Assembly: GCA_021646415.1 (NCBI GenBank)
Contig: SOEU01000020.1
Coordinates: forward strand, 1 to 57,191
From: Candidatus Brocadia sp.
Lineage (GTDB): Bacteria > Planctomycetota > Brocadiia > Brocadiales > Brocadiaceae
DNA length: 57,191 nucleotides
Direction of reading: 5' to 3'
A program made the position numbers and the translations under genes. Position 1 is the first letter of the stretch, and every line of letters begins with the position of its first letter. The notes under the pieces were generated by a model. The model made no database searches, was not told the origin of the DNA, and saw nothing but the letters and a program-made list of their open reading frames with translations. Shown here in pieces: positions 1 to 57,191 of the stretch.

Positions 1-83
1 TGTGATATCGATAGTCACTTATCATATTATTTCAGCTTGAAACAACTCGCTTTTGAAAAATAGTGCCTGCTAGGGTTTCTTTT

Positions 84-1812
84 TCAAACTTTTTTGTCAA
101 AGAACAGTTTCATTTGGCACAGTCTGTGAGCGCGTCCGGGGAGTTCACCGTCATGCGCCCGCAAAAGGAGTTCTCGCAACTCGGTGACCAGTGGCGTTCG
201 CGGGTTGGTCACCGTGCACCGGTCGGCAAAGGCAGTCTCAGAAAGATGCACAAGATGGGCGTTCAGCTCCTCACTCGCGATATCCATGTCTTTCAGCGTC
301 GACGGAACGTCGAGCATTGACAGTAGATCGCAGACCGCCGCCACCGACAGCAACGATGGTGTCGGGGTGAAAGCTGGCCATGTCTTCTGCGCCGCGTGAG
401 ACCACGCCAGGTTCGGGGTCGGCCTCGATTCCCTGGAAGACTCGAGTCGCGATGCCGGCACTTTTGAGGAAGCTTAACGCTCGCGCGATGATCCCGGAGT
501 GAACGGCCGAATTGGCCGCGACGACGAATGCCCGTTTTCCCGGAAGTCGTGCAAGAAATCTCAGTGAACCTGGTTCGAAATAGATTTCGGGGGGCATCTT
601 GAACCAGCGCAGCCTCAGCTTCCGCCTGGCCACTCGCTTGACGTTGATGAGATCGCGCGCACTGACGTTTGGCTGCGGCACGATGGGAGGCAACCCGACC
701 ACAGCAAACGTCAGTGAGGGAACATAGGTGTTGTACAGATCGCCGGGACCGCCATGGCTCGAAGACGAGTTGGCCAACAGGCGGGTGGTGCGGACACGGT
801 TGCTGAACACGCGAATGGCGTTGGCATCTTCGCTGTGAATGACGGCCGTGTGCCCCAGTTCACCGTGAGCAATGATCTGCTCGCAGCGTTCGATCGCCTC
901 TTGCTGATTTCGGGCGAGATAAAGTGAGAGAATCGGGCTCAGCTTCTTTCCCGAGAGCGGATATGCGGGGCCAACACCGTCGAGTGGTGCGATCAGGATC
1001 TTCGTTTCCTTCGGTACCGAGAGTCCGGCCATCTCGGCGATCTTCTCGGCAGGCTGCCCGATAATGTCAGGGTTGATCGCCTTCGTTCTACCAATGGCGA
1101 CGGCTGACAGTTTCTGTACCTCGTCCGGGTTGAGAAAGTAGCACCCCATGCTGCGCAGCAGGCTGACCACCTCGTCGCTGATTGCACGATCGACCACCAG
1201 GGATTGCTCCGAGGAGCAGATCATCCCGTTATCGAAGGTCTTGCTCAAGACTAGGTCGGTGACTGTCCGCCGCAGATCGGCTGTCTTATCAATGTAGCAG
1301 GGGGTATTTCCGGGACCGACACCGATGGCTGGCTTGTCGCTGCTGTAGGCGGCGTTGACGAGCGATGCCCCGCCGGTTGCGAGAATCATGGCGACTTTAG
1401 GATGGGTCAGAAGCGCGGTGATCGCCTTGCGGGATGGCGTTTCGATCCACTGGATGCAGTGCGCGGGCGCACCTTCGCGGACGGCTGCGTTGCGCACGAT
1501 TTCGGCCGCGTGCTGACTACAGTTGTGCGCGCAGCGATGAAAGGCGAAAATGATCGGGTTGCAGGACTTCACAGCGATGATGCTCTTGAACAATGTTGTT
1601 GAAGTAGGATTGGTCACTGGTGTGATGGCCGCTATTACCCCGACTGGCTCGACGACCTCGAAGTAATCGTCTTCGGTGCTGTCGCGAATGATGCCGACGG
1701 TCTTTTCGTGCTTTATCATATTATAAACGTTTTCGGTCGCATACAGGTTCTTGAGCGCCTTGTCTTCGTAAATACCTCTGCCGGTTTCGTCCACCGCCAT
1801 TCGCGGCAACTT
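84..1812 (-). pseudogene. adhE: adhE remnant (acetaldehyde-CoA/alcohol dehydrogenase), deleted and frameshifted
   Basis: Broken remnant of a bifunctional acetaldehyde-CoA/alcohol dehydrogenase. The longest open stretch (1809-271, TTG start) lacks about the first 50 residues of the family. It keeps most of the CoA-acylating aldehyde dehydrogenase domain, with the nucleophile Cys198 in DNGMICSSEQS, then about 90 residues of the iron alcohol dehydrogenase domain up to VAVGGG. There the frame changes: the following family sequence (LDVPSTLKDM, NPRTPLVTELRELL) is the extreme C-terminus read in another frame (461-84). Some 250-300 residues with the iron ligands are missing, and the junction near 335-347 lies in a GGTGGCGGC-type microhomology. 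The segment is clearly richer in G+C than everything downstream, which suggests recent transfer or an assembly join. No functional enzyme is expected. Confidence 0.85.
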
Positions 1813-2105
1813 GAGGTGTTTGTCGATCTAGAATTGGGACGATGTCATCTGCTTTGGAGAGGGTTAACGGACTTATATCTACATAGGGATCGATTTCCGG
1901 AACAATCCTCAGATCGACATTACCAAGATATCGAACGGCATTGAGAGAAACCTGCACCTCAGTAAGTCTCCCATGAGAAATGATTGTGTTCGCATTATCC
2001 CAACTCCGATGTACAGGTGGGGCAGCGTGAGCGGAATTTAAACATGAAAGTAAAAGCAGTAGTAATGCTTCGCAATACTTTAGACAGAATAAATATTTTT
2101 TTCAT
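1813..2105 (-). pseudogene. 5' fragment of a secreted-protein gene, cut by the adhE remnant
   Basis: A good ribosome binding site (GAGGTGA) precedes an ATG at 2105, followed by a run of seven A. Reading with one A fewer gives MKKYLFCLKYCEALLLLLL and then SCLNSAHAAPP, a classic signal peptide. About 65 residues of a beta-rich mature protein follow (VEVSL-like pattern, DLRIVPEIDPYVDISPLTL). As written, the seven-A tract puts the ATG out of frame with this protein. The protein sequence then runs into the GC-rich adhE remnant near 1813. I do not recognise the family. It is either a gene truncated by an insertion or one side of an assembly join. The A7 tract could be a sequencing error, a mutation or a slippage-prone switch. 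Confidence 0.5.
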
Positions 2106-3081
2106 AAACAATCACCTCGTTCTTTCCTTTACTTGCTTGAGTAAAATTAAGGTGCGTATTACACCCGGTCATGCATTCATAAATCATTACCTTCTTTTCC
2201 GCCACTAAGTAAGATCCATTCTAACTTTTTTATAGCTTGTAGAGGTGCTGCATTGCAATGTGTCTCTACAAAAGACCAATTTTTTCCTTTGGTCGCTCAA
2301 GGTTTACCTTTATCGAAATGTTCCGAATGTCAGAATTTAGCAAAAAAAACACCAAAACACAGCAAAATGTAAATATTTTACTGAATTGTTTGCAATGCTT
2401 TGAATTTTAACGATGTATGAAAGCAGTAAAACTGCTATAAATTAGTGATAGATGCATTCAAGGGAGATGCAAAAGTGTGATGTGGTACATAAATGTGACG
2501 TCATATAAGTGTGTTTATGTCATACCTAACAAAACAAGCGGGAACGTGTAACGCAAGATGAGATGATAGGAAATTGTTTTTTTCATTATGAGGCAAAACT
2601 AAATAAAAAAGAAGAAGATTGTAAGTGTATTTACTCTTTTAGTTAAATTAAAGATCAGAAAAAAGAAAGAATGATATGAATTTATAGGAGAATGACAAGA
2701 GGTTGGGTAGTTTGCGGCAAATTACCTGATTTTTCACAAGAATTTGACGGGGAATGGACAGGCTATCCCTGTTTCCTGCAATATTAAAGGTATAAACCAT
2801 ATAGTTCAGTTTGTCATGATACAGGATTCATCATAACCTGGAAAACTATCTGCCTGTGCATCGCACGCAGACAGGTGGTGTGAGATTGCTCTTTTTTTGC
2901 GCAACCGCAAGATTTGTTTGAATACCAATCGTAATTACACATCATCTGAAATGTTTTTTCCGGGATGTGCTGCGTAATGGCTGCTATAAACTCTGCCTCT
3001 GTATAGAACTGAAAGTTTTTCTTGTTTTTTGCCGGATGTCATTTTAGAACGATACAGAACCGTACTTTTGCTCAAACCGTT
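2106..3081. other. AT-rich gene-free region with palindromic remnants
   Basis: No convincing gene on either strand over almost 1 kb. Two palindromic stretches are visible: 2237-2271 (TTGTAGAG paired with CTCTACAA around a GCATTGCA core) and about 2849-2875 (CTGCCTGTGC...GCACGCAGACAGG). Both resemble short intergenic repeats rather than promoters. A short open stretch at 1984-2208 on the plus strand has no ribosome binding site or recognisable sequence. Confidence 0.5.
2237..2271. repeat. Palindromic intergenic repeat
   Basis: Perfect 8-bp outer arms TTGTAGAG / CTCTACAA enclose an imperfect inner palindrome centred on GCATTGCA. No T-run follows, so it is more likely a degenerate repeat element than a terminator. 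Confidence 0.5.
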
Positions 3082-3221
3082 CTTTGCTGAGAATCCTGAA
3101 AAACCCTTCCGGAAAATCTTTGACGCTTTGTTGACGGTGAAGGTGTCATGAAGTGTTCCCCATCAATAATTTCGTGCTTCTTATCATCTTCTGAAAAAAG
3201 GAGATAATCTTTGCAGGTGAA
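3082..3221 (-). pseudogene. Uma2-family (DUF820) endonuclease remnant
   Basis: The minus strand reads DYLLFSEDDKKHEIIDGEHF then MTPSPSTKRQRFSG, closely matching the N-terminal part of Uma2/DUF820 proteins, where the EIIDGE and TPSPSTKHQ motifs lie. An in-frame stop lies just upstream and the frame is lost after about 45 residues; a further open piece (FRILSKERFEQKYGSVSF, to about 3046) may be part of the same relic. The family of about 190 residues is therefore mostly gone. It abuts the stop codon of the VWA gene at 3222. Uma2 genes are abundant, easily duplicated and often decaying, so this is probably a dead copy. Confidence 0.6.
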
Positions 3222-5354
3222 TTATTTTCTGGAAATAAATGATTCGATGAAGAGGATGCAAAGGGTGAGAAAGAGGATGGGGCCCCAAAGGGTCTTTTTG
3301 GCTTCTCCCAGGAGTACGTCGCGACCTTCATCGATATGGGAGGTTGTTATCGTAAGGTTTGTACCACCCATGAGGGCTGTAATCTCTTTTTGATCTATTT
3401 TGTCCAGGTTGGATTCGGTAGCATCTACATTCACGGGAAATATTTGGGGTAATTGTGGATGTGGCTTCCCATTCACAGTAACAGCGTAAATCCCCGGGAT
3501 ATTGGTCTCGTTGTATAAAAAAGAATTTTCGTTATTAATGAATTGTGGTTGCAGGACGGTTTTTGTTCCTTCGGGATTGGTTATTTCTATGGTATTAATA
3601 TCGTAGGGGCAAGGGAATTGCCAATCGTGTTTAACCAGGATTTCTTTTTGTATCTCTTCTGTTAAACTTCCCGATACATATCTACACAGTTGTTGCATGA
3701 GAGGGAGGAAAAAGGGCTTTACGGGGAGGTCCGTCCAATCTCTATCAATCGATGACGTAAAGAGCGCAGTCTTTCCTCGTTCGACTTGCCGTTCAATAAG
3801 GGCAGGGGTACCATCGGAAAAGGAAAGTATGGCCCTGCAATTTCCTAAGGGTGTTGGATCAACATAAAATATCCGATAAAATTTTACCAAAGACAATGTG
3901 TTCATTTGGGTTTCGGAAAGGATGTTTATAACCGGGTGTATTGGTTCAGTCGTCTTTAGATGAAGGGGTTGTTCTTCCGATAGTGGACTGTTACTGGAAA
4001 AAGTCCTCGTAGCGTGAAGTCGATGAGGCAGGAGGGCGCCGAACGAGTTATTGTAGTAATTGGCATCCACCTTATTGCCAAGGGTAAAAATTACCGATCC
4101 CCCCTCTTGTACGAACTTCTCAAGCTCATGGATCTTTTCAAACGGTAAGGTTTCGACGTTGCACAAAAAGATAATATTGAAATCGGTAAAGGTAAAGTTA
4201 TTCACTTCGTGTATAGAACATATCACCGGTTTGATCGGGGATGCGTGTTCACGGCCAGGGTTTAATGCCTTTTCAAGATAAAATGTTTCACTTTCGTAAA
4301 TAATTGTCCTGGGATCGCCGTCAATCAGCAGGGCATCTAATTTGTGCGACTTATTTATTGTGAAATATCGTTTATTGTCTACATTTAAATTGTCCCCAGA
4401 AATCTCAATCCAACCTACATGGTCTTTCCCTTTTTCTACGTTAAAGAAAAAATCCTTCGTTTCTGATGTGTTGGCTTCGATATTGAAAAATCCTTGAGTT
4501 GCTTTTTCCCCATCAATAAACACTTGTGCCAGGAGGTCTTTAGCACGGGTGGGTAAAAAATTGGATACGGTTACCTTGATATGGCCTTCTGCATTCTTTT
4601 CTAATATGTCAAGTTGTGTTTCAACTTGGGTAATGGCGATGTTTTTGAGTGTTTTACCTTCCGACATGTCCACGATGTGAATTCTGGACACGTATCTTCG
4701 TAATTTTTCTTGCGCGCTCTTGAACCAATTAGGATCCCAGCCGTTTCGTGTCATATCCGTAAGCAAAAATATTCTTTTCACAGGTGACTTTGCACTTGTT
4801 AAAATTTCGATTGCCGCATCAAGTGCAGGTGCAATCTGAGTGGTCGTAAAACTGGGTTGCACTTGCTCTACGAAGTTTAAAAGATGTTTTTTGTCATAGT
4901 CGAGTTCTGGCAGGACGTGTGATGCTATACTGGAACAGGTAATTATCGCGGCATCATCGTCTTTCGTTAGGGTATCTATGATCTTCTTTGCGGCAGTTTT
5001 TGCAGATACGAAAAATGACTCATGGCGGTCTGAATACTGCATACTGTAAGAGTCGTCTATGATAATGATGTTGCTTGTAGGGATGTTTTTTTCTGCAGCT
5101 CCACCGCCAAAGCCCTTTATAAAGGGCTTGGCAAGGGCCATGGCAAGGAAAACAAGCAGAGAAGCCCTGAGGATTAAAAGGATCAATTGACGAAGTTTGA
5201 ATTTTACATAGATACGTTTGTTGGTTTCTAATATAAAATCAATGGCAGCAAATTTATGCGATATTGCCTTTTTCCTGTTTATGAGATGGATAATGATGGG
5301 GATGCTTGCGCCCAGGATACCCAGTAACAAAAGGGGATTAAGAAAGGAGATCAT
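3222..5354 (-). CDS. BatA-type membrane protein with VWA domain
   Basis: A 710-residue membrane protein. Residues 1-80 form the double-transmembrane BatA N-terminal module (PLLLLGILGASIPIIIHLIN, then LILLILRASLLVFLAMALAK). Residues about 95-260 form a von Willebrand factor A domain with the metal-site start IIDDSYSMQ. Beta-rich linkers follow, then a region near 320-420 (ALLIDGDPRTIIYESE) like the class I glutamine-amidotransferase-type fold found in these proteins. One C-terminal transmembrane helix (FLTLCILFIESF) ends it. Homologues work with MoxR ATPases and DUF58 proteins, which are the next genes upstream here, probably in assembly or activation of envelope or metalloprotein complexes. 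The actual client is not shown by the sequence. Confidence 0.85.
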   Translation of the reverse strand: MISFLNPLLLLGILGASIPIIIHLINRKKAISHKFAAIDFILETNKRIYVKFKLRQLILLILRASLLVFLAMALAKPFIKGFGGGAAEKNIPTSNIIIIDDSYSMQYSDRHESFFVSAKTAAKKIIDTLTKDDDAAIITCSSIASHVLPELDYDKKHLLNFVEQVQPSFTTTQIAPALDAAIEILTSAKSPVKRIFLLTDMTRNGWDPNWFKSAQEKLRRYVSRIHIVDMSEGKTLKNIAITQVETQLDILEKNAEGHIKVTVSNFLPTRAKDLLAQVFIDGEKATQGFFNIEANTSETKDFFFNVEKGKDHVGWIEISGDNLNVDNKRYFTINKSHKLDALLIDGDPRTIIYESETFYLEKALNPGREHASPIKPVICSIHEVNNFTFTDFNIIFLCNVETLPFEKIHELEKFVQEGGSVIFTLGNKVDANYYNNSFGALLPHRLHATRTFSSNSPLSEEQPLHLKTTEPIHPVINILSETQMNTLSLVKFYRIFYVDPTPLGNCRAILSFSDGTPALIERQVERGKTALFTSSIDRDWTDLPVKPFFLPLMQQLCRYVSGSLTEEIQKEILVKHDWQFPCPYDINTIEITNPEGTKTVLQPQFINNENSFLYNETNIPGIYAVTVNGKPHPQLPQIFPVNVDATESNLDKIDQKEITALMGGTNLTITTSHIDEGRDVLLGEAKKTLWGPILFLTLCILFIESFISRK

Positions 5355-5599
5355 ATTTATAAAAAATCAAAAACAAAGATAAAAAATTAAAAATACATGT
5401 CAAAATGAAAAATTACCCAGTCTTTTAAAGTAAGTATACTGAAAGCTAATGTGTTAGCAATTATTATTTTCCAGTTGTGAACTTATCTTTGAATTTTGAT
5501 TTGTCATTTTGCATTTTGATTTTTTACTTTTGACTTTATATAAAATCGCTGAACTACTATTCAAAAGAAACAAAGGTTTTGGGCTGTTGATAATAGAGA
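5355..5599. other. AT-rich spacer between DUF58 and VWA genes
   Basis: About 245 bases with no gene. It carries A/T-rich stretches in inverted orientation: the left end reads aaaatcaaaaacaaag and the right end contains ctttgaattttgattt. These could pair into a long imperfect hairpin separating two otherwise co-oriented genes. I see no clear promoter. Confidence 0.35.
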
Positions 5600-6514
5600 T
5601 TACTTCTCATCGACTCTCGGGGGGTGGGCGCTGGTACTTTCTCTTCTTGCGAGAAACTTGATTAATGCCTGATCCAGCGGAGTTGAAGTATCAATGAGCC
5701 AGTAAGCTATGTGGTTTTCAAAGCAGGATTGTTTGAATTGTTCGAGAAAGCGGTTGATCTCAGAAAGATATCTTTCTTTAATAGACTGAGGATCTGCCAG
5801 GACACGCCTTTCATCTTCCATAGATTCAAAAAACGTTATTGTTTCGAAAGGGAATGTCAACTCATATGGATCGAGTATATGGAACAAGATAATCTCATTT
5901 TTCTTGAACTGAAAATATTTCAACTGATGGAGTATTTTTTTTGTATTGTCAAAAAAATCAGATATGATAATGATTAAAGAACGGCGACCAATCTTTTCGA
6001 CGAATTCGTTTAATATGGCACTGGCATTTGATTTACCGGCAGTCTTTAATTCTGTGAGTGCATTCAGCAGGACATGCAAGTGTGTGAGTCGAGACCTCGG
6101 CGGTATGTATTGCAGTACCTTGTCGCTAAAGCTGATCAGCCCGACTAGGTCGGATTGTTTTAATAATAAATAGGCCAAAGAAGCTGTAAGGGTTGCAGCG
6201 TATTCAAATTTGCTGATACCCGTTGATTTGTATCCCATTGATCCGCTACTGTCAATAAAAATATAACATTTGAGGTTCGTTTCTTCTTCAAACTGTTTGA
6301 TATAATATTTGTCTGTCTTTGCCAGTACCTTCCAATCAATATGTTTTACCTCATTTCCCGGTGAGTATTCTTTGTGTTCGAGAAATTCGATACTGGAACC
6401 TTTGTAGGGGCTTTTATGAATACCAGTCAAAACTCCATCTACCAGAAGTTTTGCGCGTAATTCCATGTTGGTTATCTTTGAGAGGGTTACTGGGTCGAAG
6501 GGGTTTTCTGGCAT
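5600..6514 (-). CDS. DUF58 domain protein
   Basis: A 304-residue soluble protein of the DUF58 family, a VWA-like fold. The family core is visible: EFLEHKEYSPGNEVKHIDWK (residues about 46-65), followed by the metal-site-like FIDSSGSMG. It starts 71 bases after moxR on the same strand, and the BatA-type VWA gene follows, giving the usual MoxR-DUF58-VWA order. DUF58 proteins are thought to act as adaptors or partners of MoxR chaperone ATPases. Length and motifs are normal and nothing suggests decay. Confidence 0.85.
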   Translation of the reverse strand: MPENPFDPVTLSKITNMELRAKLLVDGVLTGIHKSPYKGSSIEFLEHKEYSPGNEVKHIDWKVLAKTDKYYIKQFEEETNLKCYIFIDSSGSMGYKSTGISKFEYAATLTASLAYLLLKQSDLVGLISFSDKVLQYIPPRSRLTHLHVLLNALTELKTAGKSNASAILNEFVEKIGRRSLIIIISDFFDNTKKILHQLKYFQFKKNEIILFHILDPYELTFPFETITFFESMEDERRVLADPQSIKERYLSEINRFLEQFKQSCFENHIAYWLIDTSTPLDQALIKFLARRESTSAHPPRVDEK

Positions 6515-6585
6515 AGAGTTAATTTGCCTTAAAATAAGTATGAATTTTGGGGACTACATCTGTTTGTTTTTTTAATTCGTGTATA

Positions 6586-7596
6586 TTATGGGTGTTCTTT
6601 TATGGTGTCGAGTAATTGGTCAATGATGTGCGAGGATGTTTTTCCTTCTGCCTCTGCATTGAAATTCGTGATGATACGGTGTTGCAGTATAGGTTTGGCA
6701 ATTGCCCGAACGTCGTTGCAAGTGGCTGCATATCTGCCGTCGAGTAATGCACGTGCCTTGCCTCCAAGGATGAGATATTGAGAAGCGCGGGGTCCCGCCC
6801 CCCAACTAATCCATTTTTTAACAAAGTCGGGTGCATTGAGGTCAGTTGGCCTCGAAGCCCGAACTAATCTTATGGCATATTCAAGCACATAATCGGCTAC
6901 AGGTACCCTTGTTACCAGGTCCTGAAGGCCCGTTATTTCCTCGGGATTGAAAATTTTTGCAACTGTTGGTTTAAAAAGAGATGTTGTATTTCGTACAATT
7001 TCGATTTCCTCTTCTTTGGAGGGATACTTGACATCGATTTGGAACATGAATCGGTCCAATTGTGCCTCTGGTAAGGGATATGTGCCTTCCTGCTCGATGG
7101 GATTTTGCGTAGCGAATACAATAAAAGGAAGATTGAGCGCATAGGTGGTTCCGCTAGCGGTAACCTTGTATTCTTGCATTGATTGAAGCAGCGCTGCTTG
7201 TGTTTTCGGAGGCGTACGGTTGATTTCATCGGCAAGGAGAATATTGGAGAAGATCGGGCCTTTGATAAATTTAAAAAATCTTTTTCCCGTGGCATGGTCT
7301 TGTTCTAAGATGTCAGTGCCAGTAATATCTGCTGGCATAAGATCGGGAGTAAATTGGATGCGGTTAAATTTTAGGTTTAAAACATCTGCAAGGGTGCTTA
7401 CCAGCAGTGTCTTTGCGAGTCCCGGTACTCCCACAAAGAGACAGTGCCCTTTGCAAAAGAGGGCAATGAGGAGATAATCGATTACCTCTTCCTGCCCTAC
7501 GATGACCTTTGCAATTTCTTTTTTTATCTTATGGCATCCATCGACAATTTTTTCGATGGCCTGTCGGTCTATTTTTTCGATTTCAGTGGTGGTCAT
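6586..7596 (-). CDS. moxR: MoxR-family AAA+ ATPase
   Basis: A 336-residue AAA+ ATPase of the MoxR class. Walker A is GVPGLAKT (56-63) and Walker B is ILLADEINR (about 119-127), followed by the sensor region VFATQNPIEQEGTYPLPEAQ typical of MoxR. The C-terminal lid is intact. It is the first gene of a three-gene minus-strand set with DUF58 and VWA partners. MoxR proteins act as chaperones that load cofactors or mature complexes. In this organism many c-type and metalloprotein complexes could be clients, but that is inference. Confidence 0.9.
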   Translation of the reverse strand: MTTTEIEKIDRQAIEKIVDGCHKIKKEIAKVIVGQEEVIDYLLIALFCKGHCLFVGVPGLAKTLLVSTLADVLNLKFNRIQFTPDLMPADITGTDILEQDHATGKRFFKFIKGPIFSNILLADEINRTPPKTQAALLQSMQEYKVTASGTTYALNLPFIVFATQNPIEQEGTYPLPEAQLDRFMFQIDVKYPSKEEEIEIVRNTTSLFKPTVAKIFNPEEITGLQDLVTRVPVADYVLEYAIRLVRASRPTDLNAPDFVKKWISWGAGPRASQYLILGGKARALLDGRYAATCNDVRAIAKPILQHRIITNFNAEAEGKTSSHIIDQLLDTIKEHP

Positions 7597-7825
7597 AATA
7601 ACAAATAGGAAGTGCGCCGGTGCCGAAGCTGCTCAGATAAGCCCAAAACTGAGCCGATTACTACCAAGGCTTTTCCCCAACACCGACGCTTTATTATTAT
7701 TACCAGAAATTAGGCTATTTGTGAATGAAAAATTTAAAAAAGTTTTTAGAGAGTAATTTTTTTCGCTATGGCTGAAATAAGCCAATAGGTGTTTTTTTTG
7801 TTTGTGATTTAAAATCAGTTTGTAA
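7597..7825. other. Upstream region of moxR
   Basis: Divergent region between moxR and the amt cluster. It is AT-rich towards its right end, with no gene I can support; short plus-strand open stretches here have no recognisable protein sequence. Confidence 0.3.
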
Positions 7826-8014
7826 ATCCTATTTTACACAGAGATTATAGAAAAGGATGAAGAATATAGTGAAGAATGGCAAATTATGCCAATATCTTCA
7901 CTACAGGATGCCGATGCCATTATTGTTCCAGTTGAAAATGAATTATATCTCTTTGTTGACAAAGAATATAGAAATAGCAAAATGTGGCATAAAATACCTT
8001 ACAAATTTTTGTAA
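7826..8014 (+). pseudogene. Small protein fragment without start codon
   Basis: Open from a stop at 7823 to a TAA at 8012. It reads ILFYTEIIEKDEEYSEEWQI and then MPISSLQDADAIIVPVENEL, ending KMWHKIPYKFL. Composition and spacing look like real protein rather than chance, but there is no ATG, GTG or TTG near the beginning and no ribosome binding site, so it is probably the 3' end of a decayed gene. The internal ATG (MPISSL) would give about 43 residues. I do not recognise the family. Confidence 0.3.
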
Positions 8015-8200
8015 ATCACGATGGGAATAATAATTGCTTCTATTAGATTAGTTTGGTTAAATATTTTAGCTTTTTTGAATATCATTTTGTGTAAAAGTTT
8101 ACGGAAGGAGGTGGACATAATATAAAATAGAAAAATTATTTAATTTGTTGTAATTAATTTGGATAAAAGGTAGTATTTTGCGAGGAGAGGGGCGAAATCT

Positions 8201-10169
<1,969 letters not shown>

Positions 10170-11621
10170 ATGTCGTGTCAGAAGTTCAACGTTGTGTTGC
10201 TGGTATTGTCCCGCTTTTGCCGGGACAATATCAGCAGTTTTCAAGAAAGTAGAAAATTGAAAATTCATACTTTTATATTCGTCCTGCTGTGTGGTCTGCT
10301 GGTTTTCCATGTCATCGATGTATTTGCCGGGGATCCAAATGGTGCTAATACCTATTCAGAAAGTATACAGGGATTAAAATTTTCGGTAAACTTCGCATGG
10401 ACGTTGCTGAGTGCCTTTTTAGTTTTTAATATGCAAGCGGGGTTTACGTTCCTTGGCGCAGGTTTTATTCAAAAGAAGAATACACTCAATTACCTGGCCA
10501 TGAGTTTTATAGATTTTTGTGTTGGTGCATTTGTTTTTTGGCTCTTTGGCTTTGGTCTTATGTTTGGTGGTTCACGGTTAGCCCCGGGACTCATGGATGG
10601 AAATCAATTCATTGGTTACAGCGGATTCCTGCTGCTTGGGGATTCCTACGATGTGTCTACCTCGGTACTTTGGATGTTCCAGATTATGTTTGCTGCAACT
10701 GCCTGTACAATCGTTACGGGTGCTGTAGCAGAGAGATTGAAATTTCATGTGCATGTAATTCACAGCATCTTTTTGTGTGGCGTATTTTATCCCGTATTTG
10801 GCCACTGGATGTGGGGTAAGGGTTGGCTGGAGTTGCTACCATTTGGTGTGGGGGCCAGAGATTTTGCCGGTTCAGGGATAGTGCATGGAGTTGGCGGTTT
10901 GATTGCATTCGTTGCTGCGTGGATGGTAGGGCCGAGGTATGGAAAATATAACCCTGACGGCAGTCCTAATGTGATTCACGGCCATAACCTGCTCTATATT
11001 GTAATAGGAACACTTACCTTGATCTTTGGATGGTTTGGCTTTAATGCGGGGAGTACGCTTGCAGTTACGGATCTTCGCGTATCGATTATTGCGGTAAATA
11101 CTTTTCTCTCGGCAGCGGCAGGTTCTATAACTCTCCTTTATTTTTCATTTTGCAAGACAAAAAAGTCGGATGTTATTATGACCTGTAATGGTGCATTGGC
11201 AGGCTGCGTTGCAATTACAGCCTCCGGAGCATATGTTCCGCACTGGGCAGCAATTATCATAGGCGTTGTTGCTAGCTTAATCACAAGGTTTTCCTTGCAT
11301 ACTATTGAAACCAGGTTGAAGATTGATGACCCGGTGGGTGCTATTTCGGTTCATGGGGCAAATGGCCTTTGGGGTTTACTTTCAGTGGGGATCTTTTCTG
11401 ACGGGACGTATGGTGGTGTAAAAGGTCTGATTACGGGTTCAGGCTGGCAATTATTAGCACAGTTTATAGCCTGTGTTACATTGATAGCATGGTGTTTTTC
11501 TGTAGGTTTTTTGTTTTTCTTTGTTATGAAGCGCCTACTAGGGTTACGGGTACCTGTCAATATCGAACGTTCCGGAATAGATATTTATGAACATGGTACA
11601 AGCTGTTATCCTGGGATATGA
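10170..11621 (+). CDS. amt: Ammonium transporter, AMT1-like (second copy)
   Basis: A 483-residue Amt channel, clearly a paralogue of the gene at 8201. Shared elements are AFLVFNMQAGFTFLG, DFAGSGIVHGVGG (acidic residue and first pore His), WFGFNAGSTLAVTD and SVHGANGLWG (second pore His). It lacks the long charged tail of the first copy and ends shortly after EHGTSCYPGI. The start is uncertain: the ATG at 10170 directly follows the glnK stop but gives an unusual 29-residue leader that contains a perfect hairpin. A TTG at 10257 gives a normal signal peptide (LKIHTFIFVLLCGLLVFHV). Co-transcription with glnK is likely. Confidence 0.9.
   Translation: MSCQKFNVVLLVLSRFCRDNISSFQESRKLKIHTFIFVLLCGLLVFHVIDVFAGDPNGANTYSESIQGLKFSVNFAWTLLSAFLVFNMQAGFTFLGAGFIQKKNTLNYLAMSFIDFCVGAFVFWLFGFGLMFGGSRLAPGLMDGNQFIGYSGFLLLGDSYDVSTSVLWMFQIMFAATACTIVTGAVAERLKFHVHVIHSIFLCGVFYPVFGHWMWGKGWLELLPFGVGARDFAGSGIVHGVGGLIAFVAAWMVGPRYGKYNPDGSPNVIHGHNLLYIVIGTLTLIFGWFGFNAGSTLAVTDLRVSIIAVNTFLSAAAGSITLLYFSFCKTKKSDVIMTCNGALAGCVAITASGAYVPHWAAIIIGVVASLITRFSLHTIETRLKIDDPVGAISVHGANGLWGLLSVGIFSDGTYGGVKGLITGSGWQLLAQFIACVTLIAWCFSVGFLFFFVMKRLLGLRVPVNIERSGIDIYEHGTSCYPGI
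10205..10229. repeat. Perfect hairpin at the start of amt copy 2
   Basis: ATTGTCCCG (10205-10213) pairs with CGGGACAAT (10221-10229) around a 7-base loop. It lies between the glnK stop and the more plausible TTG start of the second amt, so it would sit in the intercistronic RNA. No T-run follows. It could be a small repeat element or an RNA structure that tunes downstream translation or message stability. Confidence 0.6.
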
Positions 11622-12303
11622 TTTGGGGACTATTGAGATATTGCAAAACTATGAATAGAATTGTATAATTACCCCAAAAATTCAGAAATCCTTTCCAAAA
11701 AAGAACTTGTTTGTTTTTTCTTTTATTTTAGTGATGATAAATAAGTTTTTTGCTCTCTCCTGGTATCTTTCCCTATTTTTAATTCTTTTTTAACCATATT
11801 ACTTAGGTACTGATTTCGTTTCAAACTCAAAATACCTTTTCTCTGGAAAAAAGTCTTTTCTGGGGAAAATTTTGTCATTTCCTGGGTCTTTCCTGTGGTT
11901 GCAGGACATAAAAAGACAAAAATCTGTTGTGCCACTGAGTTGTGATGTTGGTTTAAATCGACCATCATTATTAGGTTAGCAAATTTTGTGCAAATTTATA
12001 TTTCAAAATTAAAATAAGTTGTAATTCGTTTGTTGTCATGTTGTTGTTGGGTTGTGTTGTATATAAATTTTTGTTTGGTATATTTTGTGCGAACCGTTCC
12101 TCGTGGGATATGGAACTTTATAAGTAATTTATCCTTGTGCTGACTAATAGTCTGCAACAGTGTCATACATCATCTGTTAGGGCAGCGATGTACAGAGTTA
12201 TATTTATAACTGTTGTTTGTCGCTGATTTGCGATGGAGGCATTCTCGTTTATCCTGTGATTTTTCTGACACGCTTACAGTGGTAAGCGTTTATAAGTTCA
12301 ATT
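11622..12303. other. Gene-free region between amt copy 2 and cytochrome gene
   Basis: About 680 AT-rich bases. Minus-strand 11968-11723 is open for 81 codons, but it has no ribosome binding site or recognisable family and its composition follows the background, so I do not call it. No strong terminator hairpin follows the second amt. The length suggests that the cytochrome and third amt have their own promoter. Confidence 0.35.
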
Positions 12304-13254
12304 ATGCATAATCATAAACTGTATTTTTATCTTGGAATTATGGTGCCGGTGCTTATTTCTGGGTTGTTGCCCTTTCCTGTATTTTCTCAGAATTATGTAA
12401 TTAACGGGATTTCTGAAAAAAAAGATCAAGAAACTGCCGTTAAGGATAGTATTGTGCGGAGGGAATCGTTAATTATCAAAGACAAGCGAGTTTATATCCG
12501 AGTAGTGCTTGATGAAGGTGCCAGGAATATTATCAATCATAAGAGATATAAAGAAACACTGTATTTGCTGCCAAAAGAAGTAGTTTATGACCAAATAAGC
12601 AAGCGTATTTTTTATTATACGAATAATACCGAGATTGAAATAGGAAGGGAGAAAAGCTTTTTTGGTCTTATGCCTTATATTGCCTTGGCCGATGGTATAA
12701 CGATCATAAGTTCTCCCACAGATGCCAAGTTGTTAATTTCGGCCAACAAAGATGATAAGGGAATTTTAAAATCGGTAATACATTCCGAAGAAAGCATGGA
12801 AGCAACCTTGAACAAGAGGTGTGGTCAATGTCATATATTGGAATATATATTTTCTCATAAAAATTGGGTTGAGGAGGATATACTGCATGTATTTAACAGG
12901 ATGCAAATGGAGAAGGAAGAAAGATTTACGCAGGACGAACAGAAAGTAATTGATTTATTTAAAAAATATCAAAAAGGTGAAATTGATAGAGGAAAACTTG
13001 CCGAGTTTGAGTCACTCAAAGAGATTTCGAAAAAAGATGTTACCGATTTTACTGAAGGTGTATATATAAACAACTGCGTACCTTGTCATAATCCATTAAA
13101 AATAACAGACGTTTCGTTATTATACTCAAAACGGAGATGCAAGAGCATCATTGACAGAATGAAGGAAAAAGAGCCTTCTCTCTTTCTGCAAAAAGACATG
13201 GATAGTCTGGCTGGTTACTTGTGGGAAATAAAGCTTAGACCTTACGAAAACTAA
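12304..13254 (+). CDS. Exported diheme c-type cytochrome-like protein
   Basis: A 316-residue exported protein. Residues 1-28 form a signal peptide (IMVPVLISGLLPFPVFSQ). Residues about 30-170 form a domain I do not recognise. Two heme-c attachment motifs follow, CGQCH (about 178-182) and CVPCH (about 259-263), separated by a charged helical stretch. Heme c is attached outside the cytoplasmic membrane, so the protein should act in the periplasm or paryphoplasm/anammoxosome. It lies between two amt genes on the same strand. It might link ammonium transport to redox state or carry electrons, but no partner is identifiable. It is not a known ammonium-oxidation enzyme by sequence. Confidence 0.75.
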   Translation: MHNHKLYFYLGIMVPVLISGLLPFPVFSQNYVINGISEKKDQETAVKDSIVRRESLIIKDKRVYIRVVLDEGARNIINHKRYKETLYLLPKEVVYDQISKRIFYYTNNTEIEIGREKSFFGLMPYIALADGITIISSPTDAKLLISANKDDKGILKSVIHSEESMEATLNKRCGQCHILEYIFSHKNWVEEDILHVFNRMQMEKEERFTQDEQKVIDLFKKYQKGEIDRGKLAEFESLKEISKKDVTDFTEGVYINNCVPCHNPLKITDVSLLYSKRRCKSIIDRMKEKEPSLFLQKDMDSLAGYLWEIKLRPYEN

Positions 13255-13395
13255 GTTTTTTAAAGAAAGGGGGTGGTAGGGTGAAATAATTCAGACTTTA
13301 TGAAGTGTTTGTTTCATCCGGTGAGTTTCATGGTATCGTATTGTATATGGTTTTGCGGTGAGGAGTTAATTTATAACTTTAAAAAGGAGAGGTTT

Positions 13396-14736
13396 ATGAG
13401 AAAGGGAGCCTTTTTAGGTATTTCATCGATTATTGCATTGTCGATGATAATGCTATTTGCATCGAATGCGTTGGCAGCTGATGCACCGGAAATCGATAAG
13501 GGAAATAATGCATGGTTGCTCACATCGGCAGCACTGGTTTTGATTATGACGCCTGGCCTTGCCTTGTTTTACGGGGGGATGGTAAGGGCGAAAAATATGG
13601 TAAATACGATGTGGTTGAGCTTTATTGTTATGTGCATCGTAAGTGTGCAATGGGTACTTTGGGGGTATAGCTTGTCTTTCGCACCGGGGTCGTGGTTTAT
13701 TGGTGGTCTCCAGTGGTGTGGATTGGGGGCAGGAGCGGTAGGACAAGCACCGAGTGATCTTTACGCAACGTCAGTACCTCATTTAACTTTCATGATATTT
13801 CAATGTATGTTTGCTATTATTACCCCTGCACTGATGACGGGTACCTTTGCAGAACGGTTTAAATTTAATGGCTGGCTACTATTAGTCCTTTTGTGGACGG
13901 GGGCTGTTTATGCACCTATGGCACATTGGGTGTGGGCTTCTGATGGATGGCTATTAAAGCTCGGTTCATTAGATTTTGCAGGTGGAACTGTGGTTCACAT
14001 TTGTTCTGGTGCATCTGGTGCTGCATTAATAATGCTTGTGGGGAAACGAAAAGGTTATCCGAAAGAAATAAAGCCTCCCCATAATTTACCGTTCATGATG
14101 TTGGGTACTGGTTTGTTGTGGTTTGGCTGGTTCGGCTTTAATGCGGGGAGCGCAGTTGCTGCCGATGGCCTTGCTGCAAGCGCATTTGTAGTTACTAATA
14201 CCTCCGCAGCAGCAGCAGGATTTACCTGGTCTGTCCTGGAATGGATACATCATAAGAAACCAACGATCCTTGGCGCCTGTTCTGGTGCCGTAGCGGGTCT
14301 GGTCGCCATTACACCGGCCTCTGGTTTTGTTGGCCCTATGGCATCAATTGCGGTAGGTGTTGGTGGAGGACTGATTTGTTTCTATTGTGTAACAAAGATG
14401 AAAAAAGCTTTGGGATATGATGATGCCCTTGACGTAATCGGGGTGCATGCAATGGGTGGAACCTGGGGTGCATTTGCTACAGGGATCTTTTGTAGCACGT
14501 CCGTAAACCCCGCCGGGGTCGATGGTCTGATTTATGGGAATGTTGCTATCTTGGGAAAACAGTGGATTGGTATTCTGGCTGCATGGGCATGGTCTTTTGG
14601 TATAACAACGCTATTAGGCTGGTTTGTAGACGTAACTGTTGGTTTGAGGCCAAGCGAATCGGAAGAAATTGCCGGTATGGATATTTCTCAACACAAAGAA
14701 ATTGCTTACCACTATTACGAAACTGAAAGCACGTAA
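13396..14736 (+). CDS. amtB: Ammonium transporter, canonical AmtB type (third copy)
   Basis: A 446-residue Amt channel. I use the ATG at 13396 because AAGGAGAGG lies just before it and the protein then begins with a clean signal peptide (MRKGAFLGISSIIAL...NALA). Unlike its two neighbours it follows the enterobacterial AmtB pattern: NAWLLTSAALVLIMTPGLAL, FYGGMVRAKN, LDFAGGTVVHI with the acidic residue and first pore His, WFGFNAGSAVAADG, and GVHAMGGTWG with the second pore His. It is followed 89 bases later by the second glnK, a conventional AmtB-GlnK pair. The upstream in-frame ATG at 13300 would add 32 unlikely residues. Confidence 0.93.
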   Translation: MRKGAFLGISSIIALSMIMLFASNALAADAPEIDKGNNAWLLTSAALVLIMTPGLALFYGGMVRAKNMVNTMWLSFIVMCIVSVQWVLWGYSLSFAPGSWFIGGLQWCGLGAGAVGQAPSDLYATSVPHLTFMIFQCMFAIITPALMTGTFAERFKFNGWLLLVLLWTGAVYAPMAHWVWASDGWLLKLGSLDFAGGTVVHICSGASGAALIMLVGKRKGYPKEIKPPHNLPFMMLGTGLLWFGWFGFNAGSAVAADGLAASAFVVTNTSAAAAGFTWSVLEWIHHKKPTILGACSGAVAGLVAITPASGFVGPMASIAVGVGGGLICFYCVTKMKKALGYDDALDVIGVHAMGGTWGAFATGIFCSTSVNPAGVDGLIYGNVAILGKQWIGILAAWAWSFGITTLLGWFVDVTVGLRPSESEEIAGMDISQHKEIAYHYYETEST

Positions 14737-14771
14737 TTATCCATTGTCCTGTTATACTTAGAACAAAATGA

Positions 14772-15164
<393 letters not shown>

Positions 15165-15200
15165 TATTTTGTTGATTATGTCATACTATTAGTGTAAAAG

Positions 15201-15240
15201 AGGGCGTTGAGTTTGCAAAAACTCAACGCCCTTGTTTTTT
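15201..15240 (+). terminator. Rho-independent terminator after glnK
   Basis: A 14-bp perfect stem (AGGGCGTTGAGTTT with AAACTCAACGCCCT) and GCAA tetraloop, followed by TTGTTTTTT. It closes the amt-glnK cluster 36 bases after the last stop codon. Confidence 0.95.
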
Positions 15241-15276
15241 GATTCTGTCTCCAGAATAGCCGTTTTTTATAATAGC

Positions 15277-16110
15277 ATGGTTTCAAGATACGTGATTGAA
15301 AAGAATATAAACTCGTTGCCGTTATGGTTTTTTCCCCAGCTGTTAAAATACAGAGAAATCTGCCATTTTGTATCCGCGAGAAATGGTGGCTTTAGCAATC
15401 CACCGTATGAATCTTTTAATTTGGGGCTACACGTTGGTGATGATCCGGAAATAGTACTTAAGAACCGAAAGAGGCTTACGTCAGTACTTGGGATTCCATT
15501 GAGTAATTTTACCATCGCTCAGCAAGTTCATGGCTGTAATGTAAAAATTATAACAGAAGACTTGAGAGGCCGTGGTGCGTTTAATTACGATACAGCAATA
15601 AGCTCAACCGATGCGATGGTAACAAGTACACCTAATATCTGCCTTATGGTTCTCCAGGCCGATTGTGTTCCTCTTATATTCTTTGATATGAAGAAAAAAG
15701 TGATTGGCGTTGCCCATGCAGGATGGAGGGGGACGGTTCATGTGGTGGCACAGAATACGGTAAAGGTGTTACTGGAAAACTTCAATTGTTCGCCAAAAGA
15801 TATTCTTGTGGGAATCGGACCTTCCATCGGCCCATGTTGCTATGAAATCGGCCCTGAAACCATTGTTCAAATTGAAAAGGCCTTTCATAATAAAAAAAGC
15901 TATATTAATAACAAAACTCCTGATGGTAAGGGCTGTTTCAATTTATGGGGAGCAAACAAGACGCAACTGGTACAAATGGGTATTCCGGAGAGGAATATAG
16001 AAATTGCTCAGATATGCACTTATTGTAATCATAAATTATTTTTTTCATATCGTTATCAGAATAAGGAGACAGGGAGATTTGGAGCAGGAATAATGCTCCA
16101 AAAGTTATGA
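15277..16110 (+). CDS. pgeF: Laccase-domain protein, PgeF/YfiH family
   Basis: A 278-residue protein of the PgeF/YlmD/YfiH family (multicopper-oxidase-like fold, 'polyphenol oxidase' in older annotation). Motifs include SARNGGFSNPPYESFNLGLH, the metal ligand region LQADCVPLIFFD, VGVAHAGWRGTV and GPSIGPCCYEIG. Members act on nucleosides such as adenosine and methylthioadenosine by phosphorolysis and are linked to editing of peptidoglycan precursors. The ATG at 15277 is chosen because the open frame's first codon lies inside the terminator. No strong ribosome binding site is seen. It converges with the MTA phosphorylase gene downstream. Confidence 0.85.
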   Translation: MVSRYVIEKNINSLPLWFFPQLLKYREICHFVSARNGGFSNPPYESFNLGLHVGDDPEIVLKNRKRLTSVLGIPLSNFTIAQQVHGCNVKIITEDLRGRGAFNYDTAISSTDAMVTSTPNICLMVLQADCVPLIFFDMKKKVIGVAHAGWRGTVHVVAQNTVKVLLENFNCSPKDILVGIGPSIGPCCYEIGPETIVQIEKAFHNKKSYINNKTPDGKGCFNLWGANKTQLVQMGIPERNIEIAQICTYCNHKLFFSYRYQNKETGRFGAGIMLQKL

Positions 16111-16168
16111 TACCGTATTATCTTCTTATAAAACTTTTTAGCAAGCTTTTGTCTAATCGCAATAGGAA

Positions 16169-17032
16169 TTATCTGAGATATTTGCCAAAGATAATGTCGA
16201 GTTTCTTTTTAGTATTTTCTGGAATAAGGTCTTTGTGCGTTACGATGGCATTCTGTACTGCCGTAGCACATGCACACGTCCTTTTTGACTCAATTTTTGG
16301 AATGGCCGCTTTAAGAATCCGTTTTGCTGTTTCGGCATTTTTATTTAAATTCCCGATGATCATTTCCAGCGTTACTGCCTCTTCGCTTACGTGCCAGCAG
16401 TCATAATCCGTAGCCATGGCAAGGGTGCTATAACAGATCTCTGCCTCTCGTGCCAGCTTTGCCTCCTGAAGATTCGTCATACCAATAACACTGACTCCCC
16501 ACTGCCGGTAGACGTTTGATTCTGCACGGGTTGAGAATAGCGGGCCTTCCATGCAAAGATAAGTACCACCCTTGTGCACACGTACACCGATTGATTTAGC
16601 TGCATCAAACAATGTATCAGCAAGTACCCAGCACACTGGATCAGCGAAACTTACGTGACCCACAATCCCTTCCCCAAAGTATGTGCTGATCCTGCCGCGT
16701 GTCCTGTCAAAAAACTGGTCTGGAATAACAATATCGAGAGGTCTGATTTCCTCTTTCATGCTCCCAACTGCGCTCACGGCAATAATGTGTTCAACACCTA
16801 ATTTCTTCATGCCATAAATGTTGGCTCTGAAATTGAGTTCAGATGGTAAGATCGTATGCCCCTTGCCGTGTCGCGGCAAGAAAGCCACCTGACGATCTTC
16901 CAGGGAACCTAAAGTAAAGCTATCGGAAGGTTTGCCAAAGGGTGTATCGATTGATACAGATTTTACATCCTTGATCCCTTCGATATTATAAAGACCACTG
17001 CCTCCAATAATGCCAATCATCTTTTCCCCCAT
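16169..17032 (-). CDS. mtnP: S-methyl-5'-thioadenosine phosphorylase
   Basis: A 287-residue nucleoside phosphorylase that splits methylthioadenosine to adenine and methylthioribose-1-phosphate in methionine salvage. The start MGEKMIGIIGGSGLY is preceded by AAAGGAGA. Visible motifs are the phosphate-binding GGSGLY, FLPRHGKGHTILPSELN, the substrate stretch CMEGPLFSTRAES, and the MTA-class signature MTNLQEAKLAREAEICY with DYDCW. Length and motifs are normal. It converges with pgeF, whose product may act on the same substrate. Confidence 0.93.
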   Translation of the reverse strand: MGEKMIGIIGGSGLYNIEGIKDVKSVSIDTPFGKPSDSFTLGSLEDRQVAFLPRHGKGHTILPSELNFRANIYGMKKLGVEHIIAVSAVGSMKEEIRPLDIVIPDQFFDRTRGRISTYFGEGIVGHVSFADPVCWVLADTLFDAAKSIGVRVHKGGTYLCMEGPLFSTRAESNVYRQWGVSVIGMTNLQEAKLAREAEICYSTLAMATDYDCWHVSEEAVTLEMIIGNLNKNAETAKRILKAAIPKIESKRTCACATAVQNAIVTHKDLIPENTKKKLDIIFGKYLR

Positions 17033-17392
17033 TTTTTTGTCTTCTCCTTTTTGCGAAAATCCTTTTTTTGCCAATGAGATACAAAGGCACAAAAGGTTTA
17101 TAGCTTTAGTGTTTAGTGACCTGGGCTATTATTCCGAAAGTAACAAACGCTTAGATTATGCGAAAGTGCTCAGTGCATGTCAATAAATAAAATTTGAAGT
17201 ATTTTATGGTCATTGATATAATCCTCTGATGTAATCATAAAATATTTTCAAGGATGTTCAGTGATCAGCCCTCAGCTATCAGGAATAGGTGTTAAGCTGA
17301 ATGCTGATTGCCAACAGCTGAACGCTGAAAAAAATCCGTTGAATTCTTTGTGATCTTTGTGTCTTGCGATTAAATGGTCAGGGGTATTACCC
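17033..17392. other. Divergent intergenic region mtnP/polX with repeat
   Basis: About 360 bases with no gene. It should carry both promoters. The right half (about 17268-17328) contains the near-identical direct repeats agctgaatgctga and agctgaacgctga plus related cagcc/cagct stretches, in the style of short dispersed repeats seen in many bacterial genomes. Confidence 0.5.
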
Positions 17393-19111
17393 GTGAAAAA
17401 TCATGAAATAGCAGCATTGTTTGAACGGATCGCCAATGTGCTGGAACTCAAAGGGGAAAACACCTTTCGTATAAATTCTTACCGGAAGGCGGCACGGGTA
17501 ATTGGTGATCTAACAGAGGATATAGAAGAACTTGCAAGGGCTGGGAAATTGACAGATATTCCCGGTATTGGGGAGAGCACGGCTGAAAAGATTATTGAGT
17601 ATATTAACACAGGAAAGATGTCTAAATATGAAGAAGTAATGAAGGGGGTTTCTGAAGAGACGGTGACACTCATGCAGATACCGGGTTTGGGTCCAAAGAC
17701 CGTTGCCATGCTAAACAGGGAATTGGGTATTGTTAGTTTGAGTGACCTTGAGAAAGCCTTGCAAGACGGCAAATTAAAGGGGCTGTCTGGGATTGGGGAC
17801 AAGAAAATTGAAAATATTGTTAAAGGAATTGGGTTGTTTAAGACAAGCCAACAACGGATATCCATTGGAATGGCGTATCCAGTCGTGAAAAAAATTATAG
17901 AAGGGTTAAGGCACAATTCCCTGATCAGGGACATTCAGGCGGCAGGTTCGTTGCGGAGAATGAAGGAAACAATTGGAGACATTGATATCCTTGTCTCCGG
18001 TACAGAAGGTACGGAAATTATCAAGTCTTTTGTGAATATGCGGGGAGTTACTCAGATATTAGCAGCGGGTGATACCAAGGGAAGCGTGCGGGTAGAAGAG
18101 GGTGTTCAGGTAGACTTGCGGGTTGTTCGTGAAGATGAGTTTGGTGCGGCGTTGCAATATTTTACGGGTTCAAAGGAGCACAATATCCACCTCCGTGAGA
18201 TCGCCAAAAAGAAAGGATTAAAGATCAGTGAATATGGTATTTTTAAAGGAGACAAAAAGATTGGTGGGCAACGGGAGGAAGATGTCTACAAGACCTTAGG
18301 CATAGATTGGATACCACCCGAGTTGCGTGAAAACAGGGGAGAGATTGAGGCTGCCCAAGTGGGAAAATTGCCTGAGCTTATCGCGCTTTCTGATATCAAG
18401 GGGGACCTCCACAACCATTCCAATTGGAGTGACGGTATTCCTACCTTTGAAGAAATGGCCGAACATGCCATGAAGATGGGTTACAAATATCTTGTGGTTT
18501 CCGATCACTCAAAATCGCTTCATGTAGCGAATGGCTTAAAAGATGACGAACTGCTTGAAGAGATTGAAGAAATTGATAAACTCAATAAAAAATTCAAAGG
18601 GTTTACGCTGCTAAAGGCCACAGAGTTAGATATCAAGTCAGATGGGTCATTGGATTTTCCCGACAAACTTTTAGAAAAGCTGGATATCGTTGTAGCCTCT
18701 ATTCACAGCGGATTTAAACAGGGAATGAAAAAGATTACCGAGCGAATGATTGCTGCTATACGCAATCCGTATGTAAATATTATTGCCCACCCTACGGGTC
18801 GCTTGATCAGTAAAAGAGAGGGGTACGAAGTTGATCTGGATAAGGTCGTAGACGCCTGCGCAGAGACGGGGACGGCCCTTGAGATTAATTGTTATTACGA
18901 CCGGCTCGACCTGAACGATATCAATTGCAGAAGGGCGAAGGAGGCAGGCGTTATGATTGCTATTAGTACGGATGCCCACCATGTGGATCAGATGTGGATG
19001 ATGGAACTGGGCGTGGGAATAGCACGCAGGGGATGGCTGGAAGCAAAGGATGTGATCAATACACTTTCGCTTGATAAATTAAAAGCCTTTTGTAAGAAAA
19101 AACGGAAGTAG
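17393..19111 (+). CDS. polX: DNA polymerase X with PHP phosphoesterase domain
   Basis: A 572-residue bacterial family X DNA polymerase (GTG start at 17393; the ATG at 17357 would add 12 atypical residues). Residues 1-150 hold the helix-hairpin-helix repeats of the lyase-like region (DIPGIGESTAEKI, QIPGLGPKTV, LSGIGDKKI). The palm has AGSLRRMKETIGDIDIL with metal ligands Asp196 and Asp198 and the third Asp241 (VQVDLRVV). The C-terminal PHP domain (about 335-572) carries DLHNHSNWSDG, SDHSKS, IHSGF, IIAHPTG and STDAHH metal-binding motifs. Such enzymes fill short gaps in repair and have 3'-5' exonuclease or phosphatase activity. All catalytic motifs are intact. Confidence 0.95.
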   Translation: MKNHEIAALFERIANVLELKGENTFRINSYRKAARVIGDLTEDIEELARAGKLTDIPGIGESTAEKIIEYINTGKMSKYEEVMKGVSEETVTLMQIPGLGPKTVAMLNRELGIVSLSDLEKALQDGKLKGLSGIGDKKIENIVKGIGLFKTSQQRISIGMAYPVVKKIIEGLRHNSLIRDIQAAGSLRRMKETIGDIDILVSGTEGTEIIKSFVNMRGVTQILAAGDTKGSVRVEEGVQVDLRVVREDEFGAALQYFTGSKEHNIHLREIAKKKGLKISEYGIFKGDKKIGGQREEDVYKTLGIDWIPPELRENRGEIEAAQVGKLPELIALSDIKGDLHNHSNWSDGIPTFEEMAEHAMKMGYKYLVVSDHSKSLHVANGLKDDELLEEIEEIDKLNKKFKGFTLLKATELDIKSDGSLDFPDKLLEKLDIVVASIHSGFKQGMKKITERMIAAIRNPYVNIIAHPTGRLISKREGYEVDLDKVVDACAETGTALEINCYYDRLDLNDINCRRAKEAGVMIAISTDAHHVDQMWMMELGVGIARRGWLEAKDVINTLSLDKLKAFCKKKRK

Positions 19112-19315
19112 AGAATGCGAGAGGGGGGCTCTGGAGAAAACCCTTGCTGTGAGGCATTACAGAATGATAAGTATTTTGGCCATGTCATGTAGTGAGAAAT
19201 CGGGGAAAAATGTGTTTTTCTCACTGATATTGAGTAAATATAAATTGCTCTAAAAAGGGTATTAAGCAGAAGGTTCTATTCGGTTTTATTTTTATGTAAA
19301 TCATGGAGGTGTTGT

Positions 19316-19531
19316 ATGGATGACCATATATATAAAGTAATTGAATTGGTGGGAACTTCTACAACGACGATGGAAGATGCTATTCAACATGCACTTTCAA
19401 GGGCATCGAATACCTTGCGCAATATGCGGTGGTTTCAGGTTGCCGAAACCCGTGGTCGTATTGAAAACGGGAAGATTGCCCGCTGGGAGGTTATACTCAA
19501 GGTTGGGTTTGCGCTGGAGGACACACTTTAA
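19316..19531 (+). CDS. Dodecin family flavin-binding protein
   Basis: A 71-residue dodecin: HIYKVIELVGTSTTTMEDAI, then RWFQVAETRGRIENG and a closing beta strand (WEVILKVGF). Dodecins form hollow dodecamers that store or buffer flavins such as riboflavin or FMN (or CoA in some). GGAGG precedes the ATG. It is a single-gene unit after polX. Both the GTS-type loop and the aromatic residue in RWF, which stacks on flavin in the family, are present. Confidence 0.9.
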   Translation: MDDHIYKVIELVGTSTTTMEDAIQHALSRASNTLRNMRWFQVAETRGRIENGKIARWEVILKVGFALEDTL

Positions 19532-19638
19532 CAGGGGCGTGTAGTGCAAGGTCCACAAAAAAGTCGATGGTGATTCGGGTAAGCTGATAAATTTTGTCCA
19601 ACTGCTATTAACAAGGGGATTGCCCTGTCGTATTTGAA

Positions 19639-20289
19639 ATGACCTTGAAAATATTTGTTTCCACAAAAATTCATTGCATGCTTTTTCCCATAATAATCGG
19701 TTGGGGGATAATAACGATAGTCCATGACAAAGCTGCCGTTTCCGAACCAGAGAGAACCGCACATTCAGTATGTGCGTTAGCTACCGGAACGGCATTGCGC
19801 GACAAACCTGAGAAGGCCTTGTCTCCTGAGATGGTGCAAGGCATGCTGGGGAAAAAGGGGTTGTTTGATTCCCGCAGGAATGCCGCCGGTCATGGCCTTT
19901 CTCATCAGTATGAAATACAGAAAGACGGAAAGGTAGTGTGTGACCACTCCAGCGGTTTGATGTGGCAGCAGGCGGGTTCGCAGAACGATATGAACTACCG
20001 TGATGCGAAGGACTATATTTCCGCCCTGAACAAAGACCGGTTTGCCGGTTATAATGACTGGCGTCTGCCAACCCTGGAGGAGGCCATTTCATTATTAGAA
20101 CCGTCAAGAAAGAACGGTGGTTTGCACATAAATGCGGTATTCGACCCATGCCAGAAAAGGGTATGGACGTCTGATTTCAGGAAGGATGGCATGGCCTGGG
20201 CTGTTTGGTTCGATTCCGGTTTTTGCGACTATGCATATACAGACAACAACATCAGGCACTACGTTCGGGCAGTAAGGGCAGGAAGATGA
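19639..20289 (+). CDS. Exported DUF1566 (Lcl C-terminal-like) protein
   Basis: A 216-residue protein. A hydrophobic N-terminus (CMLFPIIIGWGIITIV, about 13-28) suggests export. Residues about 90-214 match the DUF1566/Lcl C-terminal fold: GKVVCDHSSGLMWQQ, NDWRLPTLEEAISLLEP, RVWTSDFRKDGMAWAVWFDSG and YVRAVRAG. This lectin-like, formylglycine-enzyme-related fold is common in surface proteins of anaerobes. No ligand can be named. The region between the signal and the domain (30-85) is low in recognisable features. Confidence 0.75.
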   Translation: MTLKIFVSTKIHCMLFPIIIGWGIITIVHDKAAVSEPERTAHSVCALATGTALRDKPEKALSPEMVQGMLGKKGLFDSRRNAAGHGLSHQYEIQKDGKVVCDHSSGLMWQQAGSQNDMNYRDAKDYISALNKDRFAGYNDWRLPTLEEAISLLEPSRKNGGLHINAVFDPCQKRVWTSDFRKDGMAWAVWFDSGFCDYAYTDNNIRHYVRAVRAGR

Positions 20290-20473
20290 TTACGCCGTAT
20301 ATAGCGGATAATTAAATGATAAGGAATTTCGAAGCTGCGGTTGTAGGGAATTCCAGGGACACCATACTTAATTATTAGCCTTAAAACCAGAATCAAAAAT
20401 AAAAATACTAGCAAAAGCATTACTCAATAATGTATGGAATAATCAGATCAGGCCGTCGTGGTGGAGGTGGTGG

Positions 20474-20821
20474 TTGTGCGCTCCCGGGCATTTGAATAAA
20501 ATATGGAAAAGAGCGGGCTTTGGGTTGCTTACGGTTGCTATTTTTGTATCGCTGCCTCTTTATCCGTTTATTCGCAAATGGTTATTCCCATCTCTGGATG
20601 TGAATATAACCTTGCATATTATTTTTGTTGTCTTGTTAATCGGTCTGTTTTTTTTGCCGGAAATTAAGTACATCAAGGCAAAGGATTTCGAAATAGAATT
20701 GCGCACATCACCGCCACCCATTGATTTTGTCCTGTCTACTGCGATGATTGAACAGCAAATTAAGAGTATCTCAACGCTGAAAGAAACCACAATAATCACT
20801 AATTATAGATTGGCTCAATAG
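20474..20821 (+). CDS. Small membrane protein, unknown
   Basis: A 115-residue protein with two transmembrane helices: GLLTVAIFVSLPLYPFIRKW (about 17-36) and ITLHIIFVVLLIGLFFLPEI (about 44-63). A short soluble C-terminal tail of about 50 residues follows. It starts with TTG at 20474 behind GGAGG; a second TTG at residue 7 is possible. I do not recognise the family. It stands alone between repeat-bearing spacers. Confidence 0.5.
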   Translation: MCAPGHLNKIWKRAGFGLLTVAIFVSLPLYPFIRKWLFPSLDVNITLHIIFVVLLIGLFFLPEIKYIKAKDFEIELRTSPPPIDFVLSTAMIEQQIKSISTLKETTIITNYRLAQ

Positions 20822-21311
20822 CCGTGTAGGTCAGGTTAAGCCTGTCCCGAGTTTCCGAATGGCGCAGCGAAGCCAAAGATAATCGGTCGGGGAGGGTTAG
20901 TATCTTCCAAAGATAATTTTGACATTTTTAGCAAAAAACATGAATAAAATTAACCCTGTCAGGGTTTAAAATCCTGACAGGGTTGACTCACTAATTTCGT
21001 GCTTCGGATTTTGAAAGGATTAACAGTACAACAGGGCTTTTGTCGGTATTAAAACAACCCCTAGCCCCTTTGATAAGGGAAATTTGCCGATTGTTTATTA
21101 CTTGTTCGTGCTCTCATCTTAGTCTTGGTTCAGCTATACATCTGTGTATAGACTCAAATGTGAAATATTTCAGGGGTTCTCAAGGACGGATTTGTATAAA
21201 AGGTTGCTTTACTTAATGACATTGGATATCAAGCTCTACGGGGAGGCTAATTTTTGAGAAAGTGGCGGAAGATTCCGTAAAAAGCAATTAAGGGAGTAAC
21301 GTAACTAACTC
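20822..21311. other. Intergenic region with palindromic repeats
   Basis: About 490 bases without a gene, between convergent genes. It holds a perfect palindrome at 20952-20984 and other repeat-like text (a 'cctgtcccgag...ggtcggggaggg' stretch at 20850-20898). No T-run terminator is obvious for either neighbour. Confidence 0.5.
20952..20984. repeat. 12-bp palindromic repeat
   Basis: AACCCTGTCAGG (20952-20963) pairs perfectly with CCTGACAGGGTT (20973-20984) around a 9-base loop. It has the look of a dispersed palindromic element. It is followed by mixed sequence, not a T-run. Confidence 0.7.
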
Positions 21312-22568
21312 TCAGTCCTTAACCTGATCAAAGTACCATTTTTTTGTCAGCATATTGTAGGAGATAAGGCAGGTGAGATTGGTATTGGTTATTATGCAAT
21401 ATCGTTTCTTTAACACACCCTCAATGGTTTGATCCAGCCATTCGTTTACGACTTCTTTCACCTGAAAAAGTCTGCCGTGCAGTTTAAAGCTATAGGGAAT
21501 TACGTAATTTATTGTCAGATCATTGACGGGTACCCATATGGAGGACTTCACCAGATGAACGATGGTAAATATTGATGAAAAACACCAAAGGATGATACAG
21601 GCGATGTAAAAGCATATCGAGATAATAGCAAGGTATTGTCCTTCAAATAAACCCACCATTTGAATCGTGCTGTCGGCATATAAACCCAGGGCAAAGACAA
21701 TCTCCCAGTATCCTATGGTAAACGAAAGACCCTCATCACTGTAAATTAACTTTCTCAAGGTAAGAATAATCAAGAACGGCATCCACCACAGCCCAAAAGA
21801 CCAAAATAACAGAGAAATCCCTTTTAAAAATGAGAGAAAATCTACAAAAGGTCCACCTGCTACTTGTATGTGCTGGTACAAAGCCGCACCCGTAATTGCC
21901 GTTATGGCTGCTGCCCCAATGTTCATCCAGTAAGGCGAGAGAACGTTATTACTGTCAAACCGGTAAAATACCAATCTCAAGACGATGAGCGCCATAAATA
22001 CAAGATATAAACTCGCACCTATAGACCATAGGGCAAACGAGAATAATTGAAGAAAGATTACATGTGTTATTGCACGTTCTGCAACAATAACTCCCAGCAA
22101 GGCCGTAGATTGGGTGCCCACGGTAGCAAAGAACCATCCGCCGTGCAAGACATCTTCGATCTTTCTATCGGCAGATTTTTTATGTAAAAACAGGATGCTA
22201 AATGAGGAAAGTGATGTTCCCAGCCAGAGGCCTGTGGCCACATACCAGCATATAGTGGCCGTTGTGTAGAGATGAAATACCCTGGAAAAACAAATACCAA
22301 TAAAATTTACACTTCCTACAATGGTAAAGAAATAGAGGGTTTTCTCCGGATTGAGTATTTCCTCCAAAGAGTCTTTATAGAATAATACCGTCTGCACTGC
22401 CTTAAAAACAACCACAGAGAAGAGTATGGCTAAACTTGCTGAAAAAAAGTAAGGGGCAATTACCTCATAGCCATACATGTGAGATATGGATGCAATCATA
22501 ATCGTGGCCATGACGATAGTAAACCAACGGGTATTTAATGAATAGGTTGCAATCTTTAATCTGCTCAT
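21312..22568 (-). CDS. SLAC1/TehA-family anion channel (TDT family)
   Basis: A 418-residue membrane protein with about ten helices in the TehA/SLAC1 pattern (C4-dicarboxylate/tellurite family). Family elements are GGWFFATVGTQSTALLGVIV (about 143-162), SPYWMNIGAAAITAITGAAL and WSFGLWWMPFLIIL. An extra C-terminal cytoplasmic segment of about 70 residues (from FKLHGRLFQVKEVVNEW) is present in some homologues. Members pass small anions such as nitrate, chloride, sulfite or organic acids. Beside a NarK operon, nitrate or nitrite is a reasonable guess, not shown. A bidirectional hairpin at 22730-22771 separates it from narK. Confidence 0.75.
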   Translation of the reverse strand: MSRLKIATYSLNTRWFTIVMATIMIASISHMYGYEVIAPYFFSASLAILFSVVVFKAVQTVLFYKDSLEEILNPEKTLYFFTIVGSVNFIGICFSRVFHLYTTATICWYVATGLWLGTSLSSFSILFLHKKSADRKIEDVLHGGWFFATVGTQSTALLGVIVAERAITHVIFLQLFSFALWSIGASLYLVFMALIVLRLVFYRFDSNNVLSPYWMNIGAAAITAITGAALYQHIQVAGGPFVDFLSFLKGISLLFWSFGLWWMPFLIILTLRKLIYSDEGLSFTIGYWEIVFALGLYADSTIQMVGLFEGQYLAIISICFYIACIILWCFSSIFTIVHLVKSSIWVPVNDLTINYVIPYSFKLHGRLFQVKEVVNEWLDQTIEGVLKKRYCIITNTNLTCLISYNMLTKKWYFDQVKD

Positions 22569-22729
22569 AAAACGAATTTTATTCCATGAATGTCTTCACC
22601 AATATGTTAGATACGCAAGTAATAAACACAAATTACAATTATATATTATATGCAGTAGGACGATATTGTCACAACAAAAAATTAAAAGGTAGTTAGTAGT
22701 AGAACAAAATGAATAGTCGTAAAATTTAC

Positions 22730-22771
22730 AAAAAAATCTTTTCCCCATGTATATGAGGAAAAGATTTTTTT
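22730..22771. terminator. Bidirectional terminator-like hairpin
   Basis: A perfect 15-bp stem, AAAAAAATCTTTTCC (22730-22744) with GGAAAAGATTTTTTT (22757-22771). It has an A-run on the left and a T-run on the right, so it can terminate in either direction. It lies between narK and the SLAC1/TehA gene, both minus strand, and probably ends the sensor-narK operon. Confidence 0.8.
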
Positions 22772-22775
22772 GCTT

Positions 22776-22824
22776 GTTCCCAAACTCTGTTTGGGAACAC
22801 AATTGGTACGAAACTCTGTTTCGT
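22776..22824. repeat. Two tandem palindromes sharing the loop CTCTG
   Basis: GTTCCCAAA-CTCTG-TTTGGGAAC (22776-22798) and ACGAAA-CTCTG-TTTCGT (22808-22824). Both hairpins have the same core AAACTCTGTTT but different outer stems, with 9 bases between. This is REP/MITE-like architecture. A third, imperfect GC-rich palindrome (GTAGGGGC...GCCCCTGC, 22931-22957) follows. Confidence 0.75.
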
Positions 22825-23021
22825 TATGAAATCCAAAATAAACATCAAATTCTGGATTTATGCTGATTTAACCCTAACCAGAATGAGCCAGAACAAGTGG
22901 TGTGACATTTATGTTGCTGTCCTGCGAACCGTAGGGGCTGGGTAACCCCGCCCCTGCACAAAGGACGATGCTGAATTGTTTTCGTCAAAAATGTAAAAAT
23001 GTTTTTATTAAGAAACTACGC
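22825..23021. other. Spacer downstream of narK with GC palindrome
   Basis: No gene. It contains the imperfect palindrome GTAGGGGCTGGG/CCCCGCCCCTGC at 22931-22957, another dispersed-repeat type. The preceding 22569-22729 is AT-rich and also gene-free. Confidence 0.4.
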
Positions 23022-24236
23022 CTATGCAACATTCGCTACTTTTTTATGCATCTTTGTTATCGTTTTTTCTTCCATAAACGAGAGGCATATCAGACATATA
23101 AGGGATACGAAGATAAATCCTAAAGAATAATTATTTGTATAATCCCTGATTGTACCCAATATAATGGGAAGAAAGAAACCACCAAGACCACCCGCAGCAC
23201 CTACCATTCCGCCAACAGCGCCTGTGTCCTTCGAGAAATACTCTGCTACAAGCTTAAACACAACACCATTACCTATGCCCAGACAAATACCCATCAAATA
23301 AAAGACCGTAAGTGAAGTTATTAACGATACATTCAGGTTCAGGAATATCAATATGCTGAGGATCGCCACTGAAAGGGCAATTAAAATACGCCTTCCGGGT
23401 ATGCGGTCACCAAGATATCCGCCGAGAATACGGGAAAAAGTTGTAGCGAATACAAATATTGACGTAAAACTGCCTGCCTTTACCGGTGTTAATTTATAAA
23501 AGTCCCGAAAGTAAGACGGCAGCCATAACGAGAAGGTTACAAAAAACCCAAAGGTCATGAAGTAAAACAGGCAAAAGACCCAGATTAAATGAGAGGACTT
23601 ATATAACTTCAGTTTATCACTGAAGGTGGGGGGCTTTACATTGGCTGGTTTCGGGGCATCAGCAGAGAAAAACCAGTAAACAAAGGCCATGATAAGCAGT
23701 GGTACTGAATAGATCATAAATACCTTGTGCCATCCGAGAGATTCTGCAAGGAATGGCGCTCCGAACGTGGCAACGGCTGATCCTATATTTCCCACACCAT
23801 AAATTCCTAATGCCAACCCCTGCTTCTCTTTTGGATACCATTGTGAAACCTGTGGAATGCCAATGGCGAATGATGTACCTACCATACCGAAAAAGAACCC
23901 ACAGATGAGTAAAAAGCCGTAACTCTGCGCAAAACCTGCGATAAACATAGGGAAAAAGCCAAATAAGAGCAGGACACTGAAAACCCGCCTGCCACCAAAT
24001 TTGTCTGTCAAAACGCCAATGGGCACCCTGGCAATGGAGCCAAGCAATACAGGTGTTGCGAGTAATAATCCCACGGCTGTGGAAGATAAGTTAAACTCGA
24101 CCTTCAGGTATGCAGCTAAAGGAGAAAAGAGTGCCCAACCGGCAAAACATATGGCAAATGCTAAGGTTGCAAGTATCAGCACCTTGGTATTTCCCTGGGG
24201 TGATTGTACCGAAGATGTTTGTACTGATGAGTTCAT
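23022..24236 (-). CDS. narK: Nitrate/nitrite transporter, NarK (NNP, MFS)
   Basis: A 404-residue 12-helix major facilitator protein. I use the ATG at 24236 (MNSSVQTSS) because AGGAGAT precedes it. Family evidence: GWALFSPLAAYLKVEFNLSS in helix 1, RVPIGVLTDKFGGRR in the helix 2-3 loop, the nitrate signature region GLALGIYGVGNIGSAVATFG, and a second glycine-rich signature GGMVGAAGGLGGFFLP in helix 11. It exchanges or imports nitrate/nitrite across the cytoplasmic membrane. It is the last gene of a four-gene minus-strand unit (response regulator, heme-Cache protein, PAS protein, narK), which suggests control by nitrogen oxyanions or redox state. Confidence 0.92.
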   Translation of the reverse strand: MNSSVQTSSVQSPQGNTKVLILATLAFAICFAGWALFSPLAAYLKVEFNLSSTAVGLLLATPVLLGSIARVPIGVLTDKFGGRRVFSVLLLFGFFPMFIAGFAQSYGFLLICGFFFGMVGTSFAIGIPQVSQWYPKEKQGLALGIYGVGNIGSAVATFGAPFLAESLGWHKVFMIYSVPLLIMAFVYWFFSADAPKPANVKPPTFSDKLKLYKSSHLIWVFCLFYFMTFGFFVTFSLWLPSYFRDFYKLTPVKAGSFTSIFVFATTFSRILGGYLGDRIPGRRILIALSVAILSILIFLNLNVSLITSLTVFYLMGICLGIGNGVVFKLVAEYFSKDTGAVGGMVGAAGGLGGFFLPIILGTIRDYTNNYSLGFIFVSLICLICLSFMEEKTITKMHKKVANVA

Positions 24237-24270
24237 AAAAATAGATCTCCTAAAAATCTTAAATTTGATG

Positions 24271-24663
24271 TTATGAAGGAAGCAGTGATTGTATAGGCTC
24301 AAATTCACTCTTTATCTTGATAGGGCATTTGTAGAGACCCTCTGTGATTAGTGAACTCGTTTGCTTTATAAAAAACAATCTGCCATTCCTCGTCTTCATC
24401 AGGGTAAAAAAGCCATTCACTTGTCCATCTCTAAAAAGCATAGACAATGTCTTTTCGTGGTCAAAAGGGTGTGCGTACAGTTCGTTGATTTTTTTCCCGA
24501 TTACATCATCAGATGACGCAAAACCAAAAAGCTTTGCACCTGCGGTATTGATATGCGTGATGACGCCATCATAGGAAGGCTCATACTCATACCAGCCCTT
24601 TGCATCTTGCACATTAAGAAACAGCTTAGACTCATCTTTTGTTGACAAAATGGTATTATTCAT
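24271..24663 (-). CDS. Stand-alone PAS domain protein
   Basis: A 130-residue protein starting at MNNTILSTKDESKLF behind AAGGAGAT. One PAS fold covers almost the whole length: GWYEYEPSYDGVITHINTAG, AKLFGFASSDDVIGKKINEL and FFTLMKTRNGRLFFIK. There is no kinase, cyclase or DNA-binding domain. It lies 29 bases after the heme-Cache gene and 34 bases before narK, so it is probably made with them. A lone PAS protein needs a partner; the neighbouring sensor or the response regulator are candidates. Ligand is unknown; I see no heme-binding CxxCH here. Confidence 0.8.
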   Translation of the reverse strand: MNNTILSTKDESKLFLNVQDAKGWYEYEPSYDGVITHINTAGAKLFGFASSDDVIGKKINELYAHPFDHEKTLSMLFRDGQVNGFFTLMKTRNGRLFFIKQTSSLITEGLYKCPIKIKSEFEPIQSLLPS

Positions 24664-24692
24664 GCATATCTCCTTATTCGCAATTCTTTGTT

Positions 24693-26114
24693 TTAAGGTT
24701 TTAATTCCCACGTTGCTACAGTTTTTTCTGGTGATTGTTTTATATGAGTTTTTACGATCTCCTGATCCACACTCTCTTTATTAATCGTATTTTCAGATTT
24801 CAAAATGGGAAACTGCCCCTTGAATTTAGAAATATTACTCTTGATAAAATCCTCATCTCTCCGTGTCACAATCGAACCAAACACATCTAAGGGATTATGT
24901 ACTTTGTATTTCTGTTCCCGCAGATAACCGCGCTCTTTTCTCAATTCGTAACCATCCAGGATGGCTATTACAAATCCAACCACAATGATACTTGTGACTC
25001 CCAGTAAAGCCTTCTTTGGTAAAGATAATTTTCTTAGCATATATCCTGTACTTAACTTCCTGTACATGAGTATTGCCATAACGAACGCCGGAATAATTAT
25101 CACTACCATGAGAGACTTTACCATTGAATTAATGTTGTTTACGGTACCAAGTGCCTCATCTGCATCGATTTCAACAATTAATCCCATATTCAAATCTTTA
25201 AGCCAGCTCCATGCGCCAACGACTTTTAACCCGTCATAATCCATATACCCTTCCAGGTCATAACCACTTCTTTTTTCTGTAATGCATCTTTTTACTCCTT
25301 TTGTCAGCATATTGGTATCCGGGTCTACGACCTTATGACATGTCCTGCAAGTTTCACCATTGTTTTTTATATGGTCTGAAAATCTTGATTGAGTAACCAT
25401 AATGCCGTCTTTATTTACCAGATAAGCCTCCCCTGTTTTTCCTAATAAAACATTTCTCATGCTCTTAGTCAGCAGGGAGGTATCCATCCACAGTAAAACA
25501 GCGCCGATTACATCATGATTTTCACCCTTAATAGGATAAGACATAAACAGGGAAGGTGAGTCATCCCCTTTCCCATCACTTGCATCATTGAGAGAATAAT
25601 GAATTACATCGGAGGTGTACGTTTTACCATCGTATAAGGTCTCATGAACATTCCTGAAAGGTTTTTCTTTCATAATATTCATGCCTACCATGGATTTTTC
25701 AGTATCAGTTGTCAGTTGGATTGTTCCTGTCGCATCACAAATTACTATCCCTTTATAACCATAATCTGCCTTCATGCATTCCAGCTGCATCTTTAATCTA
25801 AGATATTCATGTTCGTTTTTTCCATTCACCAGACTCAAAAAATCTTTATCGTCGTGGATAAGTAATTCACTTTGGATAGTGTCTGAAACACTCCTCGCGT
25901 GCGATTTCCTTTCCTCCCACAGCAGTGTAAGGAGGTCTTTTTGTTTGTTTACGATTCCCCAAAGGTTCCTTTGCACCCCTTGTTTCAGCTCGGTGCTTGC
26001 CTTTGGAAAGGCAATTAATCGAAACAGAACAAGGGGAAACAACCCAAAAAGTACAAATGCAATAATGACGATTACTATGCGTTCCTTAAATATTCTTCCT
26101 ACCATCTTTCCCAT
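24693..26114 (-). CDS. Double-Cache membrane protein with periplasmic heme-c motif
   Basis: A 473-residue membrane protein. Helix 1 spans about 12-32, a double-Cache sensor domain about 45-335, helix 2 about 333-350 and helix 3 about 369-386, followed by a C-terminal tail of about 85 residues. The second Cache module reads GKTGEAYLVNKDGIMVTQSR and is then interrupted by TCRTCH (Cys256, Cys259, His260), a heme-c attachment site on the outer face. The same Cache region of the kinase at 42907-40421 lacks this insert. No histidine kinase, HAMP, methyl-acceptor or cyclase domain is present, so it is a sensor without a recognisable output. It lies 17 bases after the response regulator gene. An AGAGGTG ribosome binding site precedes the ATG. 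Confidence 0.8.
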   Translation of the reverse strand: MGKMVGRIFKERIVIVIIAFVLFGLFPLVLFRLIAFPKASTELKQGVQRNLWGIVNKQKDLLTLLWEERKSHARSVSDTIQSELLIHDDKDFLSLVNGKNEHEYLRLKMQLECMKADYGYKGIVICDATGTIQLTTDTEKSMVGMNIMKEKPFRNVHETLYDGKTYTSDVIHYSLNDASDGKGDDSPSLFMSYPIKGENHDVIGAVLLWMDTSLLTKSMRNVLLGKTGEAYLVNKDGIMVTQSRFSDHIKNNGETCRTCHKVVDPDTNMLTKGVKRCITEKRSGYDLEGYMDYDGLKVVGAWSWLKDLNMGLIVEIDADEALGTVNNINSMVKSLMVVIIIPAFVMAILMYRKLSTGYMLRKLSLPKKALLGVTSIIVVGFVIAILDGYELRKERGYLREQKYKVHNPLDVFGSIVTRRDEDFIKSNISKFKGQFPILKSENTINKESVDQEIVKTHIKQSPEKTVATWELKP

Positions 26115-26131
26115 CTTTCACCTCTTGTGAG

Positions 26132-26527
26132 CTAAATGTCAGAGTTATGTAAATTATTGTCCTTAAACTTGGAAAATTCATTAAGACATATTTCAATATC
26201 ATCAACACTAAAAGGTTTTGTAATGACCTTTTTTGCGCCTTTCCTGATCGCCTCGTGCACAACGTCTTCACCTGTATAGGCAGTGATAATCACGATATGA
26301 GAACTGAATCGTATGCCTTGCAGTTGATCCAGTAATTCGATACCATCCATACCTGGCATCTGTACATCCAGCAAGATAACCGAATACCTTCTCCTTTTAA
26401 TCTCTTCCAGGGCCTCTAGGCCATTGTTCACTGCCTTTGTCTCATATCCAAGGTCAGTTAAGGAATTTGATAATACCTTTCGATATCCTTCCTCATCATC
26501 AACGATCAGTACCCTTTTTGTTATCAT
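26132..26527 (-). CDS. Single-domain response regulator (CheY-like)
   Basis: A 131-residue receiver domain: MITKRVLIVDDEEGY with the acidic pair, phospho-acceptor Asp54 (ILLDVQMPGMDG), Thr82 (IITAY) and Lys104 (VITKP). There is no DNA-binding or enzymatic output domain. It is closely related in style to the receiver of the NtrC at 40311-38914 (both VVDDE/IVDDE-GYRKVL). It heads the heme-Cache/PAS/narK unit. Its kinase is not in this operon and could be encoded elsewhere, possibly by the double-Cache kinase at 40421. Confidence 0.9.
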   Translation of the reverse strand: MITKRVLIVDDEEGYRKVLSNSLTDLGYETKAVNNGLEALEEIKRRRYSVILLDVQMPGMDGIELLDQLQGIRFSSHIVIITAYTGEDVVHEAIRKGAKKVITKPFSVDDIEICLNEFSKFKDNNLHNSDI

Positions 26528-26947
26528 CTTTTATAATCCTTAATCTCTTCTGAAATCACGAATTCTGTGTTTATAGTTTGCAACCAATGTGCCTATAAAA
26601 ACAAAAGGACGTCTGGGTTGCTCCAAGCGTATTTATTTCAATGACTTATAAAAGATAAAAATTATTTCTAAAATTTTTTTACAAATTTAACTGTAAACAA
26701 TTCGTTTCATATCCAATTCTCAATAATAGTCATAAGTATTTTGAGTGAAGTAATATAGAAACTAATAACAAAAGTTTAATAAGTGGAAACAATTTGGTTG
26801 CAGTTCAAGATCAAATCCATGCCTTTTAAGGGCATCAAAAAACATAAAAATTGTTATTTTTTTGCGTTAAGAAAACAGAAGAGGAACATCTGCCAAGGTT
26901 GATGAAATACGACGAGCAAGAGAAGATTTTTGGGGAGGGCGGAACTG
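26528..26947. other. Upstream region of the sensor-narK operon
   Basis: About 420 AT-rich bases lie between the response regulator start and the nucleotidyltransferase remnant. It should hold the operon promoter. I looked for a sigma-54 type GG-N10-GC element and found none convincing. Confidence 0.35.
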
Positions 26948-27046
26948 TTATTCAAAGACCGGCTTGTTTCGAATTATCGTGTATTGCTTACTGAATTTTT
27001 CTTTATGTCTTTGAAGCAATCCTTTTATTTCCTCGAAGGTTTTCAT
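26948..27046 (-). pseudogene. Nucleotidyltransferase (MntA-like) N-terminal remnant
   Basis: Thirty-two codons reading MKTFEEIKGLLQRHKEKFSK then a short divergent end. The first 24 residues match the N-terminal helix of minimal nucleotidyltransferases of MNT/HEPN toxin-antitoxin pairs (usual form KTLEEIKEILRKHKEELKEKY...). The catalytic GSxxRGE motif that should follow is missing. It begins just after radC, with GGGTGG as a possible ribosome binding site. Probably the stump of a lost toxin-antitoxin gene. Confidence 0.4.
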
Positions 27047-27074
27047 CTGTTTACCACCCGCATGCGGCATTTGA

Positions 27075-27740
27075 TTATAATTCTCCATGTTCAAGGAAGC
27101 TGTAATAACCTTTGTGGTTAAAAATAATATGATCGAGTAACCTGATACCGAGGGTTTCACCAGCGGATTTGAGTTGTTCGGTAATTTCTTTGTCTTCCAT
27201 ACTGGGCGTTAAGTCCCCGGCCGGGTGGTTATGGGCTACGATGATGGCCGATGCCCTGTCTGTGATTGGATCAGCATACACCTCTCTGGGATGCACCTGG
27301 GTTTTATTCACTAAACCGACAGATACGATCCGGCTTGCAATTACCTCATTCGCCCCGTTTATGGATATACAGATGAAATGTTCCTGCTTTCGGTCGGCAT
27401 AGTAACGGATCAGTGGAAGCACATCTGCCGATAAAGAAATTTTAAGACCTTCGGGACGGATGCGGCGGCGGGCAAATTCAAGGGCAGCGGCAATGAGCGT
27501 GGCCTTTGCCAGGCCAACGCCCTCAATTTTCTGTAATTCCTCAAGACTCACACTCCCTTTTCCACCATCCAGGGATTTCAATATCTTTCCTGCAATGGTC
27601 ATCACATCATGGCCTTTTGTCCCGCTTCCCAAAAGGATGGCCAGCAATTCAAGATCAGATAATGCCTCTGCTCCCTTTTGCCGGAGCTTTTCTCTCGGAC
27701 GCTCGCATTCGGGTAAATTTCTAATTGTATTCTTTTTCAT
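27075..27740 (-). CDS. radC: RadC-family JAMM/MPN protein
   Basis: A 221-residue RadC family protein. An N-terminal helix-hairpin-helix-type region (EALSDLELLAILLGSGTKG, IEGVGLAKATLIAAALE) leads into the MPN/JAMM domain with the metal-binding signature AHNHPAGDLTPSMEDKEITE. The start at 27740 (MKKNTIRNLP) lies 4 bases after the hsdR stop; an alternative ATG at 27773 would overlap hsdR. RadC is often carried near restriction and toxin-antitoxin modules, and its role in repair is unproven. Here it is directly coupled to the restriction operon. The motif residues are intact. Confidence 0.9.
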   Translation of the reverse strand: MKKNTIRNLPECERPREKLRQKGAEALSDLELLAILLGSGTKGHDVMTIAGKILKSLDGGKGSVSLEELQKIEGVGLAKATLIAAALEFARRRIRPEGLKISLSADVLPLIRYYADRKQEHFICISINGANEVIASRIVSVGLVNKTQVHPREVYADPITDRASAIIVAHNHPAGDLTPSMEDKEITEQLKSAGETLGIRLLDHIIFNHKGYYSFLEHGEL

Positions 27741-27744
27741 GTCT

Positions 27745-30665
27745 TCACGCAGACTTTGCACGCTGAAGTCCATAATAAATCACCGTCAGCGCCATCATGT
27801 CGAATATCGCCCCAGGGTCAATATGCTTGGGATCTGCAAGCTCCTCATACCGGCTTCTTCCTTCGTAGGAATCCTGTATTGAATGATTCACCTGTCCGGC
27901 ATAGGTATTTTCTAAATAAAATACATCATCTTTGTGTATCCCGATAGTTGTCTGAATCTGCTCATCGTGCATTTTTTCCTCTGTCACTTCCTTTATGTAT
28001 AACGCCTCTTCATCCGAAATTTGAAATTTCTGGCGAATTTCACCAATCATATCCTGGACAGAGACCTTTTTGGGCGGTGGCCCCCCGCTGCTCTTACGGC
28101 CATTCTTGAGTTTTACTTCACCGGGGATAGATACTTCTCCTTTATATTTAACGCTGGCCTTCACAACGCTCGTCTTGCGTATCTGTTTCATCAGATCAGA
28201 GACGGAACCCTGTTTGATCAATTGCGGGCCCACATATTCAGCAAAAGCGGCAAATATACCAATGTATTCAGGATATTGAAAGAAACACGACAGGAAATGA
28301 TAACTCTTTACCAACCGTGCCATCAGATAGACAAATTTCTTGCGGTCGTCAGCGGCCTGAATCCGTTCCTGGAACCTCGTTCGAAGGGCGTTAACGGTAA
28401 ATTGCAACGCAGCATCATTGTTTCCGGCAATAAGCTGGACGACGTTCCCGGCATCAGCCTGTTTGAATACCCCTTGCGCAATAATCTCCTGATAATATTT
28501 GATGCATTGCTCTTTATCAGGCTCACTGCTGTCAAACGGGATACCCTTCCGGTATTTGCCGAAGGCCTTTAAAATAGCAGGTGCGTTGTTCGTAAAATCC
28601 ACAACAACAACGGTATCTTTGCCATCATGGCACCGGTTCAGCCTCGATACCGTTTGTACAGCATTCCGGTCAACAACCGCCTTGTCAAGAAACATACCTG
28701 CCAAAAGGGGCTGATCAAAACCTGTTTGAAACTTGCTTGCAACAACCATGAACCGGTAGTCATTGCCTTCAAAACGGTCTTCAATAAGTTCTCCGGGCCT
28801 AAGCCCATTGACTGCGAATTCTGTTATCAACTCATTCGTCTCCGGATGAACGAAATCCGAGAAGGCATACAGGACATTGAAATCACAGCCCGGCCTCTCC
28901 CTGAGTTTGTCCTTGAGAATCTGAAAATACCTGAGCCCGGCAAGCCGCGAGGTCGCAACAATCATCGCCTTTGCCCGTCCACCGATGAGCGGCTCGATCT
29001 TTTCCTCAAAGATGCGGAGCATTACCTCAGCCTTGTACTGAATCAGTCCTTCATCCTGAAAGGCAACGTTTTTTAATGCCTTGCTGACCACGCCCTTAGG
29101 ATAGACCTTTTCTTCCTCTGTGCCTGGAATAATCGGGCAATGCAGGTTGTAGAGTGTCTTGTATGATATGATCCCGGTGGCAACGTCGACGATATACCCT
29201 TCAGCAATCGCCTCTGCCTCGGAATAAGTATCGAAGGGATCTCCAAATAACTGTACTGTTGCCGGCGACGGTGTTGCAGTAAAGGCAACGAAGAGCTGAT
29301 TGCCCTCATGTGCCCGTATAATCTTTGCGATTTCTTCCTCAATATCTTCTTCAGCTTCGGGCAGGTCTCCGTCCGGTTCTTCCGGTTTCCGGAAAGGCAC
29401 CCGGATAGCAACCCCCATCTTGCCTTCCTGAGAGCGGTGTGCCTCGTCAATCAGGAAAGCCACACGCAATTTCTTCAAATCAGGGTCGCCTTCAATTTCG
29501 CCCAGTATCCATTCAAACTTCTGCAGGGTACTTACGACGATTGACTGGCCTCTCTTGAGAAACTCCTGCAGATTTTTTGCCTTCTTTGCATATCCAACAA
29601 CTTCCCTCAAATGGCTGAAATTCTCAAAATCGTCCCGGATGTTCTTATCCAGCGCCTTGCGGTCTGTGAGCACGAAAATCATATCCAGCACCTTCTCGTT
29701 TGTGCCGGGCTTATACAGACTATGCAGGCGATCGGCAAACCAGCAGATGGAGAGGGTCTTGCCCGATCCCGCAGAATGGTTGATAAGGTATTTCTTTCCC
29801 AACGCCCCGGTTGATGCAAAGTGAGAGAGCACATCCTGTGCTACATTTTGTACCATGCGCGACTGATGGTAACGAGGAAAAATCGTAAATGCAAGACGTT
29901 CAGGCTTGTCTTCCGCGGCCTCACGCTTTGGGACATAGACCAGGAAGAAGGATAACGCCTCCAGGATGGAATCCTTTGAAAGGGCATCGCGATAGAGGAA
30001 TTCGACAGGATATTCCTTTTCATTATCCGCCTTATTCGTCAATCCAGAATTGTGCCAGTGAAAGCCTTTCTCGCTGTGCGGGTCGGTTGCAACCATAACG
30101 TCAGAGGTATCCGCTGCAATATGGATAAAGGGGAGCTGAAAGATTCTGTCGCTGTGGTCTCTTTTGGCATATTGCCTGACGGCGTCATGGACGGTCTGAT
30201 TCTTCTCGTGCTTGAGTTCCATAGTTATGATGGGCAGACCATTCAGGAAAAAGACAAAATCAGGCCGCTTGCCACCTCTGATGATCAGTTCGGGCTTTAT
30301 CGCAATCCGGTTTTGCTCGTAGTGAAAGTTTGCGACGCTCTCGCTTGAGCGGGGTTTTGGGTAGTAGAGTTTGAACTCCAGTCCCCGCACCTTCAGGCCG
30401 TGGCGAATGATCGTCCACAAAGGCGCGACACGGAGTTCATCTTTCAACGCCCTGAATATTCATCCCGTGCATCCGTTCCGTAATCGCGCTCCAGGGATTC
30501 AAGGGTCTCCTTCTGTGTTGCTGTAATAAAGGCAATCAGGTGATCCTCAGCAAAATAGTATTCCGTGTCTGTGATCTCATCCTGTTCCAGCACGGCGTAC
30601 TTGTGTTCGCGTATGAGGTATTCGAAGATGTGTCGTTGGAACTTCTTTTCCGGTCCTTCAAACAT
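27745..30665 (-). pseudogene. hsdR: Type I restriction enzyme R subunit, one frameshift
   Basis: Two open frames make one full-length HsdR of about 970 residues. The first (30665-30444) gives the N-terminus MFEGPEKKFQRHIFEYLIRE to YGTDARDE. The second (from about 30460) continues FRALKDELRVAPLWTIIRHG. The join needs one extra T in TATTC (30455-30461 region), i.e. an apparent single-base loss. Motifs are otherwise intact: nuclease RPDFVFF...MELKHEKN (PD-ExK type), Walker A HSAGSGKT, helicase DEAHRSQEG and FTATPSP. It would cut and translocate DNA with HsdM/HsdS. It overlaps the small gene upstream by 8 bases. Either a real inactivating mutation or a sequencing error. Confidence 0.9.
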
Positions 30666-30855
30666 GATGGATCAGCTTTTCCTGTCTATCCTCATTCTGT
30701 TCAACAAATATTTTTACCACATGCCCGTTTTCGTAATAAACCAGTGGAGTATACGTTTGTTTGGCTATTTCCCTTGCCCTTTTTGCCGCCCTCAGCAACG
30801 CTGCTTCAACATTCGCAAGGTCTTTGTCATGTATCTGTATCTTTTTTTCATTCAT
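30658..30855 (-). CDS. Small antitoxin-like protein beside zeta-kinase remnant
   Basis: A 65-residue protein, behind AAGGAGAG: NVEAALLRAAKRAREIAKQT, then TPLVYYENGHVVKIFVEQN. The pattern (helical AA-R-A-A stretch, then a TPLV-hydrophobic/ENG-VV beta end) belongs to a widespread family of small proteins found next to zeta-like P-loop kinases. Its start overlaps the stop of the kinase remnant (ATGA) and its end overlaps hsdR, so translation is coupled on both sides. It appears intact while its partner is not. The antitoxin role is inferred from context. Confidence 0.65.
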   Translation of the reverse strand: MNEKKIQIHDKDLANVEAALLRAAKRAREIAKQTYTPLVYYENGHVVKIFVEQNEDRQEKLIHHV

Positions 30856-31368
30856 CTCTTCTCTCCTTCATCAAGAAGTTTTGATGTCCTGCCTGAGTTG
30901 TTGTAAAGAATCCAGGCGTCTACCAACTGCTTGTAAATGTGTTGAAAATTAGTAACTATTCAGCGTATTTTCGTTCACAATCACTACGAATGAACAAAAT
31001 ATTGATTATGTAATCCCGAAGGGATGTCATTATTATAGCATATCGTTATGCAAGTATGGTTAACCCCGTAGGGGTGACATGGTATCATTATTTTCTTGAT
31101 ATTTCACCCCTACGGGGTTGAATATTGTGGTGCGTTTTTTTCTATAATCATATCATCCCTTCGGGATTTTCCCGTCTGCCCGTTTTCCCTATTGGCTCCT
31201 AACTATTCTGAGAAAATATTCTCTGTCACCGTCAGTTTCGCTGATTTGCCATTCATCATTAACGAAAATAGGACAGCCTGCCTCATTGGGCAAAAACTCT
31301 TTGGCGAACGTTGTCTTGCCTGCCCCGTTAGGCCCCGCAATAATAACAATCTTCTTTTCTTTCACCAT
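30852..31368 (-). pseudogene. Zeta-toxin-like kinase, N- and C-terminal remnants
   Basis: Behind an AAGGA site, an ATG at 31368 opens [20 protein letters not shown] followed by [13 protein letters not shown], the Walker A region of zeta-like kinases, but the frame ends at 31189 after 59 residues. At 30947-30852 the C-terminus of the same family is recognisable (NFQHIYKQLVDAWILYNNSG). It ends in a TGA that overlaps the next start. The middle of the gene, about 240 bases, is filled by nested palindromes (31012-31168). The start overlaps the 3' end of hsdS. Enzyme activity is impossible in this form. Confidence 0.65.
31012..31168. repeat. Nested palindromic repeats (BIME-like)
   Basis: The outer arms AATCCCGAAGGGATG (31012-31026) and CATCCCTTCGGGATT (31154-31168) are perfect inverted copies, and each is itself near-palindromic. 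Inside, AACCCCGTAGGGGTGA (31062-31077) and TCACCCCTACGGGGTT (31104-31119) form a second inverted pair, again self-palindromic. The block sits where the middle of the kinase gene should be. Confidence 0.8.
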
Positions 31369-32691
31369 GTTGATCCTTTAAATCGTCTTCGGTAACCCGC
31401 CTTTTGCCGGTTACACATTCGTGGATAAGGGATTTGCGGTATTGCTGTAATGTCATAATCTGAGTCTCAATATTCTCCTTAAGCTTTTTAAAATCTGTAT
31501 TTTTTTCATCAAGATATTCACATATCTTATGTTGTTCTTTGGTTGGGGGAAGAGGCAACACAAAGGCATGAATCTCTCGAATGTTAAGTCCTTGCCGTGA
31601 TGCTCCACGAAATCCAGCAAAAATCTGTCTCTGTCCAGCATCAGAAGATATGAAATAAAATAGAAATTTGAAGAATACCTTCTTTATCGGTCTTATAATG
31701 CAGACATGCTGATTAACATTAGCTTCGCCAAAGCCATCACTGACATAGTGACAACGGCCAAGAGATGCGCCGGTAATATTAAGAAGAACATCTCCTGGAT
31801 AAACTTGTGTATTGGACATTGCTTCATGCTGTTCTTCTGTAATGTAAGCAATATCGTCGAGGCGTAAACCATCGAAATGAATATTCTGACTTCTGAACAA
31901 AGGTATTCCCTCGTCAACATAGACAGTTGCACCCCCCTCTGGAGTAATGCCACTGCCTATTTTCGTGGTTACATCCTTTAACCGATCCACTCTCCAAGGT
32001 CTTGGAATCTGCCCGATAAAACCTGCCCCGGAATCTTTCAATTCAACTGAATCATCTAGCCCGCGGGTGACGGCTTTGTGGATAATGGACTTCCGCAAGG
32101 CATCCAGCAATTCAAGCTGACGTCGCTTTGCCCCGATCGCCGCATCTATTGCCGCACAGGTCTCGTCGAGATAAGCGGCAATCCGGCACTGTTCGGATTT
32201 TGGTGGTAAATGAATTCTTGTATAATTAAGAAACCTTGAAGAGACGCGTTTCTGCCCCGCAGCACCTATCATATTTGTCTCTGCATAATCTCTGTAAACT
32301 GGATTGTATGTGTAGTAATAAAGAAATTTACCTTCAACCTTAGGTCCTGGGCGAAGGACATGGTATTCGGTACTGCCAAAAGCGTATTTCGTTGGCAATT
32401 TTCGACATAGGCCCCTTTGCCGTTCTCCATACAAGGTGTGATCTTAGCAAATAACACATCACCGACTTCAAAGTTGGTCAGTCCATTCGTTATAAGATCG
32501 TATTCTTCAGTGGTGCTTGTATCTATGTATCCCTTTTCAGAGACGGCCTCCATGGGTACGACTGTACATAATTCAGTTGGATCGGGTGCGCCATTGGAAA
32601 AACCAGGTGATAATTGTGCAGCATCCTTGATTCGATTGGGTTGCCATTCATCAGGAATATAACTAAGCCAAGACTCTGTTGTTTTTTGCAT
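31328..32691 (-). pseudogene. hsdS: Type I restriction specificity subunit, one frameshift
   Basis: Two frames together give a complete HsdS of about 450 residues. The N-terminal piece (32691 to about 32400) starts MQKTTESWLSYIPDEW and reads to ENGKGAYVEN. The second frame resumes KLPTKYAFGSTEYHV and runs to the end at 31328. One extra A in the GAAAATTG tract (near 32398-32403) restores the frame. Both target recognition domains are present, each followed by the conserved helical repeat (LDALRKSIIHKAVTRGL and LQQYRKSLIHECVTGK). It would set the DNA target for HsdM/HsdR. It overlaps the zeta-kinase remnant at its 3' end. Confidence 0.88.
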
Positions 32692-32713
32692 ACTTAGGTA
32701 CTTCCAAGCTCTG

Positions 32714-32791
32714 TTAAAATTCGGTCAGTTTTTTTTCCAGTTGCCAGAACTCATTTGACAACTCATTCGCCGGTTTATGCGGCTGGTATCA
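32714..32791 (-). pseudogene. Duplicate 3' end of an hsdM gene
   Basis: The minus strand reads YQPHKPANELSNEFWQLEKK and LTEF-stop. The intact hsdM ends in the similar YEPPKPADEILNEFWKLEKE. So a diverged second copy of the last ~25 codons of an hsdM lies directly upstream of hsdS, the position where an hsdM normally ends. It suggests an older hsdM-hsdS junction from which the rest was lost or displaced. Confidence 0.65.
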
Positions 32792-33264
32792 TACCTTCAC
32801 ATCAGCTGTGTTCTTTAGCCGCATGGGAATCCAATAATCTTGTTGCTTCATAATTTTGGTTCTTTCTCAAATGCTTGTCATGGTTCGACAAGCTCACCAC
32901 GACAAAGCTCACCACGACAAAGCTCACCACGACAAGGCTCCGACAGGCTCAGCCTGACAAGTTCTGCCTGACGATCTCAACCTGACAACTTGCAATACCC
33001 GTCATCTTGAGCCCTTCGATGAACTCCTGACTGGTTTGTCAAAGCATGATTATCATCCTGAACCTGCCATGGTTCGACAGGCGTTCGATTGAACTCACGC
33101 CGAAGGCTCACCATGACAGGGGACATTGTCACCGAAGCCTGTCAAAACACAACTTTTGTCCTGAGCCTGCAAAACACAACTGTTATCCTGAGCCTGTCAA
33201 AACACAACTGTCATCCTGAGCCTGCAAAACACAACTGTCATCCTGAGCCTGCAAAACACAACTG
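32792..33264. repeat. Repeat-filled spacer between hsdS and GIY-YIG gene
   Basis: No real gene. It contains copies of a 'ttcgacaagctcacc / cctgagcctgtcgaagg' repeat family in both orientations: three copies of cacgacaaagctcac-type units at about 32888-32935, and from about 33138 to 33290 five to six tandem 27-29-base units ending in acaactgtcatcctgagcctg. The plus-strand open frame across it encodes only the repeat (CHPEPVEG-like text). Confidence 0.75.
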
Positions 33265-33663
33265 TCATCCTGAGCCTGTCGAAGGAGGACTGGCATCGGA
33301 GTCCCCACTATGACTCCCCTTGACATCCCGAACCTTTGGAGTAAGTTTAGTCGAACGATCATTTGAACTGCTTGTCGAATTGCCGCTTTTAGATAATTTC
33401 ACCAAACCTTCAAAATCCCTGGCGATTAATGCCTCTTTCTTCCTCCTCGTCCAGCCTTTTATCTGCTTCTCCCTCACGATTGCATCCATAACATTGGTAA
33501 ATTCTTCAACACGTACCAATTTCACAGGCCTTTTATCATGGGTATAACACCCTTTAATGAGACCCTCCTGATGCTCATAAAGTCGTCTTTCTATGTTGTT
33601 GGTTACACCCGTATAATAACTACCATCAGAGCATTGTAAGATATAAGTATAGTAGCTTTTCAT
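33265..33663 (-). CDS. GIY-YIG domain endonuclease-like protein
   Basis: A 132-residue protein starting MKSYYTYILQCSDGSYYTGV. The GIY-YIG fold of UvrC-like nucleases is complete in the first 90 residues (TNNIERRLYEHQEG, THDKRPVKLVRVEEF, EKQIKGWTRRKKEALI). The last 40 residues (SSSNDRSTKLTP... to PPSTGSG) are low-complexity and encoded by the adjoining repeat array, so the natural C-terminus has been extended into repeat DNA. This YhbQ-like class of small proteins is common, mobile and of uncertain function. It sits inside the hsdM-hsdS gap. Confidence 0.8.
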   Translation of the reverse strand: MKSYYTYILQCSDGSYYTGVTNNIERRLYEHQEGLIKGCYTHDKRPVKLVRVEEFTNVMDAIVREKQIKGWTRRKKEALIARDFEGLVKLSKSGNSTSSSNDRSTKLTPKVRDVKGSHSGDSDASPPSTGSG

Positions 33664-34107
33664 AAGTTTCATAAATAGCGTTTGTCATGGTTCGACAAGC
33701 TCACCACGACAAGCTCACCACGACAAGCTCACCACGACAAGCTCACCACGACAAGCTCACCACGACAAGCTCACCACGACAAGGCTTCGATAGACGTTCG
33801 GCTGAGCTCATGCCGAAGGCTCAGCCTGACAATTTCACATTGACAGGGACATTGTCACCCTGAGCTTGTCGAAGGATGACCGGCACTCAGGATGACAGTT
33901 TTACGATACCTGGACATGATGACAGGTTTACGATGGCATCCTTTGTCACACTACAGTAAACTACTCATCGGAAAGTGTCCAACTATTATTGACACAGAGG
34001 GCCTTCGGCGTGAGCTCTGTCGAACACTTGCCGAGTTGTCACCCTGAGTTTGTCGAAGGGTGACATGGAATTAAGTTGTCCAGTTTGAACGAAAACAAGC
34101 TCATGTT
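33664..34107. repeat. 14-base tandem array and dispersed repeats before hsdM end
   Basis: Six exact head-to-tail copies of GACAAGCTCACCAC (33694-33777) and a partial seventh. Beyond it (33785-34090) come degenerate copies of the same family, including tcaccctgagcttgtcgaagg forms at 33855 and 34039 in the opposite orientation. No gene is supported here. No unique spacers separate the units, so it is not a CRISPR array. Confidence 0.85.
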
Positions 34108-36167
34108 TCATTTCAATTTCATCAACACTTCCTCAGCTTCTTTCTCCAATTTCCAAAACTCATTTAAAATCTCATCCGCCGGTTTGGGCGGCTCGTAGCG
34201 ATAGAAATACTTGTTCGGCAGAATCTCATATCCAAGCTGGGGGCTGTCCTGCCATCGGATAATCTGTTTGCCGATTTCACGTTTCAGGAATTCCTCAATA
34301 TCCTCGCCGTACTGAATGTACTCGTAATCTTCCACATAATGGCGGTGGGTGAATTCGGCTGAGACTTCAAGGGAATTGATAAATAATTTAATCGCCTTGC
34401 TCTTTTCAGTGGCAGTCTTAATATCAGATGCCAAGGCATTGATCTCGGTTGAAAATGCCTCTTTTACTTTTTTTTCAAAAAGCTTCACAAAATCGGAATC
34501 CGGAGAAAGTGTAAATGCAATCCCATGCTCTGAATTTCCGTATTTCAGATGTATGCGAAACCCCAGGTCGCCTGCATAAAATTCCTGTTCTTTCTTTATA
34601 TTGGCAGCCGTAAAGGTCTTTGTATACGGTTCGGTGATGTATGCGGGCTGATCATTTTCGTCGGTCTGCCAGAAGACAACGTTTACCTTGTGATAGGCAA
34701 AATCCTTTGTATTGAATATCTTTACACACTCATCCTGGCATCCCTTTTTCCAGCCGTTGCAGTAGCGTTCTTCAATCCATTGCCTGTGGTGGTCGAGGAT
34801 CCGGTTTCGCTTATTTCCGAAGGATTTCGGTTCTTTTTCATATTGCTGCCGCGCATCTATAATCATCACCCGTCCTTTATGAGAAGGAGGCTTATTGTTC
34901 GTCAGGAGCCAGACGTAGGTGAAAATACCGGTGTTGTAGAAAAGCTGGTCGGGCAGCATTACAATGGCGTCCAGCCAGTCATTTTCCAATATCCAGCGGC
35001 GGATTTCGCTCTCGCCTGAGCCGCAGTCGCCGTTGCTGAGCGGCGATCCATTGAAAATAATGGCAATACGGCTACCACCCTGATCCACTGGTTTCATCTT
35101 TGCCAGCATCGTTTGGAGAAACAGAAGCGCCCCATCATTGGTACGGGGCATCCCGGCCGCATAGCGTGTGGACTGGAACTCCTCGCCTCTGTCTCATATC
35201 CGTCCTTGCCTCCCCAGGTGACGCCGAACGGTGGATTACTGAGCATGTAATCAAACCGGTGGTTCTGGCCTGCGAGCTGGTCACCAGGCTCACGGTTTTG
35301 CTTTGAATGTGGGATGAGCGAATTGCCGTAACAAATCTCTGCCTGTCTGTCATCCTTGATCAGCATATCCGCCTTGCAGATGGCATAGTTGGCAGGCTGA
35401 AGCTCGTGTCCGTGCAAAGTGACAAACCGCTCCACATCCTCTCTCGCTTTATCGGTTCTTGCCTTATCCAGAAGGTGTTCCTTTGCAACAGAGAGCATAC
35501 CTCCCGTCCCGCAGGCGGGATCATAAATAGAAATATGCTTCGTGGGGGCAGGGATATCAAGCAATTCCACCATGAGGCGAATGACCTCCCGTGGCGTGAA
35601 ATGCTCTCCCGCCTCTTCGCCGCTCTGTTCTGAAAACCGGCGTAAAAGTTCTTCATAGATATATCCCATTTCAAGATTTGAGAGATGTTCCGGTCCCAAT
35701 GGTTCAGTGGCGTATTGACTGAGAATGGGAGAAAGCCTGGCGTTCTTCACCATGCGCCCGATCACGGCGCGATAGTCAAAATGATCGATAATGTCCTGGA
35801 TGTTATCGGAAAAGCCGTTGATGTAATCACGGAAGTTTTTCTCCATCAAGGTTGGGTCTTCCTTGCATATACCCTGCAATGTCCAATTGGTTTTATTCGA
35901 GAATGGAATTTCTTTGGGATTGAGTTCAAGTTCCTTGACCAGTTTCTCAAGTTTACTTTCAGTAATATCAGGTCTTTTCTTTCGAATCTCCTCAGCCTTC
36001 TTTTTCCGCCAGTCAATCAGGACACATTCCAGCCGCCGTATGACAATAATGGGCAAGATAACGCTCTGGTATTCGTAGGCCTTAAATTTACCTCGCAGCC
36101 GCTCGGCAGATTTCCAGATTTCATTGGCGAGGTTGTTTAATTTTGATTTGTTCAGTACCGTTGTCAC
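34108..36167 (-). pseudogene. hsdM: Type I methyltransferase M subunit, one frameshift
   Basis: Two frames give one HsdM of about 690 residues. The first (GTG start at 36167) runs from MTTVLNKSKLNNLANEIWKS through the AdoMet-binding YDPACGTGGM and catalytic SNPPFG to WGGKDGYETEA. The second frame continues EEFQSTRYAAGMPRTNDG and covers the remaining C-terminal half. The break near 35185-35190 is explained by loss of one base, most simply one G from GCGGAGGAG. All methyltransferase motifs are intact. It would methylate adenine with HsdS. This is the first gene of the minus-strand restriction operon. Confidence 0.9.
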
Positions 36168-36913
36168 AGAATAGTGTCTTTACGTTTATGCACCTTATAT
36201 TGAATAATTTTGATTAATGACTCTCTCCTTACCTCCCCACATTCCATATTCCACATAATACTGAAAATATATTTAAAGTTACAAGTGATAAGTTTCAAGC
36301 CATGAGCAGTTTCTGGTCTGATTTTACTAGGATTACACCGTTTTGTCCTATTTGTTGCCCTTCTTAGAGGTATTACCTTTTTCCTTAAAGCCCTGCTGTA
36401 CCTGTAAATTCATATTATCTAATTCATCATTCATTTGAAAATAGGTATTACCTATTTCCCTTTTTGTCTTTTGCCATTGTGCGTTCCGACCTCTGAAATT
36501 GGCTTTTTGCAGCTTGCTCATGATTGATTTTAAGGTCGTTGCGATCAATCTCTACGTCGTTGTTTGGATTTTGACGTTCAGGATTGGGTTGCAGGGATTA
36601 TGTGAAAACCGGCAGCTATAAAATGTCGGTCAAAGGCCGCGACTTTAATGCACCTTTATATCTTCTCAGGAAGCAAAAAAATTATTTCTGACATTTTATG
36701 CCATACAATAATTCATCAATTATTTCATTATTCGTATGACCTATATCTACTGGGGGCAGATGAAAAAAAGGATCATCCTTTTTTATCGGAACTGGGTTTG
36801 TTTTTCTTTCTAGGAATTTTATGGATTTTACATCTTCTTTTTTTGCTTTACTGTACTCATTTTTTATATTTACATAATTACAAAACATTTGTCAATGGAA
36901 ATTACTGGTAAAT
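36168..36913. other. Region between hsdM and the lipoprotein gene
   Basis: About 745 AT-rich bases, apart from one weak minus-strand open frame (36521-36348) listed separately. The open frames on both strands of 36648-36911 have no ribosome binding sites or recognisable sequence. Upstream signals for hsdM should lie in 36168-36350. Confidence 0.35.
36348..36521 (-). CDS. Possible small basic protein
   Basis: Fifty-seven codons, MSKLQKANFRGRNAQWQKTK to KEKGNTSKKGNK, basic and rich in Asn/Gln, largely helical in character. There is no clear ribosome binding site and I know no family for it. It could be a real small gene or chance in AT-rich DNA. Low confidence. Confidence 0.25.
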   Translation of the reverse strand: MSKLQKANFRGRNAQWQKTKREIGNTYFQMNDELDNMNLQVQQGFKEKGNTSKKGNK

Positions 36914-37183
36914 ATGGAGTATAGTAGCTTTACAGGAAATCTTAAATTTGCCGAGAAATTATCAAAGATGATAATAAGGACTTTCGTTGCATCAATCTTA
37001 TGCATTATGATTGCCGGTTGTGCATCCTTACCACCTGTTGAAGATAATCAGGCAGAACGCCAGGTAATCAATATATACGATAGTAAGGGAAACGTAAAAG
37101 AGCACGTGATTATCAAAGATGATTATGTTACGATTTATGATAAGGACTGGAAGACAAAGGGGCATGGAAAGGTGCAAAAATAG
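36914..37183 (+). CDS. Small lipoprotein, unknown
   Basis: An 89-residue protein with a type II signal: RTFVASILCIMIAGC, with Cys35 as the lipid-modified residue. A short mature domain of about 54 residues follows (QVINIYDSKGNVKEHVIIKD, DYVTIYDKDWKTKGHGKVQK), a two-strand repeat-like pattern (IYDSKGN, IYDKDWK). The true start may be the internal ATG at residue 19 (MIIRTF). Envelope location is expected and function is unknown. The same frame continues past its TAG stop into the next open frame at 37232. Confidence 0.6.
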   Translation: MEYSSFTGNLKFAEKLSKMIIRTFVASILCIMIAGCASLPPVEDNQAERQVINIYDSKGNVKEHVIIKDDYVTIYDKDWKTKGHGKVQK

Positions 37184-37231
37184 CAGAAATGTTGGGTTTC
37201 GTACCTCAACTCAACCAATGCTATCCAGTAT

Positions 37232-37471
37232 TTGTCCCAGAGGTCTTTTCCCACCGCAATTGAAAACAGGTTGGAACAGTACACCCGGGAGATACTGAAA
37301 TTTGAAGAGAAATACGGTGTCTCCTTCAGCGAATTTGAAAAAACGTGGGATGAAGGCAGGATAAAGGATAGGCACGGTCATGAAACAGAAAGCGACTTTA
37401 TCGACTGGGAGATGCTGGAGATGGAAAAAAAAGGAGTTATTGTTGATATTGTCCAAACTCAAGGGACTTAA
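37232..37471 (+). CDS. Small acidic protein, antitoxin-like
   Basis: A 79-residue protein: EQYTREILKFEEKYGVSFSE, FEKTWDEGRIKDRHGHETES and DFIDWEMLEMEKKG. This EEKYGxSFxEFE...KDRH.YE..DxxxWE pattern recurs in small proteins that accompany toxin-like partners, so an antitoxin is possible; no partner is seen. The only start is TTG at 37232 without a clear ribosome binding site, and the frame is open further upstream to the lipoprotein stop (37181-37183), so the 5' end may be lost. Confidence 0.45.
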   Translation: MSQRSFPTAIENRLEQYTREILKFEEKYGVSFSEFEKTWDEGRIKDRHGHETESDFIDWEMLEMEKKGVIVDIVQTQGT

Positions 37472-37550
37472 AAAGAGAGGCTTTACAAAATGGATTGTTT
37501 AAAGTCGGACATAACACAAACGAGACATTTGTGTCATATTTCTGTTTCCC

Positions 37551-37776
37551 AAGTTAAAAAATATCCTTTGATTTAATGTTATATCGCATCAACATGCGCT
37601 GAAGGTATTGACGCTCTATTTCGCTCTCCTTAGCAGCGTTTGTTACATTTTTCACTCGTTTTATTCAATACGTTCGTTCTATGTTTTATATTGAATGCAT
37701 CGAGGATCTTCCTCCGTGCCTCTTTATATGGTTGAGCAAGTAAATCATCACAAACACTGTCACATTGCCCTCTTTA
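37551..37776 (-). pseudogene. Diverged duplicate of the ntrC 3' end
   Basis: The minus strand reads DDLLAQPYKEARRKILDAFN, then after a one-base slip VTNAAKESEIERQYLQRMLM and RYNIKSKDIF-stop. The intact ntrC at 40311-38914 ends almost identically (DELLSQPYKEARRKALDTFN, KRYNIKSKDIF). About 205 bases align at roughly four identities in five. The copy covers only the DNA-binding helix-turn-helix end and starts right at the fic stop codon, so fic is bracketed by direct copies of the ntrC 3' end. Confidence 0.85.
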
Positions 37777-38838
37777 TTACTCTCTTTTAGAGGTATTACA
37801 TCTTTTCCTCCAAAGTGCCCCTGGTCCACGGCCAAGGCATTCCACTGCTTTAAGGACTTGGAGTTCCCTGAGCACCCGGCGTATCATATCCCTACTGACA
37901 CCAGGACAAGCCCGCTCAATATCTAACAAGGAAAATTCACCTGCAAAGGAATCGATGGCTGTTTTAATCAATTCTGTCTTTGCACCTTTTGGAGACCTCA
38001 ATTGTCCCACCCGTTCTTCAAACTCCCGGTAGGCTGACTTGAGAATAAAAAGAACATAGTTTATGTAAGGCCATGGGTCATGCTTCCCTTCATGCCAGCG
38101 CTGAGAGCTTTGTTCAAGGGTTTCATAGTAGCGATCCTTGTTCTGTTCTATAATCCGTTCGATACTGATGTAACGACCGACTTCATAACCAAGATGATAG
38201 CATTGAAGCAAAAGAAGCAGCCTTGAAATCCTGCCATTTCCGTCACGAAAGGGATGAATGCAAAGAAAATCGAGATTGAAGGCAGCCATAGCAATCAGTG
38301 GATGCACCCAGCGTTCGCGATTGCATTGATTCCACAGGTCAATCAACTCGGCCATATATGCAGGGGTTTGGACAGGGGAGACCGTCTTGAAACGTACCCG
38401 GAATGTGCCGTCAGGATGCTTCTCAATAATATCACTGGCTTTTTCTTTATATTGCCCTGCATCCCCAATATCACCCTTTGCCAATTTATGAAGCCTGGAA
38501 ATGGTGTCCCCTGAGACCGGTAATTTTGAAGCTTGCTCATGAATGATCTTAAGGGCGTTGCGATAACCCCTTATTTCTTCCTCATCGCGGTCGCGCAAGT
38601 ATGACTTGCCGAAAACAACGGTGCGGATGCGGGATTGATCAACGGTTACACCTTCGATGCGGTTTGAAGATACTGCGCTCTCTATAAGTGCATGTTCCCG
38701 CAAAACCTTGAGTTTCTGCGGTGCTTGTCTGGTAAAGAGTTCCTGCTTTCCGCGGGATTCGCCGAGATCGGCCAGATACCAAGAGGTAGTAGCTGGTATG
38801 CTTTCTGGTGTGTGTGAAAATTGCCTTAGCGTCATCAT
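37777..38838 (-). CDS. Fic family AMPylase-type protein
   Basis: A 353-residue Fic protein. The N-terminal inhibitory helix carries the class II motif SSNRIEG (57-63). The Fic core has HPFRDGNGRISR with His195 and Arg203, needed to transfer AMP or another nucleotide to Ser/Thr/Tyr of a target protein. The C-terminus (about 290-345) looks like a winged-helix DNA-binding module (AKTELIKTAIDSFAGEFSLL, DIERACPGVSRDMIRRVLRE). Self-regulated Fic/winged-helix proteins of this type are usually single-gene regulators. Its context is unusual: it lies between intact ntrC and a diverged copy of the ntrC 3' end, as if brought in by a recombination event. Confidence 0.9.
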   Translation of the reverse strand: MMTLRQFSHTPESIPATTSWYLADLGESRGKQELFTRQAPQKLKVLREHALIESAVSSNRIEGVTVDQSRIRTVVFGKSYLRDRDEEEIRGYRNALKIIHEQASKLPVSGDTISRLHKLAKGDIGDAGQYKEKASDIIEKHPDGTFRVRFKTVSPVQTPAYMAELIDLWNQCNRERWVHPLIAMAAFNLDFLCIHPFRDGNGRISRLLLLLQCYHLGYEVGRYISIERIIEQNKDRYYETLEQSSQRWHEGKHDPWPYINYVLFILKSAYREFEERVGQLRSPKGAKTELIKTAIDSFAGEFSLLDIERACPGVSRDMIRRVLRELQVLKAVECLGRGPGALWRKRCNTSKRE

Positions 38839-38913
38839 GTCTACAGTTCCTCATAGGGTGTCTGTTCTTTCCGAGACCCGTTAATATTACCCAGTAAAAA
38901 CTTTTTTTGTGGT

Positions 38914-40311
38914 TTAAAAAATATCCTTCGATTTAATATTATATCTCTTCAGCATGCGCTGGAGATATTGACGTTCTATTTCGCTTTCCTTGGCCGCGTT
39001 TGTTACGTTTCCACCCGTTTTATTCAATACGTTCGTTATGTATTTTACATTGAATGTATCGAGTGCCTTCCTGCGCGCCTCTTTGTATGGTTGAGAAAGT
39101 AATTCATCTCCAAAATCCCCGGAGAGTCCCTCTTTTTTTACCAGCGGCAATATTACGTTTAACGATATTACGTCTTCATTGGTAAGGGTAATCGCTCTTT
39201 CTATAACATTTTCCAGTTCACGGACGTTGCCAGGCCAGTGGTAATTGTAAAATTCCGCTTCTACTTCAGGAGAGATCCCTTTGGTCTGTTTATTTTCCTT
39301 TTTGTTATACTTTTCAATAAAATGTTTTACCAGTAAGGGGATATCCTCTTTTCTTTCACGTAATGGAGGCATCCTGATGTTGATTACATTCAAGCGATAA
39401 TACAAATCTTCCCGAAATTCCTTTTCCTGTACCCGCTGTAATAAATCCTGGTTTGTAGCTGCAATGATACGCACATCCACTTTTTTTGTAACCGTATCTC
39501 CCAGCGGAATAAACTCCCCTTCTTGTAAAACGCGCAATATCTTTGCCTGAACCGATTTTGGGATATCACCAATTTCATCCATAAACAGGGTACCACCATC
39601 TGCTTCTTCAAAGAGACCTTTTTTGTCTTTGATGGCACCGGTAAAAGCGCCTTTGACGTGACCAAATAATTCACTCTCAAGGAGATTCTCGGTTAACGTG
39701 GCACAATTAATTACGACAAATTTCTCATCTTTCCGATTCCCGGTAAAATGGACCGCCCTCGCTACAAGTTCCTTTCCCGTGCCGCTCTCGCCGGTAATCA
39801 GTACGGTAGCGGAGCTAAAAGCAACCCTTGAAATCATGTTCAGCACCTTCAGTATTTCTTTAGAACTTCCCACAATCTTTTTTAACCCATAGACTTTTTC
39901 CAGTTCGGAATGGAGATACTTATTTTCTTCAATAATCTTCTGCTGGGCAATCATGCGGTCGATATTGAGGATGATCTCATCGAGATTGAAGGGCTTTGTA
40001 ATATAATTAAATGCACCCCGCCTCATTGCCTCTACAGCCGTCTCTATTCCTCCATAAGCAGTCATTATCAGCACGGAAGAGTTATATGTCCCCTTGATTC
40101 TTTGAAGTAATTCCAGTCCATCGATTCCCCCGGGGAGTTTCATGTCTATAATGACAAGGGGAAATTCCTGTTTTTTCAGTTCTGCCAGTGCCTCTTCTCC
40201 CGATGCCGCCGTTTTGACATGGAAGCCACGCTCTGTCAGTACGTTGTTCAGCACCTTCCGGTAACCAATCTCATCGTCCACGACCAATATTTTCGTCCCA
40301 TTCGTTTTCAT
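38914..40311 (-). CDS. NtrC-family sigma-54 response regulator
   Basis: A 465-residue regulator: receiver domain (1-120) with phospho-acceptor Asp56 (VIIDMKLPGG) and Lys106; AAA+ domain (about 143-370) with Walker A GESGTGKE (174-181), sigma-54 contact loop GAFTGA (221-226) and Walker B TLFMDEIG; and a C-terminal Fis-like helix-turn-helix (KTGGNVTNAAKESEIERQYL). It activates sigma-54 promoters when phosphorylated. The histidine kinase gene lies 109 bases upstream on the same strand. By analogy with DctBD-like pairs it may control the divergent carboxylate-transport genes at 43416; that target is inferred. Confidence 0.93.
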   Translation of the reverse strand: MKTNGTKILVVDDEIGYRKVLNNVLTERGFHVKTAASGEEALAELKKQEFPLVIIDMKLPGGIDGLELLQRIKGTYNSSVLIMTAYGGIETAVEAMRRGAFNYITKPFNLDEIILNIDRMIAQQKIIEENKYLHSELEKVYGLKKIVGSSKEILKVLNMISRVAFSSATVLITGESGTGKELVARAVHFTGNRKDEKFVVINCATLTENLLESELFGHVKGAFTGAIKDKKGLFEEADGGTLFMDEIGDIPKSVQAKILRVLQEGEFIPLGDTVTKKVDVRIIAATNQDLLQRVQEKEFREDLYYRLNVINIRMPPLRERKEDIPLLVKHFIEKYNKKENKQTKGISPEVEAEFYNYHWPGNVRELENVIERAITLTNEDVISLNVILPLVKKEGLSGDFGDELLSQPYKEARRKALDTFNVKYITNVLNKTGGNVTNAAKESEIERQYLQRMLKRYNIKSKDIF

Positions 40312-40420
40312 AAAAAAACTAGTCCAACCTATTCATTTGCCACAATGGCACTAAGACACTAAGTTATACTTTTACTTTGTAGCTTGCTGTCTCCTTGACA
40401 AATAACCAATGATAGAAGAT

Positions 40421-42907
40421 TTATAGTTTAATCACAGACATTTCCTGCTCTTTTTTTGATTTCAGGGGTAAAAATATCCTGAATGTTGTGCCTTTCCCAA
40501 TATCGCTGTCAACCTCAATACTACCGTCATGCATTTTTACTATTCCATAACTAATACTCAAACCCAGGCCCGTCCCCTTACCGTCCTTTCTTGTAGTAAA
40601 AAAGGGATCAAAAATTTTTTTCAAAACATTTTTACTGATACCCACCCCGGTATCCTTAATAAATATTTCAACACACTCCTTATCCGGATGGAAACGGGAT
40701 CCTACTGTCAACTCACCCTTCCTAAGCACTCCGGCGTGTTCCGTATTGCCCATAAATTCTTTCATGGCAAAGACGGCATTATTGGTGATGTTAATGATAA
40801 CCTGCTCCATTTGACGGGCATCCATCATAACGTCAGGGATATTTGGGTCGAGCGTACGAACTACTTCTATCTTTTCTTTTCTGTATTGTTTTTCTACCAT
40901 ACCGAGTACATTGTCTATCAGATCGTTCACGTTTGACAGGCGCATTTCCGGCTCTTTTTGCCTTGAGAAATCCAGCAGTCCGCTAATTAAGTCCTTACAC
41001 CGCACGGACTCTTTCACAGAACCTTCTAAGTATTCATACAAATAAGTTCTGTTCTTATTAATAACAGTGTAAATTTGCGACAATTCCTGGCAGTACTTGT
41101 TTAAGTCATTAGCGATGTATGAAAGCTCCTCTGCCCATGTATCCTTTTCCAAGGTGACGTTTTCTGCGTGACCCAAACGAGAAATAAGACCATTCAGCCG
41201 CTGTGTGTTTTCAGAAATAGGGATCGAGCTTGTGAGTTTTAAGGCATTCGTGACCTTTTCGAAAATCTTTAAACTTTCCGTACTGTAAAGATAAATTACA
41301 CCGATCGGATTATTGATTTCATGGGCAATTCCAGCTACCAACTGACCAATAGATGCCAGCCTGTCGGCCTGCACAAGCTTTTGCTCAAGTCTTCTCAATT
41401 CAGTAACATCGTTGGCAGTCCCTAATATACTCAACAATTTTCCATCTTTACTCTTGATAAGAGATGTGCTCAGCAATACATTTCGGACGTTCTTTTGCTT
41501 ATCCAATACCTCAACCTCGAATATCTTCCTGAAACCATTGTGAATGATCTGATCTGCATTTTCCAGCCGCTTATCGAACAGGATGGAAATCAAAGGCTGC
41601 CCGATCAACTCCTCTTCGTGGTAACCCCATTCTTTGATCTTGGGATTGACAAAGGTAAAGTTTCCTTGAACATCAAGCGTGAATATCAGTTCGTTTGCAT
41701 ACTTTAAGATGCTTTCCAGATATTCTTTTCTTTCTTCAAGGTCGGCCTTCAGCTTCAGGAGTTTTTCACGCGCGTCTTTGATGTCATCGGTCATGTGGTT
41801 AAACGAGGTCGTTAGTTCACCAAGTTCGTCTTTCAAATTGCTTTCGACCCGGAAGTTCAGGTCACCTTCCGCAACCCTTTTCATGCCTTTGACAAGCCGT
41901 ATAATGGGAATAATGATCCCCCGGGAGACAAAAAAGGATATAAATATTACACCAACAATACATATACCCACTACAGTAATAGCCCGATACTTGAACCTGG
42001 AAATGGGGGAATATGCCTCTGATTCATCTGTTTCCACCAAAAGGACCCATTTCATCTTCTTTACATACCGTGTGGCACCGATGACGTTCCTTCCCATGTA
42101 ATTTTTATATACACCCACAATCTCTTTTCCGGAGTGAAGCGCTGCGGTCACAGGTTCGGTGTTGACTAGCTGTCGTAAAATGGCTTCTTCCTTAAATCTC
42201 GATTCGGTAATCATCAGGTGATTTTTGCTTACAATATATGCTTCGCTTGTCTTGCCCCTTCGAAGGAACATGCCCACATCTTCTTTTACACCAGCCTTTT
42301 TTCCCGTCGTAATTTCATTTAACTTGTTTGCATTGAATCGGATTACCAGCACACCGAGAAACTTTCCACTCCGTTTCTTTAGAATTGGTGTGGCAAAGGC
42401 CATTGAATACTCCCCTGTGTTTTCGTCCATATAGACATCCTTGACATAAGGACCTTCCTTGCCGTAGGTAAAATAATCTGCACCGAATTCAATCTTGCCG
42501 ATGTTGTTCTCGTTACTCGATGCCACGATAATTCCCGCAGGGTTTAAGACAAAAGTCTCGTAAAAGTCCTTATTCAGATTCGTTTTGTATATCATGTAAT
42601 CATTGAATTTTTTGACGATGTGTGTGTTCTTTGGGTTGTGGTTCAGAATTTCCAGGTGTCTTCGGATAAACTCATCAGATGCAAAAAATTGTGACGAATA
42701 TTCACCCGCATTGAGGATAGTCAGTATATGATTTTTAATTCCATCAGCAAGGAATGCCTCTTCGTTGAGGAGTTCGTTCTTGATGGTTTCCTGCGCATAC
42801 CGATAGGTAAGAATGGCAACGGTAATGATGGGCAAAATGGATAACAACAAAAACCAGCAAAGCAGTTTTCTGCCAATGCCACTAAAAAGATTAACGCCTT
42901 TTACCAT
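40421..42907 (-). CDS. Double-Cache sensor histidine kinase
   Basis: An 828-residue membrane kinase: helix 1 about 15-35, periplasmic double-Cache domain about 40-300, helix 2 about 309-328, HAMP about 329-382, coiled coil 375-400, PAS about 400-505, dimerisation domain with phospho-His529 (AGIAHEINNPIG), and ATPase with N box NITNNAVFAM, DTGVGI and GTGLGLS. About 90 extra residues lie between the H box and the X region (KDLISGLLDFSRQ), a helical insert seen in some NtrB/DctB-like kinases. Cache domains commonly bind small carboxylates or amino acids. It pairs with the NtrC-type regulator 109 bases downstream and diverges from the DASS carrier gene. Confidence 0.93.
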   Translation of the reverse strand: MVKGVNLFSGIGRKLLCWFLLLSILPIITVAILTYRYAQETIKNELLNEEAFLADGIKNHILTILNAGEYSSQFFASDEFIRRHLEILNHNPKNTHIVKKFNDYMIYKTNLNKDFYETFVLNPAGIIVASSNENNIGKIEFGADYFTYGKEGPYVKDVYMDENTGEYSMAFATPILKKRSGKFLGVLVIRFNANKLNEITTGKKAGVKEDVGMFLRRGKTSEAYIVSKNHLMITESRFKEEAILRQLVNTEPVTAALHSGKEIVGVYKNYMGRNVIGATRYVKKMKWVLLVETDESEAYSPISRFKYRAITVVGICIVGVIFISFFVSRGIIIPIIRLVKGMKRVAEGDLNFRVESNLKDELGELTTSFNHMTDDIKDAREKLLKLKADLEERKEYLESILKYANELIFTLDVQGNFTFVNPKIKEWGYHEEELIGQPLISILFDKRLENADQIIHNGFRKIFEVEVLDKQKNVRNVLLSTSLIKSKDGKLLSILGTANDVTELRRLEQKLVQADRLASIGQLVAGIAHEINNPIGVIYLYSTESLKIFEKVTNALKLTSSIPISENTQRLNGLISRLGHAENVTLEKDTWAEELSYIANDLNKYCQELSQIYTVINKNRTYLYEYLEGSVKESVRCKDLISGLLDFSRQKEPEMRLSNVNDLIDNVLGMVEKQYRKEKIEVVRTLDPNIPDVMMDARQMEQVIINITNNAVFAMKEFMGNTEHAGVLRKGELTVGSRFHPDKECVEIFIKDTGVGISKNVLKKIFDPFFTTRKDGKGTGLGLSISYGIVKMHDGSIEVDSDIGKGTTFRIFLPLKSKKEQEMSVIKL

Positions 42908-43415
42908 ATATAGCTTTTCATATTATGAATATATCATACCGGACTAAATTTACTTTAAGAAATTCAAAGTTGCCAAATATTCCATTTAATAATCTTGGTT
43001 AAAAAAACTTTTTCATAAGTATCTGAGAAGAGGCCTGAATAATGACTTACTCCTTCAAAGAACCTTCATCGCATATAGTAAAAATTAAAGAAGAAAGTTT
43101 ATATGGTTTTAGTCATAAACTTCTTGCATTTCTGACGTTTACAGCGTACCGAATTTGTTATAATTTTACAATACCTCGTAAGTAACATCAAGCCGCAAAT
43201 ACATATACAGTACGATATTTGAATTTCGCAGTTGTTCCGTACAAAAACCCTTGAAATGCCTAATGCTTTTTACGATAATCTGCCAGCGATACCTGTCAGA
43301 ACCATTTGCTTTTCATGAAAGAGATGAAGAGTAAAGGGAGCGAGGTTATCAGATAATTTAATAATGACGGAATTCCGGAATGAGTAAAGATACAGTCTGG
43401 TAGATAAATAATTTT
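42908..43415. other. Divergent control region, kinase / DASS carrier
   Basis: About 510 AT-rich bases between two divergent units. It must carry both promoters. I searched by eye for GG-N10-GC sigma-54 elements for the plus-strand carrier gene and found none I would call. No gene or strong hairpin is seen. Confidence 0.4.
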
Positions 43416-44996
43416 ATGGATGAAATAGATCTGTCCCATGCGGAAGAACAAACCAGGCTGGAAGTAATATCAAAGGCGGAGGAACGGTTCAACCGTCTGC
43501 GCCGGAGGGCAGGGTTTTATGCTGCCCCTCTGGCATTTTGTATTGTTCTCTGGCTCACCCGGGGCAGACTAACGCCTGACGGTAATTATCTGAGCGCAGT
43601 ATTGGCTTGTGTGCTGGTGTTGTGGATGACTGAGACACTTCCTCTTCCGGTGAGCGCAATGCTGGGAGCATGCATGTGTATCGTCTTTGGTGTTGCGGAT
43701 GCCAGGAAAACGTTCGCTCCGTTTGCAGACCCAATTATATTCCTGTTCATAGGTGGATTCATAGTCGCCCGTGCAATGACGCTGCATCATCTCGATCGGC
43801 GTTTTGCACTTGCCATTCTTTCTCTTCGCTGGGTTGGCGGGAATCGGGCAAGGATATTGGGTGCTTTTGGAATGGTAACAGCAATAACTTCAATGTGGGT
43901 CTCCAACTCGGCCGCTACAGCTATGATGATGCCAATTGCTATGGGGATTCTTCGTGCCCTCCGGGGTATACATCAGCCGGATCGTGACCCGTCCGGAATA
44001 TCTTTGAAACTGCAAAATGACCCTTTCTCAACAGGCATCATGCTCATGACAGCATTCTCGGCATCGGTGGGTGGTATTTGTACCCCGATCGGTACGCCTC
44101 CCAACCTCATCGGTATTGGACTCATCAATAAGTTGGTCGGTGTGGAAATTAACTTTTTCCAGTGGATGGCCATTGGGATTCCCCTGTGTATAATCATGTA
44201 TGGAGTGCTTTTTGTGCTGCTTTGTTTGCTGCACAACAAAAAGACGCAGAAAAACACTGATATGTTGCAATTCACACAATACCTTCAGGCAGAGGGTGAG
44301 TCACTTGGCGGGTGGACTCGTGGGCAGATAAATACGCTGATTGCCTTTGGAGTTGCCGTAGCATTGTGGATTACCCCTGGATTGCTCGCAATTACTCTTG
44401 GGAGTGATCACAAGTGTGCAAAATTCGCCAGTGAAAATTTTCCTGAAGGGATGGTTGCACTCATTGCGGCAAGCATCCTTTTTCTGTTGCCAACAGATAA
44501 TAAACAGGGAAAGTTTACCATCACCTGGCGCGAGGCAGTGCAGATTGACTGGGGTACCATCCTTTTGATGGGTGGCGGAATGAGCCTTGGAGGATTGATG
44601 TTTTCCACCGGGGTAGCAGAAGCTCTTGGAAAGAGCGTTACGAACCTGATGGGTGCCCAATCGCTGTGGGGATTGACTGCAATATCAATTGCATTAGCGA
44701 TTGTGATGAGTGAAATGACCTCCAATGCTGCATCTGCAAACATGATCATTCCGATCGTTATTACGCTTGCTAAGTCCGCAGGCATCAACCCGATTCCTCC
44801 GGCACTTGGGGCATGTCTCGGTGCCAGTTATGGGTTTATGTTGCCTGTGTCAACTCCTCCCAATGCAATCGTTTATGGCACCGGGTTGGTTCCAATTTCC
44901 AAAATGGTCAGGGTAGGTTTTTTCTTCGACATATGTGGCTTTGTCATTATCTGGCTGGGCATGCGGTTACTCTGCCCATTGATGGGATGGAAATAA
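43416..44996 (+). CDS. DASS (SLC13) family carboxylate/sulfate symporter
   Basis: A 526-residue membrane carrier of the divalent anion:sodium symporter family. A soluble, helical N-terminus (1-32) precedes about 11 helices. The two substrate/sodium-site motifs are present as an inverted pair: SNSAATAMMMPI (about 169-180) and TSNAASANMIIPI (about 445-457), with the family TETLPLPVSAMLG region near 73-85. Members import succinate, fumarate, malate, citrate or sulfate with Na+. Its place before methylmalonyl-CoA genes and a Na+-pumping decarboxylase favours a dicarboxylate such as succinate; the substrate is inferred. Confidence 0.88.
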   Translation: MDEIDLSHAEEQTRLEVISKAEERFNRLRRRAGFYAAPLAFCIVLWLTRGRLTPDGNYLSAVLACVLVLWMTETLPLPVSAMLGACMCIVFGVADARKTFAPFADPIIFLFIGGFIVARAMTLHHLDRRFALAILSLRWVGGNRARILGAFGMVTAITSMWVSNSAATAMMMPIAMGILRALRGIHQPDRDPSGISLKLQNDPFSTGIMLMTAFSASVGGICTPIGTPPNLIGIGLINKLVGVEINFFQWMAIGIPLCIIMYGVLFVLLCLLHNKKTQKNTDMLQFTQYLQAEGESLGGWTRGQINTLIAFGVAVALWITPGLLAITLGSDHKCAKFASENFPEGMVALIAASILFLLPTDNKQGKFTITWREAVQIDWGTILLMGGGMSLGGLMFSTGVAEALGKSVTNLMGAQSLWGLTAISIALAIVMSEMTSNAASANMIIPIVITLAKSAGINPIPPALGACLGASYGFMLPVSTPPNAIVYGTGLVPISKMVRVGFFFDICGFVIIWLGMRLLCPLMGWK

Positions 44997-45256
44997 AAGT
45001 TTTTAGAAGCTGCACAAACTTTTTGACTTATATCCTCAACCCGAATGAGTCAAAATAAATAAAATCCGAAAATTTGCTATTCAAACTTTTTGCCTTGATA
45101 TTTTTGCTAAAAAATTCAAAACATTTTTTGATAATCGCTTGAGAGGTTTGTCCATAAGAGGATAAAATTACTCTTGCACTACCTCCCCCCTATATGGTTG
45201 AATAACTCTTGTAATTTTGGGTTTCATGCTACCAACCAAACGAAAGGCTTATTGTT

Positions 45257-45685
45257 ATGGAAATACGGCAGCACCGGGGCAGGGTGTTAATTGGTAAACT
45301 AGGATTGGATGGACATGACCGCGGAGCGAAGTTTATTGCACGTAGTCTGCGTGAAGATGGCTTTGAGGTTATTTACACAGGTATACGCCTGACACCTGAA
45401 GAAATTGTATCAATGGCGATTCGTGAGGATGTAGATGCAATCGGTCTGTCGCTTCTTTCCGGCGTACATAATGAGCTTATTCCGGAGATGCTAAAAGCCC
45501 TTCGTCAGGCGAATGCCGGAGACATACCTGTAATCGTGGGAGGTATTATTCCCCAGGAGGATATTCCGCATTTAAGACACGAAGGTATTTGCGATGTGTT
45601 TACCCCCGGCACGCCGATTCAAACAGTTCTGAATGCATTTAGAAAAGTCGCCGGCGAATACCACCAAAAGAAGCGGTTAACGTAA
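45257..45685 (+). CDS. mcmA2: Methylmalonyl-CoA mutase, B12-binding subunit
   Basis: A 142-residue cobalamin-binding domain: RGRVLIGKLGLDGHDRGAKF with the DxHxxG cobalt-ligand motif (His in DGHDRG), LSLLSG, and GGIIPQEDI. It matches the C-terminal B12 domain of methylmalonyl-CoA mutase as a separate subunit. The large subunit lies 99 bases downstream. Split mutases of this kind occur in archaea and some bacteria. Complete B12 contact motifs are visible. Confidence 0.9.
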   Translation: MEIRQHRGRVLIGKLGLDGHDRGAKFIARSLREDGFEVIYTGIRLTPEEIVSMAIREDVDAIGLSLLSGVHNELIPEMLKALRQANAGDIPVIVGGIIPQEDIPHLRHEGICDVFTPGTPIQTVLNAFRKVAGEYHQKKRLT

Positions 45686-45784
45686 CATGACCGCAGAGGG
45701 AGTTGGAGAACCGGCAACGGTCATTTAAGAAGTATGTATTTCGCAAACTGAATTACTCAAAAAATGAGCCATTGAAGTATTCCT

Positions 45785-47440
45785 ATGGATGAACATCCAG
45801 CGTTTGTTGATTGGAAAGAAAAGGTCCTTCAAAAAGTTTTGGACCGTACACCAGAACGATCAAAGGAGTTCAAGACTGCCTCAGGCCTTCCTGTGGAGCG
45901 CCTTGTATTGCCTGAGACCCTTGATGAAAAATATCTCTCGAAAATTGGTTTCCCCGGCCAGTATCCCTATACACGGGGGATTCAACCCACCATGTACCGC
46001 GGACGTCTCTGGACAATGCGGCAATATGCAGGATTTTCCACAGCAGAGGAATCTAATAAAAGGTACCGTTACTTACTGGAGCAGGGGACAACTGGACTTT
46101 CCGTAGCCTTTGATTTGCCAACGCAAATTGGATACGATTCCGATCATTTCATGAGCCGGGGCGAGGTCGGTAAGGTAGGTGTAGCCATTGATACCCTGGC
46201 GGACATGGAAGCCCTGTTTACCGGTATTCCACTGGATAAAGTTTCCACCTCAATGACAATTAATGCCCCGGCTGCGGTGCTGCTGGCCATGTATGTTGCA
46301 GTGGGAGAAAAACAGGGAGTTAATCCCTGTCAATTAACGGGGACAATCCAAAACGACATTCTCAAAGAATATATTGCCAGGGGAACGTACATTTTTCCGC
46401 CCCGGCCGAGTTTGAGATTAACGACAGATATTTTTGAGTGGTGTAGTAAGGTGGTTCCGCAATTCAATACAATTTCAATTTCGGGTTATCACATACGGGA
46501 GGCAGGTTCGACCGCAGTCCAGGAGGTTGCCTTTACTCTGGCGGATGGGTGTACGTATGTACAGGCAGCGATTCAAGCGGGTCTGGATGTCGATGTCTTT
46601 GCTCCGCGCCTGGCCTTTTTCTTCAGCACGTCCTCAGATATTTTTGAGGAAGTGGCAAAGTTTCGGGCGGCCCGGCGGCTCTGGGCGAGATTGATGAAGG
46701 AACGGTTCCATGCCCGGAAACCCACCAGCCAGATGTTGCGGTTTCATGCCCAAACGGCCGGATATACCCTGGCGGCACAGCAAGTTGATAACAATATAGT
46801 CCGCGTAGCATTACAGGCACTTGCAGCGGTGTTTGGAGGAACGCAGTCTTTGCACACAAATTCCCGTGATGAGGCATTGGCGCTGCCGGCGGAAGATGCA
46901 GTTCGTGTTGCTTTACGTACACAGCAGATTATTGCCCATGAATCCGATGCTTGCAATACTGTTGATCCCCTTGCTGGTTCTTATTATGTTGAAGATTTGA
47001 CTGATCGGGTTGAGCGTGAAGTCCTGACACTGATCGAAGAAATTGATCGGGCAGGCGGAATGATTGCAGCCATCGAGGCAGGAATAGTTCAGCGCCAGAT
47101 TGAGGAATCTGCCTTTCAATACCAACAACAAATTGACAGGGGTGAGCGGGCGATTGTGGGGGTCAACTGCTTTCAGGAACAGGAAAAAGTTTCCCTTCAT
47201 GTCTTTCAAGTCAACAGATCTGTGGAGGAAAACCAGATAAGGAAACTTACGGAAATACGCACGAAACGTAATAACCAGAAAGTGAAAGAGGTACTGTCAA
47301 GTCTGGATGAAGCAGCGCGGGGAAAGGCGAATGTAATGCCCTTCATCATGGAGGCTGTACGCTGCTATGCATCGATGGGCGAGATTTGCGACGTCCTGCG
47401 CGGGGTGTTTGGTGTGTATGGCGGGAGAAGAGGTCTCTAG
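45785..47440 (+). CDS. mcmA1: Methylmalonyl-CoA mutase, large catalytic subunit
   Basis: A 551-residue acyl-CoA mutase subunit with a TIM barrel and no B12 domain. MCM rather than isobutyryl-CoA mutase is supported by the Tyr in [14 protein letters not shown] (ICM has Phe) and the Arg in [11 protein letters not shown] (ICM has Gln). It interconverts succinyl-CoA and (R)-methylmalonyl-CoA with the B12 subunit upstream. Further family sequence: [60 protein letters not shown]. The repair chaperone MeaB is not in the window. The start lacks a strong ribosome binding site. Confidence 0.95.
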
Positions 47441-47615
47441 TATTGCCCCTGAAAAAACATCTTTTATAGAATCAATACCAGTAGCTGGAATGTGGAGTAT
47501 TGGAATTTATTCGGTATTTGGTGCTTGTTATTTCCTGTGCTTTTGATTGCAGTTTCGCAGCGCCAGAAAATTATTAACAAAAACCATTAAACCCGCTTGA
47601 GGCAGGGAGCCGATT

Positions 47616-48029
47616 ATGATTCAGAAAATTGATCATCTGGGAATTGCTGTACACTCACTTGATGAAGCAATTGGCTATTATGAGCAGGCGCTGGGTCTTG
47701 TGTGTAAAGGGCAGGAGGAAGTTCCTTCACAAAAGGTGCGGATAGCGTTCTTTACGGTGGGTGAAGTTCGGTTTGAGCTTCTGGAACCTACCTCGGCTGA
47801 TAGTCCTGTAGCCGGGTTTCTTGAAAAAAAAGGCGAGGGATTGCACCATGTTGCCTTTGAGACGGATGACATCGGTGCACAGTTACAACAGGCCAGCAGG
47901 GCAGGTTGTCGTCTCCTGAATGAGACGCCGATTGAAGGGGCCGGCGGAAAGCTGGTAGCTTTTCTTCACCCGAAATCAACCCATGGTGTTCTTACGGAAT
48001 TTTGTTCACAGGGTAACAGAAAATCATAA
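47616..48029 (+). CDS. mce: Methylmalonyl-CoA epimerase
   Basis: A 137-residue vicinal-oxygen-chelate protein: KIDHLGIAVHSLDEAIGYYE, VRIAFFTVGEVRFELLEP, GLHHVAFETDD and the C-terminal HPKSTHGVLTEFC. Metal-binding His and Glu positions of the family are present. It swaps (R)- and (S)-methylmalonyl-CoA, linking the mutase before it to the (S)-specific decarboxylase after it. A GGCAGGGAG site precedes the ATG. Confidence 0.93.
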   Translation: MIQKIDHLGIAVHSLDEAIGYYEQALGLVCKGQEEVPSQKVRIAFFTVGEVRFELLEPTSADSPVAGFLEKKGEGLHHVAFETDDIGAQLQQASRAGCRLLNETPIEGAGGKLVAFLHPKSTHGVLTEFCSQGNRKS

Positions 48030-48059
48030 AGACAATATCATACAAAGTAAAAAATTTTT

Positions 48060-49610
48060 ATGGCAATTCCACCAAAATGTATCGAAGAACTTGAAAGGCG
48101 CCGTGAGGCAATCCTGGATAGCGTGCGTGATAAAATCAGGGAGCGGCATGACAGGGGTTTAATGACTGCGCGTGAACGTCTCACAAGTCTTTTTGAAGAA
48201 AATACTTTTCAGGAATCGGGAATGCACGCACAGCATGCCTGCCGTGACTTTGGTATGGAGAAAAAGGCCTTACCCGGTGACGGGGTAGTAACAGGAACAG
48301 GTTATGTCGATGGGAGACCTGTGGCAGCGTTTAGTCAGGATTTCATGGTAGGTGGCGGAGCGTTGGGAAGGATTCATGCCCGGAAGGTATGCGATCTTAT
48401 GGAGTATGCGCTGAAGACAGGAACGCCACTGGTTGGCTTTAATGATTCAGGAGGTGCGAGAATACAGGAAGGGGTAGATTCGTTGTCAGGGTATGGACAG
48501 GTTTTCTACCGGAACGTAATGCTCTCAGGTGTTGTTCCGCAGATTGCCGTCATTGCCGGCCCTTGTGCTGGGGGAGCAGCATATTCTCCGGCGTTAATGG
48601 ATTTTATCATCATGACAAAGAATAACGCCAATATGTTTATCTGCGGACCTGATGTTATCAGAGCTACTACCGGACAATCTACAACCTTAGATGAAATTGG
48701 AAATGCGGTAGTTCACGCCTCAATCAGCGGGAATATTCATTTTATCGCAGAAGATGACCAACATGCCATTGATCTCGTGAAACAGTTACTTTCATATTTA
48801 CCATCGAATAATATTTTGGATCCGCCACACCGGCCCACTTCTGCGATTTCGCTGGCTGAAGACCGGGGGATGAATGAGGTTGTTCCCGCAGACAACAGGG
48901 AGCCATTGCATGTGCTGGAAATTATTAAACGGTTGGTTGACGAAGGACATTTTCTGGAAGTACAGAAAGAATGGGCAAAAAATATTGTTATTGGTTTTGC
49001 AAGGATCGAAGGGATTGTGGTGGGACTTGTCGCCAACCAATCTTTCGTCAAAGCCGGAACAATCGATATTGATGCTTCAGATAAAGCGAGTCGTTTTATC
49101 CGCATTTGTAACGTTTTTAATATCCCTTTGGTAACGTTGGTGGATGTTCCCGGGTTTTTGCCCGGGATTGCCCAGGAACGGGGAGGGATTATCCGTCACG
49201 GGGCAAAAATGTTATTTGCCTATGCTGCGGCTACAGTGCCCAAAATTACCGTAATTCTCAGAAAGGCATACGGAGGTGCCTATCTGGCTATGTGCAGTCG
49301 GGATATGGGGGCAGACCTGGTTTTTGCATGGCCAACGGCAGAGATCGCCGTGATGGGGGCGGAAGGCGCAGTCAAAATTATCTACCGCCGTGAAATTGAG
49401 GCAGCTGAAGATCCAAAGGCTCGGGAGGAGGAGTTTGTATCAGAGTACAGGGAGCGGTTTGCTTCGCCTTATCAGGCAGCCGCTCACGCGATGATTACTG
49501 ACGTAATAGAACCCTCACATACACGCTCTGTGATTGCGCTTGCGTTGCGCAAGACACTTTCAAAACGTGAAACTCGTCCACCGAAAAAACACGGGAATAT
49601 TCCTCTCTAG
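48060..49610 (+). CDS. mmdA: Methylmalonyl-CoA decarboxylase alpha (carboxyltransferase) subunit
   Basis: A 516-residue carboxyltransferase of the MmdA/PccB family. Features include GDGVVTGTGYVDGRPVAAFS, FNDSGGARIQEGVDSLSGYG, IAGPCAGGAAYSPAL, and in the C-domain VDVPGFLPGIAQERGGIIRHG, AYGGAYLAMCSRDMG and WPTAEIAVMGAEGAV. It transfers the carboxyl group between methylmalonyl-CoA and biotin. The following genes (OadG-like, biotin carrier, beta membrane pump) show that it belongs to the Na+-pumping decarboxylase rather than an ATP-driven propionyl-CoA carboxylase; no biotin carboxylase gene is present. Confidence 0.93.
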   Translation: MAIPPKCIEELERRREAILDSVRDKIRERHDRGLMTARERLTSLFEENTFQESGMHAQHACRDFGMEKKALPGDGVVTGTGYVDGRPVAAFSQDFMVGGGALGRIHARKVCDLMEYALKTGTPLVGFNDSGGARIQEGVDSLSGYGQVFYRNVMLSGVVPQIAVIAGPCAGGAAYSPALMDFIIMTKNNANMFICGPDVIRATTGQSTTLDEIGNAVVHASISGNIHFIAEDDQHAIDLVKQLLSYLPSNNILDPPHRPTSAISLAEDRGMNEVVPADNREPLHVLEIIKRLVDEGHFLEVQKEWAKNIVIGFARIEGIVVGLVANQSFVKAGTIDIDASDKASRFIRICNVFNIPLVTLVDVPGFLPGIAQERGGIIRHGAKMLFAYAAATVPKITVILRKAYGGAYLAMCSRDMGADLVFAWPTAEIAVMGAEGAVKIIYRREIEAAEDPKAREEEFVSEYRERFASPYQAAAHAMITDVIEPSHTRSVIALALRKTLSKRETRPPKKHGNIPL

Positions 49611-49710
49611 TGGTGTTGTGTCAATTCTTTTGAAAATTTTTTACCTTCCCTTAATCTCCTTGCGAAGGAAGGGGCCAAGATGGTTAACTTAGTTGCGGTT
49701 CTGTTGCGAT

Positions 49711-50118
49711 ATGATGGTATTTAATAAAATGTTGATCTTTGCCAATTTGCCAGCACATCCGTCTTTTGTGGAAAATTTTCGTTTTCAAACAATTGGTTTC
49801 GTTCTTGTACTGTTGGTTTTGGGGTTGATCGCCTTGATACTGTATTCATTTGGATATCTCTTCAAAAAAACGGGTGACAGAAAGACCGTGACTGGTGCTG
49901 GTACAACTCTTGAAAGATCATTGGTATTACCACAGGAAGAAGATACCCAGGAGCTGCTGGCTGTTATTGCTGCTGCGGTGTATTTAGCAATAGAAGATTC
50001 CCACCGGATTGTTTCCATTCGTCCCGTTGCCGACGGCAAGGTCATTGAGAATCTCTACCTGCAGGCATGGTCTATCGAAGGAAGACGTCAACATTTTGCA
50101 TCTCACAAAATCCGTTAA
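49711..50118 (+). CDS. mmdD: Decarboxylase delta/OadG-like membrane subunit
   Basis: A 135-residue protein of the OadG/MmdD type: one transmembrane helix near the N-terminus (FVLVLLVLGLIALILYSFGY), a basic linker, and a soluble C-terminal part (LLAVIAAAVYLAIEDSHRIV) typical of the family. It holds the carboxyltransferase to the membrane pump. ATG at 49711 is chosen; a TTG at 49693 is possible. Gap from mmdA about 100 bases, to the biotin carrier 27 bases. Confidence 0.8.
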   Translation: MMVFNKMLIFANLPAHPSFVENFRFQTIGFVLVLLVLGLIALILYSFGYLFKKTGDRKTVTGAGTTLERSLVLPQEEDTQELLAVIAAAVYLAIEDSHRIVSIRPVADGKVIENLYLQAWSIEGRRQHFASHKIR

Positions 50119-50145
50119 TTTATAGAAAGAACAATTACTCGAAAT

Positions 50146-50520
50146 ATGAAAAAGCTTAGAGTGACTGTGGGCGGAAAGGTGTATGAAGTGACAGTTGAAA
50201 TCCTTGAAGAGAATGAGCGCGGAACCCCGCAACCATCCAAACCTGTTACACCGCCTTCCGTTCAGGAACAGGCAGTACCGGCCACGGTTTTACCCATTCA
50301 CGCCGGGCCGGGAGGAATTGTCAGTCCGCTGGCAGGCAGAGTAGTCGCCATGTCTGTGCATGTGGGGCAAACTGTTAATGAAGGAGATCAGTTGATGATC
50401 ATTGAGGCGATGAAAATGAATAATTACATTTATGCACCTCAGAGCAGTCAAATTTCAGCCATTCTTGTAAAAATTGGAGATGCAGTAGAAGAAGGTCAAC
50501 AGCTGTTAATCTTTTCATAA
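50146..50520 (+). CDS. mmdC: Decarboxylase biotin carrier subunit
   Basis: A 124-residue biotinyl protein: N-terminal short domain (KKLRVTVGGKVYEVTVEIL), a Pro/Gln-rich linker (about 26-56) and the biotinyl domain with the biotin-Lys motif EAMKM (about 89-93), GDQLMIIEAMKMNNYI. It carries the carboxyl group from the alpha subunit to the beta pump. The linker is shorter than in the Pro/Ala-rich carriers of Veillonella-type enzymes. Confidence 0.93.
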   Translation: MKKLRVTVGGKVYEVTVEILEENERGTPQPSKPVTPPSVQEQAVPATVLPIHAGPGGIVSPLAGRVVAMSVHVGQTVNEGDQLMIIEAMKMNNYIYAPQSSQISAILVKIGDAVEEGQQLLIFS

Positions 50521-50530
50521 ACCCACTTTT

Positions 50531-51667
50531 ATGATTCAAGATTTCATCAATTTCCTGCACCTGACGGCATTTCATCTTGTGACGTGGCAAATGATGGTAA
50601 TGTGGGGTATAGCGCTTGTACTGCTTTACCTTGCAGTATACAAAGGTTTTGAACCATTGCTGCTTGTGCCGATTGCTTTCGGGTCACTCATTGCAAATCT
50701 ACCAACCCAGGGTATCGTCAATCTTCCGGTCCACAATCAGCCCGGCGGTCTTTACTATTACATCTCGAAAGGAATTACCTGGGAGGTATTTCCTCCATTA
50801 ATTTTTCTGGGAGTCGGGGCACTGACTGATTTTGGACCACTGATTGCCAACCCACGTACGTTTCTCTTGGGAGCTGCTGCGCAACTGGGAATATTCGTTA
50901 CTTTCCTTGGGGCATCCTGCCTTGGTTTTACTGCAAAGCAGGCGGCATCTATCGGAATTATTGGCGGGGCGGATGGCCCTACGGCTATTTTTATGTGCAA
51001 TAGGCTTGCACCGGAACTGTTAGCGCCGATTGCAGTAGCTGCCTATAGTTATATGTCTCTCGTTCCTTTGATTCAACCTCCTATCATGAAATTATTAACT
51101 ACACGGCATGAAAGGAGAATCAGAATGAAATCGCTGCGAAAAGTGTCAAAGCTGGAAAAACTCCTTTTTCCCCTGATTATCACCGTTCTTTGTGTGCTGC
51201 TCATTCCTGCATCTTCGGCTTTAATCTTCATGCTGATGCTGGGAAATTTCCTTCGCGAATGCAGTGTAACGGAACGTCTGGTGAATGCCGCCCAAAACGA
51301 GATCATCAATGTCGTTACGATTTTCCTTGGTACCAGTGTTGGTGTAACGATGACAGGCGAACGATTTCTTAATATCGAAACGCTTAAAATTCTGTTTCTG
51401 GGTGCCTTTGCTTTTGCAGTTTCAACGGCAGGTGGTGTTCTCATGGGTAAGGTAATGAATTACCTGAGCCCCCATAATCCCGTTAATCCACTTATTGGTG
51501 CAGCGGGAGTTTCTGCAATGCCTATATCAGCACGTGTTGCCCATCTGGAAGGTCAAAGGGAGGATCCGAATAATTATCTTATTATGCATGCGATGGGGCC
51601 AAATGTCGCCGGAGGGATAGGTGCCGTTGTTGTAGCCGGTTATTATATTGCGAGCTTGAGTAGATGA
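50531..51667 (+). CDS. mmdB: Decarboxylase beta subunit, Na+ pump
   Basis: A 378-residue integral membrane protein of the OadB/MmdB/GcdB family. The conserved sodium-site region GIIGGADGPTAIFM carries the essential Asp. Other family stretches are LIFLGVGALTDFGPLIANPR, IQPPIMKLLTT and the C-terminal GAAGVSAMPISARVAHLEG and HAMGPNVAGGIGA. It decarboxylates carboxybiotin and pumps Na+ outward; run in reverse it would use the Na+ gradient to carboxylate propionyl-CoA. It follows the biotin carrier by 10 bases and ends the operon. Confidence 0.95.
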   Translation: MIQDFINFLHLTAFHLVTWQMMVMWGIALVLLYLAVYKGFEPLLLVPIAFGSLIANLPTQGIVNLPVHNQPGGLYYYISKGITWEVFPPLIFLGVGALTDFGPLIANPRTFLLGAAAQLGIFVTFLGASCLGFTAKQAASIGIIGGADGPTAIFMCNRLAPELLAPIAVAAYSYMSLVPLIQPPIMKLLTTRHERRIRMKSLRKVSKLEKLLFPLIITVLCVLLIPASSALIFMLMLGNFLRECSVTERLVNAAQNEIINVVTIFLGTSVGVTMTGERFLNIETLKILFLGAFAFAVSTAGGVLMGKVMNYLSPHNPVNPLIGAAGVSAMPISARVAHLEGQREDPNNYLIMHAMGPNVAGGIGAVVVAGYYIASLSR

Positions 51668-51851
51668 ACACGCGTGAAAAGTTGTTACGGAATAAGGAGC
51701 AGGAGAAAAAAGTGCCTGGTTTCCGATTGTGGAGGTTTATGGCATTCCATAGTTGTACGGATTGTGGCCAAAAGATGCTTTTGGGGGGTACAGGAATCAA
51801 TGTTTTGGACAGACCCGGTCAGACAAACTCCGCATTCGGGGTAACTAAGAA

Positions 51852-53537
51852 TTATAGGTTATTTTTGATATCTTCTATAGCCCTTTTTACTTCTTCTACA
51901 TCGGGGGCATTGGGGTTGAGTTTTAGATAGGCCAAGTAATCCCTTAGCGCGTCTTTATTATTGCCGAGCATCTTGTAAGTATTTCCACGGTGGAGATAGG
52001 CAAAAGGGTTGTATGGAAAGAGTTCTATGGATGCGTTGAAGTCCGCAAGGGCATCTTCGTGTTTTTCTAACTGGTTTTGCATTTGACCTCGTTCGAAGTA
52101 TACTCCAGCCATTCGGGGACTCAATTCTAACACCCTGTTATAATCTTCCATAGCCCTTTCAATATCTCCCTTTCCGCGGTATGCTTTGGCACGAATATAA
52201 TAGGCAAAGGAATTCCCTGGTGCGAATTTTATGAAGATCGTTATGTCCTCAATAGCTTTATCAAAGCGCTGTGCATCAGCATGAAGAATTCCCCTTTTCA
52301 TGTACATTTCGGTATTATTGGGATCAAGTTCCAGCGCCTTGTTAAAGTCTTCCAGGGCTTTTTCTGGTTCACCTGATTCGGCGTAAGCCAGGCCACGCTG
52401 GGCATATGCAGCCGCAAATTGAGGGTTTGAAGAAATGGCGCTGCTCATGTCTTCGATTGCCAGGTCTGCCCTCCCGATCATTTTAAATGCGATGCCCCGG
52501 TTATAATAGGACAAGGTTGAATTGGGGTCTAAAGACAGCGCCTTGCTATAATCCATGATGGCTCTGTCAATAATTTCCATTGAGGCATAAACAGAACCAC
52601 GGTTGTAATATGCCGGTGCATAGTCAGGATTCAGGGCAATGGCCTTGTTATAATCCTCCAGGGCACGTTCGCGATCATTCATTTTTTCGTTAAGGACACC
52701 CCGGTTACAATAGGCTACGGCATCGTTCCCGTGTAATTGGATAGCATGGTTTATGTCTTTCAAAGCGGCCTGTATATTACCTTTCTCTTTTTGTATTATG
52801 GAACGGTTTAGATAAATATCAGCAATTACTTCGTTCGTGGTGAGATTTTTGAGATAATATCCATTCTTGATGCTTGTTTGTGAAATGCGCTTCCCAGGCA
52901 TATGTACGTAGTAACTGTCGGGAGTGGCCATACCCTCATAGCCTGTTTCAATGTTCTTGCGAAAATCTCCGTCGTCGTAACGCACAAAGATATGCTCTGG
53001 TACGCTTACACCGTAGATTGGCAGGTGTAACCCTTCTGCAATACTGAGATAGAGAATCGACAGCCCTACGCAGTTGCCGGTCTTTGCGTCCAATACCTTG
53101 TTTAAGGATAGATACTCTAGTTCGCCTGTTTGTACATACTTAAACTGGAGTTCGTTGAAGAGTACAACGTTGATGGTTTTGATAATCTGTTCCGGTTCTG
53201 TTTCGTCATTAAGACTTTTCTTGATATTTTGAATAATGCTATCGAGCTTTTTGAGATACTGTTCTATGTCTATTTCAGGATACGATTCTTGCGCAATTTG
53301 AAGTGCAGCTTTTGCCAGCCCTGTTTCCTGCGTATTAATTTCCCAGACCAGATTTGGCCTAAAATCTTCTGCCAATAAATCGAACGAGGCATACTTCAAA
53401 CCAATGAAAGAATATTTGAAACTGCAGATTACACAGATTGCACAGAAAAAAAATACAAAAACAGATTTCACAGATTTTTTATTTATCTGTGTAATCTGTG
53501 AAATCTGTGGTCGTCTTCTCATTTTGTTAGTATGCAT
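51852..53537 (-). CDS. TPR protein with transglutaminase-like domain
   Basis: A 561-residue protein. After an N-terminal hydrophobic stretch (SVFVFFFCAICVIC), residues about 95-215 form a transglutaminase/SirB1-like region (DAKTGNCVGLSILYLSIAEG, IYGVSVPEHIFVRYDDGDFR with Cys and His of the fold). From about 225 to the end come nine to ten tetratricopeptide repeats (AYCNRGVLNEKMNDRERALE, AYYNRGSVYASMEIIDRAIM and so on). It likely acts at the envelope as a scaffold. The start overlaps the upstream sugar-transferase stop by 11 bases, and codons about 6-35 come from an intergenic repeat, so the true N-terminus is doubtful. Confidence 0.8.
   Translation of the reverse strand: MHTNKMRRRPQISQITQINKKSVKSVFVFFFCAICVICSFKYSFIGLKYASFDLLAEDFRPNLVWEINTQETGLAKAALQIAQESYPEIDIEQYLKKLDSIIQNIKKSLNDETEPEQIIKTINVVLFNELQFKYVQTGELEYLSLNKVLDAKTGNCVGLSILYLSIAEGLHLPIYGVSVPEHIFVRYDDGDFRKNIETGYEGMATPDSYYVHMPGKRISQTSIKNGYYLKNLTTNEVIADIYLNRSIIQKEKGNIQAALKDINHAIQLHGNDAVAYCNRGVLNEKMNDRERALEDYNKAIALNPDYAPAYYNRGSVYASMEIIDRAIMDYSKALSLDPNSTLSYYNRGIAFKMIGRADLAIEDMSSAISSNPQFAAAYAQRGLAYAESGEPEKALEDFNKALELDPNNTEMYMKRGILHADAQRFDKAIEDITIFIKFAPGNSFAYYIRAKAYRGKGDIERAMEDYNRVLELSPRMAGVYFERGQMQNQLEKHEDALADFNASIELFPYNPFAYLHRGNTYKMLGNNKDALRDYLAYLKLNPNAPDVEEVKRAIEDIKNNL
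53425..53515. repeat. ACAGATTACACAGATT-type inverted repeat
   Basis: The left arm (cagattacacagattgcacag, about 53425-53445) and the right arm (ctgtgtaatctgtgaaatctg, about 53491-53511) are built from repeated 'cagatt.cacag' words in inverse orientation, with atttcacagatt and A/T-runs between. This is a dispersed intergenic repeat type, here inside the 5' end of the TPR gene. Confidence 0.75.
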
Positions 53538-54930
53538 GTTTGTTAATAAGTCCGTTCCACAGCGTAAGCCAGATTATCTTCAGATCAAAGTTTAATGACC
53601 AGTTTTCAATGTAATACAGGTCGTATTCAATTCGTTTTTCCAATGATGTATTTCCACGCCAGCCGCTAACTTGTGCCCAGCCAGTGATTCCCGCCTTCAT
53701 TTTGTGCCTTAACATGTATTTTGGAATGGTGTTTCTGAAATTTCTTATAAAGATTGGTCTTTCAGGACGTGGTCCGACAATACTCATGTTTCCTCGTAAT
53801 ACATTAAAAAACTGCGGAAGCTCATCCAGACTCGTCCTCCTCAGCAATTTGCCTATTTTGGTGCACCTTGGGTCGTCCTTCTTCGTCCAAACGGGTCCCG
53901 TTGCTTGTTCCGCATTGATAAACATCGTTCGGAATTTGAGCATATTAAATATCTTACCGTCCATCCCCATCCTTTCCTGCTTAAAGAATACAGGGCCTTC
54001 AGAAGTTAGTTTAATCAGTATTGAGATAATGATCATAAGAGGGGCCGTAAATACGAGAACAAGCGAGGAGAAAACAACGTCCAGAACCCTTTTTACAATA
54101 ATATTCCAGCCATAAAGAGGCGTGTCGCGAAGGCTGATGAGCGGCATGCCCTCAAACTCACTTACACTGCCACGCAGGGTAATGAACTCAAAGAGGTCTG
54201 GCAAGACCATGATACTAACCATCTCGTCACCGATCCAATTTAAAACCTCCTTCAGTTGATTATGGGCATTAAAGGGTAAGGCAACAAAAACAATATCGAT
54301 ACCAAGTTTTGGAATGAATTCACGGACATCCGGATATTTCCCCAGGACCTTTATTCCCTGTATGGTGTTTCCTGCAGTATTCGGGTCGTTGGTCAGGAAA
54401 CCGGAAATCTGAATTCCGAGTTCGGGATGTTTCTGTAGTTTTTTTACGAGGTCTTGTCCCAACTTTTCTGTGCCTATGATCAAGGCGTATCTCTGATTGT
54501 ACCCCTTCTGTCGCAAGAAACGTAGAAATTCCCGGAACAGGATACGAGTCAGGCTGAGAGATACAATGTTGATGAGCCAGAAATACAAGAACGTTAAACG
54601 GGAAAATTCATATTGACGGAAGAGGAACGTCAGCGCGATAAGGATCAGTGTGGCGAATGTGGATGCCTTGCCAATATCTATGATTTCAGAAATCCTGGTT
54701 GAAACCCTGCGGGGACGATACAGCCCAAATACTTTAAAAACCATACCCCATAAAGGAATCATGAAAATGAGGAGGATCAGGTAAATTTTCAGGGGAGGAA
54801 TCCCTTTATAAACGGGTATAATGCCCGAATAAAACCTCAGGTAGTAGGAGGATATCCACGTGATGGACAGGGTGAACCAGTCGGTAAGGAGCAATAACGA
54901 TTCGAAAAACTTGCTGTGTTTCTTTAGCAT
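53527..54930 (-). CDS. Polyprenyl-phosphate sugar-1-phosphate transferase (WcaJ-type)
   Basis: A 467-residue enzyme that starts exopolysaccharide repeat units by moving a sugar-1-phosphate (often glucose or galactose) to undecaprenyl phosphate. Four N-terminal helices (10-130), a nucleotide-binding-like domain (about 145-270, YALIIGTEKLGQDLVKKL) and the C-terminal sugar transferase domain: KRVLDVVFSSLVLV, EGPVFFKQERMG, FRTMFINAE, RTSLDELPQFFNVL, MSIVGPRPERP, GITGWAQVSGWRG. All catalytic motifs are present. It follows the GT4 gene with an overlap of 7 bases. Confidence 0.93.
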   Translation of the reverse strand: MLKKHSKFFESLLLLTDWFTLSITWISSYYLRFYSGIIPVYKGIPPLKIYLILLIFMIPLWGMVFKVFGLYRPRRVSTRISEIIDIGKASTFATLILIALTFLFRQYEFSRLTFLYFWLINIVSLSLTRILFREFLRFLRQKGYNQRYALIIGTEKLGQDLVKKLQKHPELGIQISGFLTNDPNTAGNTIQGIKVLGKYPDVREFIPKLGIDIVFVALPFNAHNQLKEVLNWIGDEMVSIMVLPDLFEFITLRGSVSEFEGMPLISLRDTPLYGWNIIVKRVLDVVFSSLVLVFTAPLMIIISILIKLTSEGPVFFKQERMGMDGKIFNMLKFRTMFINAEQATGPVWTKKDDPRCTKIGKLLRRTSLDELPQFFNVLRGNMSIVGPRPERPIFIRNFRNTIPKYMLRHKMKAGITGWAQVSGWRGNTSLEKRIEYDLYYIENWSLNFDLKIIWLTLWNGLINKHAY

Positions 54931-56072
54931 AAAAGTTTTTCAGTATATTGTTTAAACTTTTCTTTAAATGTTAAGCGATCAAAACTTTCCGCATGTTTTC
55001 TAATTAAAAGTGGATCAAATAGGTCTTTATGGTGTTCAAAAAACCTTACAGCCTCCATCAAGGACTCTGTCGTTTGTTTTGTAAAAAATACACCGGTAGG
55101 TGTTTCTGGCCCCCCGGGTGTCTTTTCCATTGCGGAATCACAATGAGCGTATACACCATGAACGGTTTCTAACACCCCCCCTTTAGCAAAGGCAATTACA
55201 GGTTTTCCGCATGCCTGTGCCTCCAAAGGGACGATTCCAAAGTCTTCTTCTCCAGGAAAGATTAATGCTTTGCATCCCCGGTAATATTCCTTCAAAGATT
55301 CGCTGGATTGCCATCCAATACACTGTACGTGTTTTTTTGCCATCTTCCTGATTTGCTCTTCTTCTTGTCCCCCTCCGATAATGACAAGCGGTAAACTCAT
55401 TCTTTCAAATGCATCTACAGCAATATCAATCCTTTTATAGGGAGCAAAGGCTGATACAACCAGATAGTAGTCTCCTTCTCTTTGACTCTCCGGAGGTGTG
55501 TAAAGCGAACAATCTACGGGCGGGTGAATGACCTCCGCCGATCTTTTATAATATTTTTTTATCCGGTTTGCAACATGATAGGAGTTTGCCACAAAGTAAT
55601 CCACCCGGTTACTGGAGGCAACATCCCACATCCGCAGGTAATGTGCTATGGCAGGTATCAAAAACCTGGAAATGATCCCCTTTTTACCGTTACCAAAATA
55701 GGTGTAGTAATGATCCCATACATAGCGCATCGGGGTATGGCAGTAGCATACATGGACTGCAGATGGAGAGGTCAACACCCCTTTGGCCACGCAGTGACTG
55801 CTGGACAGAACCATATCGTACTCTCTCATATCGAAACCTTCTATTGCTAAAGGGAATAACAACAGAAAAGAGCGGTAGTTCCTTTTCGCAAGAGGCACTC
55901 TTTGGAGGAAGGAGGTTTGAATATTTCTGTCCTCTATTGTCTTTGAAACTGAGCCATGACGATGGATTAATGTAAAAATGTCTGCTTCTGGAAAGAGTTC
56001 ACAGAAGACCTCCAAAACCTTCTCCCCTCCCCGCATTCCGGTCAGCCAGTCATGTACTATTGCCACCCGCAC
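54924..56072 (-). CDS. GT4 family glycosyltransferase (WbaZ-like)
   Basis: A 382-residue GT-B fold transferase. N-domain: MRVAIVHDWLTGMRGGEKVL and CYCHTPMRYVWDHYY, as in WbaZ-type mannosyltransferases. C-domain: YYLVVSAFAPYKRIDIAVDA, VIIGGGQEE and FPGEEDFGIVPLEAQACGKP with the family E-x7-E motif. It adds a sugar, probably mannose, from a nucleotide sugar to the growing exopolysaccharide lipid. It is the first gene of the minus-strand polysaccharide unit (GT4, WcaJ-type). Confidence 0.9.
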   Translation of the reverse strand: MRVAIVHDWLTGMRGGEKVLEVFCELFPEADIFTLIHRHGSVSKTIEDRNIQTSFLQRVPLAKRNYRSFLLLFPLAIEGFDMREYDMVLSSSHCVAKGVLTSPSAVHVCYCHTPMRYVWDHYYTYFGNGKKGIISRFLIPAIAHYLRMWDVASSNRVDYFVANSYHVANRIKKYYKRSAEVIHPPVDCSLYTPPESQREGDYYLVVSAFAPYKRIDIAVDAFERMSLPLVIIGGGQEEEQIRKMAKKHVQCIGWQSSESLKEYYRGCKALIFPGEEDFGIVPLEAQACGKPVIAFAKGGVLETVHGVYAHCDSAMEKTPGGPETPTGVFFTKQTTESLMEAVRFFEHHKDLFDPLLIRKHAESFDRLTFKEKFKQYTEKLLC

Positions 56073-56446
56073 GTGAGTTCTCTTATCAGGTTCATTGAAA
56101 ATTGAAAATTATAATACCATATAATACACAAAATCTGCGTAAATGACAATTTAAAATCAATTGGAAATTGTTTGTAGAAAAGTACCTATGAACACAACTA
56201 TTAGTCTGGACATCATGCGACTGGGGCATTTAGGTAAAGAGGGTTGCTAATAAAAATATTTATTTTTGAAAAAAACCTGCCGATTATTATAATGTTGAAG
56301 TTTAAAAATGAGTAAATAATGATATGGCCTCTCAAAGGGCAACGGAGAGGTATGGTTACAGCTGTGCTCTGGATCTGTAATTTAGATCAGAAAAATAAAC
56401 TTTCATAAGATATAATATCTGGACTTGCAAAAGCTATTTGTATAGT
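56073..56446. other. Divergent region, GT4 / second sugar transferase
   Basis: About 370 AT-rich bases with no gene. It contains attgaaaattgaaaatt repeats near 56094-56110. It should hold the promoters of both polysaccharide units; none is clear enough to call. Confidence 0.35.
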
Positions 56447-57055
56447 ATGAATCTCTGGACTGCTATAGAAGATTGTTTAACGAGAATCTTGGATATGGTA
56501 TGTAGCATTTTTTTGCTTACTATTCTTCTTCCTTTGTTTTTCATTATTGCCATTTTGGTAAAAATAGATAGTAAAGGACCTGTTTTCTTTTTGCAGAAGC
56601 GGTGTGGCAGGCATGGAAAGGTGTTTCATATGTATAAATTTAGAACGATGGTTAAAGATGCAGAGTCCTTGAAAAAAAGGCTTAAGAACGAGATGGACGG
56701 CCCCATGTTTAAAATGAGAAATGACCCAAGAATTACAGAAATAGGGAAGATTCTCAGAAAGTATAGCCTTGACGAATTGCCTCAGTTGATAAATGTTTTA
56801 AAAGGACAGATGAGTCTTGTAGGCCCAAGACCCCTGGCAGATGAAGAGATGACGGGAGACGACAATTGGAGAAAAATCAGGCTCTCGGTCAAGCCAGGTA
56901 TGACCGGACTTTGGCAGATAATGGGAAGGGAGAGCGGTAAATTCAGTGATTGGGTAAATTATGACATTACCTACGTGCAGAAAAGATCACCCCTTTTGGA
57001 TTTAAAAATCCTTTTTTTTACCTTCTTTACTGTTTTTAGCAGAGTAGGGACGTAA
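56447..57055 (+). CDS. Short-form sugar transferase (PglC/WbaP core type)
   Basis: A 202-residue member of the same transferase family as 53527, without the N-terminal helices and nucleotide-binding domain. One membrane helix (ICSIFLLTILLPLFFIIAIL-like, about 16-38) is followed by KGPVFFLQKRCG, FRTMVKDAESL, RKYSLDELPQLINVLKGQ, MSLVGPRPL and KPGMTGLWQIMGRE. It would start a second type of glycan or partner with another pathway. The ATG at 56447 lacks a strong ribosome binding site; a TTG three codons earlier is possible. Intact motifs. Confidence 0.9.
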   Translation: MNLWTAIEDCLTRILDMVCSIFLLTILLPLFFIIAILVKIDSKGPVFFLQKRCGRHGKVFHMYKFRTMVKDAESLKKRLKNEMDGPMFKMRNDPRITEIGKILRKYSLDELPQLINVLKGQMSLVGPRPLADEEMTGDDNWRKIRLSVKPGMTGLWQIMGRESGKFSDWVNYDITYVQKRSPLLDLKILFFTFFTVFSRVGT

Positions 57056-57078
57056 CAATAATTATTCGTAACACTTTA

Positions 57079-57165
57079 GTTTTTTGAAAAACTATCAAGG
57101 CAAAGCCTTGTGCTGATTTCGCCCCGGAGGGGCAAATTGCTCATAGGCAGGCAATTTATTGCCTG
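57079..57165. repeat. Cluster of short palindromes at window end
   Basis: Four hairpins in under 90 bases: GTTTTTTGAAAAAC (57079-57092), CAAGGCAAAGCCTTG (57096-57110), GCCCCGGAGGGGC (57121-57133) and CAGGCAATTTATTGCCTG (57148-57165). They follow the sugar transferase stop and resemble a dispersed palindromic repeat rather than a standard terminator. Confidence 0.7.
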
Positions 57166-57191
57166 TGTTAAGAGAAAGATAAAAATAAGCC

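Follow-up and report, generated by a model that had tools for sequence, protein, structure and literature searches.

Anammox bacteria convert ammonium and nitrite into nitrogen gas, and a minus-strand operon of Candidatus Brocadia sp., RR–dCache/CxxCH–PAS–NarK–SLAC1, appears to encode a hitherto undescribed system that controls the movement of nitrite and nitrate. The operon lies on a stretch of 57,191 nt (GCA_021646415.1, contig SOEU01000020.1, positions 1 to 57,191, forward strand), which was analysed as a whole and is referred to as the window. Comparative gene-order analysis shows that it is conserved across anammox families, and our literature search found no described system of such composition. 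We propose, with a probability of roughly 0.5, that this dedicated operon specifies a sensor complex for nitrite/nitrate transport that has no kinase of its own and is placed under a switch composed of the histidine kinase HK828 and an NtrC-family activator (Table 1).

Table 1. Features of the operon, its upstream region and the HK828/NtrC pair, in window coordinates
Feature	Position	Strand	Basis or remark
Upstream element 1, CTGCAACCAAATTGTTTCCA	26784..26803	-	20-bp; once per genome in 19/33 Brocadiaceae genomes
Upstream element 2, palindrome GAAACGAATTGTTTACAG	26691..26708	-	94 bp from element 1
Conserved hairpin / inverted repeat before T-rich run	26608..26631	-	10 predicted pairs, 4 with changes on both sides
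Sigma-54 type -24/-12 promoter AGGCACATTGGTTGC	26580..26594	-	[AG]GGYAY-N5-TTGC
Single-domain response regulator (receiver only)	26132..26527	-	Pfam Response_reg 101 bits; D54, T82, K104 invariant
Kinase-less dCache membrane protein P0001, fused C-terminal tail	24693..26114	-	Pfam, orthologues, model
CRTCH heme-c attachment motif, residues 256-260	25335..25349	-	CxxCH kept in 26/36 orthologues
TM3 + tail (residues 357-473)	24693..25046	-	Homologous to ~135-177 aa protein u162 of HPP/FocA operons
PAS-only protein P0003	24271..24711, likely start 24663	-	Pfam PAS_9/PAS
NarK-like nitrate/nitrite MFS transporter	23022..24308, likely start 24236	-	TIGR00886 241.9 bits
SLAC1/TDT family anion channel	21312..22568	-	Pfam SLAC1 128 bits (gathering score 27.9); last operon gene, conserved
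NtrC-family sigma-54 activator P0007, probable operon activator	38914..40311	-	Orthologues adjoin elements in G024, G018, G025
dCache-HAMP-PAS-histidine kinase HK828	40421..42907	-	NtrC partner; candidate kinase for lone receiver

Gene calls bore out the four minus-strand genes that a sequence-only reading of this DNA had described as a module, and Pfam agreed that the regulator is receiver-only and that P0003 is PAS-only; a fifth gene of the operon, encoding the SLAC1/TDT channel, had been overlooked. The lone regulator (RR) contains the phospho-acceptor Asp, the Thr and the Lys of a single-domain response regulator. The transporter had been called a nitrate/nitrite transporter, and TIGR00886 is indeed its best family, with a match to MFS_1 as well, but the TIGR00886 score falls below the curated cut-off of 311.7 bits and the protein is therefore named NarK-like here. 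The likely starts given for the PAS and NarK genes are probably the true ones, judging from an invariant M17 and an ATG after AGGAG.

Gene-order conservation, a check named beforehand, holds in Brocadiaceae and beyond: a further Brocadiales family has the complete operon in two genomes. The dCache protein is present in 25/33 Brocadiaceae genomes; among 34 full-length loci of this family, PAS was found in 29 and NarK in 33, and the order of the genes is kept in most, a conserved association that supports the suggested tie to nitrate/nitrite transport. Three Brocadia genomes retain Cache-NarK-SLAC1 with neither PAS nor RR, and the window's genome contains a second Cache-PAS-NarK copy, downstream of its nitrite:nitrate oxidoreductase (NXR) locus, devoid of RR and of the promoter described below, indicating that PAS and RR are dispensable in some copies.

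At most RR-bearing loci, the pattern [AG]GGYAY-N5-TTGC lies some 55-71 bp ahead of the start of RR. Its GG(-24)/GC(-12) spacing, the upstream sites, an RpoN encoded in the genome and an enhancer-binding protein together provide what is expected of a sigma-54 promoter. Element 1 gave 0 control matches and always precedes either the RR–Cache–PAS–NarK operon, in full or as a Cache-NarK remnant, or the NXR operon of G018 and G024, two genomes where the same promoter stands before NXR instead. For element 2, 17 of the 19 sites found in the 33 genomes are on target, and the 94-bp spacing is identical at every locus where both patterns match.

The likely activator of the operon is the NtrC of the HK828/NtrC pair (38914–42907). 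When the lone RR is compared with the other receivers in the window's genome, its nearest match is that of NtrC P0007 (100.5 bits, the next at 71.8), and the NtrC receiver is the runner-up match in many other genomes. RR and HK828/NtrC also co-occur (Fisher p 0.007, uncorrected for phylogeny): both are found in 17 of 33 genomes and neither in 8, while 6 have the pair without RR and 2 have RR without HK828 (G002 and G028, 91% and 83% complete). By these comparisons, HK828 probably phosphorylates the lone receiver, so that the idea of a kinase borrowed in trans gains support and now has a named candidate. As previously noted, the kinase at 40421 carries GKTSEAYIVSKNHLMITESRF and no CxxCH; its Cache and P0001 share a GKTxEAY core.

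P0001 is a protein of 473 aa whose sole Pfam match is a marginal one to dCache_1 (PF02743, 45.2 bits for a cut-off of 45). Pfam profiles revealed no kinase (HisKA/HATPase), HAMP, cyclase or MCP domain, in agreement with the double-Cache protein without output originally described. The AF2 model displays a long helix followed by two Cache modules in tandem (residues 35-328), the architecture of a dCache domain, and resembles PscC 6mni (VIA Z 17.8, rmsd 3.5 over 245) and PctD 7prq (VIA Z 18.5, rmsd 3.6 over 265). Searched against the sequences of solved structures, the Cache profile gave no significant match and the PAS profile weak matches only; the models of the Cache tail (pLDDT under 50) and of the PAS protein (pLDDT 53) were too poor for use. 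Beyond TM2 come a further TM (TM3) and a conserved tail, a domain common to another protein: aligned with u162, it reached an hhalign probability of 95% (E 2.6e-8), and by this homology the tail is a fused relative of a small membrane protein from HPP/FocA nitrite-transporter operons. An assignment of u162 or the tail as an Hpt domain was rejected, u162 being a single-TM coiled-coil protein. Thirty-four orthologues of P0001 are only 450-477 aa long, all homologues reaching E 1e-45 among 392 genomes sampled from the phylum belong to Brocadiales, and a Cache dN/dS of 0.1-0.18 indicates continued purifying selection.

The heme-c site announced at Cys256/Cys259/His260 is present as CRTCH. Its conservation had been anticipated, and this holds in part: CxxCH is kept in 26 of the 36 orthologues and in all NXR-linked-type copies, and was lost several times independently. 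Phylogenetically, the site is ancestral in the NarK-type Cache protein. Since the repeated losses occurred under purifying selection, the heme cannot be essential to the core function; we therefore rejected it as an essential sensor in general, and the redox-, NO- or nitrite-responsive heme sensing proposed earlier is not the core function in every species. Such a cofactor may rather be an optional add-on. H172 is kept in 26/26 heme-bearing and 4/10 heme-less orthologues, making it a lead for a distal heme ligand and only a lead, because a clade of losses confounds the correlation.

The lone PAS is nearest to PAS domains of kinase-less Cache-PAS proteins, and the HPP-Cache-PAS-u162-(RR)-FocA operons combine homologous Cache, PAS and tail proteins with nitrite transporters and, in many cases, a receiver. 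This kinship and the tail homology indicate two types of transporter operon built from the same parts in different fusions. In the HPP/FocA operons, unlike the NarK operon, the Cache protein also contains HAMP and three PAS (a split form consists of Cache plus two PAS), the tail is a separate protein and CxxCH is absent. The accounts of these operons that we consulted cover the transporters, not the sensor parts. In Kuenenia, the cluster kuste3051-3055 declines under nitrite withdrawal, and its members kuste3052 and kuste3054 were detected as proteins (PMC6423088); this cluster corresponds to the FocA-type module by gene order, the basis on which kuste/KSMBR1 numbers are matched to the loci described here. 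These sister modules, the tail domain and the promoter architecture had also escaped the sequence-only reading.

In the mechanism that we propose, HK828, with its periplasmic Cache and cytoplasmic PAS, would phosphorylate NtrC, which would bind both upstream elements, spaced by nine helical turns, and activate the sigma-54 promoter of RR-Cache-PAS-NarK-SLAC1. We consider this transcriptional layer quite probable. The Cache protein, predicted to consist of a periplasmic double Cache, a short basic cytoplasmic loop, the third TM and a periplasmic tail, would together with the soluble PAS protein stand in for one Cache-HAMP-PAS receptor. They would sense a periplasmic signal, in most species via heme c with NO or redox state as plausible inputs, and would tune the NarK/SLAC1 transporters, while the lone receiver phosphorylated by HK828 would couple the sensor complex to the transcriptional switch. 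The distribution of sensor parts over separate proteins, suggested before, is supported by gene and domain assignments; that Cache, PAS and receiver act as one complex seems somewhat more plausible than the opposite, and direct action on the transporters, suggested by the gene neighbourhood, is a possibility on the doubtful side of even. Counting against the scheme are the copies that lack PAS or RR, the genomes in which RR and HK828/NtrC occur one without the other, and the narK genes of Kuenenia, which showed no response when nitrite limitation was compared with ammonium limitation (PMC7438415). Still more tentatively, the NarK and HPP/FocA operons might exemplify a previously undescribed anammox class of kinase-less transmembrane sensor (Cache, PAS and u162-type tail, usually with a receiver) that occurs in different fusions, is attached to the unrelated NarK, SLAC1, FocA and HPP, gates anion transport directly on periplasmic NO, nitrite or redox state, and can gain or lose heme c.

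The resemblance of the lone receiver to that of NtrC P0007, the co-occurrence of RR with HK828/NtrC and the dCache with GKTxEAY core shared by HK828 and the Cache protein could also mean that Cache, PAS and receiver are accessory parts of HK828-NtrC only, the Cache pairing with that of HK828 in the membrane to add a heme-based input and the receiver acting as phosphate sink or feedback, with no direct contact to the transporter. However, Cache-NarK copies persist without RR and in genomes devoid of HK828/NtrC (G003, G004, G005, G007, G010), and the Cache gene accompanies the transporter gene in 33/34 loci, kinase present or not, which leaves this explanation unlikely, although it is the strongest competitor.

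A role of the Cache protein chiefly in redox or heme-c chemistry at the transporter or NXR complex, devoted to electron transfer, NO binding or scavenging and not to signalling, would fit the mono-heme CxxCH of all NXR-linked-type copies and the redox-like properties of stand-alone sCache_heme domains (PMC12889525). It accords poorly with the loss of CxxCH under the dN/dS given above, with its absence from the sister Cache proteins of HPP/FocA operons, and with gene partners that are PAS and receiver; we judge it improbable. Least credible is the idea of a relic, a one-time histidine kinase or chemoreceptor stripped of its output and persisting by linkage: distant homologues (about 35% identity) do include Cache kinases of about 1060 aa, but full-length kinase-less orthologues with 55-95% identity exist in two families, dN/dS is near 0.1 and the conserved tail is of independent origin. 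The same orthologues, together with the search of 392 phylum genomes, led us to reject a truncated kinase and argue against the recent kinase loss that the sequence-only reading had named as a reason to abandon its proposal.

DctB/KinD/PctA-type dCache receptors have the fold of the P0001 model and differ from it by their fusion to kinase or MCP output; they are not known to carry heme. The sCache_heme domains (DUF3365/Tll0287; GSU0582, GSU0935), which bind NO (PMC12889525), share with P0001 a periplasmic Cache fold and a CXXCH in a loop, and some are membrane-bound. P0001, in contrast, has a double Cache with a third TM and tail fused and no HAMP/output; CXXCH is far from the 99% occurrence seen in sCache_heme, and P0001 had no Pfam match to PF11845 (Tll0287-like) at E up to 0.01. 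Its predicted heme c seems to have been gained independently, by a double Cache domain that does not belong to the heme-Cache family of PMC12889525. In Staphylococcus NreABC with NarT, a lone soluble sensor and a separate kinase/regulator control nitrate reductase and transporter genes (PMC8139620). There nitrate is received by a GAF protein, NreA, and NreB is an Fe-S kinase, whereas the anammox operon uses PAS, a membrane Cache and sigma-54 and encodes no kinase. GlnK/PII blocks the AmtB channel (PMC7438415) and likewise has its gene conserved beside that of the transporter; the anammox operon has no PII protein, and gating is here a proposal.

Anammox bacteria carry many copies of each nitrite/nitrate transporter (PMC7438415). 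For the control of nitrite entry and nitrate exit, the analysis puts forward concrete candidates, namely the dedicated promoter with its probable activator, HK828 as the likely kinase, and a proposed sensor complex found beside NarK-like transporters, FocA/HPP transporters and NXR. Whether kinase-less transporter-linked sensors act on transport itself thereby becomes testable.

The four neighbouring minus-strand genes described in the sequence-only reading (the receiver-only response regulator RR, the kinase-less double-Cache protein P0001, the PAS-only protein P0003 and a NarK transporter) are present as claimed, and a SLAC1/TDT anion channel gene forms a fifth member of the operon. Of 33 Brocadiaceae genomes, 25 carry full-length P0001 orthologues, frequently as two copies, and the gene order on which that reading depended proved conserved, a PAS gene coming next in 29 of 34 loci and a NarK-like gene being found in 33 of 34 (window counted). 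The complete RR-Cache-PAS-NarK-SLAC1 operon is also carried, with the same sigma-54 site as in Brocadiaceae, by two genomes from another family of Brocadiales (G353 and G381). When 392 genomes sampled from the phylum were searched, full-length P0001 homologues turned up in Brocadiales only. The window's own genome contains a second cluster type devoid of RR and SLAC1, Cache2-PAS2-NarK2, immediately downstream of the nitrite:nitrate oxidoreductase (NXR) locus.

Cache domains about 35% identical to that of P0001 are found in 762-aa Cache-HAMP-PASx3 proteins, likewise without a kinase, whose operons have the order HPP-Cache/PAS-u162-RR-FocA and often a further kinase/NtrC pair adjacent. This 762-aa protein is split into a Cache and two PAS proteins in G018, G019, G020 and G024. 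The small membrane protein u162 (~135-177 aa) is homologous to the P0001 tail (hhalign 95%, E 2.6e-8), its remaining BLAST matches among the loci searched being only P0001 orthologues, and the lone PAS is nearest to the PAS domains of the Cache-HAMP-PASx3 proteins. Together, this homology and this kinship indicate that NarK-type and HPP/FocA-type operons share the same parts, differently fused. The two module types are adjacent in G006 and G012, and each type is present twice in the window's genome. Judged by gene order, Kuenenia kuste3051-3055 corresponds to the FocA-type cluster; all five genes are lower once NO replaces nitrite (36-fold for FocA, 3-10-fold for the others), kuste3052 and kuste3054 were seen at protein level, and the genes between focA_2 and HPP are annotated as unknown or hypothetical (PMC6423088). 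The focA_2/HPP pair responds to nitrite (PMC7438415).

Most RR-bearing loci have a -24/-12 site, [AG]GGYAY-N5-TTGC, 5' of RR. A palindrome, GAAACRAATTGTTTVCAG, lies ~112-116 bp upstream of it, with 19 sites in 33 genomes (at most 1 mismatch) versus 2 for the reversed control, and 17 of the 19 are at this operon or adjoining NtrC. Another 94 bp upstream, about nine helical turns, is the element CTGCAACCRAAYTGTTTCCA, a single copy of which occurs in each of 19 genomes, always in this promoter context and at invariant spacing wherever both patterns match; its control search gave 0 matches. RpoN is encoded in the genome and, from established sigma-54 biology, we infer that an NtrC-type activator would use the two upstream sites. 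Downstream of the two elements and ahead of the sigma-54 site there is a hairpin that shows paired changes and has a T-rich run after it. It is conserved irrespective of which gene precedes the promoter region, and its possible roles are terminator/attenuator, leader RNA or additional binding site.

Coordinates of the operon, its regulators and related loci
Feature	Location	Remarks
SLAC1/TDT gene	window 21312-22568
Hairpin/inverted repeat	window 26608-26631
Island	window 27075-38838	RadC, HsdR, HsdS, GIY-YIG, HsdM, Fic genes (type I restriction-modification)
HsdM	window 34108-35151 and 35094-36167	two overlapping frames; frameshifted by appearance
HK828-NtrC pair	window 38914-42907
Two-element sigma-54 promoter before NXR-type genes (G024, G018)	L120 6546-6770 and L121 6233-6456	NarK-operon promoter that changed its operon
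Neighbouring NarK-type and HPP/FocA-type modules, Brocadia	L074 7053-18000	nitrite/nitrate island; TetR and MscS genes alongside
Neighbouring NarK-type and HPP/FocA-type modules, Brocadia	L070 3-12399	nitrite/nitrate island; NXR and Na/H exchanger genes alongside
Second HPP-Cache/PAS-u162-FocA module, window's genome	L160 7600-12328 (G000:C38)
Cache-HAMP-PAS protein without kinase, window's genome	L159 7478-11274 (G000:C7)	neighbours: Ser/Thr-kinase-like gene, TauE/SafE-type anion exporter
NXR locus, window's genome		EB_dh, Fer4, NarJ-like, molybdopterin subunit, then u161 and two Na/H exchangers
RR gene 5' of Cache gene, G027	L075 3672-3977	broken remnant; promoter elements retained

Orthologues of the NtrC-family activator P0007 immediately adjoin the promoter elements in G024, G018 and G025. 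In G024 and G018, what follows this promoter is an NXR operon and not the RR operon; the G018 contig stops inside the first gene, which is similar to the one in G024. In the window, the island separates P0007 and the dCache-HAMP-PAS histidine kinase HK828 from the operon; a different methylase-bearing insert occupies this position in G030, and the distance is still within a few kb in G006, G023 and G030. RR and HK828/NtrC tend to be retained or lost jointly (17 genomes with both, 2 with RR only, 6 with HK only and 8 with neither, of 33; p 0.007, uncorrected for descent). The closest receiver to the lone RR in the window's genome is, by a wide margin, that of P0007, and the NtrC receiver ranks second in many other genomes. 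Receiver similarity and co-occurrence thus make HK828 the strongest candidate for the kinase that phosphorylates the lone RR, and HK828-NtrC probably controls the operon.

At the genomic level, the operon with its genes and the promoter layout are established. On the favoured reading, the operon would be dedicated to nitrite/nitrate transport and include a kinase-less membrane sensor complex; HK828 would serve the lone receiver by phosphotransfer, bound NtrC would drive sigma-54 transcription, and the sensor complex, on meeting its presumed ligand, may act directly on transport. The main rival explanation is that this complex does nothing but feed HK828; however, the Cache protein constantly accompanies the transporter, even in the absence of HK828 and RR, which argues against this rival.

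Transmembrane segments of P0001 lie near residues 13-31, 331-349 and 369-387. Heme c maturation of CxxCH requires a periplasmic location; with the Cache domain on that side, the short basic loop (about 350-368) is expected to face the cytoplasm and the C-terminal tail to return to the periplasm, leaving almost no cytoplasmic portion. The structure model (mean pLDDT 68.6, Cache part mostly 80-92) predicts a double Cache fold. The expected conservation of CxxCH held in 26 of 36 orthologues and failed in 10. The motif is kept in all NXR-linked-type copies and in one of two outgroup genomes, and the distant Cache homologues examined had none. A history of a single gain followed by several losses fits the tree, which calls for five changes, no fewer than three of them forced; G381 (WKTSH) is one more. 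The recent losses are simple substitutions (CRGSY, FRTFH). The dN/dS of the Cache gene is low throughout (0.08-0.18, heme motif present or not), and the heme site is thus ancestral to the P0001-type protein yet dispensable. The related sCache_heme family binds NO if fused to signalling parts (PMC12889525), so that NO or redox sensing is plausible, by analogy, in orthologues still carrying CxxCH. Independent point-mutation losses are seen in the otherwise constrained Cache proteins of L057, L063 and L149 (CRGSY, FRTFH, WKTSH).
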